A DNA stretch of 64,000 nucleotides from Lycium barbarum (lineage: Eukaryota; Streptophyta; Magnoliopsida; Solanales; Solanaceae). A program made the position numbers and the translations under genes. Shown piece after piece: positions 1 through 64,000 of this stretch (positions are counted from its first letter, which is position 1; every line of letters begins with the position of its first letter). The notes below the pieces were generated by a model. The model did not search any database and was not told where the DNA came from. It saw only the letters and a program-made list of their open reading frames with translations. Where the stretch lies: assembly GCF_019175385.1 (NCBI RefSeq), contig NC_083345.1, positions 119,291,657 through 119,355,656 on the forward strand, read 5' to 3'.

Positions 1-534
1 TGTTCGGTATCCGCATTGAAGCCCGACTATATCCAGATTTGCACCGCATAGGCCCCATTAGGGGGATATATGACATGTTTCTTATAGAGCAAAACTCTAA
101 ATAAGAATTAGAGTGTTTTAGTTTTGCATATGAATTTTGAGAGTTGGTGCATCACGAACACATGTAACATGCTACTAGTTGACAACCTATTGTGGCATTT
201 TATAATTCTCAAAGCCCACCTACCACAATTCAAAACGAAAAAATAAATGATTCACACTCAATATTTGTATTAAACAAAAATAAATATAACACATACTATG
301 TTTTTCATATTGTACTTTAGTTCCTGCATTCTAAGGGTGCTTTCCTCTCTTCCCCAAAACATATATTTGCTTGAATGGATCGACAAGAAAATGTCATTTT
401 TCTCCTCCCACCTCGTTTCAGCTGGTCTTAAACTTACAACGTGCAGGGGTTAAAATTACAACGTGCACATGTGCCCTCTTTTTCCCTCAACCATGTTTTG
501 TTTAACATTTCACACTCTATAACATTTTAATATA
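1..534. other. AT-rich intergenic DNA, nothing recognised
   Basis: I see no convincing reading frame, RNA gene or element border here. The DNA is AT-rich and ends at the CTAG that may mark the 3' terminus of the next element. Confidence 0.5.
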
Positions 535-1755
535 CTAGTTCCTTTACACGTGTGTCCCGTATGAATCAACACAAACTTTTTAAGTACTATATACAATATT
601 GAAATATATGTTTAATGAGCAATGAAAAATCTGAACGGAAAAGTACAAGCTCAAATAATAAACTTATTCGAATGACTTGATTCTTGAATGTAACATTGTG
701 AGATAGCGGCTACACCTGCAAAGTTGAACAATAATTTAGTTAGAAGTAGATCCAAATCATACATACCAAGAGGTTGTATTCCATCAACATATGTCTTTCT
801 TATGATGGCCATAAATCATTGTGCATTTTATAATAGACATATGCAAAGAAGCACATAGTAGTTATTGTGATAAAAATATTTAATAGTTACTGACATCAAA
901 ATATTTATATAATTGATGTATAAAAATCATAGTTACGCGTACATCATGTATACTTTGTCTGATTTAAAATTACGAATCTTTACATCTGTGCATAAGAGAG
1001 TATTTATTTGTGACTTTTGCCAGTCATTATAAACTTCTTTATAAAAAAAAAAGGTTAAAAGAAAAAGAGAGATGATTATAATTTAAGTTTATACCGTGTT
1101 TTGGTTAGTTTTCTCGTAATAAAATCACTTTATAAGCAAATACGAAGAACAATCTCAAGTTCATCTTCCATATGACATAAAATTAGCTAAAAGTTAAAAA
1201 GAGCTAAATTTGGCACTTACAAGCAGTGATAAAATTACTTGATTTTTAATTTTTACAATAAAAAAAAAAGCCAAATTATGAAATTCTACAATGAATTCTA
1301 AGTAATATCTTTCTCTTACAGTGTCCCAGCAAATTCACCGCGCGAGTCCATGAAGCTGAAGGAATTTGGCAAGAATAAATTATATGAGATGGCTTTAGAG
1401 AAAACTCTATTTATAAGTGGGAAGTTCCGTTACGTACGTATTTAAGCGTTAGCTTGGATCCTTGGAATATGGAAGGCCAAATGTGGAAGATAATATGATA
1501 AGGAGTAATGAAGTATAAATGTTAGCTTAAGAAGATGAAAAGAGTGCATGAGAATTTAAAGATATTCATCTGAAAACGTTTTACTACAAAAAATTTCTTA
1601 CATTTAAAGGCTATACAATGAAGTTTAATATTTCAAGATAAACTTTCTAATATATAATTTTTTTAGAGATTAAGGATAAAATGGTCCTTTACTTTTAATG
1701 GGCAATTTGGTAATCTAACTTTACACTTAAGGTCTTCCCACTTTTAATAATACTG
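535..1755 (-). mobile_element. Degenerate Helitron-like element (second family), minus strand
   Basis: On the minus strand the left edge reads as a Helitron 3' end: an ACACGTGT palindrome about 10 bases before CTAG, then T. The right edge (about 1725-1755) reads on the minus strand as TATTATTAAAAGTGGGAAG. This matches the 5' subterminal sequence of the plus-strand element at 53498, which has ATATTAAAAGTGGGAAG. The expected TC at the extreme 5' end is not clear. No Rep/helicase coding is present, so it would be non-autonomous. The family assignment is inferred from the shared termini. Confidence 0.4.
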
Positions 1756-3075
1756 GTCTCTCGAAACATGCTTTGCACGTGTATATTATGCTAATGAGTT
1801 AACTTTTCAAAACAATATAAATAATATTAGAATATGTGTCTGCTGAATTACACTAAATCTAAAAGGGGAAAATGCAAGCTTAAACTTATGAATAGTGAGC
1901 CTTTTCTACCGACTTTATTATTATACGTAAAATGATTAGATATCTTTTGAACATGTGAAGTTGAACAACTAAATTTAGTTTCTTAGGTACAATATGTAGT
2001 GAAATTAATTCTAATGTTATATGATACAAACACGTGATATGATCATATCTAACTTATTACTTTTTTATAGACGATGTTGTCAGTGTATTTCGACTTTAAG
2101 AGTTCCACGGGATGCATAGTTTGGACTTTGGATAAATAAATTAAAAATTCAATGTATTATGATGAATTGAAGCCGATTTTTTTTTTTTTTTAATAAAAGT
2201 CCACTAGGCTTTTGGCCTAGGGCTAATTTGATAAATTTTATCAAAAAATCCAGAAGTTTGTACAACTCTAGCCAAAAGGCTAATGAAAATACAAAATTTA
2301 AACTAATGATCAAATTAAGACTTATAACTTGTCTTAATTTGATATTACAAATTGTTAAAAAATTACTAATAGAATGAAATTTGAAATAATTGCTCCATAA
2401 AGAACTTCTGTTTCTATATCTCACATGCTCTATATTTGGCCCTCTATACGCACCAAAGCAGTACATTTTCTAACTAATGACCAGTTCTCAGTAGGATGAG
2501 CATCCCGGGGTGCTAATACCACCAACTAAGAAACAACCACTAAATAGAAATTGTATGCACATGTGTACTCAAGATCAATATCAACCAGAATAACAAAAAA
2601 ATAGTTTGACATTCGTCCAAAATCATATATAAGGACATAACTTCCAAATTTGAAGATGGTAAGTAATTTATCAATTGGATGTATATCTTAATGAAAAATT
2701 ATATATGGCAAGGAGCAGCTTATTACCACAACAATCATAAAGAGTAACAGAAAAAGAAATAAACTCACCTAATTTACACTTGCAAATTGATTATGTGCTG
2801 CAGATGGAATGAAACATATCAAATGAAAAATATTAAATGAAACTAACAATGTTCTTATATGGGAAAAGAATTGATAATACTTTGTTAGAAAGAAAGAGAA
2901 AGGAATAAGCGATGCTATCTACTATTATACACTTCTGTAATTTGCTACAAAAGAGGCACGTAAAAAGGCTTATATAGATAAATAGCATTCCTATTGGAAA
3001 ATGTAAGAATAAACGGAAGTATTGAGTTTAATTGTGCTGTTGCTGGAAGATGAAAGAGTTCATGCCTATATCATA
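1756..3075. other. AT-rich intergenic DNA with small relics
   Basis: No supported gene. A GCACGTG-containing segment at 1759-1790 resembles another Helitron 3' terminus but lacks a CTRR end. A short inverted repeat (CTAGGC and GCCTAG around 2208-2220) follows a poly-T run. A 105-codon minus-strand frame at 2149-2466 is lysine-, leucine- and isoleucine-rich, has no recognisable motif, and is most likely chance. Confidence 0.5.
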
Positions 3076-3939
3076 TCTATATATAATATAAAGCTAGGCA
3101 TAAACAAGGTGATGTGGCACCTCTCTATGACCATCATTCTTATTTATCCTTTTTCTCCTTTTTTTTGGCATTTTATTGGTTTATTTCTTCATTGTAATGC
3201 AATTATTTAGCTATTAAACTACTAATGCTTTTGTTCTCGGAGAGTCACAGCCAAAGAATTGCATTTAGGCTTCCCAGAAATAAATGTCAGGTGCATTTAT
3301 TATTTTGAAACTGTTCAACTTAAATTTCTTAGTAATTACAGTTCCCTGTCTTCCCCTTCTATTAATGGTTATTGTTGTACTCCATAAAGAAGGAAAATGA
3401 AGAGTTTTGAAGGCAGTTAAGAATTGTTAAAGAATTCAATTAATTAGAATTGTTAAAGATTTGAAGTAAATCAAGATAATGAAAAGTCATAGCAGGGATT
3501 TCATTAAATATATAAAAGAAAATTATGTGGGAACCCTGATACGGAATGTGTTTCTGGTTCTGTGATAAAAGCAAATCCTGTTTCGACTCATTTCTCCCGC
3601 AGTCCAACACCAATTCTGAATCCATCTGTGAAATATATGCACGTTATTTTCTAAAAAAAAAAAAAAAAAAAAACCACTTACACTTACATATCATGTAGCA
3701 AGTAATGAGTGGTGTCATTTGTGAGTACAAAAACATATAATGATGGCAGTTGGGATGTAAAGATCACTAATGGTTTAAATTAAGGTATAGATTCGGAAAG
3801 GTCATATCTGCTAGAGGATCATTTCTTTATCTTTTTTTTTTTTTTCTCATTTTCGTTTAATTACATCTTTTGTTAAATATCCTTCTCCTCTTTATTTGTT
3901 TGGAAGAAATGACTGGACATCTTTTTCAGTTACCATTTT

Positions 3940-4131
3940 ATGAATGATGACATGATTACTACAATTAGAGGAATCAACCCCGTATCTGTAACAGCTTATG
4001 AACTATCACAAGCAATTGCAATGAAGAGATATTCATTGATACATGTAATCCTCTTGGGCCTGGCTAAGAAGGGGCAACGGGATTCATCCAAACCCTGTTT
4101 GGCAGAAGATTACCTGTACATAAAAGGTTAA
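3940..4131 (+). pseudogene. Possible captured exon fragment in Helitron A
   Basis: This 63-codon frame is more evenly composed than the surrounding AT-rich DNA. It includes stretches such as GINPVSVTAYELSQAIAMKR and LLGLAKKGQR. It ends at ATAAAAG|GTTAAA, which could be a splice donor at about 4126. Non-autonomous plant Helitrons often carry host gene pieces, which makes capture plausible. I do not recognise the parent protein. A translated search against proteomes would decide; no hit would mean chance. Confidence 0.3.
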
Positions 4132-4337
4132 AATTATTTTTTTAATATGTATCGTATATGTTGAATCCCCTTGACTTCTTCGTTTGTTTGATTCTTTAAA
4201 TTGTGAACTCCATTATTGAAAATCTTGGCTCCACCACTATTCATGAATAGTGTAGTCAGAAAGTAACTATTCTTATTTTATTTTTATTTTAAGTGGAAAG
4301 AAAGTTGAGAAAAGGACTAAAAATGTATCTTTTGCAG

Positions 4338-4400
4338 ATGGGAAGGGCAACCGATTTTTATGACATGTATGGAGATTCTATGAAGCCAAGAATATATGAG
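4338..4400 (+). pseudogene. Exon-like 63-bp fragment with splice-site borders
   Basis: A TTTTGCAG acceptor immediately precedes an open 63-bp segment. It reads in frame as MGRATDFYDMYGDSMKPRIY plus E and is followed by GAG|GTTATC, a donor-like site. A second acceptor-like TGCAG at 4728-4732 opens a short continuation (VDELS) at 4733, cut by the SINE insertion at 4751. Two splice-compatible pieces in one orientation fit a captured gene fragment. I cannot name the gene. Confidence 0.35.
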
Positions 4401-4750
4401 GTTATCTAATTTTCATATTATTAACTCAATAATTCGATGCTAACATGTTTTTCTTGAAAAATATTTTTTTTATAAAGGAAAGTTCTTGAGAGGGAATTAA
4501 AAAAAATTAGAAACGAGAATTTGAGAAGTTTAACCATTTCAATTAATCTTTAAGTATTGCCTTTCTTGACCTTATGCCAAGCAACATTGAAATTGAATAT
4601 TACTCTTTTTTTTTTCTATGATGATGAATCTATGTAATTTAAAGTTGCTATGATCACTTTAAATATACTTTTTTTAGCTTGTGTGATTGCATTTTTGCTC
4701 TTTTTAACATTTAAAATATAGGTAATGTGCAGGTTGATGAGTTATCACTA

Positions 4751-4935
4751 CCATAAAAGGATGTGGTGCAGCGGATGAAGCTGCTCCTCACTTAACCAGA
4801 ATCTTAGATTTGAGCTTTGAGTATGGAAAATCTTTAGTAGGAAGCGCTCCCCCAGATTGACACTCGGTGCGAATCCGAATTTAATCGGGCTCCAATACGA
4901 GTACCGAACACCGAATGAGAAATAACTAAAAAATA
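4751..4935 (+). mobile_element. tRNA-derived SINE (Solanaceae type)
   Basis: It is flanked by a 13-bp TSD with one mismatch: TGAGTTATCACTA at 4738-4750 and TGAGCTATCACTA at 4936-4948. The head holds a polymerase III A-box-like TGGTGCAGCGG and, about 50 bp on, a degenerate B-box-like GATTTGAGCTT. The tail carries CGGTGCGAATCCGAATTTA and a TACCGAACACCGAATG motif, which I recall as typical of Solanaceae SINEs. At 185 bp the length suits the class. It lies inside Helitron A, so it is younger than that capture. Confidence 0.75.
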
Positions 4936-5701
4936 TGAGCTATCACTAGAGAAGTGAACTTTCTCGTGTCTATAACCTTTCTTAAAGACCACTATATTGA
5001 TTCTCTTAGTTTTAATTTTTCTCGCGTGATAGAAGTGAATTTAGGAAGAAATAAGAAAATTCAAAATATCAATTACAGTGCATAGAATTTTATATGCACA
5101 AATTCATATCTCACGAAGTGACTTCACATAGTAATATAGCATTATTAGAGACATTTTGAGTGACGAATTAACAACAAAAATATGACTGTTGTTCAAAAAT
5201 GTGAAACTATTTTTGAAATAGTATTTGCTTCTAAATTTTAAGTTGAACTTATTAGAGACTTATATTAATTTAAAATAACTAAAACCATATGAAAATGTTA
5301 AGATTTTTTCAAGGATTTAATATAATGTATTTTTAGGAAGTAACTCTAATAAAAATACATGAGGCTTCTAACCTTTTTACAGAACAACTGGCAAAGATAC
5401 AGGTGCTTTCGGAAGACCACACATAAGATAACCAATTTTGAAATTGGATCTTGATGAACAATATCATCTTAAAACTTTAATCGTTTTTATAATCTGTTTG
5501 TTTTTTTGTTTATGTGTAATTAATGACATGATTAGTAAAGCTAATTGACATAGTATTTAAGTTGTTTAACCAATTTAGTGAATTGATTTTATATGCATAA
5601 GTGTAGAAAATTTGTCTCTTTATATATCTACTAAATTTACAATTTTTTCATGAACTTATACGTTTTTTCTTGAACGCGCGAAGCGCGAACAAATTCACTA
5701 G

Positions 5702-6054
5702 TTACAATATATTACAATGTTTCCAACTGATCAATAACCTATTCCAACATAAATAATGGTTTGGAGGAGATGCGGGTTGTATGTTATGACTAATGAGTCT
5801 TAAGGAGACCTTACATAACGACTTGTAATAACTTCTTGAATTGATTGATACGTGTAAAGGCATAATTGTGGCTGATTCATTGTATTGTACTCCATTCAAT
5901 TTAATACTTAGCATTTATTTAAATGTATATTTACATTTTTTGTACAAAAAATTAAAGGAGTAGTTTTTGAGTGAAGGATAAAAATGTCATTTAATTTTTT
6001 ATGCACATTTTCGTATCTAACTTTCTACCTAAGATCTTCTCACTTTTATAATAA
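5702..6054 (-). other. Relic with second-family Helitron 5' end
   Basis: Bases around 5985-6047 mirror the right edge of the 535-1755 element. On the minus strand they read AAAAGTGAGAAGATCTTAGG, compared with AAAAGTGGGAAGACCTTAAG there. The piece is short, abuts the 3' end of Helitron A, and I see no matching 3' terminus. Treat it as a fragment. Confidence 0.3.
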
Positions 6055-8188
6055 ATAGTAAATAGATTCGCGCTACGTGCAATCATAAAAGTCTTAAAGA
6101 ATAGATGAAATAATCTTTTAATACTTGAATATTAAAAATATTTAAATATTCTTTAATTTTTAAATTCAAATAGATTAAATTTTATGTTCTACGCTATTTT
6201 ATTGTTGTTACTTATTTTTGTCCTTTTTCTTTAATTTTTTTTATCAGTAACGATTTTTAGTCATCCAAAAATACTTGAATTTTATAGAATAATCTATAAA
6301 AGAATCATAAAAGAAAGAGATGAACTTCAATAAAAATTAATCTTTGTGTTGATATGTGTATTTAAATAGCTTTTTCTTTTTTACTATATTAAATGGAGTA
6401 GTCTATATCCAACCCTTCTTCCCTATCTCTCAAGAGTTACATTTGATGTTTCTTTTTAGAAAAAAATCTTAAAAATATGTATTAACAACAACGTATACTA
6501 CAATAATGAGAGAAAGACACATAAACGAATAGCATATTTGGCTAAGCTTCTAAAATCCGTTTGTTTGAAAAAGTGCTTTTCAAAAAAATATTTTTGATAA
6601 GAAGCAGTTTGTGTTTGGCTAATTAATTAAAACAATATTTGTTTTAGCAGCAATTAGTGTTTAGCAAAGCTTTTAAAAAGTGACTAATGTATTTTCTCAA
6701 AAGTGTTGTCAATAAAGTGCTTTTGAGTAAAAACTATTTTTTTTAAGCTTCTGAAAAATAGTTTTTGCTACTCTCGTAATCACTAATTTTCTCCCAAAAA
6801 CTTAACCAGTTTTTTTTTTTTTTTTTTTTTAATAAACACTTTTGGCCTCCCAAAAGCTTGGCCAAATAAACTAGAAAATTCTTTGGTCAATTTTTGCCTT
6901 ATCTTTTTCCTTCTGTTTTTTTTTTCGTCTTCTTTCTTTCTTGCGTCCTTTCCTATTCATTCTAAGAAAGAATATCTACCTCTTTTTTATAATCGGCCAC
7001 ACTACTCTGAAGTTACTTTTTTTTTTTGAATCATCGAAACTATATTAAAAATTTATACAATTTAAAATATTATTTCTTTTTAAAGAAATCGTGTGAATTC
7101 AACATATGACATCTTTAAAAAGGGAAGAGAATTTAAAATACAACAGAATTTTCAAGCTTCAATTTCATTGAGAAACCTTCTTTCAATGATTGAGAAATTT
7201 ATCATTTACTAATTCCTTTCACTATAAATATGTAAAATTATATAATAAAACTTTTCTAAAGTAACATCTTCAATTATTATTATTGATATGTTTTCGAACC
7301 ATAGCAGCTAACAGCTAAGCAACAAAACCATACTTTTACTAACTATAGAAATAAAGGATAGAGGAATAAGAAGACAAATTGTTTTAAAAAGAAATTGAAA
7401 ATTGACATAAAAATTCTAGTACCTTGAAAAATATGCTCTCGATTCAAGAAAGTTCATATACATTAGAGACAAGATAAGAAGAAGAGAATAACACAGACAG
7501 AAAATAATATCCATCTGCCAAAAACAACATAGTAAAACACTTACCAAATAAAATAGGATAAAATTACATCCACATATCACCCCATTAATCTCCTATTTTC
7601 AGTTTGCAAAGAATCAAGATCACGTAAACGATAATACTATAATATTATTTAAAAAAACAGAAATAAATAATCCGGAGGAACTAATCACCTGGAGTAGAAA
7701 AAATGACAAACAACATAGTGGAAAAGTAATGATTGAATCTACCACTTATCAACATGAAGGATAACAAAACTTTGAAGAGAATTTTGAGTGCTATATATAT
7801 TTGTTATAATATAAATTTGTAACTATTGTGATTATTGATAGTGAAGGTCTTAAATATAGGTGATAATGATAGATAACCAAAGGGGGAAAACTGAAACTTT
7901 AAAGCACCCACTTATGGGTAATTTAAGAGGAGCATTTATCTTGAATTGGAAGAATGGATCGTGGGATATGCAGTAACCATTACTGGGCTATCTAAAAAAT
8001 ATTTTTTAAGTTTTTAAACATAGCATATTTAACATAATTAAGAGAGTTAAATGAGTGACTTTTGAGCTTTTTTAACCTAGCATATAAATGAGGGAAAAAT
8101 AGAGAAAAGATCAAAAAAGGATAATTGTGTTTCTTGGCCAAAGAGAGGTGTCATATCACCTTGTTTATGCCTAGCTTTATATTATATA
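6055..8188 (-). mobile_element. Degenerate Helitron B, minus strand
   Basis: The right edge reads on the minus strand as TATAATATAAAGCTAGGCAT and then AAACAAGGTGATATGACACC, which is the first-family Helitron 5' end (same as Helitron A) with the initial TC lost. The left edge reads GCACGTAGCGCGAATCTA and then ACTAT, a decayed form of the hairpin plus CTAG terminus. No Rep/helicase is present. It contains a MITE-like insertion and poly-T tracts. Both termini have mutated away from consensus, so this is an old copy. Confidence 0.45.
6537..6866. mobile_element. MITE-like element with TTTGGCCAAGCTT termini
   Basis: The left end TTTGGCTAAGCTTCTAAAA faces the right end, whose complement reads TTTGGCCAAGCTTTTGGGA. 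This gives roughly 20-bp imperfect terminal inverted repeats around 330 bp of AT-rich, non-coding DNA rich in AAAAGTG/CACTTTT blocks. A clear TSD is not visible, so the superfamily is unassigned (hAT-like is a guess). A related AT-rich block with TTGGCCAAACAC lies at about 55600. Confidence 0.5.
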
Positions 8189-8209
8189 CTAGTAAGCATT
8201 GTTTTGGCT

Positions 8210-8420
8210 AAGCAGAGGGGGTAAATTGCTGACATGGCCTCTTATGTGGCATTTTAATGGACACAGTGGACAAGCCTAGTAGCCCAAGCCATTGGCCACG
8301 GTGGACAGGGGTTAAAAATAAGGGCAAATATTTCAATTATTATAATGGGAGAGGTATAAGTGGGCTGATAGTATAACGGAGGTAAATATGAACCTTTTCC
8401 CTAAGCAGAGGGGGGGTAAA
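8210..8420. repeat. Short MITE/SINE-like insertion flanked by long direct repeat
   Basis: CTAAGCAGAGGGGGTAAAT at about 8213-8226 is repeated at about 8402-8421 with two extra G. The roughly 175 bp between them includes TATAACGGAGGTAAATATG, a phrase I associate with a dispersed Solanaceae repeat. The long direct repeat could be a TSD or an internal duplication. Confidence 0.35.
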
Positions 8421-8843
8421 TCAAGCCCTTTTCTCATTTTTTACCGATTAAAATTTAGTGTGGTTCCGTGATGAAAACTCACCTAGAATCTAGGCGGTAA
8501 TCAATAGTTTATTCTCCCTCTTGGCTCTTACTCCACATTATTCCTGCAATCAACCCTTAATGTTGCATTGAGAATAGATAAACCTCTTTTCCCTATTAAA
8601 ATTGGAGAAGCCTCAATTCTTTTTTGCTCAACATTTGTTATTTCAGTTGTCAAACCTGAAATTCTGGAAGTTTAAAACAAGATGACTCCTTAAAATGAAT
8701 TAATTGTTCAAAGAATCCAGCATCTATATTTTTAGTATTGGTATGCAAAAAAGACAAAACATCCGAGCATTGATATGAATCTAAAATATGGAAACATGAA
8801 ACTAAAATACTATTGGAAAGGATAATTAAAAATAGTCAAAAAA

Positions 8844-8983
8844 TCACAAAGGAATATCACCAGAATATAGATTCATGTTGGAGTCAACATCTTCATCGTC
8901 ACTACTAGTGTCTTCAACTTTCTTCTTGAAATTAAAATCCGAAAAAGTTGTCTTTATTGGACGAGAGATTGAGATAATTTTGA
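8844..8983 (-). pseudogene. Possible captured 3'-terminal exon in Helitron C
   Basis: On the minus strand an open frame reads WPLKIISISRPIKTTFSDFN, then FKKKVEDTSSDDEDVDSNMN, then LYSGDIPL and a TGA stop at 8846-8844. The acidic serine/aspartate stretch beside a lysine cluster looks more like real coding than AT-rich noise, and its position inside a non-autonomous Helitron suggests a captured last exon. I do not recognise the parent gene. A short chance frame remains possible. Confidence 0.3.
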
Positions 8984-9686
8984 GAGGCCAAAAATAGATC
9001 TAAAAACCTCTAAATTTCCTTAGCATTACATATAGAAGGATAATAGGAATACATCTGGTTTTGAAAGATAAACAGGTTTGCATAAAGTAACTTATGTGGA
9101 AAACACGAATTCAATCTGTAACCGATATGCAATTAAATAATTCTATTGATTAATATTTAATGAAACTCATCAAGTAGGGTATAATATGATTAATCCTTTA
9201 ATTAAAAAGATGATTAAGTAGATTATGTACAAGAATGAACCAAAAAATGCAAAATAAAGGTAGAAAATGCTAAAAAAAAAAGAAGGGAAAAAGGATAAAT
9301 ACTAATAGAGGCTATAGAGAGATGCTACATAGGATTGACTATGCCTAGCTTTATATTATATATAGATTATATATAGACTAGTGAATAAGTCCACGCTTCG
9401 CGCGGTTGATTTTTTTTTTTAATTAAATAATCTATGTATTAGAGTAGCTTCTATAATCAAAATCTTAGTTTCAATAATACTTCTTATTACATAATGTGGT
9501 GACTAACACCTTTTGTTTTCTTGACGACATAAACTAATCAGTGTTGACACCCAATTTTGTCCCGCCTCTCTTCCAAAATACCTATTTATGCTCCTAACAT
9601 TTTGTGGAAAATTAAAAAAATATATATATATTGTATTTACTATGATTATTAGCCTTTTATCAAAATCGGGGCTTCATTATTATATT

Positions 9687-9722
9687 TCAGTTACTTATTA
9701 TTATTATTATTATTATTATTAA

Positions 9723-9762
<40 letters not shown>

Positions 9763-9780
9763 ATTATTATTATTATTATT
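9687..9780. repeat. (ATT)n microsatellite in 5' LTR
   Basis: About 95 bp of TTA/ATT repeats with two AATATT interruptions. The matching tract in the 3' LTR (about 17487-17563) is shorter, making this one of the few differences between the two LTR copies. Confidence 0.95.
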
Positions 9781-10355
9781 CACAATTTTTATCATTTCAG
9801 TATTTTACCAGCTTACGCACACGCATCGCATTTATCTTTGCATAATTAAATAATAGTATTTTATTTTACTGTGAATTTTAAAAAAAAAATATTATTGCAC
9901 GACTATTATAACATCATATAATTTTATTACCCGGGTTCTAATAATTACACATTTTGGTATTATGTGATATTATGTCATTCTCAGTACATCGTTAATCAAA
10001 ATGAGTCTCTTATTTAAATATTGGAAGACAAACTGTTCCTTACACGCAGTCCGTATTTCGACTTACCGAATCCCAAATTAAAGTCTGATTAAATCCTAAT
10101 ATCTTTTGGACTAGCCCATATCTTTTATCTCAATTTTTAAACCCAGTCTATGTTTTTAATTTTAGCCCATTCTCAATACTCAGTCCAAAAAATGGACCCA
10201 GTCCAAAAAATACCGGGTCCGACCCGCATCAGCTCCAACATAAGGGAAACCCCTAGGGTTTCCCTTTATTCTTTTACTCCTTACGCCGCCTCCCCCCCTT
10301 TTTTCTCTCCTTTCTCTTCTCGCCTTCATCATCTCATCACCCCCACCACCGCCGT

Positions 10356-10500
10356 TTGCCCCGCTCCCTTCCCCACACCGCTACCCCACTCCCACGCTCC
10401 TCGTCCCCACCTCGCCGACGACCCCCACACCGCTACCCCACTCCCACGCTCCTCGTCCCCACCTCGCCGACGACCCCCACACCGCTACCCCACCACGCTC
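10356..10500. repeat. C-rich tandem repeat, about 60 bp unit, in LTR U3
   Basis: CACACCGCTACCCCACTCCC and the following CACGCTCCTCGTCCCCACC, CTCGCCGACGACCCC recur at about 60-bp spacing (two full copies and a partial). The same array stands in the 3' LTR at about 18157-18280. It lies roughly 100-200 bp upstream of the TATA-like box. Proline-rich frames through it are artefacts of the C-rich repeat. Confidence 0.85.
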
Positions 10501-10572
10501 CTCTTCCTTTTTCCCCCGCTCCTCTCCCCCTGTTTTTTTCTTCAACACAAAAGAACCCCCCCCCAAATCCCC

Positions 10573-10579
10573 ATAAATA
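10573..10579 (+). promoter_or_regulatory. TATA-like box of the Tat LTR
   Basis: ATAAATA in the context CCCCATAAATAGGAGG, with its twin in the 3' LTR at 18356-18362. It follows a C/T-rich promoter-like stretch. Transcription would start about 30 bp downstream (near 10605), placing the splice donor about 290 nt into the RNA. This is inferred from motif and spacing only. Confidence 0.55.
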
Positions 10580-10895
10580 GGAGGAAGAGGCTTTGGAAGA
10601 GGGAGAACGAAAACCCCCAAAGAATCTGAAATTTCATTTTTTCTTTCTGGTCACGAAAAACCCCAAAATTACCTCAACAAAAAAAAATAGTTTATGAAGC
10701 TCCTAAATCATTCTTTTAGCAATATTATTTGATATCGAGTCGAAATCCACACCCTTTTTGTTTTTTTTTTTTTGCCCTTGGCATCCGTTTGGATTCGATG
10801 GTATACAAATCCGGGATTCGCAGTGTTTCGAAGTAGATTCGAAGTGTTCGAGGTAGATATCGAAACCCCGCTCCCACTTCGCTGCACCCGAAGAA

Positions 10896-10897
10896 GG
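10896..10897 (+). other. Exon-exon-like junction between LTR and gag leader
   Basis: GAAGAAG (exon, from the LTR) joins GTTGACTTGTGC (leader). In the intact 3' LTR the same GAAGAAG is followed by GTAATT, a good plant donor. The acceptor lies in sequence this copy has lost. An intact relative should show AG followed by GTTGACTTGTGC downstream of its primer binding site. Confidence 0.7.
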
Positions 10898-11014
10898 TTG
10901 ACTTGTGCTAAAGGGGAACTGGCGGAGCATCCATATTTCACACGGTCTAGAGCCAAGAAATCAGACTCTGACTCATCACTAATCATCTGGTTAACTAAAA
11001 AGACTCGTTCTAAA

Positions 11015-12295
11015 ATGGATCAAAGTTTGATCAATGCAACCACTTCATCTGAGCCATCTCTTAGTTTACCGATCACGAGTGATCCCACATCTTCTAATCA
11101 ACCAGAAACACATTTGGAGATCATTGCTCGTTTGGAGCGACGAGTTGCTGAATTAAGTCACATGGTACTTCACAACCGGTCATTTTCTCAAACGCCACCA
11201 CATATGACTCCATCTCATGGGGTTCGTCAGACTTTGCCTATGCCACCTCCATTCCCAAATTTGGACGAATTTAACCAAGCAAATTATTTTACCACCTCCC
11301 AGCCGGTTCGTTCCGAACCCCTCACTCAAAATGCTCCCCTTTTATTTACAGCCACCTCTTCAAAAGCTCAGTTCATACCGCCGACACATGATGTTACCAA
11401 TACGCATCAAGTTCCACCCATATATACTTACACCACAGCTCCACCCATGACACAAATCCAGGGACAATGTCGCACAGATGTTGATCATTATGTCGAAGTT
11501 GAAAATGAGGCACGGTCAATTAATGATGAAATGATAAATAGAAAGCTCAAAAGTTTGGAGGATGCCATGAGAAGTTTGCGTGGACTTGGTAGTAACCAAA
11601 GCGTGAGATATGAAGAATTATGTGCATTTCCTGAGGTAGAATTGCCACCAGGTTACAAGATTCCAAAATTTGAGAAGTTTGATGGGTCGGGGAACCCTTT
11701 CTTCCATTTGAAAGTCTATTGTGAAAAGTTGATTGGTGTGGGGAAGAATGAAGGGATAAGAGTCAAACTATTCAATCAGAGTTTGAGTGGAAAAGCCTTG
11801 GAGTGGTATTCTAAGCAAGATACAACCAAATGGCGTACTTGGGATGATTTGGCAAATGCTTTTGTGGATCACTACAAGTTTCATGTTGAGATCGCTCCTG
11901 ACAGAATCTCAATTACAAAGTTGAAGAAGAAGTTCACCGAATCATTTCGAGAATATGCTATACGGTGGAGGGAAGAAGCATCTAGAGTACACCCACCCAT
12001 GGAGGAGACAGAAATGGTTACTTTCTTCATTCAAGCGCTAGAGCCGGAATACTATGAACGTTTGGTGACAATGGGTGGAAAAACTTTTGCAGAGGTGATC
12101 AAAGCCGGGGACATGATTGAAGATGGCATTAAGACAGGGAGAATAACAAGTCTTGCGGCTTTACAGTCTACTAGTAGGGCCATACAAACAGGTACTCTCG
12201 GGAACGGAAAGAAAAAAAGAGAAAGAAGCAGCATCGGTAATGGCTTTGGGAAACACATCATACCACCATCAACAACCCCCGCGATACCAGCCTAA
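11015..12295 (+). CDS. gag: Gag polyprotein, capsid part (Tat lineage)
   Basis: The first ATG of the open frame (11015) begins MDQSLINATTSSEPSLS. The frame is open upstream into the LTR exon but has no earlier in-frame ATG in the part I checked, so this start is preferred. A proline- and serine-rich N-terminus is followed by the retrotransposon gag domain: about residues 220-365 counting from this Met, with FDGSGNPFFHLKVYCEKL, GKALEWYSKQDTTKWRTWDD, FREYAIRWREEASRV and ETEMVTFFIQALEPEYY. The product would form the virus-like particle that packages element RNA. The frame ends at 12295, but homology moves to the +1 frame near the A7 run at about 12214 (GNGKKK, then EKEAASVMALGN). That suggests a one-base insertion or, less likely, a programmed shift. 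The capsid region itself is uninterrupted. Confidence 0.85.
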   Translation: MDQSLINATTSSEPSLSLPITSDPTSSNQPETHLEIIARLERRVAELSHMVLHNRSFSQTPPHMTPSHGVRQTLPMPPPFPNLDEFNQANYFTTSQPVRSEPLTQNAPLLFTATSSKAQFIPPTHDVTNTHQVPPIYTYTTAPPMTQIQGQCRTDVDHYVEVENEARSINDEMINRKLKSLEDAMRSLRGLGSNQSVRYEELCAFPEVELPPGYKIPKFEKFDGSGNPFFHLKVYCEKLIGVGKNEGIRVKLFNQSLSGKALEWYSKQDTTKWRTWDDLANAFVDHYKFHVEIAPDRISITKLKKKFTESFREYAIRWREEASRVHPPMEETEMVTFFIQALEPEYYERLVTMGGKTFAEVIKAGDMIEDGIKTGRITSLAALQSTSRAIQTGTLGNGKKKRERSSIGNGFGKHIIPPSTTPAIPA

Positions 12296-14321
12296 CGTTC
12301 ACCACTCACAGTATTTCCAATATTCTCCACATCCCTACGACCAAGCTTTGTCATCTTACCAACCTCAATCACCACAAATATCCTACCCTGTTTACAACAC
12401 ACAACCAGCATATCGAGCTCCACGACCACCAACATATCCAACTCCACCATCACAAACTCATCATCCAAACAATGCATCCGCACCTCGCCCAAATAAACCG
12501 TTTCGCCATTTCACACCATTAGGAGAGCCACTGAGCGTTGTTTTTGAAAGACTGCAAGCTTCAGGCTTAGTATATCCTGTGGAAGGTAGAATTCCAGATC
12601 CATTACCCAGAAGCTTTGATCCCACTAAAACATGTGCATATCATTCGGGGGTAAAAGGCCATTCCACTGATCGTTGTTACGCATTGAAGCATAAGGTTGA
12701 GGATCTTATTGAAGCAAAACAGATCACGGTCAAACCGCCAACACCAAATGTGGTTAACAATCCGCTCCCGACCCATGATGGGGCCACGATAAATATGATT
12801 GGAATAGATGAAGATGTTGACGACCCAGCCGAATTTATAGTGCCTGTGGATCGTGTGGAGGATCATGATTTTGTAGCCGTTGCTTCTCCGGCTGTAGTGA
12901 TAAGGGGTTGTGTGCCTGTCGAGATATTAGGAGCTTCATCAATACCTGTGGAAGTAGTTCGAGCACCAAATCAGTTGCCAGTGCTCGATACAAAAGCCGT
13001 AGCATGGAATTATCAACAAACTGTGATGGAGTGTCGAGGAAAGGACACGATCACTGACAAGGTTAAGACGTCAGGAATGACAAGGTCTGGGAGGTGCTAT
13101 TCTCCAGAAGAACTAGTTAGATTGGGGCAACTTAAGGAAACCAACGTACCTCCCAAAAGGGTCGTGACTGAATTCGAAGCAGAAGAATTTCTGAGGAAAA
13201 TTAAAGCTAGTGAGTACTCAGTTGTGGATCAGTTGAAAAAGACCAATGCTCAAATTCCTATTCTCTCTTTGCTTTTGAGTTCAGATATGCACAGAAATGC
13301 ACTGTTGAGGATTTTGAATGAAGCATATGTTCCAAGTGAAACAACTAGTGAGGCGCTAGCTGGGATGATCGAGCGCGTGCTTGACAGTCATCGAATCAGT
13401 TTCGATAATGAAGAACTGCCGCCAGAAGGATGCATGCATAACAAAGCGCTCTATATAACTGTCAAGTGTCGTAACATGTTTGTGGCTAAAGTGTTGATTG
13501 ATGGGGGTTCTGGACTTAACATCTGCCCATTAACAAGTCTGAAGAAGATCGGATATAATGTTAGTGAGCTCAAGACAAGTGATGTGAATATTCGAGCATT
13601 TGATGGTGCTCAAAGGCGCCCTATTGGAGAAATAGAGTTGAAAGTGTTGATTGGCCCTGTTGAGTTCATTATGGATTTTCAAGTACTTGATATCTCCACG
13701 ACATACAACATGCTGTTAGGAAGACCGTGGATACATCTGGCTGGGGCTGTACCATCTACTTTGCACCAAACTGTCAAATTCGAGTGGGATCAGCAACAAA
13801 TATGTATACATGGAGAAGGGGATACGTCTTTCTATCGAGAGCAATCCATCCCATTCATTGAGGCAGAAGGAGGGTTCGACGGAGCAGCTTACCACGCTTG
13901 GGAGGTTGTGAATGTCACTAAAGTGGGTGAAGTCTGTCAAACTCAAGAGTTTAAAAGGTCATGCGCCACGATTATGGTTGCAAAAGAAATGCTGAGAAAT
14001 GGGTACCAACCTGGATTTGGGCTAGGGAAGACATTAAATGGGCGGGTTGAGCCAGTCGTTCTCCCTACGCAACAGTTTACATTCGGTTTGGGATATGAGC
14101 CAACTGAGGAAGAAGTGAAGAAAGCACGAAAGAATAAAAAGAAAGAGGTTCCATTGCCAAAACCTATTCCTACCATTGATCAAACTTTCTCAAAACCTTC
14201 AGATCTAATTATTGAGGTTGCCTATGATGATATCGTGGAGGGAATCAAGAACCTGTTCGTGGAAGATGAAGATGATCATGCTGTGATAATCAAAGACTTT
14301 GCTGAAATATTGACTTTATAG
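12210..14321 (+). CDS. pro: Gag nucleocapsid, aspartic protease and G-patch region
   Basis: This continues gag in the +1 frame. After a Pro/Gln/Tyr-rich linker comes a zinc-knuckle-like CAYHSGVKGHSTDRC at about 12633-12677, then a spacer, then the retropepsin-like region with the active-site segment VLIDGGSGLNICPL at about 13491-13532 and NMLLGRPWIH at about 13708. Tat elements usually have a DxGS(A/S) active site, so Gly after the catalytic Asp-Gly-Gly-Ser fits the family only loosely. A G-patch (RNGYQPGFGLGKTLNG, about 13996-14043) follows, a domain known from Tat/Ogre proteases. The frame stops after KDFAEILTL. No reverse transcriptase follows in any frame, whereas complete Ogre-like elements continue into RT after an intron. 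Confidence 0.82.
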   Translation, partial: RKKEKEAASVMALGNTSYHHQQPPRYQPNVHHSQYFQYSPHPYDQALSSYQPQSPQISYPVYNTQPAYRAPRPPTYPTPPSQTHHPNNASAPRPNKPFRHFTPLGEPLSVVFERLQASGLVYPVEGRIPDPLPRSFDPTKTCAYHSGVKGHSTDRCYALKHKVEDLIEAKQITVKPPTPNVVNNPLPTHDGATINMIGIDEDVDDPAEFIVPVDRVEDHDFVAVASPAVVIRGCVPVEILGASSIPVEVVRAPNQLPVLDTKAVAWNYQQTVMECRGKDTITDKVKTSGMTRSGRCYSPEELVRLGQLKETNVPPKRVVTEFEAEEFLRKIKASEYSVVDQLKKTNAQIPILSLLLSSDMHRNALLRILNEAYVPSETTSEALAGMIERVLDSHRISFDNEELPPEGCMHNKALYITVKCRNMFVAKVLIDGGSGLNICPLTSLKKIGYNVSELKTSDVNIRAFDGAQRRPIGEIELKVLIGPVEFIMDFQVLDISTTYNMLLGRPWIHLAGAVPSTLHQTVKFEWDQQQICIHGEGDTSFYREQSIPFIEAEGGFDGAAYHAWEVVNVTKVGEVCQTQEFKRSCATIMVAKEMLRNGYQPGFGLGKTLNGRVEPVVLPTQQFTFGLGYEPTEEEVKKARKNKKKEVPLPKPIPTIDQTFSKPSDLIIEVAYDDIVEGIKNLFVEDEDDHAVIIKDFAEILTL

Positions 14322-14522
14322 GCTGTTGAGCCAGGACTTGAGTTGCAGAATTGAACTTCTATCTTAGCCCCAGCCCGCCGGGAGTTTCAGTAATTTAAGT
14401 TTAAATTTCCTTTGTAATAGGCCGGAGGCATCAACTAGAACGTTTAGTTCCTTTTGTCATCCTGCCTCTATGTTTTGTTACGGCCTTTTTGAATTCAGAG
14501 TTTGTCATTTTTGTTTTGTAAC

Positions 14523-14781
14523 GAACTACGTTTGGCCTGACTTCCTGTTGGATACGTAGGCAGCCCACATCGGGTTCGGCCACTCTTTTCAAATCATTTC
14601 AGTATCTTTGTTTGTGGTTGGAACTACGTTTGGCCTGACTTCCTGTTGGATACGTAGGCAACCCATATCGGGTTCGGCCCCCCCTTTATTAAAAAAAAAT
14701 TCAAAAGTCTTTATTTTTATCACGAACTACGTCTGGCCTGATTCCTTTGGGATACGTAGGCAACCCGAGGCGGGTTCGGCC
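14523..14781 (+). repeat. Three ~100-bp repeats with TACGTAGGCA core, 3' UTR of Tat element
   Basis: GAACTACGTTTGGCCTGA, then GGATACGTAGGCA and a GGGTTCGGCC end, begins at 14523, 14621 and 14723 (spacing 98 and 102 bp). A diverged fourth copy sits at about 17160-17225 just before the polypurine region (GAACTACACTCGACCTGATT and ATATGTAGGCAACTC). The spaced conservation suggests an RNA or DNA element kept by the family, but no function is known to me. Confidence 0.85.
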
Positions 14782-14898
14782 CTTCTATTTTAAAGTTTTT
14801 CAGTTTGTCCAAACATTTTAATTCCTATAACATACATAAGGATTTTTTTATATAAGATTTTGGTCTTCCCACCGTTTAAATTCATGTGTCTTAGTATC

Positions 14899-15125
14899 TT
14901 GAAACTGGGACAAATTTTTGAAATCGGCCAAATCACTTTCAAAAATTTTCATTACAACTTTCTCACTTTTCGATTTGTTTAGAATCAAGTGCCTCCAGGA
15001 CTGGAAACTGGGACAAAATCTTGAAGTCGGTCAAATCACTTTCAAAAGCTTTCATTATAAGTTCTTACTTTTCAATTGTCCAGAATCAAGCGTCTCCAGG
15101 ACTTAAACTGGGACAAAATTTTAGA
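14899..15125 (+). repeat. ~103-bp direct repeat, two copies plus a partial
   Basis: AAACTGGGACAAATTTTTGAA, GGCCAAATCACTTTCAAAA and AATCAAGTGCCTCCAGGACT recur at about 14901 and 15006, with the start repeated again at about 15105. They are part of the non-coding 3' region of the Tat element. Confidence 0.8.
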
Positions 15126-15939
15126 AATAGCATAAAAGTTGTCTTAAATATTTAACCGTTTTTTAATAAAAGTCCATCTATATTTCTAATAAATTCAAAA
15201 AAATCAAGTCTTCACAATCATTTTTATCTATCTATTAGATATTGCCCCTCAGAGTCATACAAATCTCGTTACTCATGTTTTGCAAAATATGTTTTATAAC
15301 TGAAACTCCCCGGCAAAGCAAGATATGTGGTGAGACATCGAAGAACGTGGACGCGACCGAGACAAAAATCAAGTCAAGGGCCAAGTTCCCCAACATGCAC
15401 AAGTCAACCAATTTTCTTTTAAACTCACAATTTTTCTTTGATGAGACAGGTTCAACTAACATGAACGTGGTGCATATTTTAAATTATAGACATGATCCAA
15501 GAGTTAGCTTCCTTTAAAATGCAAATATTGTTCAACTTGGATGCAAAGGTAGCTTATGATGAACGGTGGACGTCGTACCACTCGTTATGAAATCCCGATC
15601 GCAGCAGTGGACATGAATTTATCTTCTCAACAAAGGGTTGTGAGTATAATTCTTTCAAACCCAGCTATTTACATATCCTTATCACTAACAGTTGCTTTAG
15701 CTCGTGGCATTTCTCGATGGATCAAATACACATAATCGTGGACTTAACTTTCTTCAAAAGGGACTGACTGTGGTCACCCGTTATTGGTTGTGGGTATAAG
15801 CGTGGATACCTTTCTACAATACCATTTTAAGTGGACGTGGATTTACATTTACATTGTGGATGTGAGCAAGGAGGCAGAAGTAGATTTATATTACAAAAGA
15901 AAATGCACATATAATTATAGAAAGTGGATACAGATTCAT
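15126..15939 (+). other. Non-coding part of Tat 3' region
   Basis: No recognisable domain. A 91-codon frame at 15242-15517 and its minus-strand shadow show no motif. The stretch grades into the tandem arrays; GTGGATTTA-type words already appear at about 15835 as diverged repeat units. Confidence 0.5.
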
Positions 15940-16215
15940 TTTTCGAAAGTAGAAGTGGATTTATTTGCACCGTATAATACGGATGTGGAAGTAGAAGTGG
16001 ATTTATTTCAAACAACCGTATAATACGGACGTGGAACTAGAAGTGGATTTATTCTTTACACCGTATAATACGGACGTGAAAGTAGAAGTGGATTTATTCT
16101 TTACACCGTATAATACGGACGTGAAAGTAGAAGTGGATTTATTTCAAACAACCGTATAATACGGACGTGGAAGTAGAAGTGGATTTATTCTTTACACCGT
16201 ATAATACGGATGTGA
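15940..16215 (+). repeat. 45-46-bp tandem array with hairpin core, six copies
   Basis: CCGTATAATACGG begins at about 15970, 16016, 16061, 16106, 16152 and 16198. Each unit continues ACGTGAAAGTAGAAGTGG then ATTTATT with either TTACA or CAAACA. The core CCGTA-TAA-TACGG can fold on itself (5-bp stem, 3-nt loop). Diverged units extend upstream to about 15835. Confidence 0.9.
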
Positions 16216-16304
16216 AAATGAATGTTGGATTTATTTTTGTACCATGAAATGCGGACGTGGATTTATATTTTGCACCGTGGAAGTGAACATGGATTTACAT
16301 TTCA

Positions 16305-16875
16305 GTTCAAGCACCCACCTCCGAATGCGGGTATCTTATATTTCAGTTCAGGCGCCCACCTCCGAATGCGGGTATCTTATATTTCAGTTCAGGCGCCCAC
16401 CTCCGAATGCGGGTATTTTATATATCAGTTCAGGCACCCACCTCCGAATGCGGGTATTTTATATTTCAGTTCAGGCGCCCACCTCCGAATGCGGGTATCC
16501 TATATTTCAGTTCAGGCGCCTACCTCCGAATGCGGGTATTTTATATATCAGTTCAGGCACCCACCTCCGAATGCGGGTATTTTATATATCAGTTCAGGCA
16601 CCCACCTCCGAATGCGGGTATTTTATATATCAGTTCAGGCACCCACCTCCGAATGCGGGTATTTTATATATCAGTTCAGGCACCCACCTCCGAATGCGGG
16701 TATTTTATATTTCAGTTCAGGCGCCCACCTCCGAATGCGGGTATCCTATATTTCAGTTCAGGCGCCCACCTCCGAATGCGGGTATTTTATATATCAGTTC
16801 AGGCACCCACCTCCGAATGCGGGTATTTTATATTTCAGTTCAGGCACCCACCTCCGAATGTGGATTCAACTTTCA
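16305..16875 (+). repeat. 41-bp tandem array, 14 copies, open in all three forward frames
   Basis: CCGAATGCGGGTAT recurs every 41 bp from 16321 to 16854 (14 starts; the last has CCGAATGTGG). Units alternate mainly between GGCGCCC and GGCACCC, and between CTTATATTT and TTTATATAT, in an ordered way that suggests higher-order duplication of blocks. Because 41 is not a multiple of 3 and the unit has no stop in any forward frame, three overlapping repetitive frames of 215-263 codons result. I treat these as by-products, not proteins. Confidence 0.95.
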
Positions 16876-17311
16876 AAACAGGGGTTGCAAGTTTGGCATC
16901 ACACATCAACTCGTGGAACTATTTCTTCGGCAGCGAACTGGGGCAATTTGTCGGGAAGGATAATCAGACTTTCCGACATGGGTCAAAGATCTACCTCGAA
17001 CACTCGTCTCTAATTACAAGTATTCTCTTGCATTCTATCAATTCAATTTTTTAAGAATTCTCAAGTTTCTATCATAATACCCAGTGTTATCATAATTCAA
17101 CACTGGGACAATATTTTGCAAGCTTCGCGCCAATAGGGGTTCAGGTGTCGTAATTGTTCCAGAACTACACTCGACCTGATTCTCGTGCAGCCCGAGATAT
17201 GTAGGCAACTCAGAGACCGGAGTTCGGTCATATACTTTTCAAGTTTCCTTTAGCCGGGACAAAATAGGCTATTGAGTCAACGTCTTTGCCCGACAACTCT
17301 TTTCATCATTA

Positions 17312-17331
17312 CCGGGCAAAGAGGGACAAGT
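17312..17331 (+). promoter_or_regulatory. Polypurine tract of the Tat element
   Basis: GGGCAAAGAGGGACAAGT lies immediately before the TG of the 3' LTR, the expected place for the plus-strand primer in reverse transcription. Confidence 0.7.
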
Positions 17332-17512
17332 TGTTGACACCCAATTTTGTCCCGCCTCTCTTCCAAAATACCTATTTATGCTCCTAACATTTTGTGGAAA
17401 ATTAAAAAAATATATATATATTGTATTTACTATGATTATTAGCCTTTTATCAAAATCGGGGCTTCATTATTATATTTCAGTTACTTATTATTATTATTAT
17501 TATTATTATTAA

Positions 17513-17546
<34 letters not shown>

Positions 17547-20500
17547 ATTATTATTATTATTATTCACAATTTTTATCATTTCAGTATTTTACCAGCTTAC
17601 GCACACGCATCGCATTTATCTTTGCATAATTAAATAATAGTATTTTATTTTACTGTGAATTTTAAAAAAAAAATATTATTGCACGACTATTATAACATCA
17701 TATAATTTTATTACCCGGGTTCTAATAATTACACATTTTGGTATTATGTGATATTATGTCATTCTCAGTACATCGTTAATCAAAATGAGTCTCTTATTTA
17801 AATATTGGAAGACAAACTGTTCCTTACACGCAGTCCGTATTTCGACTTACCGAATCCCAAATTAAAGTCTGATTAAATCCTAATATCTTTTGGACTAGCC
17901 CATATCTTTTATCTCAATTTTTAAACCCAGTCTATGTTTTTAATTTTAGCCCATTCTCAATACTCAGTCCAAAAAATGGACCCAGTCCAAAAAATACCGG
18001 GTCCGACCCGCATCAGCTCCAACATAAGGGAAACCCCTAGGGTTTCCCTTTATTCTTTTACTCCTTACGCCGCCTCCCCCCCTTTTTTCTCTCCTTTCTC
18101 TTCTCGCCTTCATCATCTCATCACCCCCACCACCGCCGTTTGCCCCGCTCCCTTCCCCACACCGCTACCCCACTCCCACGCTCCTCGTCCCCACCTCGCC
18201 GACGACCCCCACACCGCTACCCCACTCCCACGCTCCTCGTCCCCACCTCGCCGACGACCCCCACACCGCTACCCCACCACGCTCCTCTTCCTTTTTCCCC
18301 CGCTCCTCTCCCCCTGTTTTTTTCTTCAACACAAAAGAACCCCCCCCAAATCCCCATAAATAGGAGGAAGAGGCTTTGGAAGAGGGAGATCGAAAACCCC
18401 CAAAGAATCTGAAATTTCATTTTTTCTTTCTGGTCACGAAAAACCCCAAAATTACCTCAACAAAAAAAAATAGTTTATGAAGCTCCTAAATCATTCTTTT
18501 AGCAATATTATTTGATATCGAGTCGAAATCCACACCCTTTTTGTTTTTTTTTTTTGCCCTTGGCATCCGTTTGGATTCGATGGTATACAAATCCGGGATT
18601 CGCAGTGTTTCGAAGTAGATTCGAAGTGTTCGAGGTAGATATCGAAACCCCGCTCCCACTTCGCTGCACCCGAAGAAGGTAATTTCCCCTCTTCCTTGAA
18701 ATTCATTTTTTTATCTGTTTGGTGTTTACTTGAACTATTTTCTGCAAAATTGGTTAATCTCGGCTTAATCCTACTCAGTGTAACTTCATGTTCGTTTAGT
18801 GTGTTCATCATGTTGTTCAATTGGTAGCTGATTTAGATTAGGCATCAAACCTGTTTATATGTTTAATTAGATACCCATGTTTAATGTCAATCTATATCCA
18901 TATGCTTAGTTCGGCGATTAGCATACTTACTGTTTAAAATTCTGAGTCAAATAGGTTGATGTGTTTTATGTGCACCACGCATTAACTGATAATGACAATT
19001 TTGAAACCATGTTACTAACTTACATATGATTAACATATGTCCTATTTTGAAGAACATGGTAAGCTCGTATTCAGTTAACAATGCTTTCACAAATTTCGGA
19101 TATGACTAAATGAGCTGTTTTGTATGTTAAGGATGCTGTTATTCCAATCAAGTATGCATATGTCGAATGAAGTCCTGTCTAAATCATGATTTCTTATTTG
19201 GAAAGTCCAAATTTGCTTGTAGAAGGTCCGGCAGAGTCGAACTATGATCGTAATGGTCTAAAATGTGATTTGCGTATAAATGATAGGCTCTTCTTTTAAG
19301 CCATTTATTTGCCTTGAGCATTGAAACAGAATGGAAATTATGGTGGATAAATAAATGTATACATCTCTTAAGTGTAAATATCTTGTTCAACAGATTTCAA
19401 CAGAACCAGTAGTTCCAGTACTTTTTTTTGACATCAGAAAATTCATTTTGAACCAAGTAGAACTTCTAGGAATCATTTCATCTATGGATTATGGTTAGCC
19501 CTGTTTGTATTTCCCACATCATGTTGTATAAGCTAGAAATGACATGTCAAGATTCTCTCTTTTCCAATCAATTGCTGCTGGTAGGCTTTAAAACAGTAGT
19601 AAAAATGACTCTAAATTCTAAGTCTTTAAATTTCGGACTGATCTGTTGCTGCTTGATAAATTCATTGTTATGGCTTATTGTTTTGGTTGCTGAGTCTTAA
19701 AAGGGAGAGCAAAGTTTAACCAGAGATGGGATCTTGAATCTTAAAATCACTAAAAATGAATCATCTGATCACTGAGCGCTTAAAGTCTCTACCCTTCAAA
19801 AGCAAGACTGATTTCCTGTCCTTTGCCATATCTTTTGGTTTATTATAGCATGTGCAAGTTTTGAAGTTACTTATACATTTCTTGGTATCATTTTGAACCT
19901 AGCTAAAACTTGATGTTGTTCTTATAGCATGCCTGAATAATTGAACCTGTCTGCTGGTGTTTTTACCAAAACATGATTAGTTGTTCTTATAATGATTAGT
20001 CTTTCAGACTAGGAGTTATCTGAGATTGGTATAAAGCCTATTTGATCATTTGTTGACTTAGACTGATAGAGTGTGATATGATTAAGAGAAATCCTAGTCT
20101 AATTTGGAGTAAGCTTAAAATGCCATCCGTGATAACGATATGTAGTGTCATTACGTATGCTTAAGAGTTAGTTTAAAGTGGGATCTAAGTATGCTGAATT
20201 TGTCTTAATGTGGCTGTTCCTATATGTGGCTGCCTGTTACTATTGTTTACTACAACATACCACCCACTGGTTGAATTACTACTGCTATATATCGCTTTGA
20301 AGGCAAAAGAAACTTATCGTTTGAAACCAAACCTATATCTGGGGCCATGTCTTTGGCTAGACATTGTTTGACTATTGTTGGTTGTTGCTCAATTGTTATG
20401 GGCTGCTGCTCAGTTATTCTTATGGCTGTTGAAACTCACTTTGTGGCACTTCCCTGTTGCACTTTATGTTACTTTGCTGCTGTTCATTGCTGCTACCTAA

Positions 20501-23419
20501 GGCTGCTACTTGGTTCTGTTTGCTGGTGTTATTTCCTGCTAAAAAAATGAACAGATCACTATACTAAAAAAGAATAAAAAAATGAACACATCCTGTATTT
20601 GGTCAAAGATCATTGATTCAAACATGACACTATGCTTGGGTCGATGAAGAGTTGTCTAACTTGATGCCTCGTTTTTAAAAGAGCGGATTTCTATACTCGA
20701 TATTATTGAAAGGAACAAATATTCTACTGAAAAGAACAATACTATATTTGATCCACACTACAAGTTTTAGTGAGCAGCTGTGTCTATTTACTGCATTGTC
20801 TTGTATATGAATGTTTCGATACAGTTGATGCAAATCGCTGTTGCAATTTTAAGTTTGCAACTCTGCACTTGGTTTGGCAGATCCTATGTCGTAGTATAAT
20901 AAATCCTGTATTTTATTCCGGGTTCTATTAGGGGAATTTTATTTCCTGGTTCTGTTACTGTCCATTAAAGTCTAGTTTGTTTGGGTTTAGTTGTTTCCAT
21001 GATAAGTAACTTAAGTCACTAATTCAATAATCTTCCTTCCTCCTTTCATTTTTTTGAGTTCTGTTTTCATTTAGTTCACTATTTGTTTGTTTGTATTTGC
21101 TATATCTAGTAATGAATAGTTAAGTCCTTGTTTATGATTTTCTCTTTAGCTTCTGGTTGGATTAAGTGTTAAATTTCCTTGGTGACCAAGTTGGATAAGT
21201 GTAAGCTTTCGTAATTAAAAGTTACTGTACTTGTTTTTGTCTTATTGAAGTTTGTGTTCTTCAAGGTGCCGATTGAAATATGAATCATTAAAGGTTTCAT
21301 TTCCTTTACACCTGTTAGAGTTATCACCTTGCTGGCTTAAAGTTGATTAATATGAGGTCTGTTAGGTTGGAGAATATGTTTAGATCTGTAGAAAATCACC
21401 TCGTTTCCCTTTGTTCTGCTTCTTTTGGGTATGTGAGCCGTTGTCCCTTTAGCTCAAAATTCGTCCCCTGTACATTTTGGTAAATGAGGAGAGCGTGAAT
21501 TCTTACTTTGAGTAGAGTGTATCAGTTCTGGCTTTAGCAACTGGACCTTTTAGTATTCATGAGCATGAGTTTTTCCTAAAGTTGCTATACCTTGATTAAG
21601 CTTTAACCAATTTCCTAGAGCCTCAGCATGTTTCACCCTCTAGCTGGCTGTTTGGATATTTAAACACTTGTGTATGGTTCTGTGTAATAACATATTCAAA
21701 ACCTTTGAGTTACCTTTATTTTGGTCGATACCTGCTGTTCAGTTATACACCTTTCCCTTTTGGGATATTTGGGATACTTGCTTTGCCAAAGTATTTATAT
21801 GCTGCCAGTACATTTTGTAAAGTGTTGTCACGGCTAAGTCATTATTGTCCCAAGTGTCCAAGCTAGTTGTTCTCTATCTCGTTTCTTTCTGTTGGGTTTC
21901 CAGTCCCTTGTTTAGATTAGGACAAATATACATATTATATACATACTCCACTGGTCTGCTTTATTTACATTATATTCGTTTAGCCTTATTTATCGATTAT
22001 GTACTAATCCTTTTCCTTTCGTTTTCTGCATGACCATCGCATACGAGTCCGAGGGACTCGTTCTTCTCCTGCATTCGGTGTTGGGCTAAAAACCCAACGC
22101 AATCTCCTCTCGGGTCAATCTATGTCCGCAGCAGCAATATAAAGAAAAAAATTCACTGGGCCTAAGCCCAATCACGTGAACAGTTCCAGCAGCTGGGCTT
22201 TAAAATGGCCGGATCCATTTCATCTTTGTCTTTCTCTCTTCCTTATTTTATTGTTATGTATTTTTATTTGCTTGAATGGCTAACCTTATCCTATTTTATT
22301 AACTCAGATGAATCCTAACGAATTAGTAGATTTAGTTTTAGTAATGGGTAGTTTAGTTTAAGGAAGGCTAACAATTAATTTCATAAGTTATTCTCTTGCT
22401 TTTTCATGTTTTATTTTGGTTTGGAATAATTGATTTGCAAAAATAGCATGATTATATATTCTAAGTAAAGGGAATCATATTTTATTCTTATTATCATATA
22501 CATTTTTAAAACGTCACTAATACGCAAGTATAAACTCAAGTATATTTTATAAATAACTCTTCAAGTTTGAATCAATCGCGTCTGTTTTTAGCTGAGCATA
22601 ATTAAATAAATCAGTAATAAAGAGGAAGAAAACTTACTTTCTTTGCATTCTATTTAAGTCTAGATTTTCTACACCGCCATATTCACATAACATAATCTTG
22701 TTTCAAAGTTACTAAAACGTCACTTATATGCAAATTGTTATATTTCTGCAAGTCTTATTTTCAAGAATATTATTACATTTTCATTCAAGGGTTTAGCATG
22801 TCCAAGTTTTTATTTTAAATAGCCTTTAAAATCTTCTTTTATACAATACATCATATTTTCTACAAGTATTATTTCAAACGACATCATTATTACTTTCATA
22901 TAAAGCCTTAGCAACATTTTAAGCTTTATTTAAATTGCGTCTAAAATCCTCTTTTATGCAAACTATCTTTTATAAGTTTTATTTCTAAATAGCATTTCAT
23001 TTAAAGTCTTAGCAATATTTATCAGTCCTATTTTTAAAAAATGGCATTTTTAGTTTTCTTTTATATTATATTTTCCGTAAATCTTATTTCCACTAATACT
23101 ATTTTCCATTTTTAAATTTAAACATTATATTTTACTCTCAATTAATTAACCTAAGTTGGCGGATAACCGTAATTTAACGGATTCTAAAGGATGCCTAACC
23201 CCTTCCCTTTAGGATAATATAGAGCCCTTACCCAGAATCATCCTGGTTAAGCAGACTATTAACGGAGGTTTAGTTTTAACTTTGCCTTAGTTAACATCTA
23301 GGTGTCCTAATTCACCGTCAAATTAATTAGGTGGCGACTCCTTAAAACGAAACAAAATAGGAATCACCAATACGTCATACCTCCTAATTTTAACTTCCGG
23401 GTTAAAATGGGGTGTGACA
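17332..23419 (+). repeat. Full 3' LTR of the Tat element, 6088 bp
   Basis: It starts TGTTGACACCCAATTTTGTC and ends GGGGTGTGACA, followed by the TSD ATCAG. The first 1.35 kb equals the 5' LTR. A TATA-like ATAAATA sits at 18356 and a donor-like AAG|GTAATT at 18678/18679. The rest (18679-23419) is T-rich and non-coding, like a plant 5'-UTR intron. The last 260 bp (for example AGGATGCCTAACCCCTTCCC and AGGTGGCGACTCCTTAAAAC) resemble in order and wording the end of the second Tat-type LTR at 47560-47795. Short frames at 19184-22033 have no motif. Confidence 0.9.
18679..23419 (+). other. Donor-side part of the inferred LTR leader intron
   Basis: It begins GTAATTTCCCCTCTTCC and is T-rich throughout, with no open frame of note. 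It is exactly the part missing from the 5' LTR. The intron would run on through U5, the primer binding site and the leader to an acceptor not preserved here. Removing the primer binding site means the spliced RNA cannot prime reverse transcription in the usual way. Confidence 0.6.
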
Positions 23420-24529
23420 ATCAGTAATCAAATAAGCAGTCTAATTAAAAAAAAAAATCTATAAGCTCTTGGTCTAGAGATAGAACATGTAAAAGTACAA
23501 TTTGCTAACAATTGAAAATTACATACAGTAAAGTTACCTTAATTCTTATAAGGAAGATCGAAGTTATATCTAATCTTTTAACTCTCCCACTTTCATAGTC
23601 AAACAAATGACAAAGCAAATCTGCCTAACTTTTGCCCAAAATTAGAATCAACATTACCAGTTTCAAATTAAAAAAAAAAAAGGTATTGACAAAAAGAGAA
23701 GATTATGCAGATAAAAATTCAAAATGTTCATACATAGTAGGTAAGCATGTGCATTAATCCCTAGCAAACTGAAGATAATTATATTTGTAATCCAATTGAA
23801 TTAAGTATAAAATTGTCTAGAAATTTAAATATAAAATTTTAAGTAAACAAAAATGAGTAAGTGAATAATGAAAAATATAACCCTATGACTATGAAATGCT
23901 AAAAGATTTTTGTAGGTGGATAATGGCAAAATATAACCCTAAAAAAATAGGGAGACTATATCACAAAGAAAAAGCTATTATTATATAAACTATATTAATT
24001 TAAACTTCTAAAAAATGGTTAGTTTAGCCAGCTATATTAACATGATGTGGAAATTTAAGTAATTAAAATGTGAAAGTTGTTAAGTCACTGATAATATAAA
24101 ATGGACTTCAACTTTCATGTTTTTTTGTCACCTTATCTTTTTATTTTTTCTAAATTCCAAAGATAATAATCACATAATAACTAAAGATAAAATTCTTGAA
24201 ATTGATCAACATGATTTTTTTTAGATAATACTTATAATAAAATAATACATCGGTCATATTCCTTTTTAATCTTACTGAATAATTTTTTGAATTGACCAGA
24301 AATTAAAATAGTCTTCATAAACTTCATACTTTCACTGCCTAAAAAAATATTTGCTCATGAGAAAATCCACCAAAAGAAAACAACGAAGATATAAAGATAA
24401 AAAGCACCTCAAGCCGTCAAGCTCTTCGTTTTCAGCTCAAAAATAGAAATGAAACCCAATTTAATTTCTTGTCCCTTCGTTGCCACTGAAAGATGTTTTG
24501 CGGTAGAATTTCTGACCTTCATCTCCTCC

Positions 24530-24532
<3 letters not shown>

Positions 24533-24605
<73 letters not shown>
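24533..24605. repeat. (CT)n microsatellite
   Basis: About 36 uninterrupted CT dinucleotides within Helitron D. The Ser-Leu repeat frame at 24449-24685 is an artefact of this tract. Confidence 0.97.
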
Positions 24606-24609
<4 letters not shown>

Positions 24610-25419
24610 TATATTGAACGTCGTTAGCACGAAATCATCAAGTTTTACTTACATTTTGAGAGCTTGTAAGGAGGCCATATTATGACCTTTGCAACACCGA
24701 GAAATGAAGCTCCGCCTTCATAGGAATGGGTTGTCGAAACTTGAAGAGCGACTCCGTCTCCCACAAATAATCTTCCACGTAAATGATTGGCTCTTAAAAA
24801 CAACTTTAACAATATCTTCAAAACCAAAATAGTCCAAATCCACTAAATTCACAAGTCGATCCCTGCAGAAAATAAGAAACCTAAAATCAACAAAATATGT
24901 AAAATTTTAAACCATAACGGAAAGAAAGAAATACAGGAAACTAAGACTTTCATCACCTTTGATTTTCAATTTTCAGTAATTCAAACATAAAAAGCCTCAA
25001 ACAAAAATTAAAGCACAACATTTCAAGCTAATATCAATTAATATAGGTGACAAAAACAGGAAAGAGTGATGATTATTATTCTAACGTTAAGCATTTGGAA
25101 AAAGTCCCCAAATACAAATCATATATATATATAAATCTACCTAACATATAGATAGTAGGAAAAGAAAAAAAGAACGACAACATTGAATCACAATTACAAA
25201 AAAGATGAAAACTTTTAAGAAAATGGAGGGGTAATATGAAGAGGGAAAGGTCCGGTCAAAACTCGTAAGAGTTATTAATAGAGGATTGTATTAGGGTGTG
25301 GAGGTTACAAATGATATTTAAGGTGTAATTACTTATAAATAAATGAGGCAATTGATGGGATTTCTGTTAAAAAGAAATGAGGCGACTGATGGAATTTTAA
25401 AAGTTTCTTACATTTTCCA

Positions 25420-25971
25420 TGTCTTTCTTTAATACAATAATAAACCAAAGAATGAATTTAAAAAAAAAAGATAAATTATTTTTACTAATAAATTTAATAC
25501 AAAGTAATTACAATAATTATAGGGGAAGTAATGACAAATATAATGCTATTAAATGGTGAGTGAGTCTTCATTATGGGTGGAGGGATGAGCTTTTTAATAT
25601 TTTATTTTATTTGGGAAAATAGAGAAATGAAGAGAAAAAAGATAAATGTCAATGGATGTCATAGAAAGGTGTCACGTAGGATTGTCTTTCTTTAATACGA
25701 TAATAAACCAAAGAATGAATAAAAAAAAAGATAAATTATTTTTACTTATAAATTTAATACAAAGTAATCACAAAAATAAAGGGGAAGTAATGACATATAT
25801 AATGCTATTAAATGGTGAGTGAGTCTTTATTATGGGTGGATGGATGAAATTTTTAATATTTTATTTTATTTGGTAAAATAGAGAACTGAAGAGAAAAATG
25901 TCAAAAAATTGAAAAAAAAGATAAATGTCAATGGAGACCATAGAGAGGTGTCACATATGATTGTCTGTTCT
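25420..25971. repeat. ~263-bp tandem duplication near the 5' end of Helitron D
   Basis: TGTCTTTCTTTAATACAATA begins at 25420 and, with one change, at 25683. The copies share AAATGGTGAGTGAGTCTT, TATTATGGGTGGA and GAGGTGTCAC-type text close to the Helitron 5' terminus. The second copy has about 25 extra bases (a repeat of GATAAATGTCAATGGA). It looks like an internal duplication of subterminal sequence. Confidence 0.85.
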
Positions 25972-25992
25972 TAGCTTTATATTATATATGGA

Positions 25993-26399
25993 TATGGATA
26001 TTTGATGATATGATTGTACTAGAACCCAGTCCTAGTGTTAATTAATTATTAACTTACGAGTTTACCACGCCCAAAAACAAAAATGTTCTTCTCGCAATCA
26101 ATTTCACATGCTGATTGGAAGACTTCACACTCTCTTCTGACATCTTAATGTAATGTTGAATAATCTCAAATCTAATCTTCCGTCTCATTTTTCCATTCTA
26201 TAAAGGAAGAAACAATTGAAATACTTCTTTTCAAATTGACGTATGCTTTGAAAAGAAAAAAATCCCTTTATTGCGCATCAATCATCATTTTAATTTTTAG
26301 CCAAGAATCCAGATTTTTTAGATTCCAAAACAAGTTCCGAGTTACACATAATTGCATATTTCAATTTCAAAATATCCACAATATACAATTATTATACGA
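25993..26399. other. Flank between Helitron D and the copia element
   Basis: AT-rich DNA in which I see no gene or repeat border. It ends in TACGA, the left flank of the copia insertion. Confidence 0.5.
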
Positions 26400-26904
26400 T
26401 GTTGTAAATTAACAATAGTGATGGTAGAAATTTTATGTGTATTGCTTTGATCATCAATGATCATATTTATACAAGTATTTTGTACAAGAAATTAAATCTA
26501 AATACATAAATATAAAAATACTCAGCTGTACACCTGTATTGATCCTACTCATTCTATGCAAAAATATCCTATCTGTGTAACTGAATTTATTCCTTTCTAT
26601 GTTGAGCATGTGCAAGTCACATGCTCTCTTCACAGCTGTCGACTTGTGTCTATCGGACGATCCAGATTGTATCTATCATGGAATTTGATGGATGGCTTGA
26701 TCGATGCCGCCTTTCTTATTGAATTAAGTCTTTTATCTGTGGAAAACATGGAAGATATCGAAGTACTTCCACTTTCCTTTCTTTTGTCTGAGAAACTCTA
26801 AAATCCAAATTCCTCTTCTTCAATTCTTGCTTCTTCCTTGAGCTGATAGAAGCAGCCATTGTTGATGAAGAAGAAGCTATGACAGGCTTCTCATATATTC
26901 CAAC
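26400..26904 (-). repeat. 3' LTR of the copia element
   Basis: Minus strand begins TGTTGGAATATATGAG and ends TTACAACA. It matches the right LTR with scattered substitutions. An 81-codon frame at 26556-26801 is a chance frame in LTR sequence and recurs in the other LTR. Confidence 0.9.
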
Positions 26905-26913
26905 ATTCCCCCT
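26905..26913 (-). promoter_or_regulatory. Polypurine tract of the copia element
   Basis: GAGGGGGAA on the minus strand directly precedes the TGTTGG start of the 3' LTR, the normal plus-strand priming site. Confidence 0.75.
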
Positions 26914-27264
26914 CAAGATGAAGGGGAGTGTGTTAACACCTAATTTTTGACCTCCTATAATTTATTTTAATTACTCAGAGTCCTCAAATAATGAATAAAA
27001 TGAGTTGGGCATCTTGAAAGAGTTAAATGATTTTTATAAACCATCCAAGTCAACATATTTCACTCCCTTAAATTAATAAAAGGAATTTTCATGCATCATA
27101 AATTTATTTAGAAATTAATGAGTATTTTCATGATATTTTATTTTTTAAAAAATTAAGAGAAAGAGGAAGAAGGGTTTTCATTTATTTGATTATTTAAAGA
27201 GAAAATAGTCAACCCCCTCAACGTAAAATTATGACGCACCCAACCCTTGCGGGCGACCTATTAC

Positions 27265-30200
27265 TGATAACGTCCAAATCCACTCCTCAAAGAGAAAGTG
27301 TACACAGTCGTATGCAATATAATTTACCCAACTATGAGTCGGGGTCGATCCCACAGGGAACAATACACTAGGCGATCAAGAAAGTAAGGAACTTTCACTT
27401 ACCAAGCTAAGCCAAACGATAGATAATATTTTGGTTTTTGAGAAAATTATAACTAATGCGGAAATATAAACTAACCTAGTGTTACGTCCCATATTTTTAT
27501 ACATTGGGACAACCCGGATTAACTATGATAATTTAAGGCCAAAATTTTTCCGGGATTTGAAGTCGGGACTTTTGACCATTTGATTTTATTTGGAGACATA
27601 CGTTATATATGAAATTGTTGGTATGGAACACTTAGAAAAAATTGGGACCACAATTCACAAAATTGGAATTTAAAATGTTGTTCAAAACTCCCTTGTAGCC
27701 GTGTGAATTAAAAAGGAGTCCCACACATTGGGTGGCCAATTATAATTGGTCCAACACATTGTGTGGACCCAAGGTAATGGGGACACTTAAAAGATGAATA
27801 AGTGGTCTTCTTTACTCATTCTACACTTCAACACTTAGCAAAATATCAACATTGAGAGCCCTTTCTTTTCTCCACTGTTTCGGCCAGCCAAGGGGAGATC
27901 CAACCCCATTTTTTTTCTTCCCAAAAATTATTTCCTTGGTGTTAACCCACTATATTGAGGTCCCTAAGTAGCGTGGAAGAGTTGTTCGGGTCATCCAACC
28001 ATTAGTTGTACCCATTTGCAAACCCTAACTATTTGGTGGATTGAAGAAAAAAGGTATGTTTTGCTCTTGTTTTTGTGTTGTGAACATTTATTCATGTTAT
28101 GGTATGTTAATAGGGATGGAAATCATGAAATATAGTATGATTGGAAGTGGGTTGTGTGATGGGTGTTCTAGCCGTGTATATGGGTGTGACAAATGGAATT
28201 GATGAATTAATTCTATATTATGTTAGATTGGTATCGAGTGGGGAAAAGAATAAAAATCATCGATACATGTATATGTGTAGTGTAGCCGTGTTTATAGCCT
28301 CCAAATTTTAGCAAAGAAGGAATTAACCTCGCTTAGCGTCGTAATGGTTATTGTGATGACTTGTAGGTTAGAAATGAGAATTTAATGTCCCAAATTGACA
28401 TAGTAAGCGTTGCGGACTGATTTGGAGAACTTTGTGCATTGAATAAAATTCGTATATATAAGAATCATTAACATGTGTATGTGTGTGGCGCGGGCGAATG
28501 TGAGTTTTATAATGTGTCGAAGATCGTAATACTATCGCTTAGTATTTTAGTTATCGTCGAAACGAATTCTAGTTGGAAATAAGTGTTTAAGTGGCTCAAG
28601 ATTGATGTTGAGAAATTGTGGGCTGTTTTGAGGCTAGTTGTGCGTTTGACGTAAATTGTATATTTTATGAAAATCATATCGTTATATTGTGGATTGTGGT
28701 ACAAAACATGACTTGAAAATGAGGAATGGAAAAGGGGACTGTTTTCGGCCAAACAGTGGAAAAATTTCGGGTCGTTGGAAATATTATGTGGATTGTTTAG
28801 AATGTCCTAGAATATTGTGGTAAAGACTCGGGTTGATAATTAAATGTGTGAGCGATGTGGTGGCTTGAATGTGAGCCGTTGAATTGAATATTTGGAAAGT
28901 TGTCGAATGATGAAAAAGAGAGCTATTAATGTTATTTTGTCTTCCGAATTTATTATTGATGTTGCTAGATTGGTCATTGTGGCTGTTGTTGTTGATTTTT
29001 AAGCGAGATAAATTCTCGGGATGGCCTATTTACAGGGGAAGTGCTGCCGAATTTTTTTTGTAGAATTTAGAGTTAGTTGGAATGAAAAATTTCTTAATAT
29101 GCCTATGGTTAATATTGGATATTCATTGGCACATTTTGTAGACCTTGGGGAGCCCGAGGGGTAAATTTGGAGTAGCTTTAGATTGGCTAGCTTGGAAGTG
29201 CGTTCGAGGTATGTAAGGCAACTTCCTTTCTTTTTGGCATGTCTTAGTTTTTATAGGCTAAATTAGAGCCTTAAGGAAACTTCCAAATCCGAAATCCGAG
29301 CATGTTATGATCCGTATATGTTCTTTGACACTCTTATGTATGATTTGATGAAATATGAACCTTGATGTATTTGAAAAATCGCTTTTCGAACTTTGCGCAA
29401 AAAGGTTTCACCTTAAGGAACTTCGAAATATCCGAATGTCATATCTTTCACATAAATGCTCGGATTGCTCCAATATATTTTTATAAAAATTTTGCAATAC
29501 ATATAACGAGTATGTTTTTCATAAGCGGGCCCGACTTGGGTAAATACCCACCCGTGGGTCCCGCGACTTCCTTTTTTTTTAAATTCGGGAGATTTTGAAA
29601 GAATTTGTTAAGACTACTATCCGATTTTCAAATACGATCGTTTTGCTTATGTTTGAATTTATGATATTGATTTTATGCATATGACTACTCACGACTCTAT
29701 TCGTGCATTTGGTTACTCCCTTCGCCGAGTCCCGGGCCGGTTATGTTATCGTGCGCATTTTGATATACTCCGGAGTTATGTTGTGTTTATGGTTCACCGA
29801 GCTACTCGCAAAAGAGGGTCGGGTTCCATCTATATTTGGTGTTATGCTGTATATGGCGTTATGTTGTGATGTGATATATGACGGGGATACGGAGATTTGA
29901 AATCTTTCTGGTGTTATGCTGTGTTATGGCGCTATCGACAGGCGGGCGACCATATTCTTCTGTACCCTATGCATGATTTACATATTTGAAACTAAATAAT
30001 TTGATAAGATTGAATTTGCACTTATGTTTGATACTCCCATTTCACTATGTCTCAGATTTGCTTTCTGTACATTCTGCTTTGCATACTCAGTACATATTTC
30101 GTACTGAACCCCTTTCTTCGGGGGCTGCGTTTCATGCCCGCAGGTACAGACGCACAGTTCGGTGATCCCCCAGTGTAGGATACCCCTTTTGCTGTTGGAG

Positions 30201-31788
30201 TGCTCCCCTCCCTTCAGAGCACATCTTTTGGTATACACTTTTGTTCGCTATGTTGTATTTATTCGTTCATGGGTACGGCGGGGCCCTGTTCCGCCATATG
30301 ATTCGTTTGGTCTGTTTAGAGGTCTGTAGACTTATTTGTGGGTGTGTGTGCCTACTTCTGTACAGTTGTGTCCATATGATCTTCTTCGTCATGGCAGTCT
30401 TGTCGGCATGCATTTTGTATATGTTTTTGGGTCGTTGTGCCATTTGATAGCCTTGTCGGCTCGCACATGTATATGTTGTGTTTGGGCGATCCCATTCGCC
30501 GCGGCGGCCGGTCCGCATATGTTTACACGTTGCATTGTTAGCCCTGTGTGGCCTTTGTTGGTATTTGCTGTGTACAGGGTTATTTTAGATAGTCCGAAAA
30601 ACAAAGGAAACTCTACCGAAATTTTTCTGGAAATTGTCTAAATTTGAAATATAGCCTTGATGGCTTCTGTTATATACTTGAATGCGTTTGATAAAATTTT
30701 GAGATAGCATTTGATAGATGTGTTTGGGTGCCCAGATTGGGCACTAGTCACGACCTACGGGGTTGGGTCGTGACACCTAGAAAGCAAGTAAAATGATCAA
30801 TGGCCACAAGCATGGATACAAGAAACTCTCAAGTAACGATCCAATGTATTTTATGATTTTACAACTAAGAGCAGGTTTGTGTTGATAGATAATGATTTCT
30901 AAAATTTCATTGAAAGTCTTCCAACCAAATCAATTAATTTCACTCTAAGCTTTTCCAAGCCTTAGAGTGTGATATCAAGCACAATCAATTTAACCTCAAA
31001 TAATTATCCTCTTCCGAGCTCAAGTTATTAGATGGGTTTAATGACCCATATTCTTGCTATTATCTCTTTTCCTAACCTCTACTTTCTTTTCCAAGCAAAT
31101 TATGGGTATTTAGGCACAAATAATGTTGTACACCATTAAATGACATTAAAGCTTGAAGAGTTAATAGAGAAACAATAAACCCACTTCATTAGAAATAACA
31201 ATCATTCAATACATAAGCATAACAAGAGGTTTCATCCAACTTTGCAAATGAATATTTTCATAAACAAGATGAAAGTTATGGAATAAAATTCTACACACTT
31301 AGATATACAATACAAGGCAAGGAATTTAAGAATTGAATTAAAGGTTTAAGAAATGTTCAACCAAATCTTCAAATCTTCAACCCCAAAGTGTGGTGTAGGA
31401 ACCTAGTCTCCAAAACTTGTATGAAAATGGCCAAAGATGAGTTTTACAAACCCTAGCATTCTATTTATAGAAGTGCCAAAACGGGAACAAAATCTGGACA
31501 AAAATACCCTGCGTGCACAACATGTTACTCGCATCTTGTGTCGCATGTGCAACATGCCAGTCGCATGTTGTGCCAAACCGTAGCATGTTGTGCAAATATC
31601 TCTGTCAGCACATGCTGCCAGAAAGTGCTCCTTGTTCTATTTTTGCTCCGTTTTTCTCCGTTATGCTCTCCGGGCATCTTATCCTACAAAACAACATAAA
31701 TACACAAAAAGTAACAACAAAAGTGCTTGAAGAGTTACAAAAGCTTAAGAAATTAGCATCGAATATCCCGTAATTTCACGGCACATCA
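27265..31788 (-). repeat. 3' LTR of the Athila-like element, interrupted
   Basis: Pieces 27265-27479 and 30781-31788 join to match the right LTR almost throughout. The sequence resumes after insertion with the duplicated CCTAG. A minus-strand TATA box (TATAAATAG) lies at about 31461-31469. The repeat-rich GCATGTTGTGC region just upstream of it is about 45-55 bp shorter than in the other LTR. Confidence 0.85.
27480..30775 (+). mobile_element. Ty3/gypsy solo LTR, 3.3 kb
   Basis: It runs from TGTTACGTCCCATATTTTTA to GGGTTGGGTCGTGACA, with TSD CCTAG at 27475-27479 and 30776-30780. The uninterrupted site is visible in the partner LTR at about 35555 (AACCTAGAAAGCAAG), which proves the insertion. 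Features typical of chromovirus LTRs of this plant group include TACTCAGTACATATTTCGTA (about 30085) and CCGCAGGTACAGACGCACAG. No internal coding remains. The short frames between 28507 and 30641 are chance frames. Confidence 0.9.
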
Positions 31789-33881
31789 ACACCTCCAACT
31801 TAAAGTCTTTACTTGTTCTCAAGCAAATCAAAACAAAAGTCTTAATGAGGATCCACTTTAAGCACAAAAACATGATTTTGGTTAGTACCAACAATTAGGC
31901 TACAAGCATGTGAAACTTCAACCAAATAACTCCCTCATTTCAAAATACAATTTCAAGAATGCAATAGAGATTTTAAACCATCAAGCAACAACACTCAAGC
32001 CTCAATAAGTGACTCAAAACCACTAGCTTACTAGATATGCTCAATTGACTCAACTTGAAATTTTTCAACATTGCCAATCTATCGTAATTCATATGCCCTC
32101 ACAAGAAAGAAAGTCCCACAATCACTATATTCACAACAACAACGCAAGGGACAAATATACAAAGTCACTCACACTCAACAAAGAAATTCTAGTGCTAACA
32201 AATATCACACCATAAGCTTGCCCTTATTTTCATTCATCACTAACTCAAGAACATTCGGTTGGAGATCACATAGGGACTTTTTAAGCTTGTAATGTAGGCT
32301 TAGGGAAGGGTAGGATAAGTATTTGGGATAGAAGTGACTACACCCTCCTTGAGCACTACACAATACCTTCTTTTTCTGCATTCCTCTTCATTTCAAAACA
32401 TCACTCCTTCCTTTGCATACTAGTTTCCCCAATTATTCTAACTTCTTTTTGTGCAACCATTTTCTTGATTTCTATTTTTTTTTTTTGGCACAAAAAGTTT
32501 GCAACATATTTGTATTTTTCAAATTTTCTTCCTTTCTTTTGACTTTTCCACAACAACAACCTTCACCACTTTTCAAGAAACACTAACACCCCCAACTTAG
32601 GCTTTTAGCCTCAAATTCACAATTTCATGTTCAAGGAGGGAAAGGTTAAAAAAAAAAGAATTTCATCAAGAAGGTTAAAGGCTTGTAAGGTGGCAATCAA
32701 AGAAAAGATCATAGGCTCAAATGGGGTTACTAGTGATATTATTTATGCAATGGTAGGCTAGAAAGGCTAAAGAGGCTTTTTCAAAAATCACAAAGATAGC
32801 CCAAGGTCATCTCTCCAACCAACATAATCAAACTTAGCATTGAAAGACTAACCGGACAAGTTCTAGATGATAAAAGTAAACACAAGATTTATTCAACAAA
32901 CACTCACCGCACATGGCATATGAACTAGTCAAGATGGATCAATTTCACTTCCTAAGTAAGGACAACTAGAGCAATATCTCATAATCCAAAGTAAACACAA
33001 CTAGTAGGTACAGAGTCACCAAATGAGCCAAAAAGTTGTCACAAAGATCATTCTTTCCTATGCACCTTGCTTTTTAACTAACGCAAAACAATTTGGAGGG
33101 GTATTCGCATTTCAATATTTCACATGCAAGAGACTAACTCTATTAGTACCAAACAAGCCAAGAGTTTCCACATTTTTCCTCAAAGGAGCACCTACACCTA
33201 AACTACAAGACTAATGAAAGAAGCTAAGAAAGAAAACAAAATAATAAGAGTGACTAATCCACAACATGCCAACAAAACAAAATCTTCAAAAATTTGAGCA
33301 AGTTCCATTTGCAACAACGTCTATCCACAGCCACACCAACAGTCACAAAACAAACCCGGCAAGGGCACACAATATCCATATATAAGACAAAAGCCCGGCA
33401 AGGGCACAATTTATGCATAACCAAAATATAATGTGCTACCACATGCCACCCCCAACTACAATTATTGCAGTGTCCTCACTGCACATAATCCAAACAAAAT
33501 ATAAAATAGTTTGAGGGCAAATATTTTTTTTTTGTTATCAGCACCTGCGACTCGCAGGCATGACCTGCGGTTCGCAGGTGATGTCACCTGATTTTTTTTT
33601 AAACTGTCAGCACCTGCAAAACGCAAGCATGACCTGCGAATCGCAGGTGATGTCACCTGAAAACTTTTTTTCAGCAGCAACTACTGGTTTGGGGCTGCTC
33701 TAAAAATCCGACCTGCTCAAAACAACTCCAAAAATTCTAAAACTTTGTGGATTAGTCAAAAATAATCTACTAAGCTATTCTAAAAAAAAAAAGAAAATTT
33801 AAAAAATGACTTAAATTTTTTAAAATGATGGGTTGCCTCCCACCAAGCGCTTAAGTTAACGTCGCGGCACGACGGTAACCT
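31789..33881 (-). other. Non-coding 3' region of the Athila-like element
   Basis: No retroelement domain in any frame. It is A-rich on the plus strand and holds a duplicated palindromic repeat at 33541-33665. The expected polypurine tract beside the left LTR is weak (GTTGGAGGTGT on the minus strand). Confidence 0.6.
33541..33665. repeat. Duplicated palindromic CACCTGC/GCAGGTG unit
   Basis: CAGCACCTGCGACTCGCAGG, CATGACCTGCGGTTCGCAGG, then TGATGTCACCTGA is followed after a T-run by a second copy at about 33608 (CACCTGCAAAACGCAAGC and so on). Each unit holds CCTGCG...CGCAGG arms able to form hairpins. Confidence 0.85.
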
Positions 33882-35206
33882 TTACCACTTTTCCCTCCAT
33901 TTGAAAGATATGAATTTGCGCCCCAACTTTGAATCAAGATTCCGGTGATGCTCGTGAGGCGGTGGTAGGAAACCAAAGAGGCCAACTCTCGGGTGTCGCA
34001 TTTTGCACTTCTTGGCCCGTAAGTGAGGCATGCCATTTTGTCTTCTTGGCATAGCAAACTTCAAAATGAAAACGCTTTCTTCTTCATCTCCAAAATTCTC
34101 CATAGGCTCGATTAGTTCAACTTCCATTTCACTAACCAAGCATAATGTTGAAAAATGGTTGGAATGTGGTCTAAGGCGCTCCATTTTCAAATTTGCTCCA
34201 TTTTTGACATCCCGACCCACAAATGAACTAGAGTCCTCAAAAATTATTTGCTGAACCTTTTTATTCAACTCTAGTATCATTTCTTCAACTTCGGCATCTT
34301 GCATTATTTTTGGGTTGGTCGGTTGGCAATTCATCATTAGCTCTTGAAAATCAATCTTGACCACTTTTTCATTGGAAACAAACTTAAAACTACTATCCAT
34401 GACTATTTGATGTTGAGTATTGCATACCTCAACTTTTGCATTCAATTCGGCTTTCAAGTCACGGATAGCAATTTCAAGTTTCTTCAACTCTTGACTTTGC
34501 TCAACATGGATTTTTAAAAAATCTTCCATCATCCTCGAAATGTCTTCACGATGATCCCCATAGGCTTCAAGTTGTTGAGCTTGAGTCATAAGCCAATCTT
34601 GGGTCACAATTTCCACTTTGTCAAGGCCTTCTTCAAATTGAGAGTCATTCAAAGCTTGTAAAAAAATCCATCCTTGGAGAAATTCATGTTTTGGCCACTT
34701 TCTTGGCTACTTTCAACACCCTCAAGTTGTTGAGCATCATGAGTCTGAACCAATAGTTTCATTTGATCCTTCAAGGTGTGAATAGCTTTGTCATTGCAAT
34801 TAATTGCTTGCCTCAAGTCATCAAGTGGTTGCCTCATGTCCTTAACCGCTAAGTCCTGTTTTTCCACCTTTTCAAGGATGGTCTCCAACATGAGCATTAT
34901 CCTCTCATTTTGAGCATTTGAGGCTTCTTCCACTTCCATATCCCTACTATCATCAAAATTAAAACTAGAATAGTCATAGTGGGGGTTCGGGGAAGGGAAG
35001 GCCAAATAAGCACAATTATCCCAATGACCATTTTGACCACCACACCTGTCACAAATACTCCACTCATAGGTTTGGGATTGTGCGCAAAATCCGCCCCCGG
35101 GAGAATTCAAACAATTTTGCCATGAGTGTGGTCCTCCACAATAAAGACAAGGGTCATCAAAGTATGAACAACTACCATCCGACCAATTTTTATTATATGA
35201 TGCCAT
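33882..35206 (-). pseudogene. gag: Gag-like protein of the Athila-like element, one frameshift
   Basis: The start chosen is the ATG at 35206 (MASYNKNWSDG), about 115 bp from the primer site. Two tandem zinc-knuckle-like motifs come first, CLYCGGPHSWQNC and CDRCGGQNGHWDNC, near residues 17-30 and 50-63. They are followed by an acidic stretch and long coiled-coil-like helices (METILEKVEKQDLAVKDM, then after the shift LEAYGDHREDISRMMEDFL and QSQELKKLEIAIRDLKAEL). The frame breaks at a T7 run near 34665-34670. Reading resumes as LQALNDSQFEEGLDKVEI. A one-base homopolymer change would explain it, leaving about 440 residues overall. Knuckles at the N-terminus rather than the C-terminus recall Athila Gag. 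No protease follows. Confidence 0.65.
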
Positions 35207-35320
35207 TTTTTTATATATATAAAAATCAAATAAAGTAACGAAACAACAACACACATAGTCACAAGTTTGGACCAAAGCAAGCAAGCTTAAATCCCAAACT
35301 AACTCAAATACGCCAAATTA

Positions 35321-35339
35321 TTCCCCGGCAACGGCGCCA
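35321..35339 (-). promoter_or_regulatory. tRNA-Asp primer binding site
   Basis: The minus strand reads TGGCGCCGTTGCCGGGGAA, the well-known plant retroelement site complementary to the 3' end of tRNA-Asp. It sits 4 bases from the 5' LTR end and fixes the element's orientation as minus. Confidence 0.9.
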
Positions 35340-35343
35340 AAAT

Positions 35344-36621
35344 TGATAACGTCCAAATCCACTCCTCAAAGAGAAAGCATACACGGTCGTATGCAATATA
35401 ATTTACCCAACTATGAGTCGGGGTCGATCCCATAGGGAACAATATACTAGGCGATTAAGAAAGTAAGGAACTTTCACTTACCAAGCTAAGCCAAACGATA
35501 GATAATATTTTGGTTTTTGAGAAAATTATAACTAATGCGGAAATATAAACTAACCTAGAAAGCAAGTAAAATGATCAATGGCCACAAGCATGGATACAAG
35601 AAACTCTCAAGTAACGATCCAATGTATTTTATGATTTTACAACTAAGAGCAGGTTTGTGTTGATAGATAATGATTTCTAAAATCTCATTGAAAGTCTTCC
35701 AACCAAATCAATTAATTTCACTCTAAGCTTTTCCAAGCCTTAGAGTGTGATATCAAGCACAATCAATTTAACCTCAAGTAACTATCCTCTTCCGAGCTCA
35801 AGTTATTAGATGGGTTTAATGACCCATATTCTTGCTATTAACTCTTTTCCTAACCTCTACTTTCTTTTCCAAGCAAAGTATGGGTATTTAGGCACAAATA
35901 ATGTTGTACACCATTAAATGACATTAAAGCTTGAAGAGTTAATAGAGAAACAATAAACCCACTTCATTAGAAATAACAATCATTCAATACATAAGCATAA
36001 CAAGAGGTTTCATCCAACTTTGCAAATGAATATTTTCATGAACAAGATGAAAGTTATGGAATAAAATTCTACACACTTAGATATACAATACAAGGCAAGA
36101 AATTTAAGAATTGAATTAAAGGTTTAAGAAATGCTCAACCAAATCTTCAAATCTTCAACCCCAAAGTGTGGTGTAGGAACCTAGTCTCCAAAACTTGTAT
36201 GAAAATGGCCAAAGATGAGTTTTACAAACCCTAGCATTCTATTTATAGAAGTGCCAAAACGGGAACAAAATCTGGACAAAAATACCCTGCGTGCACTACA
36301 TGCTACTCGCATCTTGTGTCGCATGTGCAACATGCCAGTCGCATGTTGTGCCAAACCGTAGCTTGTTGTGCAAATATCTCTGTCAGCACATGCTGCAGCA
36401 AGTGCTGCTCGCATGCACGACATGCTGCTAGCATGTGCTGCCAGAAAGTGCTCCTTGTTCTATTTTTGCTCTATTTTGCTCTGTTTTTCTCCGTTATGCT
36501 CTCCGGGCATCTTATCCTACAAAACAACATAAATACATAAAAAGTAACAACAAAAGTGCTTGAAGAGTTACAAAAGCTTAAGAAATTAGCATCGAATATC
36601 CCGTAATTTCACGGCACATCA
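35344..36621 (-). repeat. 5' LTR of the Athila-like element
   Basis: 1278 bp. It shows the intact site of the 27480-30775 insertion. A minus-strand TATA box (TATAAATAG) lies at about 36241-36249. Upstream of it on the minus strand is a dense set of GCATGTTGTGC / AGCATGTGCTGC repeats (36296-36445). That block includes about 45 bp absent from the other LTR. Confidence 0.88.
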
Positions 36622-36626
36622 ATTAC

Positions 36627-37764
36627 CCCCCCCCCCCCCCCCCCCGGCCTTTTTTTTTTTTTTGTATTTTTGTACCCTTTTTCATCTGACGTGGCACAAA
36701 AAAAATTATAATTTAAAAATAGGCGAGTGTAGCAATAAAAATAATTTTAAAGCCCCACCCTCCCTTTCTTCCACATACACAAACCTTTCTTCTTCTTCAG
36801 TAAGAAAGAACCCATTGAAGAGTACAACCCATTTGCATATCGAATCGAGTTTTTTTCCTTTTCTGAATCGAGTACAGCCCTTTCCTTTTTATGGTTTGAT
36901 TTGCTTTGAGTTTTTTAATTGTTTTTCCGTGATGTAAGGAGAGTAAAAATGAGGGAATCGAAGTTGTTTGGGGCTGGAGGTGGGGGTGGCGTGAGGCGTG
37001 AGGGTGGAGGAGAAGAGGTGAGCTGAGGCGGGCTACTAATTAAATGGAGAAAAAGAAGGGTTCAATTGCACTTTAAAAATTTAAAAATTTCATGATTCTT
37101 GAACCCAAATAGGTTGTTTTCTTGAAAATATATGTATGATTGATGATGAAATTGAATGTGGACGTGTTAATGGAGGAAGAAAATTTGTTTTAATTGAGGA
37201 AGATAAAGGAAAGAAAAAGAAAAACAAATTGATGATTCTTGAACCCAAATAGGTTGATTTCTTGAAAATATATGTATGTTTGATGATGAAATGGAATGTG
37301 GGTGTGTTAATGGAGGAAGAAAATGGGTTTTAATTAAGGAAGATAAAAGGGGGGGGGGGGGGGGGGGGGAGGGGGGTGGCCTCTGAAATGAAGAAGAAAA
37401 AGAAGAAGAAGGGTTTAGTGATGAAGAAGATAAAATTAATGGAGGGTTTAATGATTAATTAGAGGTTAATTAGTGTAAATATAATTAACATAAGAAATAT
37501 CAAATGAAAAAAAGAAAGCAAAATAATATAAAATTAAAATTTAGAAAGTTCCAGCGTGGCACTGACGTGGCGCCGATGTGGCGGAGAGTGTGCAACACTC
37601 TCCCTTGTGCAACTGGTCATCTAATTTTTTTGTGTCACGTTAGCCGAAAAAGGGTACAAAAATACAAAAAAAAAAAGACCATGGGGGTAATAGGTCACCT
37701 CCAAAGGTTGGGTGCATTATAATTAATTCGAGTATACATTGAGGGGGCATTTGGCTATTTTCTT
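36627..37764. other. Right part of the Mutator-like element
   Basis: Contains a poly-C run (36627-36645), a TIR segment with TTTGTATTTTTGTACCCTTT and its inverted partner at about 37640-37675, a duplicated TTCTTGAACCCAAATAGGTT at about 37092 and 37228, and a poly-G run at 37349-37378. The frames at 36662-36937 and 37504-37722 have no motif. Confidence 0.6.
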
Positions 37765-38890
37765 ATTATTTAAAATTACCAAAATTTTGCAAATACTTTA
37801 TTTCCCTTTTAAATCCATGAGGTTTGAGTAATTAAAGTAATTAACTATTTAACCCTTTAAACTTCTGATTTTTACATAATTTGCATGATTTGCCAAAAAA
37901 ATAGGCATAATTGCCCATAAATGTTTTAATTAGGCTAATTAATTAATTAAGTGATAATTATTTCAAAACTGATCCTTTTGTATAAATATATTTTTTCAGG
38001 GCCACAATTAAATTAATCAGTAAAGAAATTAAATTTATTTTTGCAAAATCAGCCAGTTAATGTTTTATTTGAAATAACTAGTTTAATTTAATTTCAAAAT
38101 TTGCTAATTAATCCAAACAAGGCCATAATCGAAATAATTATGCTAGGTTAGAATTAATTAAGGCCATTTTAGGCCCATTAACAATTTGGCCGACTATTAA
38201 ATTATTTAAATAGAATAATTATGGCCTAAATTTTCCTATAATTAAAACTTCATCAATTTTAAGATTTTCTAATTATTTGTACTAAATATATATATGTATA
38301 CACCAAGTATATATATATATATATACAAGGCTGAGACCCGGCCTAAATCAGGCTAAGACCCGGCCCAAATCTTTTTAAAAAAGGGGTTTAAGGGGGTATC
38401 CCCCCCCCCCCCCCCAATTCTCATTTTTTCATTTTCAGAAAAAAGAGCCCCCTCTCTCTCTCTCTCTCTCTCTTCCTCTTTTTTGATAAACCCTAATCGC
38501 CACCTCTTCTTCTCTCTCTCTGTCCATGCTAAAAATGGCAAATCTGCAGAACATAGCAATTGCATGCAGCTTTATTGTGTCCATTTTGATGAAAGCATTT
38601 AATGTTGTACTCAAATCCGTGATTTTGAATCATGAATATGGTAATGAATCGATTTTCTTGTTTTATTTTACTGTATTATGCTAAGATTTACACATATTGT
38701 TTTTGTATTTTGCTTAAATTTCATTTGTTGTGTTTGAAAGGGTTGGATCGAAGTAAGAAAGGTTCAGCTCTGACTGTATATGTGCTTGAGAGGCCATATG
38801 AGGCGTAGATCTGGTCTTGAAGTCCATTTTTTCTGAAAATGCATTTGTCCCACATCGTTTACTTAGAGTTTTAAGCGATTTTTTGGGGTT

Positions 38891-38900
38891 CTATTTATAG
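38891..38900 (+). promoter_or_regulatory. TATA-like box of the Tat-type solo LTR
   Basis: CTATTTATAG downstream of a CT-rich stretch (about 38450-38520). The donor-like site at 39230 lies about 335 bp further on, matching the spacing in the young Tat LTR. Confidence 0.5.
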
Positions 38901-39230
38901 ATACCCACCCCCCTTTAAAACAGAGAAGTCTGAAAGTTGAAAATTTTGAAAAGGGTAAAGAGAGGCTTTTTTCTAAAAGAAAATTTGAGTCTCAAAGTCA
39001 AAAATTTTAAGAGTCTTTTCAGCTTTCAAGGAGAAGTTAAAAGAAAGGCCAAAACTTTGAATTTTCGATCCTTTTTTAGTAAAATTTTAAGACTTCCCTA
39101 AGTGTGAGGTCTTTATGAGTTGAAATTTTTTATTTCTTTCTTTTTGTTCGAGTGTGTGTGGCTGGGTTGGAGTTTTGGAAGCACTTAAGGCTTTCAAATT
39201 CGTTTTTGATCAGGGCTACACCATAAAAAG

Positions 39231-42200
39231 GTAATGCTTTATCCTGTTTATTTATTTTGGTATTGTTTAGTATTAGTCTACATGTTAATAATTCATTAAT
39301 GTTGTTTAGTTGCTGATTTGCCTATAATTTAGTTGAGCTTATGTATTGAATAGGCATTAATTAAGATATAGATGTAGAGGTTGCCCCTCTTTATTTTTAA
39401 AAGTCCTGCCTGACATTAACAATTGTTCTTTTTGAAAAAAAGGTTTAATGTGTATGCCTAATAATGAAAGGATTGTTTAAATATGCTGAGATAAGCTCCA
39501 TGTATTCTTTTAGATGTTGAAGGTTGCTATCTTTGTTGTTCTATGCTTAAATCTGATGAGAATGTGGTCACCTAAGTCATGGCACTAGTTTTGATGAAAT
39601 TTAAGCTAACATTAATCCTGATTGAATGTAGTAGAACACCAAAAGGTGGTGATATCTATTAGAAGTATTTGAAACAATTGTCTTTGTCTTATAAGATATG
39701 ACTTTGGCTTTCTTTTCTCTTGTCTGAATCTGTTCTTATGTGTGGGCCTGCATACTTGTGATGTTAACTAAGTGACATAAGTTATGACTGGAATAAAACC
39801 TGGGAAAGGATCATCCTTAGTTTAAAATACAACTTAGGGGAACCAAGCATGTCTATAAGAAATTTGTGAAAATTGGCTAAGGCATGTGGAGTTGTCTTTT
39901 GCTTACACTTGTGTGGGTTTGAGGTCTCCCCAGGTCTGTTTAAATGTGCTTAAGTTAGTCAAGTAACTTTGAATAGTGGTATATTGTGCATTAAAGGGTA
40001 AAGGAAAGTGACATCCTAGAGTAGGATAAAGGAGTCTAAAATGAAATTTGAGGTTTAAGATCACTAATAAGATAATGGGGTGTCAAAAGGTCCATAGGGA
40101 GTTCATAAAAGTTTATAAAATTGTTGAGCTTGTTTTGAAATAAAAAGGGAACACCATATTTCATTAGCAAGACTAAGTGTCCTGTTTGATTTCATTTGAA
40201 TAGAATTTAAACTCTGCATTCAAAAGGGAACACCATATGTCTAACTTTCTTTCTGATTCATGTCTGATTTTCCCAAAAAAGAAGTTTAAGATAGGTTTCA
40301 AAGGTAATTTGAAGTCTTGATGTACATGTAGCTATCTAAAAATGATTGACCAATTGGAGATGGAACTGTTTTGAACCTGAAACTTGATATTCAACTTGAT
40401 TTTTCTTGTAACTCTTAAGTGATTAACTGTTCTAGTTTTCTTAAGTGTCAATGGCTAAAAATATTCAGTATGGCCTCACATAGTGTGGTTTTCTTTTTTA
40501 AACTGAAGTTGATTGGAAACTGTTTTGTTTATGTGAATAATTAGGGGTCTAGGTGAGACTCATTTTAAAAGAGTGGACAGTGGCAAACCATTTTTGTCCA
40601 TGAGTTTTGGTGGCTGGTATTTGATAGGAGAATAAGGCAAAGGGGTGGGGTTGCTTTGGGAGAGTAAAAGGTGAGCCTAGGTGTGAACTGGAGGTAATGA
40701 CCAGTAGAGCCTAGGATCCTTTTTACTAAAGGTAAGGTGTAGGAAAAGGATGGGGAGGTGATGACCTCACCCTATCTGTCCCTTCCTTCAAGACCCTAAG
40801 GCTTCCCCAACTCCCTAGACTTTGTTTCTCATAACTATGGAGTTCGGTGAGAGTTGATAATTGGCCAAGGATTGTTTGCCATGCCTTGGGGGGAAATTTT
40901 TTGTGATTTCTTGTCGCCTAAAAGTTAAGTTAGAATAGAAGGACAACTATCTGCTACACCTTCGTCATGCCTTAGGAATTTTGAATTTATGTTGTCTAAA
41001 ATTAAGTTTGAAACAAAGAGTAGGTGTCTTTCATGTCCTTGTCATGATTAAAGAGGTTGAATTGCTATTAACTAAGTCCTAAAGAGATGAATTGCTCTTT
41101 TGGTGTTTACATCCATGTTTCTCTTCTTTTCTTGAGGTTTGACCTGTCTGATTGCTTGCTTGCCTTTCTGAGGAATGAGTTTTAAGGTTGGTGTGGTAAT
41201 TATGTATGGACTTGATCATGTAAATACATTTAACTTAGTTTGAACTTAGAGATGAACACTTGATTAATCTTAGGTTGGTAAAACCTTTCATTTCTGGAAC
41301 TAAATAGTGTCACCTAGACTTTAATAAATACTATAGTATAACCTAGACTAAAAGAAATAAAAATTGTGATCTGTCTAGTAGTAATTGGTCCTACATCATT
41401 AGTGTTTTAAAATCCTTAAAGATAGAATTAGGATAATGAAATGATTAATGTATTGTGCCTATGCTAAAATGAATGGTGTGAAATGGGAGTTGGTTTGATG
41501 TTGATTATGGTGGTGTGATAGGTATTCCTAAAGGCATCATGGGCCACTTGGTTTAGACTGGTCTTTTAAAAGACACCTTAAGAGGGGCAGAGAAGAGCCA
41601 AGCTTAGCTTGACTCATAGTATCTACCCCTAAAATGAGGGGTGTCATGACTAGTCTATATGCCATGGGGAACATTCTTGTCTTAAAGGGATAGGAATTCC
41701 TTAAATCCTATCATCTTACAAAAAGAAAATACGGCCTGAAGGTAGAAAGGGTTAGAAAGCCTAGTATGATCAAAGGTCTAGGATGCACTTAAGAGGTTAA
41801 GAGTAATGAATGTGATTATCTCCAGGAATTGGTCTTTAGTTTGTTTCTAAAAGCAATAAACTGGTTTAGGATTATTGGCAATAAAATATCCATATTAGGA
41901 GTTTAAAGAAGTTTGAATATGTGAAGGTTAGTGTTTGAACTTTATGCCATCTTTTCTTTTGGAATTTATTGATACACATTTAGTTGACTCTGTCCCTGTC
42001 TATCTTAACTGGTAACTGGTATAAAGCTTTGAGGGGTAATGCATTCCCACCACTATTGTGCTAAAAATAAAGATTCTTTCTGTGGTCTTCTTCCTGGGAA
42101 TGTAAAACTAGTCAGTCCTAGTCTCACTTAATGTTGTTTGGTCTAGACTTCTTGATGTTACAACTCTACCTTTTGGGTGATTATAAGTTGTGGAATTTAT

Positions 42201-44643
42201 TCCCTTGGCTTGTACTCTCTATTGTGTTTCTGTGGCTATCTTAAACAAGTTTCAACCTCCTACTATAAGAACTGTTGACATATGAATTGATAAATCATTT
42301 ACTTTTGATGTGCATAAAAATCAGAGTTGGACTTTGACTAATTTTGCCTATGTACAGTAATTGGACATGTAAATAACTGAACATGTAAGAGTAAGGTTAA
42401 ACATAGACTCTACATAGATTTGTAAAAGAAGGTGGGTATACACATAGTATACACTTGGTATACACATACCATGTGTATAGCAAGGATAAACTATGTGTAT
42501 ATCTATAAGGAAATAGGTTAGCTATGGGCAGTATATATAAATAAATACAAGAATAGGAGTTGGTCATGATACCTATTTGATCAAGTATCTTGAAATTGAT
42601 ATACATGTTCTATTTCCCCCCCCCCCACCCCCCACCCCCCCACCCCACCCATGGTATCACAGTGTTTGCCCCTATTCTTCGTCATAAGCCTGAATTCATT
42701 TTAAAGTTATTTTACATTCAAAATATTTCCCTAAGCTGATACTTGTGCATAGCTTTGAGACTATGATTATATACTGTGGCAACACTGCTGTGTTTGAGGG
42801 TTTGAGGAGGTTTTGGGAGATAGGTTTAGCCATCCCCGATATCCAGCCATGTCGGGGGTTCATGAAACCCTTGGAACTTGTGCGGTGCCAGGAGCAAGGG
42901 TGGTGACAACCTTTCCCATTGATATATCGTGGTTTGAGTTTTTCCAGTGAAGCAATGGTATATAACTAAGTCCTTGGTTGTGCACTAGTGATCAAGTGAG
43001 GACATATGAGTATATGTATGTATATATTATGTATGGTCATGATAAAATTAGGTCCATCAAACATAGATTTAAAAATGGGAATGTATATGTATGCGTGTAT
43101 ATAGATGAATGTATAATCTTGATAGTATTAGATCCACCAAACCTATACTAATTTAATTCTTTTTTCCTTTCCTCCTACTGCACGGCCACTTGGGCCAGAG
43201 TCAAAGGCCCAAGAGGAATATTCTTTCAAACTATTAAGTCTAAAAATGGAAGCTAATATTATGAAGGCCCAGCCATGGGTGAAAATGGCACGAAGGCCCA
43301 ACCATGGGTAAATATGACCTTTAAGGGGTTTGGTACACCCCTAACTCATTTCCTTTTCCCCCTTTAAATTTCAGCATGTCAATTTGTTTTTCTTATTTGA
43401 AATGTTGTATTTGTATAAACTCACATTATTATTGGAATCTTTACATTTTGAATTAGGCATCTTAGGTGAACGGTGCATATCCCATTTAGTTAGACCTTAG
43501 GCCCCAACACAATTTTTAAACCCGGATTAGCGTAAACATTTTTTTTTTTAAAAAAAAGGAAACAAAAATGGCTAGTCCCATTTTTTACAAAAGATAACGT
43601 GTTGCTATCATTTTTCCTTAAACCGGACGTGTCTTTACAAAACTTTGAAAAGAAATGCCTTTTTCAACTAAGTTTCAGTCCTCTTTCAAAAACAAATCCT
43701 ATTTTTTCCAGGCGAAAAGAATTAGGTTTTTAAAACTGTGTGAATAGTATGCTTTTACAAAACAAGCTCTATTTCTTCAAACTAAAAATCAGACGAAGGC
43801 ATGGATTTTTTTAGAATTGCGTAAATAACATGCTTTATAAAAAATAAGCTCTGCCCCTTTTTAAACCAAAATCAGACGAATCAAAAATGATTTTAGACAT
43901 ATATATATATGTGTGTAAATCGCTTGTACTAAGCTATACATATTATTTTTTGGAAACAAATTAAGGCAAGTTATAGAATTTGAGGGCCAAGGCCCGACCC
44001 AAAAAGTCGTGTTTCAGGCCTCATCTAACCAATTTTTTCGGATAAAGTAAAACACAAAATATGTTTTTGGCTTAGCCTAAGGAAAAAATGGCCTTTGGGC
44101 CAAAAAAATAAACAAACTCTAATCATTTTCAAAAGAAGGCGAGATTTTGGGTCTAAGCCCAAGACAAAAAATTGTTCTTGCATTATATGAGCAAATCAAA
44201 GGATTGAAGGCAAAATTCTAGGAATCAAGATAATTAATTTGATTATATACACCAACTCTTGCAAAATCTGTGCAAACTATTTTTTTTAAGAAAAATGAGC
44301 AAAGTCCTAAGTAAAGGTGTTCTAAAAACGTACTAAACGGACTAATCCGGACCATGTATGAGTCTAAGCATGAACGAATTTCATTTACTCCGAACTTTAA
44401 AACAACTTTTACCTTTACAAAACAATATTATCCTTATATGTAAAAGGAACTAATTTTATCCGGATATTATAAATTCGAACCTAAATACCTATATTTAAGG
44501 GGAATATACTCAATTCTTTTAAAAAAATGATATACAACATGACAAACTTTTTGCAGGAAATAAACACCAAATAAACAGTTCATGCAAATACTCACACATT
44601 GGAATTCGAAGGTCAACCGTATATTACGGATCCTTAATACTAG
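39231..44643 (+). other. Inferred leader-intron region of the Tat-type solo LTR
   Basis: It starts at CCATAAAAAG|GTAATG. The 5 kb that follow are T-rich and non-coding, without a motif-bearing frame. A C-rich low-complexity patch (42616-42650), a GGCCCAGCCATGGG/GGCCCAACCATGGG pair (about 43265 and 43296) and simple TA repeats are the only local features. Confidence 0.45.
42616..42650. repeat. C-rich low-complexity tract
   Basis: CCCCCCCCCCACC-type sequence broken by single A, about 35 bp. Confidence 0.95.
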
Positions 44644-45257
44644 TGTCACGACCCGACTGGGGGCTGCGATGGGTACCCGGGGCTAACCACCGAGCACCGC
44701 TCGTTCTATTACTCGTCATACTCATTTACGCTCTTTTATCAAATTATATTCAAATCATAGGAAATTCATCTTTCATTTGAAACATACACACTTTCGTATA
44801 CATTGGCCTTTCGGCTATCAAAACAATATATATATATATATATCCATAATAGCAACTTCGTGAGACCATATAACCCACACTGCGTATCTACGAGCCTCTA
44901 CTAGAGTACTAGACATATGGACAGGACAAGACCCCGTCGTGCCCATAATACATATACATATATATATATATACACAAAAGTATAAACCCGATTAGCACCT
45001 CCGGGATAAAGGAGTGCTACTGAAAATCTGCTGATAGCTCCTATAGGTCTGCGCCGTCTCCCTGTCTACCTGTGGGCATGAACACAGCGTCCAAAGAAAA
45101 CGGACGTCAGTACGAATATTGTACTGAGTATGTAAGGCATAAATGAAATAAACATGATAGAGAATCATAAGTCATGAGGTGAAGGCAAAACCTGCGTGAC
45201 CTTTAAGGATGAATGCATTTCATACATATATCACATATACATAAAATGTTATCCGTA

Positions 45258-45402
45258 CTCGGCCACGTAGGGCTCGACAATATCCGTATTCGGCCACGTA
45301 GTGGCTCGACAGTATCACATACACAATATCCGTATTCGGCCACGTAGTGGCTCGACAAGTTCACATACATATCTTCCATATTCGGCCACGTAGTGGCTCG
45401 AC
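45258..45402. repeat. Four-copy CGGCCACGTAGTGGCTCGAC repeat
   Basis: Copies begin at about 45259, 45290, 45337 and 45384 with variable spacers (ATATCCGTATT, CACATACA). The unit carries the near-palindrome CCACGTAGTGG. Comparable CGGCC/GGCCGGGCATGG units occur in the other Tekay-type LTRs at 57400-57500 and 59780-59945. Confidence 0.85.
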
Positions 45403-47054
45403 CCTATTACATACATCATAACATGGATCGGTATATCTCATCATCATCATTGTCATCACATACATCTCATAAGCGTATCGTAACCTTTCATTAATGCACA
45501 TATTTAAATTTAAAGACAATCTATGAAAATCACATCATATTTGTAGCACGAATTTCGTATAAGTATCGTATGATAGTATTTATAATCTTTTCGGCTTAAG
45601 TTCATCATTACCATTATCGTTTCTATAGCATATCTCTCACCTTTATCTCATATGAAATCTTTTATGAACATAGACTCGTAATTTTTTGGAACATTGGTCA
45701 TAGGACGTGCATTAAGGCTTATGGACAATCTATAACAATGTCGGGGTGACATGAGGTCGAGAAGCCCCGAGTCCATTATGGAGCATTCATAAGCATTATG
45801 CCTCACCTTGAAGGAATTAGCATATAAGGTGAGTGTAGTCAATGAACAATATCAATAGATCGTAATATGGATCATTAACCTTGTAGAATCATGATATTAT
45901 AGGCCTTAGTATCTTTAGGCTTAGACTCATCATCATCATTATCGCATTCGTAACATGCCTCTTATCTATCCCATATGGCTATTCATGAACATAGGCCCTT
46001 AGTTTTCCGGAAAGTAGGGAAGTCATGGATAGGTAAGGAAAATACTATCATCGGAATCATTTAAGGATCATTAGCTTCGTAGGAGTCTCATATCATAAGC
46101 TTTATGACCTCTAGACTTAGGTTCATCATCGGTAGTGTCATGTTCGTAACGTATCTCTTTTCTTTTTCTCGTATGAAGTTCTTTATACTCGTAGATTCAT
46201 AGTTCGCAATATGTAGGAAAATCATGGAGAGATAGGAGGATTCATGCCTTAGAAAGAAAGGGCTAGCCTTACATACCTTTGTCATTTACTAATATGTCAC
46301 TTGCTTGTTCTCCTTTAATGCCCACGTTTCTACCTTCAAGAGAAGTCACATTAATATTAGTTAATCGGCTATAAGAACGTGTTACTATTTCTAGGGAAAA
46401 TTGGGCAGCATTTCCTTTGTTTCTACTACTTTTCCCATATTCTATATCAACTCCCAAGCGCTCACAACAACATTCACAATATTGAAATCAATAAACGTCA
46501 TTCATATGCATTGACCACAATCCCATTTCTCTCCAATTTCTCCACATTTATACTTATAACTCATTATCGCGTTTTTGCGTATATAATACTTATTTCATAG
46601 TTTAAATGTCATTTACAACATATTCATAATCTCAACACATTAACATTCATGATTCAATTCAACTACCATCCAACCATGGCACTATTCTCTTATTTATGAC
46701 CCATTTGCTATGCTTTTCTACCATTCGGGTATCTTAGCCTTCCAATACCTTAAACAACATGGTATAGTCATGAAACTTACCTTGCATGATGGTTGAACAA
46801 GTCTTGAGTGGAGTTACTCCTCTAGCACCAAAACCCTACTTCACCTTCTTTGGGCTTTTCTTGATTTGGATGACTTTCACTTGGTTTCATACACTTGTTT
46901 TCACGAATTTGGTGTTATTGATCATGGATCCCCTTTGATTTTCTTGTGGATGAGTGTTAGAGAATATTCTAGAGGGTTCTTGTCTTGTGGAGTGGATGAT
47001 GAAATGAAAATGAAATGAAAAGGATCCCCTATATTTATATACAAAAGCTGGCCG

Positions 47055-47225
47055 AACCACTTTATACGGACCAACATACGGTCCGTATAATTTTTACTGA
47101 CCGTATGTTGGGACCGTATATTTGGTCCAGTGAACCTTGTTGTTTTGGACTGGATCTACGGACTGGACATACGGTCCGTGAATATTATACGGCCAGTATG
47201 TCTGGCCGTATGTTGTCCAGTTCTC
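47055..47225. repeat. Palindrome-rich promoter-proximal tract
   Basis: ACGGACC, CATACGGTCCGTATAA, GACCGTATGTTGGGACCGTA, GGACATACGGTCCGTGAATA and GGCCAGTATGTCTGGCCGTA follow one another. Many arms pair with one another (ATACGG with CCGTAT). It lies just upstream of the TATA box of this minus-strand LTR. Confidence 0.8.
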
Positions 47226-47800
47226 CGGAACTTATTTTCGTCGACTCGTTTGATCTCCGATCCTTATGGAACCTTCTTGGAACTTGTTTAACACCTCAAT
47301 ACAAATCTAAGGAATGTTATCACTCGTCTCCGAGACATCATTATGCCATCATTAACTCGTCGCTCGAAATTCTTATCCGATACACAATATATGACTTTGC
47401 TTTCCTTAACAACTTTCTTTCCGTGCCTCATATGTTTTTGAGTTCTCGTTTAGGGTCATCAAATACTCTTTCTTACTCGCCAAAACATCGTACTCGTCAT
47501 ATCCTTCCTTGACCTATTCGCTATACGCTACGGGGAAATTTCCAAGGTGTAACAACTAGGGTGTCTAACACCTTCCCTAGTGGATCACCAGAACCCTTAC
47601 CTAGAACTTTGGATTAAGAAGGATTTTTCACGGCTTATGAATAAACCCTTCAAAACTGATTTTCCTAATTTCCTAAAAATTAGGTGGCAACTCTTTTAAA
47701 ACAAAGTCCGAAAGAGAACCAACGATTTTGAAGTAGCTTTTCCAAGTTCTTACCCCCCCCCCCCCCCCCCCGGCGCAAAAATGCGAACCGTCACAGAGTG

Positions 47801-48206
47801 AACGAACACCCAACTTGGAAAGGATCCGTCGATGAGAAGCCCTAGTTAATGATTTCGTGAATAAATCGGCAAGTTGATTCTCCGATGGAATAAATTGAAG
47901 AGATATGAGGCCAGATAAAAATTGTTGTCTTACGAAGTGACAGTCAAGCTCCACGTGCTTCGTCCTTTCATGAAAAATGGGGTTGCGTGCAATATGAATT
48001 GCAGCTTGAATGTCAGAGTATATCGACACCGGAGAAGACAAAGTGATGGACAGATCCTCGAGAAAATGAAGGAGCCAAGTAAGCTCAGCGGTGACTTGTC
48101 TCATTGAACGATACTCGCCTTCTGCAGATGAGAGGGAAATCGAAGATTGTTTCTTCGATTTCCAATAAATTGGAGATCCACCAAGCATAATATAAAAACC
48201 ACTCAC
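47801..48206 (-). pseudogene. Copia RNase H domain, cut by the Tat-type LTR
   Basis: The reading includes YWKSKKQSSISLSSAEGEYR, the SDIQAAIHIARNPIFHERTK segment, HVELDCHFVR, ADLFTKSL and LSKLGVRSL. These are the usual copia RNase H landmarks, with the acidic residues in SAEGEY and YSD. The solo LTR (TSD GAGTG) enters right after LGVRSL. The original frame would have run on into the polypurine tract and LTR, as the left side at 26905-26930 shows. Confidence 0.88.
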
Positions 48207-48332
48207 GAATCGACGGGTATCTGAACAAGATGCCCACGTCGCAATAAGCGAGGAGGGAAAAAGAAGAGCTTGATCATAAGAATATTCCAGTTGGAGATAT
48301 TTTAAAACTCTTAGAGCAGCATGGAAGTGATA

Positions 48333-49395
48333 TTAACAAGGATGTTGCATAAACTGGCTGAGTTTCAACACTGGAAATGCCAAATCAGGCTGGGTGTGAG
48401 TAAGGTAATTCAATTTTCCCACTAAGTGTCTAAATATAGTAGGGTCTGGCATAGGTGTATCAATATTTGCTATTAGCTTAATAGATGGGTCAAAGGGAGA
48501 AGATACTTTGGATAAATGTGTGCAATCAAACACAGCTAAAAGGTTTAAAGTGAACTTCCTCTGACTAATAATAAAGCCTTGTGCTTCTTTGATAATTTCT
48601 AAACCAAGAAAATAATGAATGTCACCGAGATCCTTAACTCTGAACTCTGAATGAAGAAACTATTTGATGTTGTGTAGTTCATTAGTGTCATCACCAGTAA
48701 TCAATATATCACCAATATAAACTGCTATGATAGAAATGAGCTCACCAGACCTTTTAAAGAACAAAGAATAATCATTCAAGGAGGCAGTATAACCTTTGAA
48801 AATCAGAGCACCAGACAATCTAGAATACCACTGTCGTGAAGCTTGTTTAAGACCATAGAGTGACCTTTGTAGGAGGGATGAGACCAGGAGAAAACTTCAT
48901 AAAGACCTCTTCATCCAATGTTCCATGTAGAAAAGCATTGTGAGCATCTAATTGAGAGACAGTCCAACCCTTTTTTATAGCAACAACCAACAAACACCTG
49001 GTAGTTGTCATTTTCACAATAGGTGAAAATGTCTCATTATAGTCAACACTTTGTTTTTTAATATCCCCCCTTACCACCAACCTTGCTTTAAGTCTTTCAA
49101 TAGAACCATCAGGGTTGTGCTTGACCTTGTATACCCATTTGCAAGGTAAAGCTTTCTTCCCAATAGGTAATTGAACTACATCCCAAGTATGATTAAGTTG
49201 AAGAGCTTGAATTTCAGCATTCATAATTGCTTGCCAGCCAGGATCAGATGTTGCCTGTGAATATGTTTTAGGTTCAGAAATAAGAGATAAAGAATGAAAC
49301 ATAGATTGATTTGAGGTGGAAAGGGCACTAAAAGAATATAAAGGTGGTTTAGATGGATAGGCTAGGCAAGAATTAGTGAAATCAGTGAACACCAC
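48333..49395 (-). pseudogene. Copia reverse transcriptase, broken, YIGD for YVDD
   Basis: The N-terminal half (48847-49395) holds [40 protein letters not shown] and [19 protein letters not shown], with the first catalytic Asp. The frame then shifts. The second catalytic motif at about 48708-48719 reads YIGD where copia elements have YVDD, so one of the paired aspartates is Gly. The C-terminal connection (48333-48533) shows FRHLVGKLNYLTHTQPDLAF. Frame breaks and the lost Asp make it inactive. Confidence 0.85.
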
Positions 49396-49872
49396 ACTGT
49401 TGCAGATAAAATCCTTTAGATATGCAGGTTGGTGTGATATTCTAGTAAATTGTCTAGTAGGAAGTAGTGGTATTGGTATGGGTGGAGAATCAGGAACAAT
49501 GGGTTCAAGGTGGGTGGTGTTAGGTGTAGAATCAGAAATAGGGGAAGATGGAACATTGGGACTAATAGTGGGTTAATCAATATGTGGAAAGATGATGGTT
49601 TGATGTTGATCAGTGAGATCTTCAGAAAAACAAATAGAACTGTGGGATGGGATAATGGGATGATGATCATCAGTGAGATTTTCAGAAACATAAGTAGGAC
49701 TTTGAAGTGAAAAGAGAGAAGGGGAATTAGATGGGGTAGAAGCAAAAGGAAAAATTGTCTCATGAAAAAAGACTTCTCTTGATGTAAAGACTTTTCTGGT
49801 TTGAAAATCCAAAACTTTGTACCCCTTTTGATGCTGTGGATATCCCAAAAAAACACACTTAGTTGCCCGAGG

Positions 49873-50358
49873 TTATTTTCCCCTTCCTTGGCTTAAAGTA
49901 GATGTGTAGCACAAACACCCAAAAGATCTTAAATAAGAATAAGAAGGAACAGTACCAAAAAGAACTTCATGTGGGCACTTTCCTTTTAAAACCCTAGAAG
50001 GTAACAGATTGATCAAATGCGTAGCTGTTAGAATACATTCTCCCCAATAGGATATTGGTAGTTGGGATTGGAAAAACAAGGTTCTAGCTATTTCCAATAA
50101 GTGTCTATGCTTTCTTTCCACTACCTCATTCTGTTGGGGAGTGGCAACACAACTTCTTTGATGCAAAATGCCATGAGTACTTAAAAAATTGGCTTCCTGA
50201 GATACTGCCCCTAATTCTAGGGCATTATCATACCTAATACATTTGAATTGTTTATTGAACTGTCTTTCCACTATAGACAAAAAACATTTTAGCATAGGAA
50301 ATGCATTACTTTTGGTGCTAAGTAGAAAAGTCCAGGTTCCCCTACTAAAATCATCCAC
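49873..50358 (-). pseudogene. Copia integrase catalytic core
   Basis: The D,D,E residues can be placed in MDDFSRGTWTF (first Asp), RYDNALELG (second Asp; usual form RSDNGTEF) and PQQNEVVERKHRHLLEIART (Glu). It continues with LPISYWGECILTATHLINLL and FGCLCY. The neighbouring 49416-49856 stretch, in another frame, is the degenerate linker to RT. Several substitutions at normally fixed positions indicate decay. Confidence 0.85.
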
Positions 50359-50588
50359 AATAGTTAAGAAGTATTTAAAGCCATTATAAGTAGCATGCTT
50401 ATAAGGTCCCCAAGTGTCAATGTGGATTAAATAAAAAATGTCGTTACTTTTTATTTCACTAAGGGGGAAAGGGGATCTGGTTTCTTAGCTTGAGGACAGA
50501 CATGACAAACATAATCAGAATTTGAAGGAACTTTAATAAAACTGAAATGCTTCATTACAAAAATAGGCAAATGCCCAAGTCTCATATG

Positions 50589-50915
50589 TCATAGAGTTAT
50601 ATCAGAAATGACATTTGCAACCACCGAAAAAGTGACTGAATTAGAAACTAGACTGGAATTTATTCCTTTTGGAAAATAAACCACATTTTCTTTGGAACTA
50701 AACCTAGACTGAGAAACAGAAGGCTGCAATAAGTACAATCTTTCTTTAACTTCACCAAAAGCTCCTACCCTCCTCAGTAAAAGGTCCTGCAAAATACACC
50801 CACTACATGTAAATAAAAGATGACAACAGATTTGAACACACAGTCTATGAACTGACAGTAAGTTGTACTTAAAAGAAGGGACATAAAGCACATTCTTAAG
50901 AGTGAGATTAGGCAA
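50589..50915 (-). pseudogene. Copia protease / gag-pre-integrase remnant
   Basis: LTLKNVLYVPSFKYNLLSVH is the hallmark of the segment between protease and integrase. The remainder is degenerate and the frame stops before the integrase zinc finger. The protease active site is not clear in the broken stretch 50920-51350. Confidence 0.7.
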
Positions 50916-51361
50916 GACAACAACACTCCCTGTATGAGTGACAATTAATTTAAAAGAATTAGGAAGACTTATACTAAGAGAACTGGAAGAGGAATGAGTG
51001 AAGAAAAAGATTTATAGTTAAAACACATATGTTCTAAGGCACATGAATCAATTATCCAAGTGTTAGAGTTAAAAACTGAGAAACAAGATCCTGAATACTT
51101 AAGAATGGTACCAGCTATTACATTTGCATCTATACCTGAGGAAACTGGCTGAGAGAGTTACATTTGCTTGATCATTTGGGCTAACTCAGTCCTTTGTTCC
51201 TTGCTGAAGTATTGAATAGGGCTGTTTGGATCTTGAGTAGTGACAGGGTCATTAATTTCCTGAGATTGTTCTGTTGTCATTCCTATATTTGCCTTTGCTA
51301 TGGTTTGATAGTTCTTACCCTTGGTAAACTAAAAATCTTCTAGATAACTATGCAGTCTGTG

Positions 51362-51403
51362 GCAATCATCCATCACATGACCAATTCTAAGACAATGGGT
51401 GCA
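51362..51403 (-). pseudogene. CCHC zinc knuckle of the copia Gag
   Basis: The minus strand encodes CTHCLRIGHVMDDC, that is C-X2-C-X4-H-X4-C, the standard nucleocapsid knuckle. It lies out of frame with the main Gag block, showing a frameshift between 51403 and 51592. Confidence 0.85.
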
Positions 51404-51591
51404 GGATACATTAGGATTATACTTGCTTCTTTTTCCTTTAGATTTTATCTAATTGTTTGCAGTCCTCTGAGGATAAGTTGCAAATCTCTGAGGATAACTT
51501 GCAGTCTTGAGTAGTTACTATTTCTAGATGATTGTCATGTTCCTTTGTAATTTGGTCTAGGTTGATTTGTTGCCATGAATGCTGATGAGTC

Positions 51592-52297
51592 TCAAAATAC
51601 TTGGGCACTCATGTGCATTTTCCTTTGGATTTCATCTTGAAGCAATAGTGAGTATGCACTGTCCATGCTAGATAAGGGATTTATCATTAAGAAATTTCCC
51701 CTGGCATGAGAGTATACATCATTTAATCCCATCAGAAAATGAATCAGTCTCTGGTCCTGAATGGATTTGGTTAATTTGATTTTTCCTTCACACACACAAG
51801 TGCAAGTGCATATAATGTTAGAATTTAGGGAGTCCAATTCATCCCAAATCCTTTTGAGTTTTGTGAAGTAACCTGGTATGTCTGAATTTCCTTGCATTGA
51901 TAGATTTAATTCCTTTTGAGGATGAAATTTTTTTGCTCCATTTGGCTTTCCAAACCTATATTCTAGGATGTCCCAAATTTCCTTGGCTGTTTTTGAATAC
52001 ATGACACTGTCTGCTATGTCTTTTGAGACTGAACTCAAAAGAATACCATTGTGGGTAATCTGGTGAGTCCAGATCTGGACTTTTGCAACTTCCATTGATA
52101 AACCCTATCTTTTTCTTTGCAGATAGGACTATGAGAATTGATCTCCTCCAACCTGGTAACCCCCTACCATAAAAAACAATATGAATGAGAGTCATTCCAG
52201 GTGCATCGGAAGAAGTGAGATGATATGGATGATTGGAATCATAAGTGATAGTAGATACTGTAATTGTTACAGTAGCAGGTGTTGATTCATCAGACAT
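51592..52297 (-). pseudogene. gag: Copia Gag (UBN2-type), frameshifted
   Basis: It starts MSDESTPATVTITVSTITYD at 52297, about 95 bp downstream of the primer site, with NHPYHLTSSDAPGMTLIH and GWRRSILIVLSAKKKIGFIN. It shifts frame around 52090 and continues PDYPQW / VQIWTHQITHNGILLSSVSK, AKEIWDILEYRFGKPNGAKK and PGYFTKLKRIWDELDSLN. This is the normal plant copia Gag layout. Lineage within copia was not assigned. Confidence 0.85.
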
Positions 52298-52379
52298 TTT
52301 GTTTGTAGATAAAAGACTGATTGTATTTTAGAAAGAAATTATTGAAGATGATGTGGAAATTTGGATCGAGCTACTCACT

Positions 52380-52391
52380 GCTCTGATACCA
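52380..52391 (-). promoter_or_regulatory. Met-tRNA primer binding site of the copia element
   Basis: The minus strand reads TGGTATCAGAGC, complementary to the 3' end of initiator methionine tRNA. It directly abuts the right LTR. Confidence 0.95.
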
Positions 52392-52898
52392 TGTTGTAAA
52401 TTAAGAATAGTGATGGTAGAAATTTTCTGTGTATTTCTTTGATCATCAATGATCATATTTAGACAAGTATTTTGTACAAGAAATTAAATCTATATACATA
52501 AATATAAAAATACTCAGTTGTACACTTGTATTGATCCTACTCATTTTATGCAAAAACATCCTATTTGTGTAACTGAATTTATTCCTTCCTATGTTGAGCA
52601 TATGCAAGTCACATGCTCTCTTCACAGCTGCCAACTTGTGTCTATCGGACGGTCCAGGTTGTATCTATCATGGAATTTGATGGATGGCTTGATCGATGCC
52701 ACTTGTCTTATTGAATTAAGTCTTTTTTCTGTGTAAAACATGGAAGATATCGAAGTACTTCCACTTTCCCTTTCTTATGTCTGAGAAACCCTAAAATCCA
52801 AATTCCTCTTCTTCAACTCGTGCTTCTTCCTTGAGCTGATAGAAGCAGCCATTGTTGATAAAGAAGAAGCTATGACAGGCTTCTCATCTATTCCAACA
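52392..52898 (-). repeat. 5' LTR of the copia element
   Basis: 507 bp, from TGTTGTAAATTA to TATTCCAACA on the plus strand. It pairs with 26400-26904. Scattered substitutions against the partner suggest a much older insertion than the Tat element. Confidence 0.9.
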
Positions 52899-53497
52899 AC
52901 GACAACATCTTGTTTGAGACGCAAAGTCACATAGTCTTCTCCTCTTGCGGTCTCCTACTAAATTTTAACTTGATCAACATCGATCTTAGCTTGTCACTTC
53001 TGCTCTTATTCTACAAATATACCTGTACCCTTTTTTAAACTTCTTAAAAGGACTTTTGCTCTTTAGTGCAAGGAAATTTCAAAATGTTCATACCTCTGTC
53101 ATGGTTAAGATGCATCTTCACTTAGTTAAGATCAACGAATCATGGCACCTAAGGATTTGGTATAGTTGTCAACGAAGCGGTGAAAACTATGAGAAATTGG
53201 AAGTCAAATCTAAGCAGATACAAAAAAAAAACAAAAAAAAAAATTGATTGGGTAATTTTTAGTTAAGTGACCATTATGTTGATAAGCTGTCACATAAAAT
53301 ATGTAGCCTCAATAAGTAGTAAAACCTCAAGCTTGTCCCAATTGCGGTTAACTACATAATAGGGTACGAAAGTACCCACATTTTTCATTTGTAGCTCTTA
53401 AAAAGAATATGTTAACTATAAGTACAAGTTACTTCTTCCTTTATACCACCATCTCCTTCCTCTATCTCTCTTCTTCCTCTTTGAAATAACAAAGTCA
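52899..53497. other. Flank between copia and Helitron-like element E
   Basis: No gene recognised. A 63-codon frame at 53056-53247 ending in a Lys/Gln-rich tract looks like chance. Confidence 0.5.
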
Positions 53498-55401
53498 TCG
53501 TTATATTAAAAGTGGGAAGCTCCATAGTTGAAAGTTGATTTACGAAAATACCCTTTAAATGTTGAACAACTAAATTACCCCTTAAATAAAATAAAATTAC
53601 TTCAAGTTTTACGGCAGTAAAGTTTCTACAACTTTTTGACTGAATTCTTGATAATTATGAACGCCAAAAGTGAGTGCATTATTTAATGAAATCCTATTAA
53701 ATACTGAATAATACCTAGGAGTATTATATATTGTTACTTGGAAACAATGTTTCAGCTCCTACATTATAAGTTTCCGGATGGACAATACATCATTGAAACG
53801 TTAACCAGGTGAATGGGATTTAATGAAATCTTATTAAATTCTGAATAATTGTTATACTAATCAACAGTTACTAGGAAAGAAGAATTATATAGCACCTTAT
53901 GTCTTTTTACTTCCTCCGTTACAGAACCCTTTGGTTTTCTTCGGTTAACAAATTAAACTAATGATGAAATATTTTACCTGATATGTTAAATTCTGCTCAT
54001 TAATTAATCATTTTCTATAAAATGGAATATGCCTACGTCTCACCATTTGATGGAATTAAACAATAGAGCATATATAGCTGCAATTCTGCAAACTTATCAG
54101 GTATGTAAATGTTTTTCTTCTGCTTTCTTACCTTTTGTTATGTTCACAACAAAGGCTCTTTTTTGTTGTTGGATATTATGCTTAAGTAGATGATTTCATA
54201 ATAAAGGGACAAAATTGCCTGCAAATAAACAACATTAGCACCGCAGGCAAAAACATTTGGTTTTGAGAAACTTCAATGCCATGCCATAAGTTCTATTACA
54301 CTTTTTAGAACACGAAATGCTTTGATTACTTCCTTGTTGTTAAATTAAGCATGCTTTCCATATTCTTTTGCAATAATATTGTACAAGGTGTTACCACTTC
54401 TAATCAAGTACGATAAACGTTGTTGAACGGCGGACTTCAAGTTTTGGTTCATTATGTTATAACTTTAGCCATTCTTTTGACCACCGCGAGATGGAGTGTG
54501 GGATGGTTGAGATCCCTTCCGCTCTTAATTAACCAAAAATTCCAGGTTTGGCCTCAAAATTGAAGAATGTTTAGGTGAAACCGCTTTTCCCTTGTGTGGG
54601 GTAAAACATTTGCAGATGCAATGGCTCATATGAGTACTATAGATGTCCTCACGAGGCGGAAGGGAGAGATCAGGAAACTAATTTGTTGTTTTTTGCCTTC
54701 TGAGTTTTGTACAGCTCTCAAGTACTATTTTAGATTTCTTGTTACTGTTATTGTGAGTTGTACACATCTTATTCAAGTTGGGGAGGGCGGAGGGGGGGGG
54801 GGGGGGGGGGGGTCAATCTTTTGCTTAATTATTGTTAAAGATGAATCTTATTGATAAACTTTTTTCATGATTGGAAGTTTATGTATGGAAAAAAAGAATT
54901 ACTATTACTTCTTTTTGCATTTATAGTAGACATTCTGTGAGAGTTTGGAGTACCAGAATTTTGCAAACATCAAAGCTCCTTCGGGGTGAAATAGATTGTT
55001 TTTTGCCATGGAAAATCATACGTTGCACTTTCAAAACAAATATCAATGCCACAACGAGCGTTCTTGTCATGAAAGACCAATCAAATTATCGAAATGGAAC
55101 ATACATCAAGGACATCTTCTATAAGGAAAAAATTGGTAACACATGAATATATCAGATTTTGCACCTAATAACATAAAACTGTGACTCACTGTGCATTTTA
55201 ACTACTAAACTTAATTTGGTTGTTCAAACTTTACAAGTTCAAAAAATATCTAATCATTTGTCGTTCAATAAAAAAAGTCATTTCAATAGGCCGATTGTTC
55301 ATCATTCTTTTGGAATACTCATTACAATGTAATCTAAATATCACTTAGACGGTATGTATTGCTTCCATGGGATACACGTGCAATACACGTGCCAGAACTA
55401 G
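53498..55401 (+). mobile_element. Helitron-like element E (second family)
   Basis: The 5' end follows A and reads TCGTTATATTAAAAGTGGGA. The 3' end reads CACGTGCAATACACGTGCC, able to form a CACGTG/CACGTG hairpin, then AGAACTAG followed by T. This is the A|TC...CTAG|T pattern. Its 5' text matches the right edges of the minus-strand relics at 1755 and 6047. No Rep/helicase is present. A poly-G run sits at about 54788-54812. The 86- and 91-codon frames at 54594-55146 have no motif I recognise. Confidence 0.55.
54788..54812. repeat. Poly-G tract
   Basis: More than 20 G in a row after GGGGAGGGCGGA. It could form a G-quadruplex and is also a typical place for sequencing-length error. Confidence 0.95.
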
Positions 55402-55758
55402 TCACTAGAAAAAATATGAATTAATTTTTTTCTCATATAACTTTCAAAGGTTTTCATAATAACTCTTTAAGTAATCCTAATAGTAAATTGTGCCTAAGAA
55501 ATTATCATTTTTATAATGTGACTCTCAAAGGTACTTTCTGAAAAGATCACCAATTACAATATGCTTATCAAAATACCAAAAATGATATTCTTAAATAAAT
55601 TGGCCAAACACAAAATGTTTTACTTCAAAAAAACTTTTTCAAAAAGTTATTTTGCCAAAAATGCTCTACCAAAATAAGCAATTTTGCTCTCTTCTTCAGC
55701 GGGAAATGATCAAATGAAGGAAATTTTCAATTTCCGGCAGTTTTCTTCATCCTACCAC
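55402..55758. other. AT-rich spacer with a MITE-like block
   Basis: The 55595-55690 block (TTGGCCAAACACAAAATG, TTTTGCCAAAAATGCTC) resembles one end of the 6537-6866 repeat. No gene is seen. Confidence 0.4.
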
Positions 55759-56450
55759 TAACAACAACAACAAAAAATATACCCAATGTAATCCCACAGG
55801 TAGGGTCTAGGGAGGTAGAGTGTCACAGACCTTATCCCTGCCTCATAGAGATAGAGAGCCTGTTTTTGGAAGATCCTAGGCTCAAGTAAAGCATTTCAAA
55901 AGCAGTTTGAAAAAGGGAATACATAAATGAAAACAATAACAACAACGAAATAATGCGATATGGAAAGTAGTACATATTCCAAAAAAACAATAAAAACAAT
56001 GAAATAATGCAATAACTGAAACACAGGTGATAAGAGAAATCGAAGAACAAGTAACTACGAGACTAATGCTAATATTATAGGTAAGAAAGTTGGTACAGAT
56101 ACGACCACCAAGCCTGTCCCACAGGAAAGTGAGAGAACGCTAACTACCAACTAACATTCTACCCTAATCCACCACCTCGAAACGCTCCTATCTAAAGTCA
56201 TGTCCTCGATCGTAAGCTCAAGATACGCCATGTCTTGTTTAATCACCTCCTAGTATTTTTTGGTCTACTTCTACCTCTCCTTACACCTACAATTTCCAAC
56301 CTCTCACACCTCCTCATTGGGCATCTATGCTTCTCCTCTTCACATGCCCAAACCATCTCAGCCTCACTTCTCTCATTTTGTCCACCACGGAGGCCCCTCT
56401 GACCTTGTCCCGGGTATCTTCATTTCTAATTTTATCTCTCTTACCACTAG
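55759..56450 (-). mobile_element. RTE-type LINE, 5'-truncated 3' end, minus strand
   Basis: The minus strand encodes [20 protein letters not shown], then [20 protein letters not shown], the C-terminal end of plant RTE reverse transcriptases. Stops and shifts follow, then a 3' UTR and an end in (GTT)n at about 55760-55773, the simple-repeat tail usual for RTE. Homology fades beyond about 56450, so the copy is heavily 5'-truncated. No TSD could be fixed. Confidence 0.8.
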
Positions 56451-56754
56451 TATCATCAAAATTCTCCTCATTTTCTCGAGGAAATCCTTGATTTCTCTGG
56501 AAAATGTCATCGGTTTCCTTATTTGCTGGCAGGATTGCGATCTCTCAAATGATGAATCACATGTCTCCGACATGATGCCGGTGAATACTCCGATCAACGA
56601 ACACTATCAGATCATAAAGTGATATATTTTGAAAGTACATGTGACAATGTTTTTTAACAAGTCAATATAGTGATGTTATGAATCCTTTAAATTTAGTATT
56701 TTGAAATTTCTCTCAGTTGCATGTGCAGAAAAGGTGTACATGTGGATGCGCCAG
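56451..56754. other. Spacer before the chromovirus LTR
   Basis: No element recognised. It ends in GCCAG, the expected TSD of the following element; the partner copy lies outside the window. Confidence 0.45.
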
Positions 56755-59700
56755 TGTCACACCCCAACGAGGAGTATGACGGGCTCCGACCCATAGGCCA
56801 GGAATCACCTGACTTAGCGGTTACTCTGAACATCATCTACCGTAACTCAAAGAACACCTGCACGCAGAAAAGGCCCAACAAAGAAATGTCTGATAATCCA
56901 ACATATATGTACAAATTCGAACCGACAAGGTCGATACAACTTCACGAGTATCATAAAGCCAGCAAGGCTATCAGAAAAATATCAAGAACCCAAAACAAGG
57001 CCGACAAGGCCATACATAATATTTACATACCCCACTATGTCTATGAGACTCTAAGAGTGTACATGTGAGCATATATTACACTAGCAGAAAACAACCAAAG
57101 GATAGCAAGTCCGGAGTAGTGGCATTTGCTGACACCGCTGAAGCTGGAAAATCCTACTACGGTCGCTCCTCAATAACCCTGTTAGAGCCTCAGCACAAAA
57201 TGCAGCGTCCCGTGTAATGGGACGTCATTACGGGTAAAAGTACTAAGTATGTAAGGCTGGAATCAATAACATAAGTAGGACGGAAATATAAAGAGAATAG
57301 AAGTAACCTGCCATCTGAGAACGTAATACAATGCATGAGTTTAAAATCATATGCAAGCATACACATATATATAAATAGTATCATCATCATAACATATCCG
57401 GCCTTTTCAGGACTTGGTGTATAACGTACCCGGCCCTTTCGGGACTCAGTGTGTAATACCAACTGATCAGTGGTTGCACAATAGGTGCCGTACCCGGCCG
57501 ACTATAGCGTGGTTTGGTGTAGTAAAATAGTGCATACATATATATATATATATATATACAATGCATAATGAGCCAATGAAGTACAACGATCTTTCGGAGT
57601 GACATAAGGTCGGTGACCTCCGAAACAATTTATGAAACCCATATCGAATCAAAGAAATAATTAAATGACAATAAACATGATAATGTTTCAAGAATCAATC
57701 AAATAATTAAGGCTTTAAGATTTGAAGCACATAGCGTAGGAATGGAGTGAATTTGTTATGAAACGCTCATGTTCATGTTCTAGTTGGATTCGTGCCAAAG
57801 AAAGAGAGAAGCGAACACTTTACATACCTTATTCACCAAGACACCACTTAAAGGAATCCTTTACTTCGATGTCTGCCCTTCACCCGAACCTATATATATT
57901 GAGAAATATATCTTTAATCATACTTCTATCATATTTCCATCAACTTATATGCACTAATTATCAAAGACTAATTTGGTTTATGAAAATTTGGGCAGCATTT
58001 CCCCTATATCATCTACTTCCTTCAAATACCAAAACAACTCCCAAACAATACCAACAATATCCTCAATATTCGACAAGATAAGTATGTACAATTCTATCCA
58101 AAACTCCATTCAAACTTCAATCCATAAGCCAACAACACCAACACAATAATTATAACTCTTATTCTCATAAATATTCCTAAATCAATATTAATAAAGAGAG
58201 ATTCTGTTACACGTCGTAGTCGCGTACGTGGAATCTATTGGGCATTAGTTGGTTAAGTATAGACGTGGCGCATTCATCTCATGGTTACGAGGGTTTGAGT
58301 TCATATAATAATCTATGGAAGACTCAGGGACCAAGCAAATCAAGGAAATTAAGTGTGTCGAAAAATTTGAAACAGGATTTTGAGCCAACTTTGGAGGGGT
58401 ATATCTCCATGAATATTAGGAGTTTTAAGGTGTTTCAAAATTCTAAGATGAAGCCCGTCTAGTCTAGTTTCTAATGCAACAAACCACTCGTTGATAGGAC
58501 ATCGAAGTAGAGAATTATAGACGTTACAAACTGAACTGACAGAACAGAAAACATGGTCGCTACAGTACTGTAGCAGCACTGCTACAGTGCTGCCAGCCCT
58601 TAAAAAAAGGGGTAAAACCCCATTTTTCTCATCCAAAAACTCTCTAAAAGGTTCCAGAAATTTCAGCAACTAAAGGGGTCTTAAATATCACATAGAGGTG
58701 AAGATTTGAGCAAAATTCTAAGCTCTAGAGTGCTAATCGAAGTCCGGACAACGTATAGTCACGAGTATCATATCGTTTTGTGTTGAAGCTAGATTGGAAA
58801 CAAGTGGGTATTGAAGATCTTGCCACTTTAGTGAAAAATAAGGTATGAATCATTGAATCTTTTTCTTATTAACTTTGATTAAGGAATAGTTACAAGAATA
58901 AGAGTTGTAGTTTGTTGTATTGATGTTGTTGGCTTATTGAGGTTTGAAGAAGATTTTGAGTGAAAATACATATATTTGTCTTGTAGAATGTTAATAATGT
59001 TGTTGTTGATGTTGTTGGTATTATTTGGGAGTTTTTTTGGGTATTTGGAAGAAGTCGACGATATAGGGGAAATGCTGCCCAAATTTTTGTAACCCCGAAT
59101 TGGACTTCCATAAATGGGTGCTCATGAGTTGATGGAAAAAGGCAAAATTAGTCTTCCACAATTATTACTTATAAGTTGATGGATTTATGATGAAGGTTTG
59201 ATTAATGATATCTTTCTCGATATATAGGCTCGGGTGAAGGGCAAGCGTCGATATAAGGAATTCGTAAGTGGTGGCTCGACGGATAACGTATGTAAGGTGT
59301 TCGTTTCCCTTCTTTGGCATGAATCCAATTAGTACACAAACACGAGCGTTCCATAACAAATGCCACTTCATTCCTATGCTTGTATTTTCAATCTTAAGGT
59401 CTTGTTGTTTGATTGGTTTTAAGACATTATTTCACTCGTCGTCATCGATTATTCCTTTGGACTCGAGATGGATTCTATAAACTATTCGGGGGTTAACGAC
59501 CTTATGTCCCCCCGAAAGGCCAAGAATCAGACCCTTGATTTCTCATTCAAAACTAGCCTCAGAACAGTGCTACGGAAGGAAAACAGAGTTCTGTGCAGAG
59601 AGCTTCAGGCATTTGCGCTTTTCTTCCGCATCGCAGAAGAAAAGAGAAAGCCCTTAGAACTCTGTGCTTTCCTTCCACATCGCGGAAGGAAAGCGTAACT

Positions 59701-61265
59701 CTGCACAGTCCTTTTTTTTCAGTTCAGCCCAATAATGGTATATACCTATATATACATGTATTGCACTATTTTACTACACCGTGCCGCGCTATAGTCGGCC
59801 GGGCATGGAGCGTAGATGCGCACACCACTGCAGTGGGCATGTTATGATATTGCCCCGGACGTGGGCTAATGATGATAACACCGAGCCTTATGGCCGGTCA
59901 TGATTTTACATATATGACACCGAGCCTTACGGCCGGGCATGGATACTATTTATTATATACAAATAAATATACATATGAGCATACAAATGATTTTATCATG
60001 CATTGCATTTTGTGCTATTTCCAGATGTTGGATTCTTCTTTTGCCTATACTAATGTCCCATTTTATATTAATTGTGTTGTTGCCCTCCTGCCTTACATAC
60101 TCAGTACTTTTATCCGTACTGACGTCCCTTTGTACGGGACGCTACATTTCGTGCTGCAGGCCCTGACAGATTTGTTGAAGAGCAACCACAGTAAGACTTC
60201 CCAGCTTTAGCGGTGCTAGCAAGAACCTCTACTCCGGGCTTGCTATCTTTTGGTATTTTTATTTTGGTGTAATATATGTTCATAGATATACTCCTGGAGG
60301 CTCATGGACATTGTGGGATATGTAAATATTATGTATGGCCTTTTCGGCCTTGTTTTGGCTTCTTAATATATTTTGATAGCCTTGTCGGCTTTGAGATATA
60401 CTTGATGTTGTAGCGACCTTGTCGGTCTGTATGTGTATACATGTGTTGATTTATCGAATACCTTTATGTTGGCTCCTTTTCCACGAGCAGACGTTCTTGA
60501 GTTATGGTATGTGATGTCCAAGTAACAGATAAGTCATGTGACTTCGGCTTACGGGTCGGAGCCTGTCATACTCCTCGTCGGGGGTGTGACAGATTCACAC
60601 CTTACCTTTGCTAGAATAGGAAGATCTTCAATATTTACTTTGAATCCAAGCCAACTCCCACGCAAAACAAAACTATAATCGCGGCTATATGCTATCCGGA
60701 CCTCGATTAATACTCCGTCACTCAAAATTACTCAAAATCCTCACTTTTGTGTTGAATATGAACTCTCATATATTGCTGAGCTTTCTAGAATGTTTTAGGA
60801 GATTATGATGGAAACAAATGTGGTTTTTAACCCTTTTATAGTGGATAAGAGTCGGTTGGCACTGTAGCACTGTAGTTGCGCGCCCTGCTTTGCCCGCCTA
60901 ACTTGTAAAGTCCATAATTCTCTACTCTGAAGTCGTATCGACGAGCGATTTATTGCGTTGGAAATTAGACTTCATGAACTTCAATTTAGGCTTTTGCTTT
61001 GCTTCAAAACTCTTCATGTACTAAAAGATATTCTTTCTTAAAGTTGGACCAAAATTGCCCTTCATATTTTTCATAAAATCCAACAAACTTAATTTCCTTG
61101 ATCCACTTGCCCTCCGGTTATTCCGTAGCTTATTATATGAACTTAAGCCCTCGTAACCATGAGATAGGTGCATACAATCTCACATATCCTAGGAAGTCCT
61201 CCAGGTCTACACTCAAAACAACTAATGCCTACTAGATATCACATACAAAACTACGAGGTGTAACA
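56755..61265 (-). repeat. 3' LTR of the chromovirus, interrupted
   Basis: Pieces 56755-58204 and 60597-61265 make about 2.1 kb. The minus strand begins TGTTACACCTCGTAGTTTTG, has a TATA box (CTATAAAAGGG, about 60832-60842) with GTAGCACTGTAG-type repeats just upstream, and ends CTCGTTGGGGTGTGACA. It shares the wording CTCATGGTTACGAGGG with the inserted LTR, so both belong to one family. Confidence 0.87.
58205..60591 (+). mobile_element. Same-family solo LTR inserted in inverse orientation
   Basis: It runs from TGTTACACGTCGTAGTCGCG to CTCGTCGGGGGTGTGACA, 2387 bp, with TSD GATTC at 58200-58204 and 60592-60596. It is a relative of the LTR that hosts it but points the opposite way, so the two form a long interrupted inverted repeat. 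CTACAGTACTGTAG / GCAGCACTGCTACAGTGCTG palindromes at about 58559-58594 stand just upstream of an A-rich TATA-like box. A second set of GC-rich near-repeats (TTCTTCCGCATCGCAGAAGA and TTCCTTCCACATCGCGGAAG) lies at about 59620-59695. Confidence 0.88.
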
Positions 61266-61282
61266 TTCCCCCCCTCCCCCTC
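61266..61282 (-). promoter_or_regulatory. Polypurine tract of the chromovirus
   Basis: The minus strand reads GAGGGGGAGGGGGGGAA just before TGTTACACC. Upstream stands ATTCGAGGACGAATGTTTTT, the conserved phrase found before the 3' LTR in this lineage. Confidence 0.9.
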
Positions 61283-61575
61283 AAAAACATTCGTCCTCGA
61301 ATGTTAGAATACCCGAGGGTTAATCAAACTTCCACGGAACGTTAGTAAAGTATCTCTTATGATTGGAGCACCACTAATCTCCTATAGGTAGCAAGCCCTA
61401 CATGATACCGTAATCAATGACACGCAGTCATGCAATGATTAGAATTATATTTCTTATCTTATTGACTGTCAAGGGTTGGGGTATGACTTTTACCTTGTGG
61501 GTGATTTGCGGAGAAGGCAGAATCTTGCAAGACTTCTTCTTGGACGGTATTAGCTGAGGCAAGGAATAAGTGAGG

Positions 61576-61985
61576 TTACTTGGACTTCATTTCTGCTTCA
61601 GCTTCCCACGTCATCTCTTCCCTGTCTTTACTCCTCCATAGAACCTTTACTAAAGCCACATCTTTATTTCTGAGTCTGCGGACTTGTTTGTCGAGAATAG
61701 CAGTTGGTTCTTCCTCGTATGTCAGATTCTCTGTGACTTGGATGCCATCAACAGGCACGACTCTGAAGGGATCTCCAACACATTTTCTTAGCATGGATAT
61801 ATGAAAAACTAGATGAACTGCTTGCAGTTCTGATGGTAGCTCCAATTCATAAGCTCCCTGGCCTACCTTTCAGACGATCTTATAAGGTCCGATATATCGG
61901 GGATTAAGTTTCCCTTTCTTACCAAACCGCATGACGCCTTTTATAGGTGATATCTTCATAAGCACCCAATAACCTATTTGAAACT
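61576..61985 (-). pseudogene. Integrase C-terminus and chromodomain-like tail
   Basis: Landmarks in order: VLMKISPIKGVMRFGKKGKL and NPRYIGPYKIV (GPY/F module), a stop, then YELELPSELQAVHLVFHISM, LRKCVGD, then EEPTAILDKQVRRLRNKDVA, LVKVLWRSKDREEMTWEAEA. The last part is the degenerate chromodomain usual at the end of Tekay/Del integrases, which is thought to guide integration into heterochromatin. The internal stop shows inactivity. Confidence 0.85.
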
Positions 61986-62606
61986 CTAATTCTCATCGTC
62001 GTACATCTGCATAAGATTTTGACGACTCTGAGCTGTACGCAATCGTTCCTGAATAAGCTTTACCTTTTCAATAGCTTGATGAACGAGGTCTGGCCCAAAT
62101 AAATTTGCTTCTCCAACTACAAACCAACCGGTAGGGGAACTAAACTTCCTACCATATAGAGCTTCATACGGAGCTATTTTGATACTGGCATGATAGCTAT
62201 TGTTATAAGCAAACTCTAGCAAAGGCAAATGATCATCCCAACTTCCTTGGAAATCCAGTACACAGGCTCGTAACATATCTTCCAATGTATAAATAGTCTG
62301 CTCAGCCTGTCTGTCTGACTGAGGATGGAAAGCCATACTAAGATTTACTCGAGTCCCAAGGCTTTCCTGAAAAGATTTCCAAAACTTTGCCGTAAACTGA
62401 GCGCCCCTGTCAGAAATAATGGACACAGAAATGTCGTGAAGACTCACAATCTCTTTAAGATACAATTTAGCATAGTCTTCAGCAGCATAGGTGGTCTTTA
62501 CTGGCAAGAAACGGGCTGATTTGGTTAGCCTATCGACAATTACCCAAATAGAATCGAATTTGCGACGAGAACGGGCCAATCCCGTGATGAAATCCATATT
62601 AATCAC
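61986..62606 (-). pseudogene. Ty3/gypsy integrase catalytic core
   Basis: The D,D,E triad is visible: VIVDRLTKSARFLPV (Asp), IISDRGAQFTAKFWKSFQ (Asp) and QTIYTLEDMLRACVLDFQGS (Glu). It continues with HLPLLEFAYNNSYHASIKIA and PYEALYGRKF. HPQSDRQAEQT replaces the usual HPQTDGQSERT. The frame opens at MINMDFITGL, and a break separates it from the zinc finger upstream. Confidence 0.9.
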
Positions 62607-62671
62607 TTCCTATTTCCACGCTGGGATCTCCATTTCTTGTAATAAGCCACTGGGTTTCTGATGTTTGATCT

Positions 62672-63287
62672 TTACCTATTGGCAAGTGGGCATTGAGCTA
62701 CAAAGTTAGCAATATCGTTCTTCATACCATTCCACCAATAAAAGCCCTTGAGGTCATGATGCATCTTAGTGGATCCGGGATGAATGGAATACCGGGAGTA
62801 ATGAAATTCTGACATGATCCTGTCCCGAAGCCCGATTAAATTTGGAACGCATAGACGACCTCGATGTTTGAGAACCCCATTTGAATCAAGTTCAAAGGCT
62901 GAGATCTGATTTTGTTGCACTCCTTCCTTAATATTAACTAAAACCGGATCTTCATACTGTTGAGTCTTTACATCCGAGGCAAGAGTCGATTGGGATATAT
63001 TCTGTAAAACAATTCCAGTGTCTTCCGAATCTAGTAGGCGAACTCCCAGATTCGCTAAACAATAAAGTTCCTTAGTCATTTCTAGCTTTTTCGCTGGCAC
63101 ATACAATAAACTACCCATTGATTTGCGATTTAGAGCATCAGCTACAACATTAGCTTTGCTAGGGTGATATAAAATCTCAGCATCGTAATTCTTTAGAAAT
63201 TCGAGCCATCTTCGTTGCCTCAAATTCAATTCCTTTTGCCTAAATATATATATTGAAGTCTTTTATGGTCGGTATAGATATCAACAT
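62672..63287 (-). pseudogene. RNase H end and integrase zinc finger
   Basis: The stretch next to the insertion reads VDIYTDHKRLQYIY (catalytic Asp of RNase H) and then shifts frame at a TATATATA run. It resumes as LNLRQRRWLEFLKNYDAEIL and YHPSKANVVADALNRK. The integrase H2C2 finger follows, SIHPGSTKMHHDLKGFYWW then FVAQCPLANR; the second Cys is lost to a shift (usual form CxxCQ). The next LTR cuts in just upstream of VDIYTD. Confidence 0.87.
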
Positions 63288-64000
63288 TGTCACACCTCAC
63301 CCTTGGTAAGGCGTGACTGGCACCTGGCACCCTACGGGAACCGAGCGAACCAACTTATAACTTGCATCCTTCTTATCTCAAATGGAAAAATAAGGCCAAG
63401 AAGGCCAACTATGAATATAATATCATGCATACATGTATATACAATGGGCCTGCGACGTCCACATATCCACTAACAAAACATAACTGAGATGTACACAGGA
63501 ATCTGTCTGCAAAGCCTCTATGATCATGACTGAAATATACAAGTCGGGACAGGGCCCCTGACGTACCCTTAACGCAATTCATATATATATATAGAGACTT
63601 AAGCTCGGCAATGCTCCAGGAAAAAGTGGAGCCACCACTCAAGACCAGTACTTGAAGGTAGCCTACGATGAAAGATCCTCGTCTCGTCTATCTATACCTA
63701 CGGGCATGAACGCAGCGTCCACAAGAAGGGACTTCAGTCCGAACAATGTACTGAGTATGTAAGGCATGAATAGTAGCATGATATAAGAATGAAGATAACA
63801 TAAGATAAGTGAGCAATTATACCTCGTACACTTCCTAAGATTTCTGTCATGTAAATTAACTTGTCTAGAGGAAAAACATTTCATACATATCCATACACAA
63901 TATACACACATTTGCATTCACATACATTTACTATACATACTCCTGCTATATCCGTACCCAGCCCTGTCGGGACTCGATGTCTTCCGTACCCAGCCTTTTT
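63288..64000 (-). mobile_element. Chromovirus-like LTR, minus strand, runs off the window
   Basis: It starts TGTCACACCTCACCCTTGGT inside the RNase H region; the TSD would be AACAT at 63283-63287. It carries the LTR landmarks ACTGAGTATGTAAGGCATGA and GGGCATGAACGCAGCGTCC shared with the LTR at 44644-47554 (about 45063-45140). Whether it is a solo LTR or part of a full element cannot be seen. Confidence 0.75.

What the first reader, a model, noticed from the sequence alone, without database searches (positions are those of the whole stretch)
9542..23419. An integrated Tat retroelement whose 5' LTR looks spliced: a 1.36-kb 5' LTR against a 6.09-kb 3' LTR
Seen: the same 5-bp TSD (ATCAG) bounds the whole unit; 9542-10896 matches 17332-18678 almost perfectly; the 5' copy then jumps to the gag leader exactly where the 3' LTR reads AAG|GTAATT, a good plant splice donor; no primer binding site is left. 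Inference: the copy came from an RNA in which an LTR leader intron (R/U5, primer site and leader) was spliced out, and it was still reverse transcribed and integrated with U3 at both ends. Normal plus-strand transfer needs the primer site, so transfer must have used the roughly 290 bases of R shared by both ends, or a template switch with an unspliced RNA. I know of no described plant element with this route. A DNA deletion ending at the donor by chance is the main alternative.
Basis: partly seen in the sequence, partly recalled or inferred. Interest (0 to 1): 0.88.

Follow-up and report, generated by a model that had tools for sequence, protein, structure and literature searches.

The report
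Retrotransposon inserted from spliced RNA
A goji-plant jumping gene appears to have been copied back into the genome from an RNA whose splicing had removed the sequence normally needed to start copying, and two other insertions in the same genome look like the same accident repaired in different ways.

Summary
The 13.9-kb insertion has a TSD (ATCAG), a 1,355-bp 5' LTR that stops where the 6,088-bp 3' LTR reads AAG|GTAATT, and no primer-binding site (PBS). Relatives in the same genome (probably Lycium barbarum) support the splicing reading. In all 25 unspliced copies whose leader I read, AG directly precedes GTTGAC after a T-rich tract. The donor motif occurs 2,439 times, 2,316 followed by GT. 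A 10-bp repeat that could mimic a deletion exists in some copies but not in the window's closest kin read (5 bp shared). The junction pattern occurs at three places. The second copy (TSD AAACC) has its own U3 but another subfamily's R exon, switched 27-40 nt into R. The third (TSD CGAAC) has at its left end an inverted R-U5 arm of another LTR, joined near the inferred transcription start to the spliced R exon. Simple deletion explains neither. A solo LTR lacks exactly an LTR-internal GT-AG intron from the same donor. Best reading: the LTR carries a leader intron that clears 80-odd upstream ATGs before gag and removes the PBS; such RNAs are occasionally reverse-transcribed and integrated, R-based template switching replacing PBS transfer. 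No RNA data were available.

The parts
9537..9541 (+). 5' copy of target-site duplication ATCAG
   Evidence: matches 23420-23424
9542..10605 (+). U3 of the 5' LTR
   Evidence: 99.3% match to 17332 onward; upper boundary inferred from TATA-like box + 34 nt
10572..10579 (+). TATA-like box CATAAATA
   Evidence: sequence; distance to the start inferred from L013, where TATAAAT lies 34 nt before the inferred R start
10606..10896 (+). exon 1: first ~290 nt of R, up to the splice donor; contains 2 short upstream ORFs
   Evidence: start inferred, not measured
10896..10897 (+). exon-exon junction GAAGAAG|GTTGAC (rest of LTR, PBS and leader missing)
10897..11014 (+). exon 2 leader before the gag ATG
   Evidence: first ATG after the junction is the gag ATG at 11015
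11015..12295 (+). gag ORF (Retrotrans_gag, PF03732)
12153..14321 (+). overlapping ORF in another frame, weak G-patch match near its C-terminus; protease-like motif recognised from recall only
14514..16860 (+). tandem repeats between the ORFs and the 3' LTR (periods 98, 103, 45/91/136, 32, 41); no pol
17317..17331 (+). purine-rich tract CAAAGAGGGACAAGT next to the 3' LTR (putative PPT)
   Evidence: role from general knowledge
17332..23419 (+). complete 3' LTR, 6,088 bp, TGTTGACACCC...GGGGTGTGACA
18679..18680 (+). splice donor GT in the 3' LTR (AAG|GTAATT)
   Evidence: GT follows the donor motif at 2316 of 2439 genome places
18679..21149 (+). LTR-internal intron (2,471 nt, GTAATT...TTTTCTCTTTAG), missing exactly from the solo LTR in L070
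22029..22096 (+). U5-side region to which the donor AG is joined in some other LTRs of the genome; splicing there is shown only weakly
23420..23424 (+). 3' copy of target-site duplication ATCAG

Best explanation
The family (a Ty3/gypsy-type element with gag and no pol) carries a splice donor inside R of its LTR, about 290-395 nt after the inferred transcription start. Pairing it with an acceptor about 1.02-1.03 kb beyond the LTR end removes a leader intron (rest of R/U5, PBS, leader; 3.9-4.7 kb in four copies measured) and gives a short-leader gag mRNA; unspliced RNA is the genome. The window insertion is a cDNA of the spliced, PBS-less mRNA. Inferred route: minus-strand strong-stop DNA primed on a co-packaged unspliced RNA transfers to the 3' R of the spliced RNA and is extended to its 5' end; the missing PBS transfer is replaced by pairing or template switching through R, which adds U3 (window, L002) or joins a strong-stop DNA head-on (L003); integrase then inserts the product with a 5-bp TSD. 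Shown from sequence: junctions, conserved sites, TSDs, chimeric and inverted 5' ends. Inferred: splicing itself, packaging and the order of the transfers.
For: (1) Donor motif CACTTCGCTGCACN7AG at 2,439 places (reversed-pattern control 0), GT next in 2,316 = 95%, although what follows GT differs among subfamilies. (2) AG|GTTGAC after a T-rich tract in 25 of 25 unspliced copies read, of the 37 such rows; sole AG within 62 nt in 14. (3) From inferred start to acceptor the unspliced leader has 83, 86 and 94 ATGs, exon 1 alone 0, 1 and 2, in the 3 copies that could be measured. (4) Junction at 3 genome places (27 fixed bases, up to 3 mismatches; more diverged copies would be missed), with three different R exons, so three different RNAs. 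(5) L002: TSD AAACC; 5' LTR follows its own 3' LTR through U3 and the first 27-40 nt of R, then a B-subfamily R exon. (6) L003: TSD CGAAC; left end is inverted U5-R of another LTR ending at GGGTTAGAATCG, 34 nt after TATAAAT in its 3' LTR, joined at CCC to R exon + gag; its donor shares only AGGT with the leader of its nearest gag relative L008. (7) Solo LTR L070 (TSD TCTGT) lacks exactly window 18679-21149, a GT-AG intron from the same donor, 2 bp shared.
Against: No RNA evidence: no reads, no mapped start or poly(A) site. For the window copy alone chimerism is not visible, and 5 bp (AAGGT) are shared at the junction. Only 3 such insertions were found in a large young family, so the event is rare. 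Donor and acceptor conservation is partly common descent. Of 20 other non-GT donor sites read, 10 join to LTR-internal sequence, but for 7 of these 10 the reference LTRs have no AG at the join (5 of 5 references that hold the site), so those are not clearly splice products; 9 are unresolved. Gag of window and L002 group together, though their R exons differ.
Confidence: 0.85

Rival explanations
1. Post-insertion DNA deletion: each copy once had a full 5' LTR, PBS and leader, and lost them by recombination between short repeats.
For: Four copies read (L004-L007) share CGAAGAAGGT (10 bp) with the window's donor. Copies with 5' damage are common in plant genomes (general knowledge). Several LTRs join the donor AG to internal sites without an AG in the reference LTRs, so non-splice losses starting at this place may exist.
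Against: Window kin with nearly identical gag (L040) or the same LTR type (L064) share only AAGGT; L003 shares AGGT with L008's leader. All three junctions fall on the same GT/AG pair. L002's U3/R chimera and L003's inverted arm inside matching TSDs need further events.
Confidence: 0.05
2. Reverse-transcriptase jump without splicing: during minus-strand synthesis on unspliced RNA the enzyme skipped from the leader to R.
For: Template switching looks frequent in this family (one R exon under unrelated U3s: L066, L068, L070), and products would look alike.
Against: Switches would not be expected to recur at one conserved GT/AG pair with 2-5 shared bases in four cases (window, L002, L003, L070), nor would the donor GT be kept at 95% of 2,439 motifs.
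Confidence: 0.05
3. One splicing event founded a lineage: a single spliced copy was amplified, and the three insertions are its descendants with LTRs exchanged later by recombination.
For: Gag of window and L002 are 98% alike and group together; LTR swapping seems common.
Against: The three R exons, which lie on the same RNA as gag, belong to different subfamilies; L003's gag is nearest the unspliced copy L008 (98.6%; 8 copies compared). A PBS-less copy cannot prime itself.
Confidence: 0.08
4. Retroposition of the spliced mRNA by a LINE, as for a processed pseudogene.
For: Would also capture a spliced RNA (general knowledge; no call supports it here).
Against: 5-bp TSDs, exact LTR termini, no poly(A) tail, U3 at the 5' end of window and L002.
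Confidence: 0.01
5. Assembly error that collapsed the 5' LTR.
For: Long repeats are hard to assemble; raw reads were not available (no call supports it).
Against: The junction is not a collapse of identical sequence; three different copies with matching TSDs.
Confidence: 0.02

Closest known systems
Foamy viruses (spumaretroviruses): major splice donor in R, upstream of the poly(A) signal (PMC3694450, passages including abstract text)
   Same: Donor lies in R of the LTR; donor needed for gag expression; splicing from such a donor takes out downstream LTR sequence and the PBS (last point inferred from geometry)
   Different: Animal retrovirus; here a plant retroelement with gag and no pol and a leader intron of about 4-5 kb. 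Whether U1 binding at this donor suppresses a 5' poly(A) site is unknown
HIV-1 spliced RNAs, packaged and reverse-transcribed (PMC1868081, passages)
   Same: Spliced viral RNA enters particles and is copied
   Different: HIV's donor is downstream of the PBS, so its spliced RNAs keep the PBS and the R regions; here the PBS is spliced out
BARE1 spliced gag RNA (PMC3735527, passages including abstract text); Ogre, CRR, Bagy2 and copia as cited there; EVADE in PMC12786077 (passages)
   Same: LTR elements that splice, several to separate gag expression from the genomic RNA
   Different: Introns of BARE1, EVADE, Ogre and CRR are described inside or between coding regions; for Bagy2 the passage does not say where the intron lies. 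No passage read describes an intron spanning LTR, PBS and leader
LTR1 lentiviral vectors (PMC5542766, passages)
   Same: Show that a strand transfer thought essential can be dispensed with
   Different: Engineered; removes the first transfer, not the PBS-based second one
HTLV/BLV donors in R and their defective proviruses (recalled, not tested)
   Same: R-located donor
   Different: No spliced-RNA provirus of this kind recalled

Membership tests
Ty3/gypsy LTR retrotransposon | Retrotrans_gag domain | tested here: met
   PF03732 E 7.3e-9, above cut-off; named homologs are nearly all Solanaceae proteins (one Hibiscus)
Ty3/gypsy LTR retrotransposon | TG...CA LTRs, 5-bp TSD, PBS, PPT | tested here: met
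   LTR ends and TSDs; PBS-like stretch in 11 of 11 unspliced copies looked at, absent in the window copy; PPT by eye
Tat lineage of Ty3/gypsy | RT/RH/INT phylogenetic placement | not testable with these tools
   No pol in the window nor room for it in the copies mapped piece by piece
Tat lineage of Ty3/gypsy | Tandem repeats between coding region and 3' LTR, very long LTRs (recalled as typical) | tested here: met
cDNA of spliced retroelement RNA | Exact GT...AG junction against unspliced relatives | tested here: met
cDNA of spliced retroelement RNA | Junction present in RNA | not testable with these tools
   no RNA data held
cDNA of spliced retroelement RNA | Integrase-type ends and TSD | tested here: met
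   ATCAG, AAACC, CGAAC
LINE-mediated processed copy | Poly(A) tail, variable TSD, no U3 at 5' end | tested here: not met
Ogre-type intron-bearing elements | Intron between coding regions | tested here: not met
   the intron here lies in LTR and leader; no pol ORF present

The most novel reading that the evidence does not exclude
Plant LTR retroelements can complete reverse transcription without a PBS on the template: R itself serves as the second-transfer site. This recurring side road makes insertions from gag mRNA, chimeric U3/R LTRs, and even an insertion with U5 at both ends. The same R-borne donor, used with LTR-internal acceptors, also strips introns from LTRs and so contributes to LTR evolution in the family.
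Probability: 0.48. Interest if true: 0.85.

Novelty: new variant of a known kind. Interest (0 to 1): 0.77.

Why it matters
Textbook reverse transcription needs the PBS for the second strand transfer. Three natural insertions here lack it and show three different outcomes, which makes fallback steps readable from genome sequence. It also gives a plant retroelement whose gag mRNA and genomic RNA would be separated by splicing inside the LTR, and a way in which LTRs can lose introns and swap U3 regions.

Tried and rejected
Simple deletion at the 10-bp CGAAGAAGGT repeat: looked likely, then disfavoured because the closest kin read lack that repeat and because of L002 and L003. Support from protein gene models: none of the 111 homologs aligned to the exon 1 part. 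Relatives in IMG/VR: none encoded a relative of gag. A first junction pattern was mis-spaced by one base and found 0; the corrected one found 3. The AG scan misread L004 on the wrong strand; its true context is. The ATG count left out L007 (no donor found) and could not be made for L008 (no TATA box found). I tried to read all LTR-internal losses as splicing; 7 of 10 mapped joins have no AG in the reference LTRs, so I claim it firmly only for L070 and tentatively for the CCCAACG class. A count of all acceptors in the genome and a search for AG before CATGACC did not complete. The paper on Ogre splicing is not held. The HIV MSD-minus paper (passages) was not relevant to spliced templates. On re-checking, the confidence in the best explanation went from 0.86 to 0.85, the deletion rival from 0.04 to 0.05 and the novel case from 0.5 to 0.48, because.

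Full report
OBSERVATION. The insertion at 9542-23419 is bounded by ATCAG. The first 1,355 bases equal the start of the 3' LTR with 1 substitution in 1,347 aligned bases and 3 gap runs in low-complexity sequence. At 10896|10897 the 5' copy goes from GAAGAAG into GTTGACTTGTGC, while the 3' LTR goes on as GAAGAAG|GTAATTTCC. Gag is present (PF03732) with an overlapping second ORF; tandem repeats fill much of 14.5-16.9 kb and there is no pol ORF. The sole substitution lies at 10607, within a few bases of the inferred start of transcription; this may be chance.

HOST. The window is C9:119291657-119355656 of a 1.67-Gb assembly. One search lists Lycium barbarum proteins on contigs of 126,384,085 and 149,041,705 bases, exactly the lengths of C9 and C4; two other L. 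barbarum contigs of that list (125,083,490 and 137,364,012) differ slightly from C10 and C6. So the host is probably Lycium barbarum (goji), perhaps in another assembly version.

UNSPLICED RELATIVES. A 201-base query across the junction gave 40 scored matches of 1,564 candidates; 3 include the LTR side, 37 begin only at query base 90-93. Of those 37 I read the leader end of 25: AG directly precedes GTTGAC in all 25, after a T-rich stretch; in 14 it is the only AG in 62 nt, in 11 there is another AG 3 nt upstream (with L004 corrected). A PBS-like stretch follows the LTR in 11 of 11 copies looked at. The donor motif stands at 2,439 places, 2,316 with GT (the three spliced copies are among the 2,316). 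In 3 copies the leader from inferred start to acceptor holds 83, 86 and 94 ATGs; exon 1 holds 0, 1 and 2, and the first ATG after the acceptor is that of gag, 118 nt on (L007 was left out and L008 could not be measured). So splicing would turn an untranslatable leader into a normal one.

THE DELETION RIVAL. L004-L007 share CGAAGAAGGT (10 bp) between donor-side LTR sequence and leader, so splicing and deletion at a repeat predict the same junction there. But L040, whose gag is 100% identical to the window over 951 bp (rounded), and a pair with the window's own LTR type at C7:91112117/91125528 (L064, L065), read AAAATAAAA(A)G|GTTGAC and share only AAGGT with the donor.

TWO MORE INSERTIONS WITH THE JUNCTION. 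A pattern of 27 fixed bases with up to 3 mismatches hits three places in the genome. L002 (C9:90338188, minus): TSD AAACC. Its 5' LTR follows its own 3' LTR at 98% over 933 bp, then changes to an R exon found at 95-98% in other LTRs ('B'; 40 scored of 158 candidates; L035, L036). The change lies inside the shared AAGAATCACAGTT, 27-40 nt after the inferred R start. L036 has an unrelated U3 but becomes similar at about the inferred R start. L003 (C10:111248541, plus): own 3' LTR reads CACACAAAAGAG|GTAAACC, 5' side CACACAAAAGAG|GTTGAC. Its left part is an inverted R-U5 arm of yet another LTR, starting with the LTR terminus TGTCACACC directly after CGAAC (L033:434-438) and matching CGAAC after the 3' LTR. 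The arm ends at GGGTTAGAATCG, whose counterpart in the 3' LTR is 34 nt after TATAAAT, and joins the sense R exon at a CCC shared with the C-run there. This is what is expected if strong-stop DNA of an unspliced RNA, ending at the RNA 5' end, primed synthesis on the minus strand of a spliced template. L003's R exon differs from its own 3' LTR at 8 of 310 aligned sites plus 3 gap runs.

INDEPENDENCE. The R exons of the three insertions are of three subfamilies. Gag of L003 is nearest L008 (98.6%), window and L002 are 98.0% alike (8 copies compared). So at least two, probably three, separate events.

THE SAME DONOR WITH LTR-INTERNAL SITES. A solo LTR at C7:129464211 (TSD TCTGT) is 99.9% identical to window 21150-23419 and 99.0% over the R exon, and lacks exactly 18679-21149, GTAATT...TTTTCTCTTTAG. 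81 of the 2,439 donor motifs have a base other than G after AG. I read 20 of the 81. One is a point-mutated donor (L085). Ten are joined to LTR sequence near window 22029-22096 (L073, L075, L076, L077, L080, L082, L083, L084, L086, L089; L076 by its first bases only). Of these ten, three join at CCCAACG, where 2 of 3 reference LTRs that hold the site read AG; the other seven join where 5 of 5 reference LTRs read no AG, so they are not clearly splice products (the base before L084's and L086's joins was judged from the alignments). Nine are unresolved. In 12 of 12 pairs of places 10-30 kb apart, taken as LTR pairs, both members carry the same altered site (one of the 12 is the point mutation). 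That fits normal reverse transcription with the PBS kept, or inheritance; the window type is changed in the 5' LTR alone.

LITERATURE (open PMC subset only). A 2025 review says plant LTR elements generally lack introns, with Ogre and EVADE as exceptions (PMC12786077, passages). BARE1, Bagy2, Ogre, CRR and copia are named as spliced elements in PMC3735527 (passages). Foamy viruses have the donor in R (PMC3694450, passages). HIV spliced RNAs are reverse-transcribed but keep the PBS (PMC1868081, passages). My searches (listings seen) showed no title or abstract opening describing an LTR/leader intron over the PBS or PBS-less spliced copies; subscription papers are not covered.

VERDICT. Shown: sequence anatomy. 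Inferred: splicing in vivo, packaging, and the order of strand transfers.

Noticed in passing
L066, L068, L070 and L035/L036: LTRs of this family combine the same R exon with unrelated U3 regions; the switch lies near the inferred R start, as expected from first-strand transfer between different RNAs.
   Followed up: partly
C1:1654144-1692123, C5:13845751-13870397: Donor motifs or gag copies recur at regular 12-13 kb steps, which suggests tandem arrays sharing LTRs.
   Followed up: no
L021/L022 (copy L004): A copy with most of gag and all of the second ORF missing between LTR and tandem repeats; an even smaller non-autonomous form.
   Followed up: no
L024/L025 (copy L007): Both LTRs are only about 2.49 kb, with CAACAG joined to GAACATCGCATACGAG: another LTR-internal loss with PBS kept.
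   Followed up: partly
L010:7203-8488; rc of L029 near 700-800: LTR sequence inserted in opposite orientation within the second ORF of L002; L002's 3' LTR also lacks its first ~80 bp.
   Followed up: no
P0048, P0075: Capsicum gene models with HMG-CoA synthase domains carry a stretch 73% identical to this gag: annotation fusion or insertion.
   Followed up: no
window 30775-31789 / 35553-36622 and 26394-26905 / 52386-52898: Other direct repeats of about 94% identity, perhaps LTRs of further elements.
   Followed up: no
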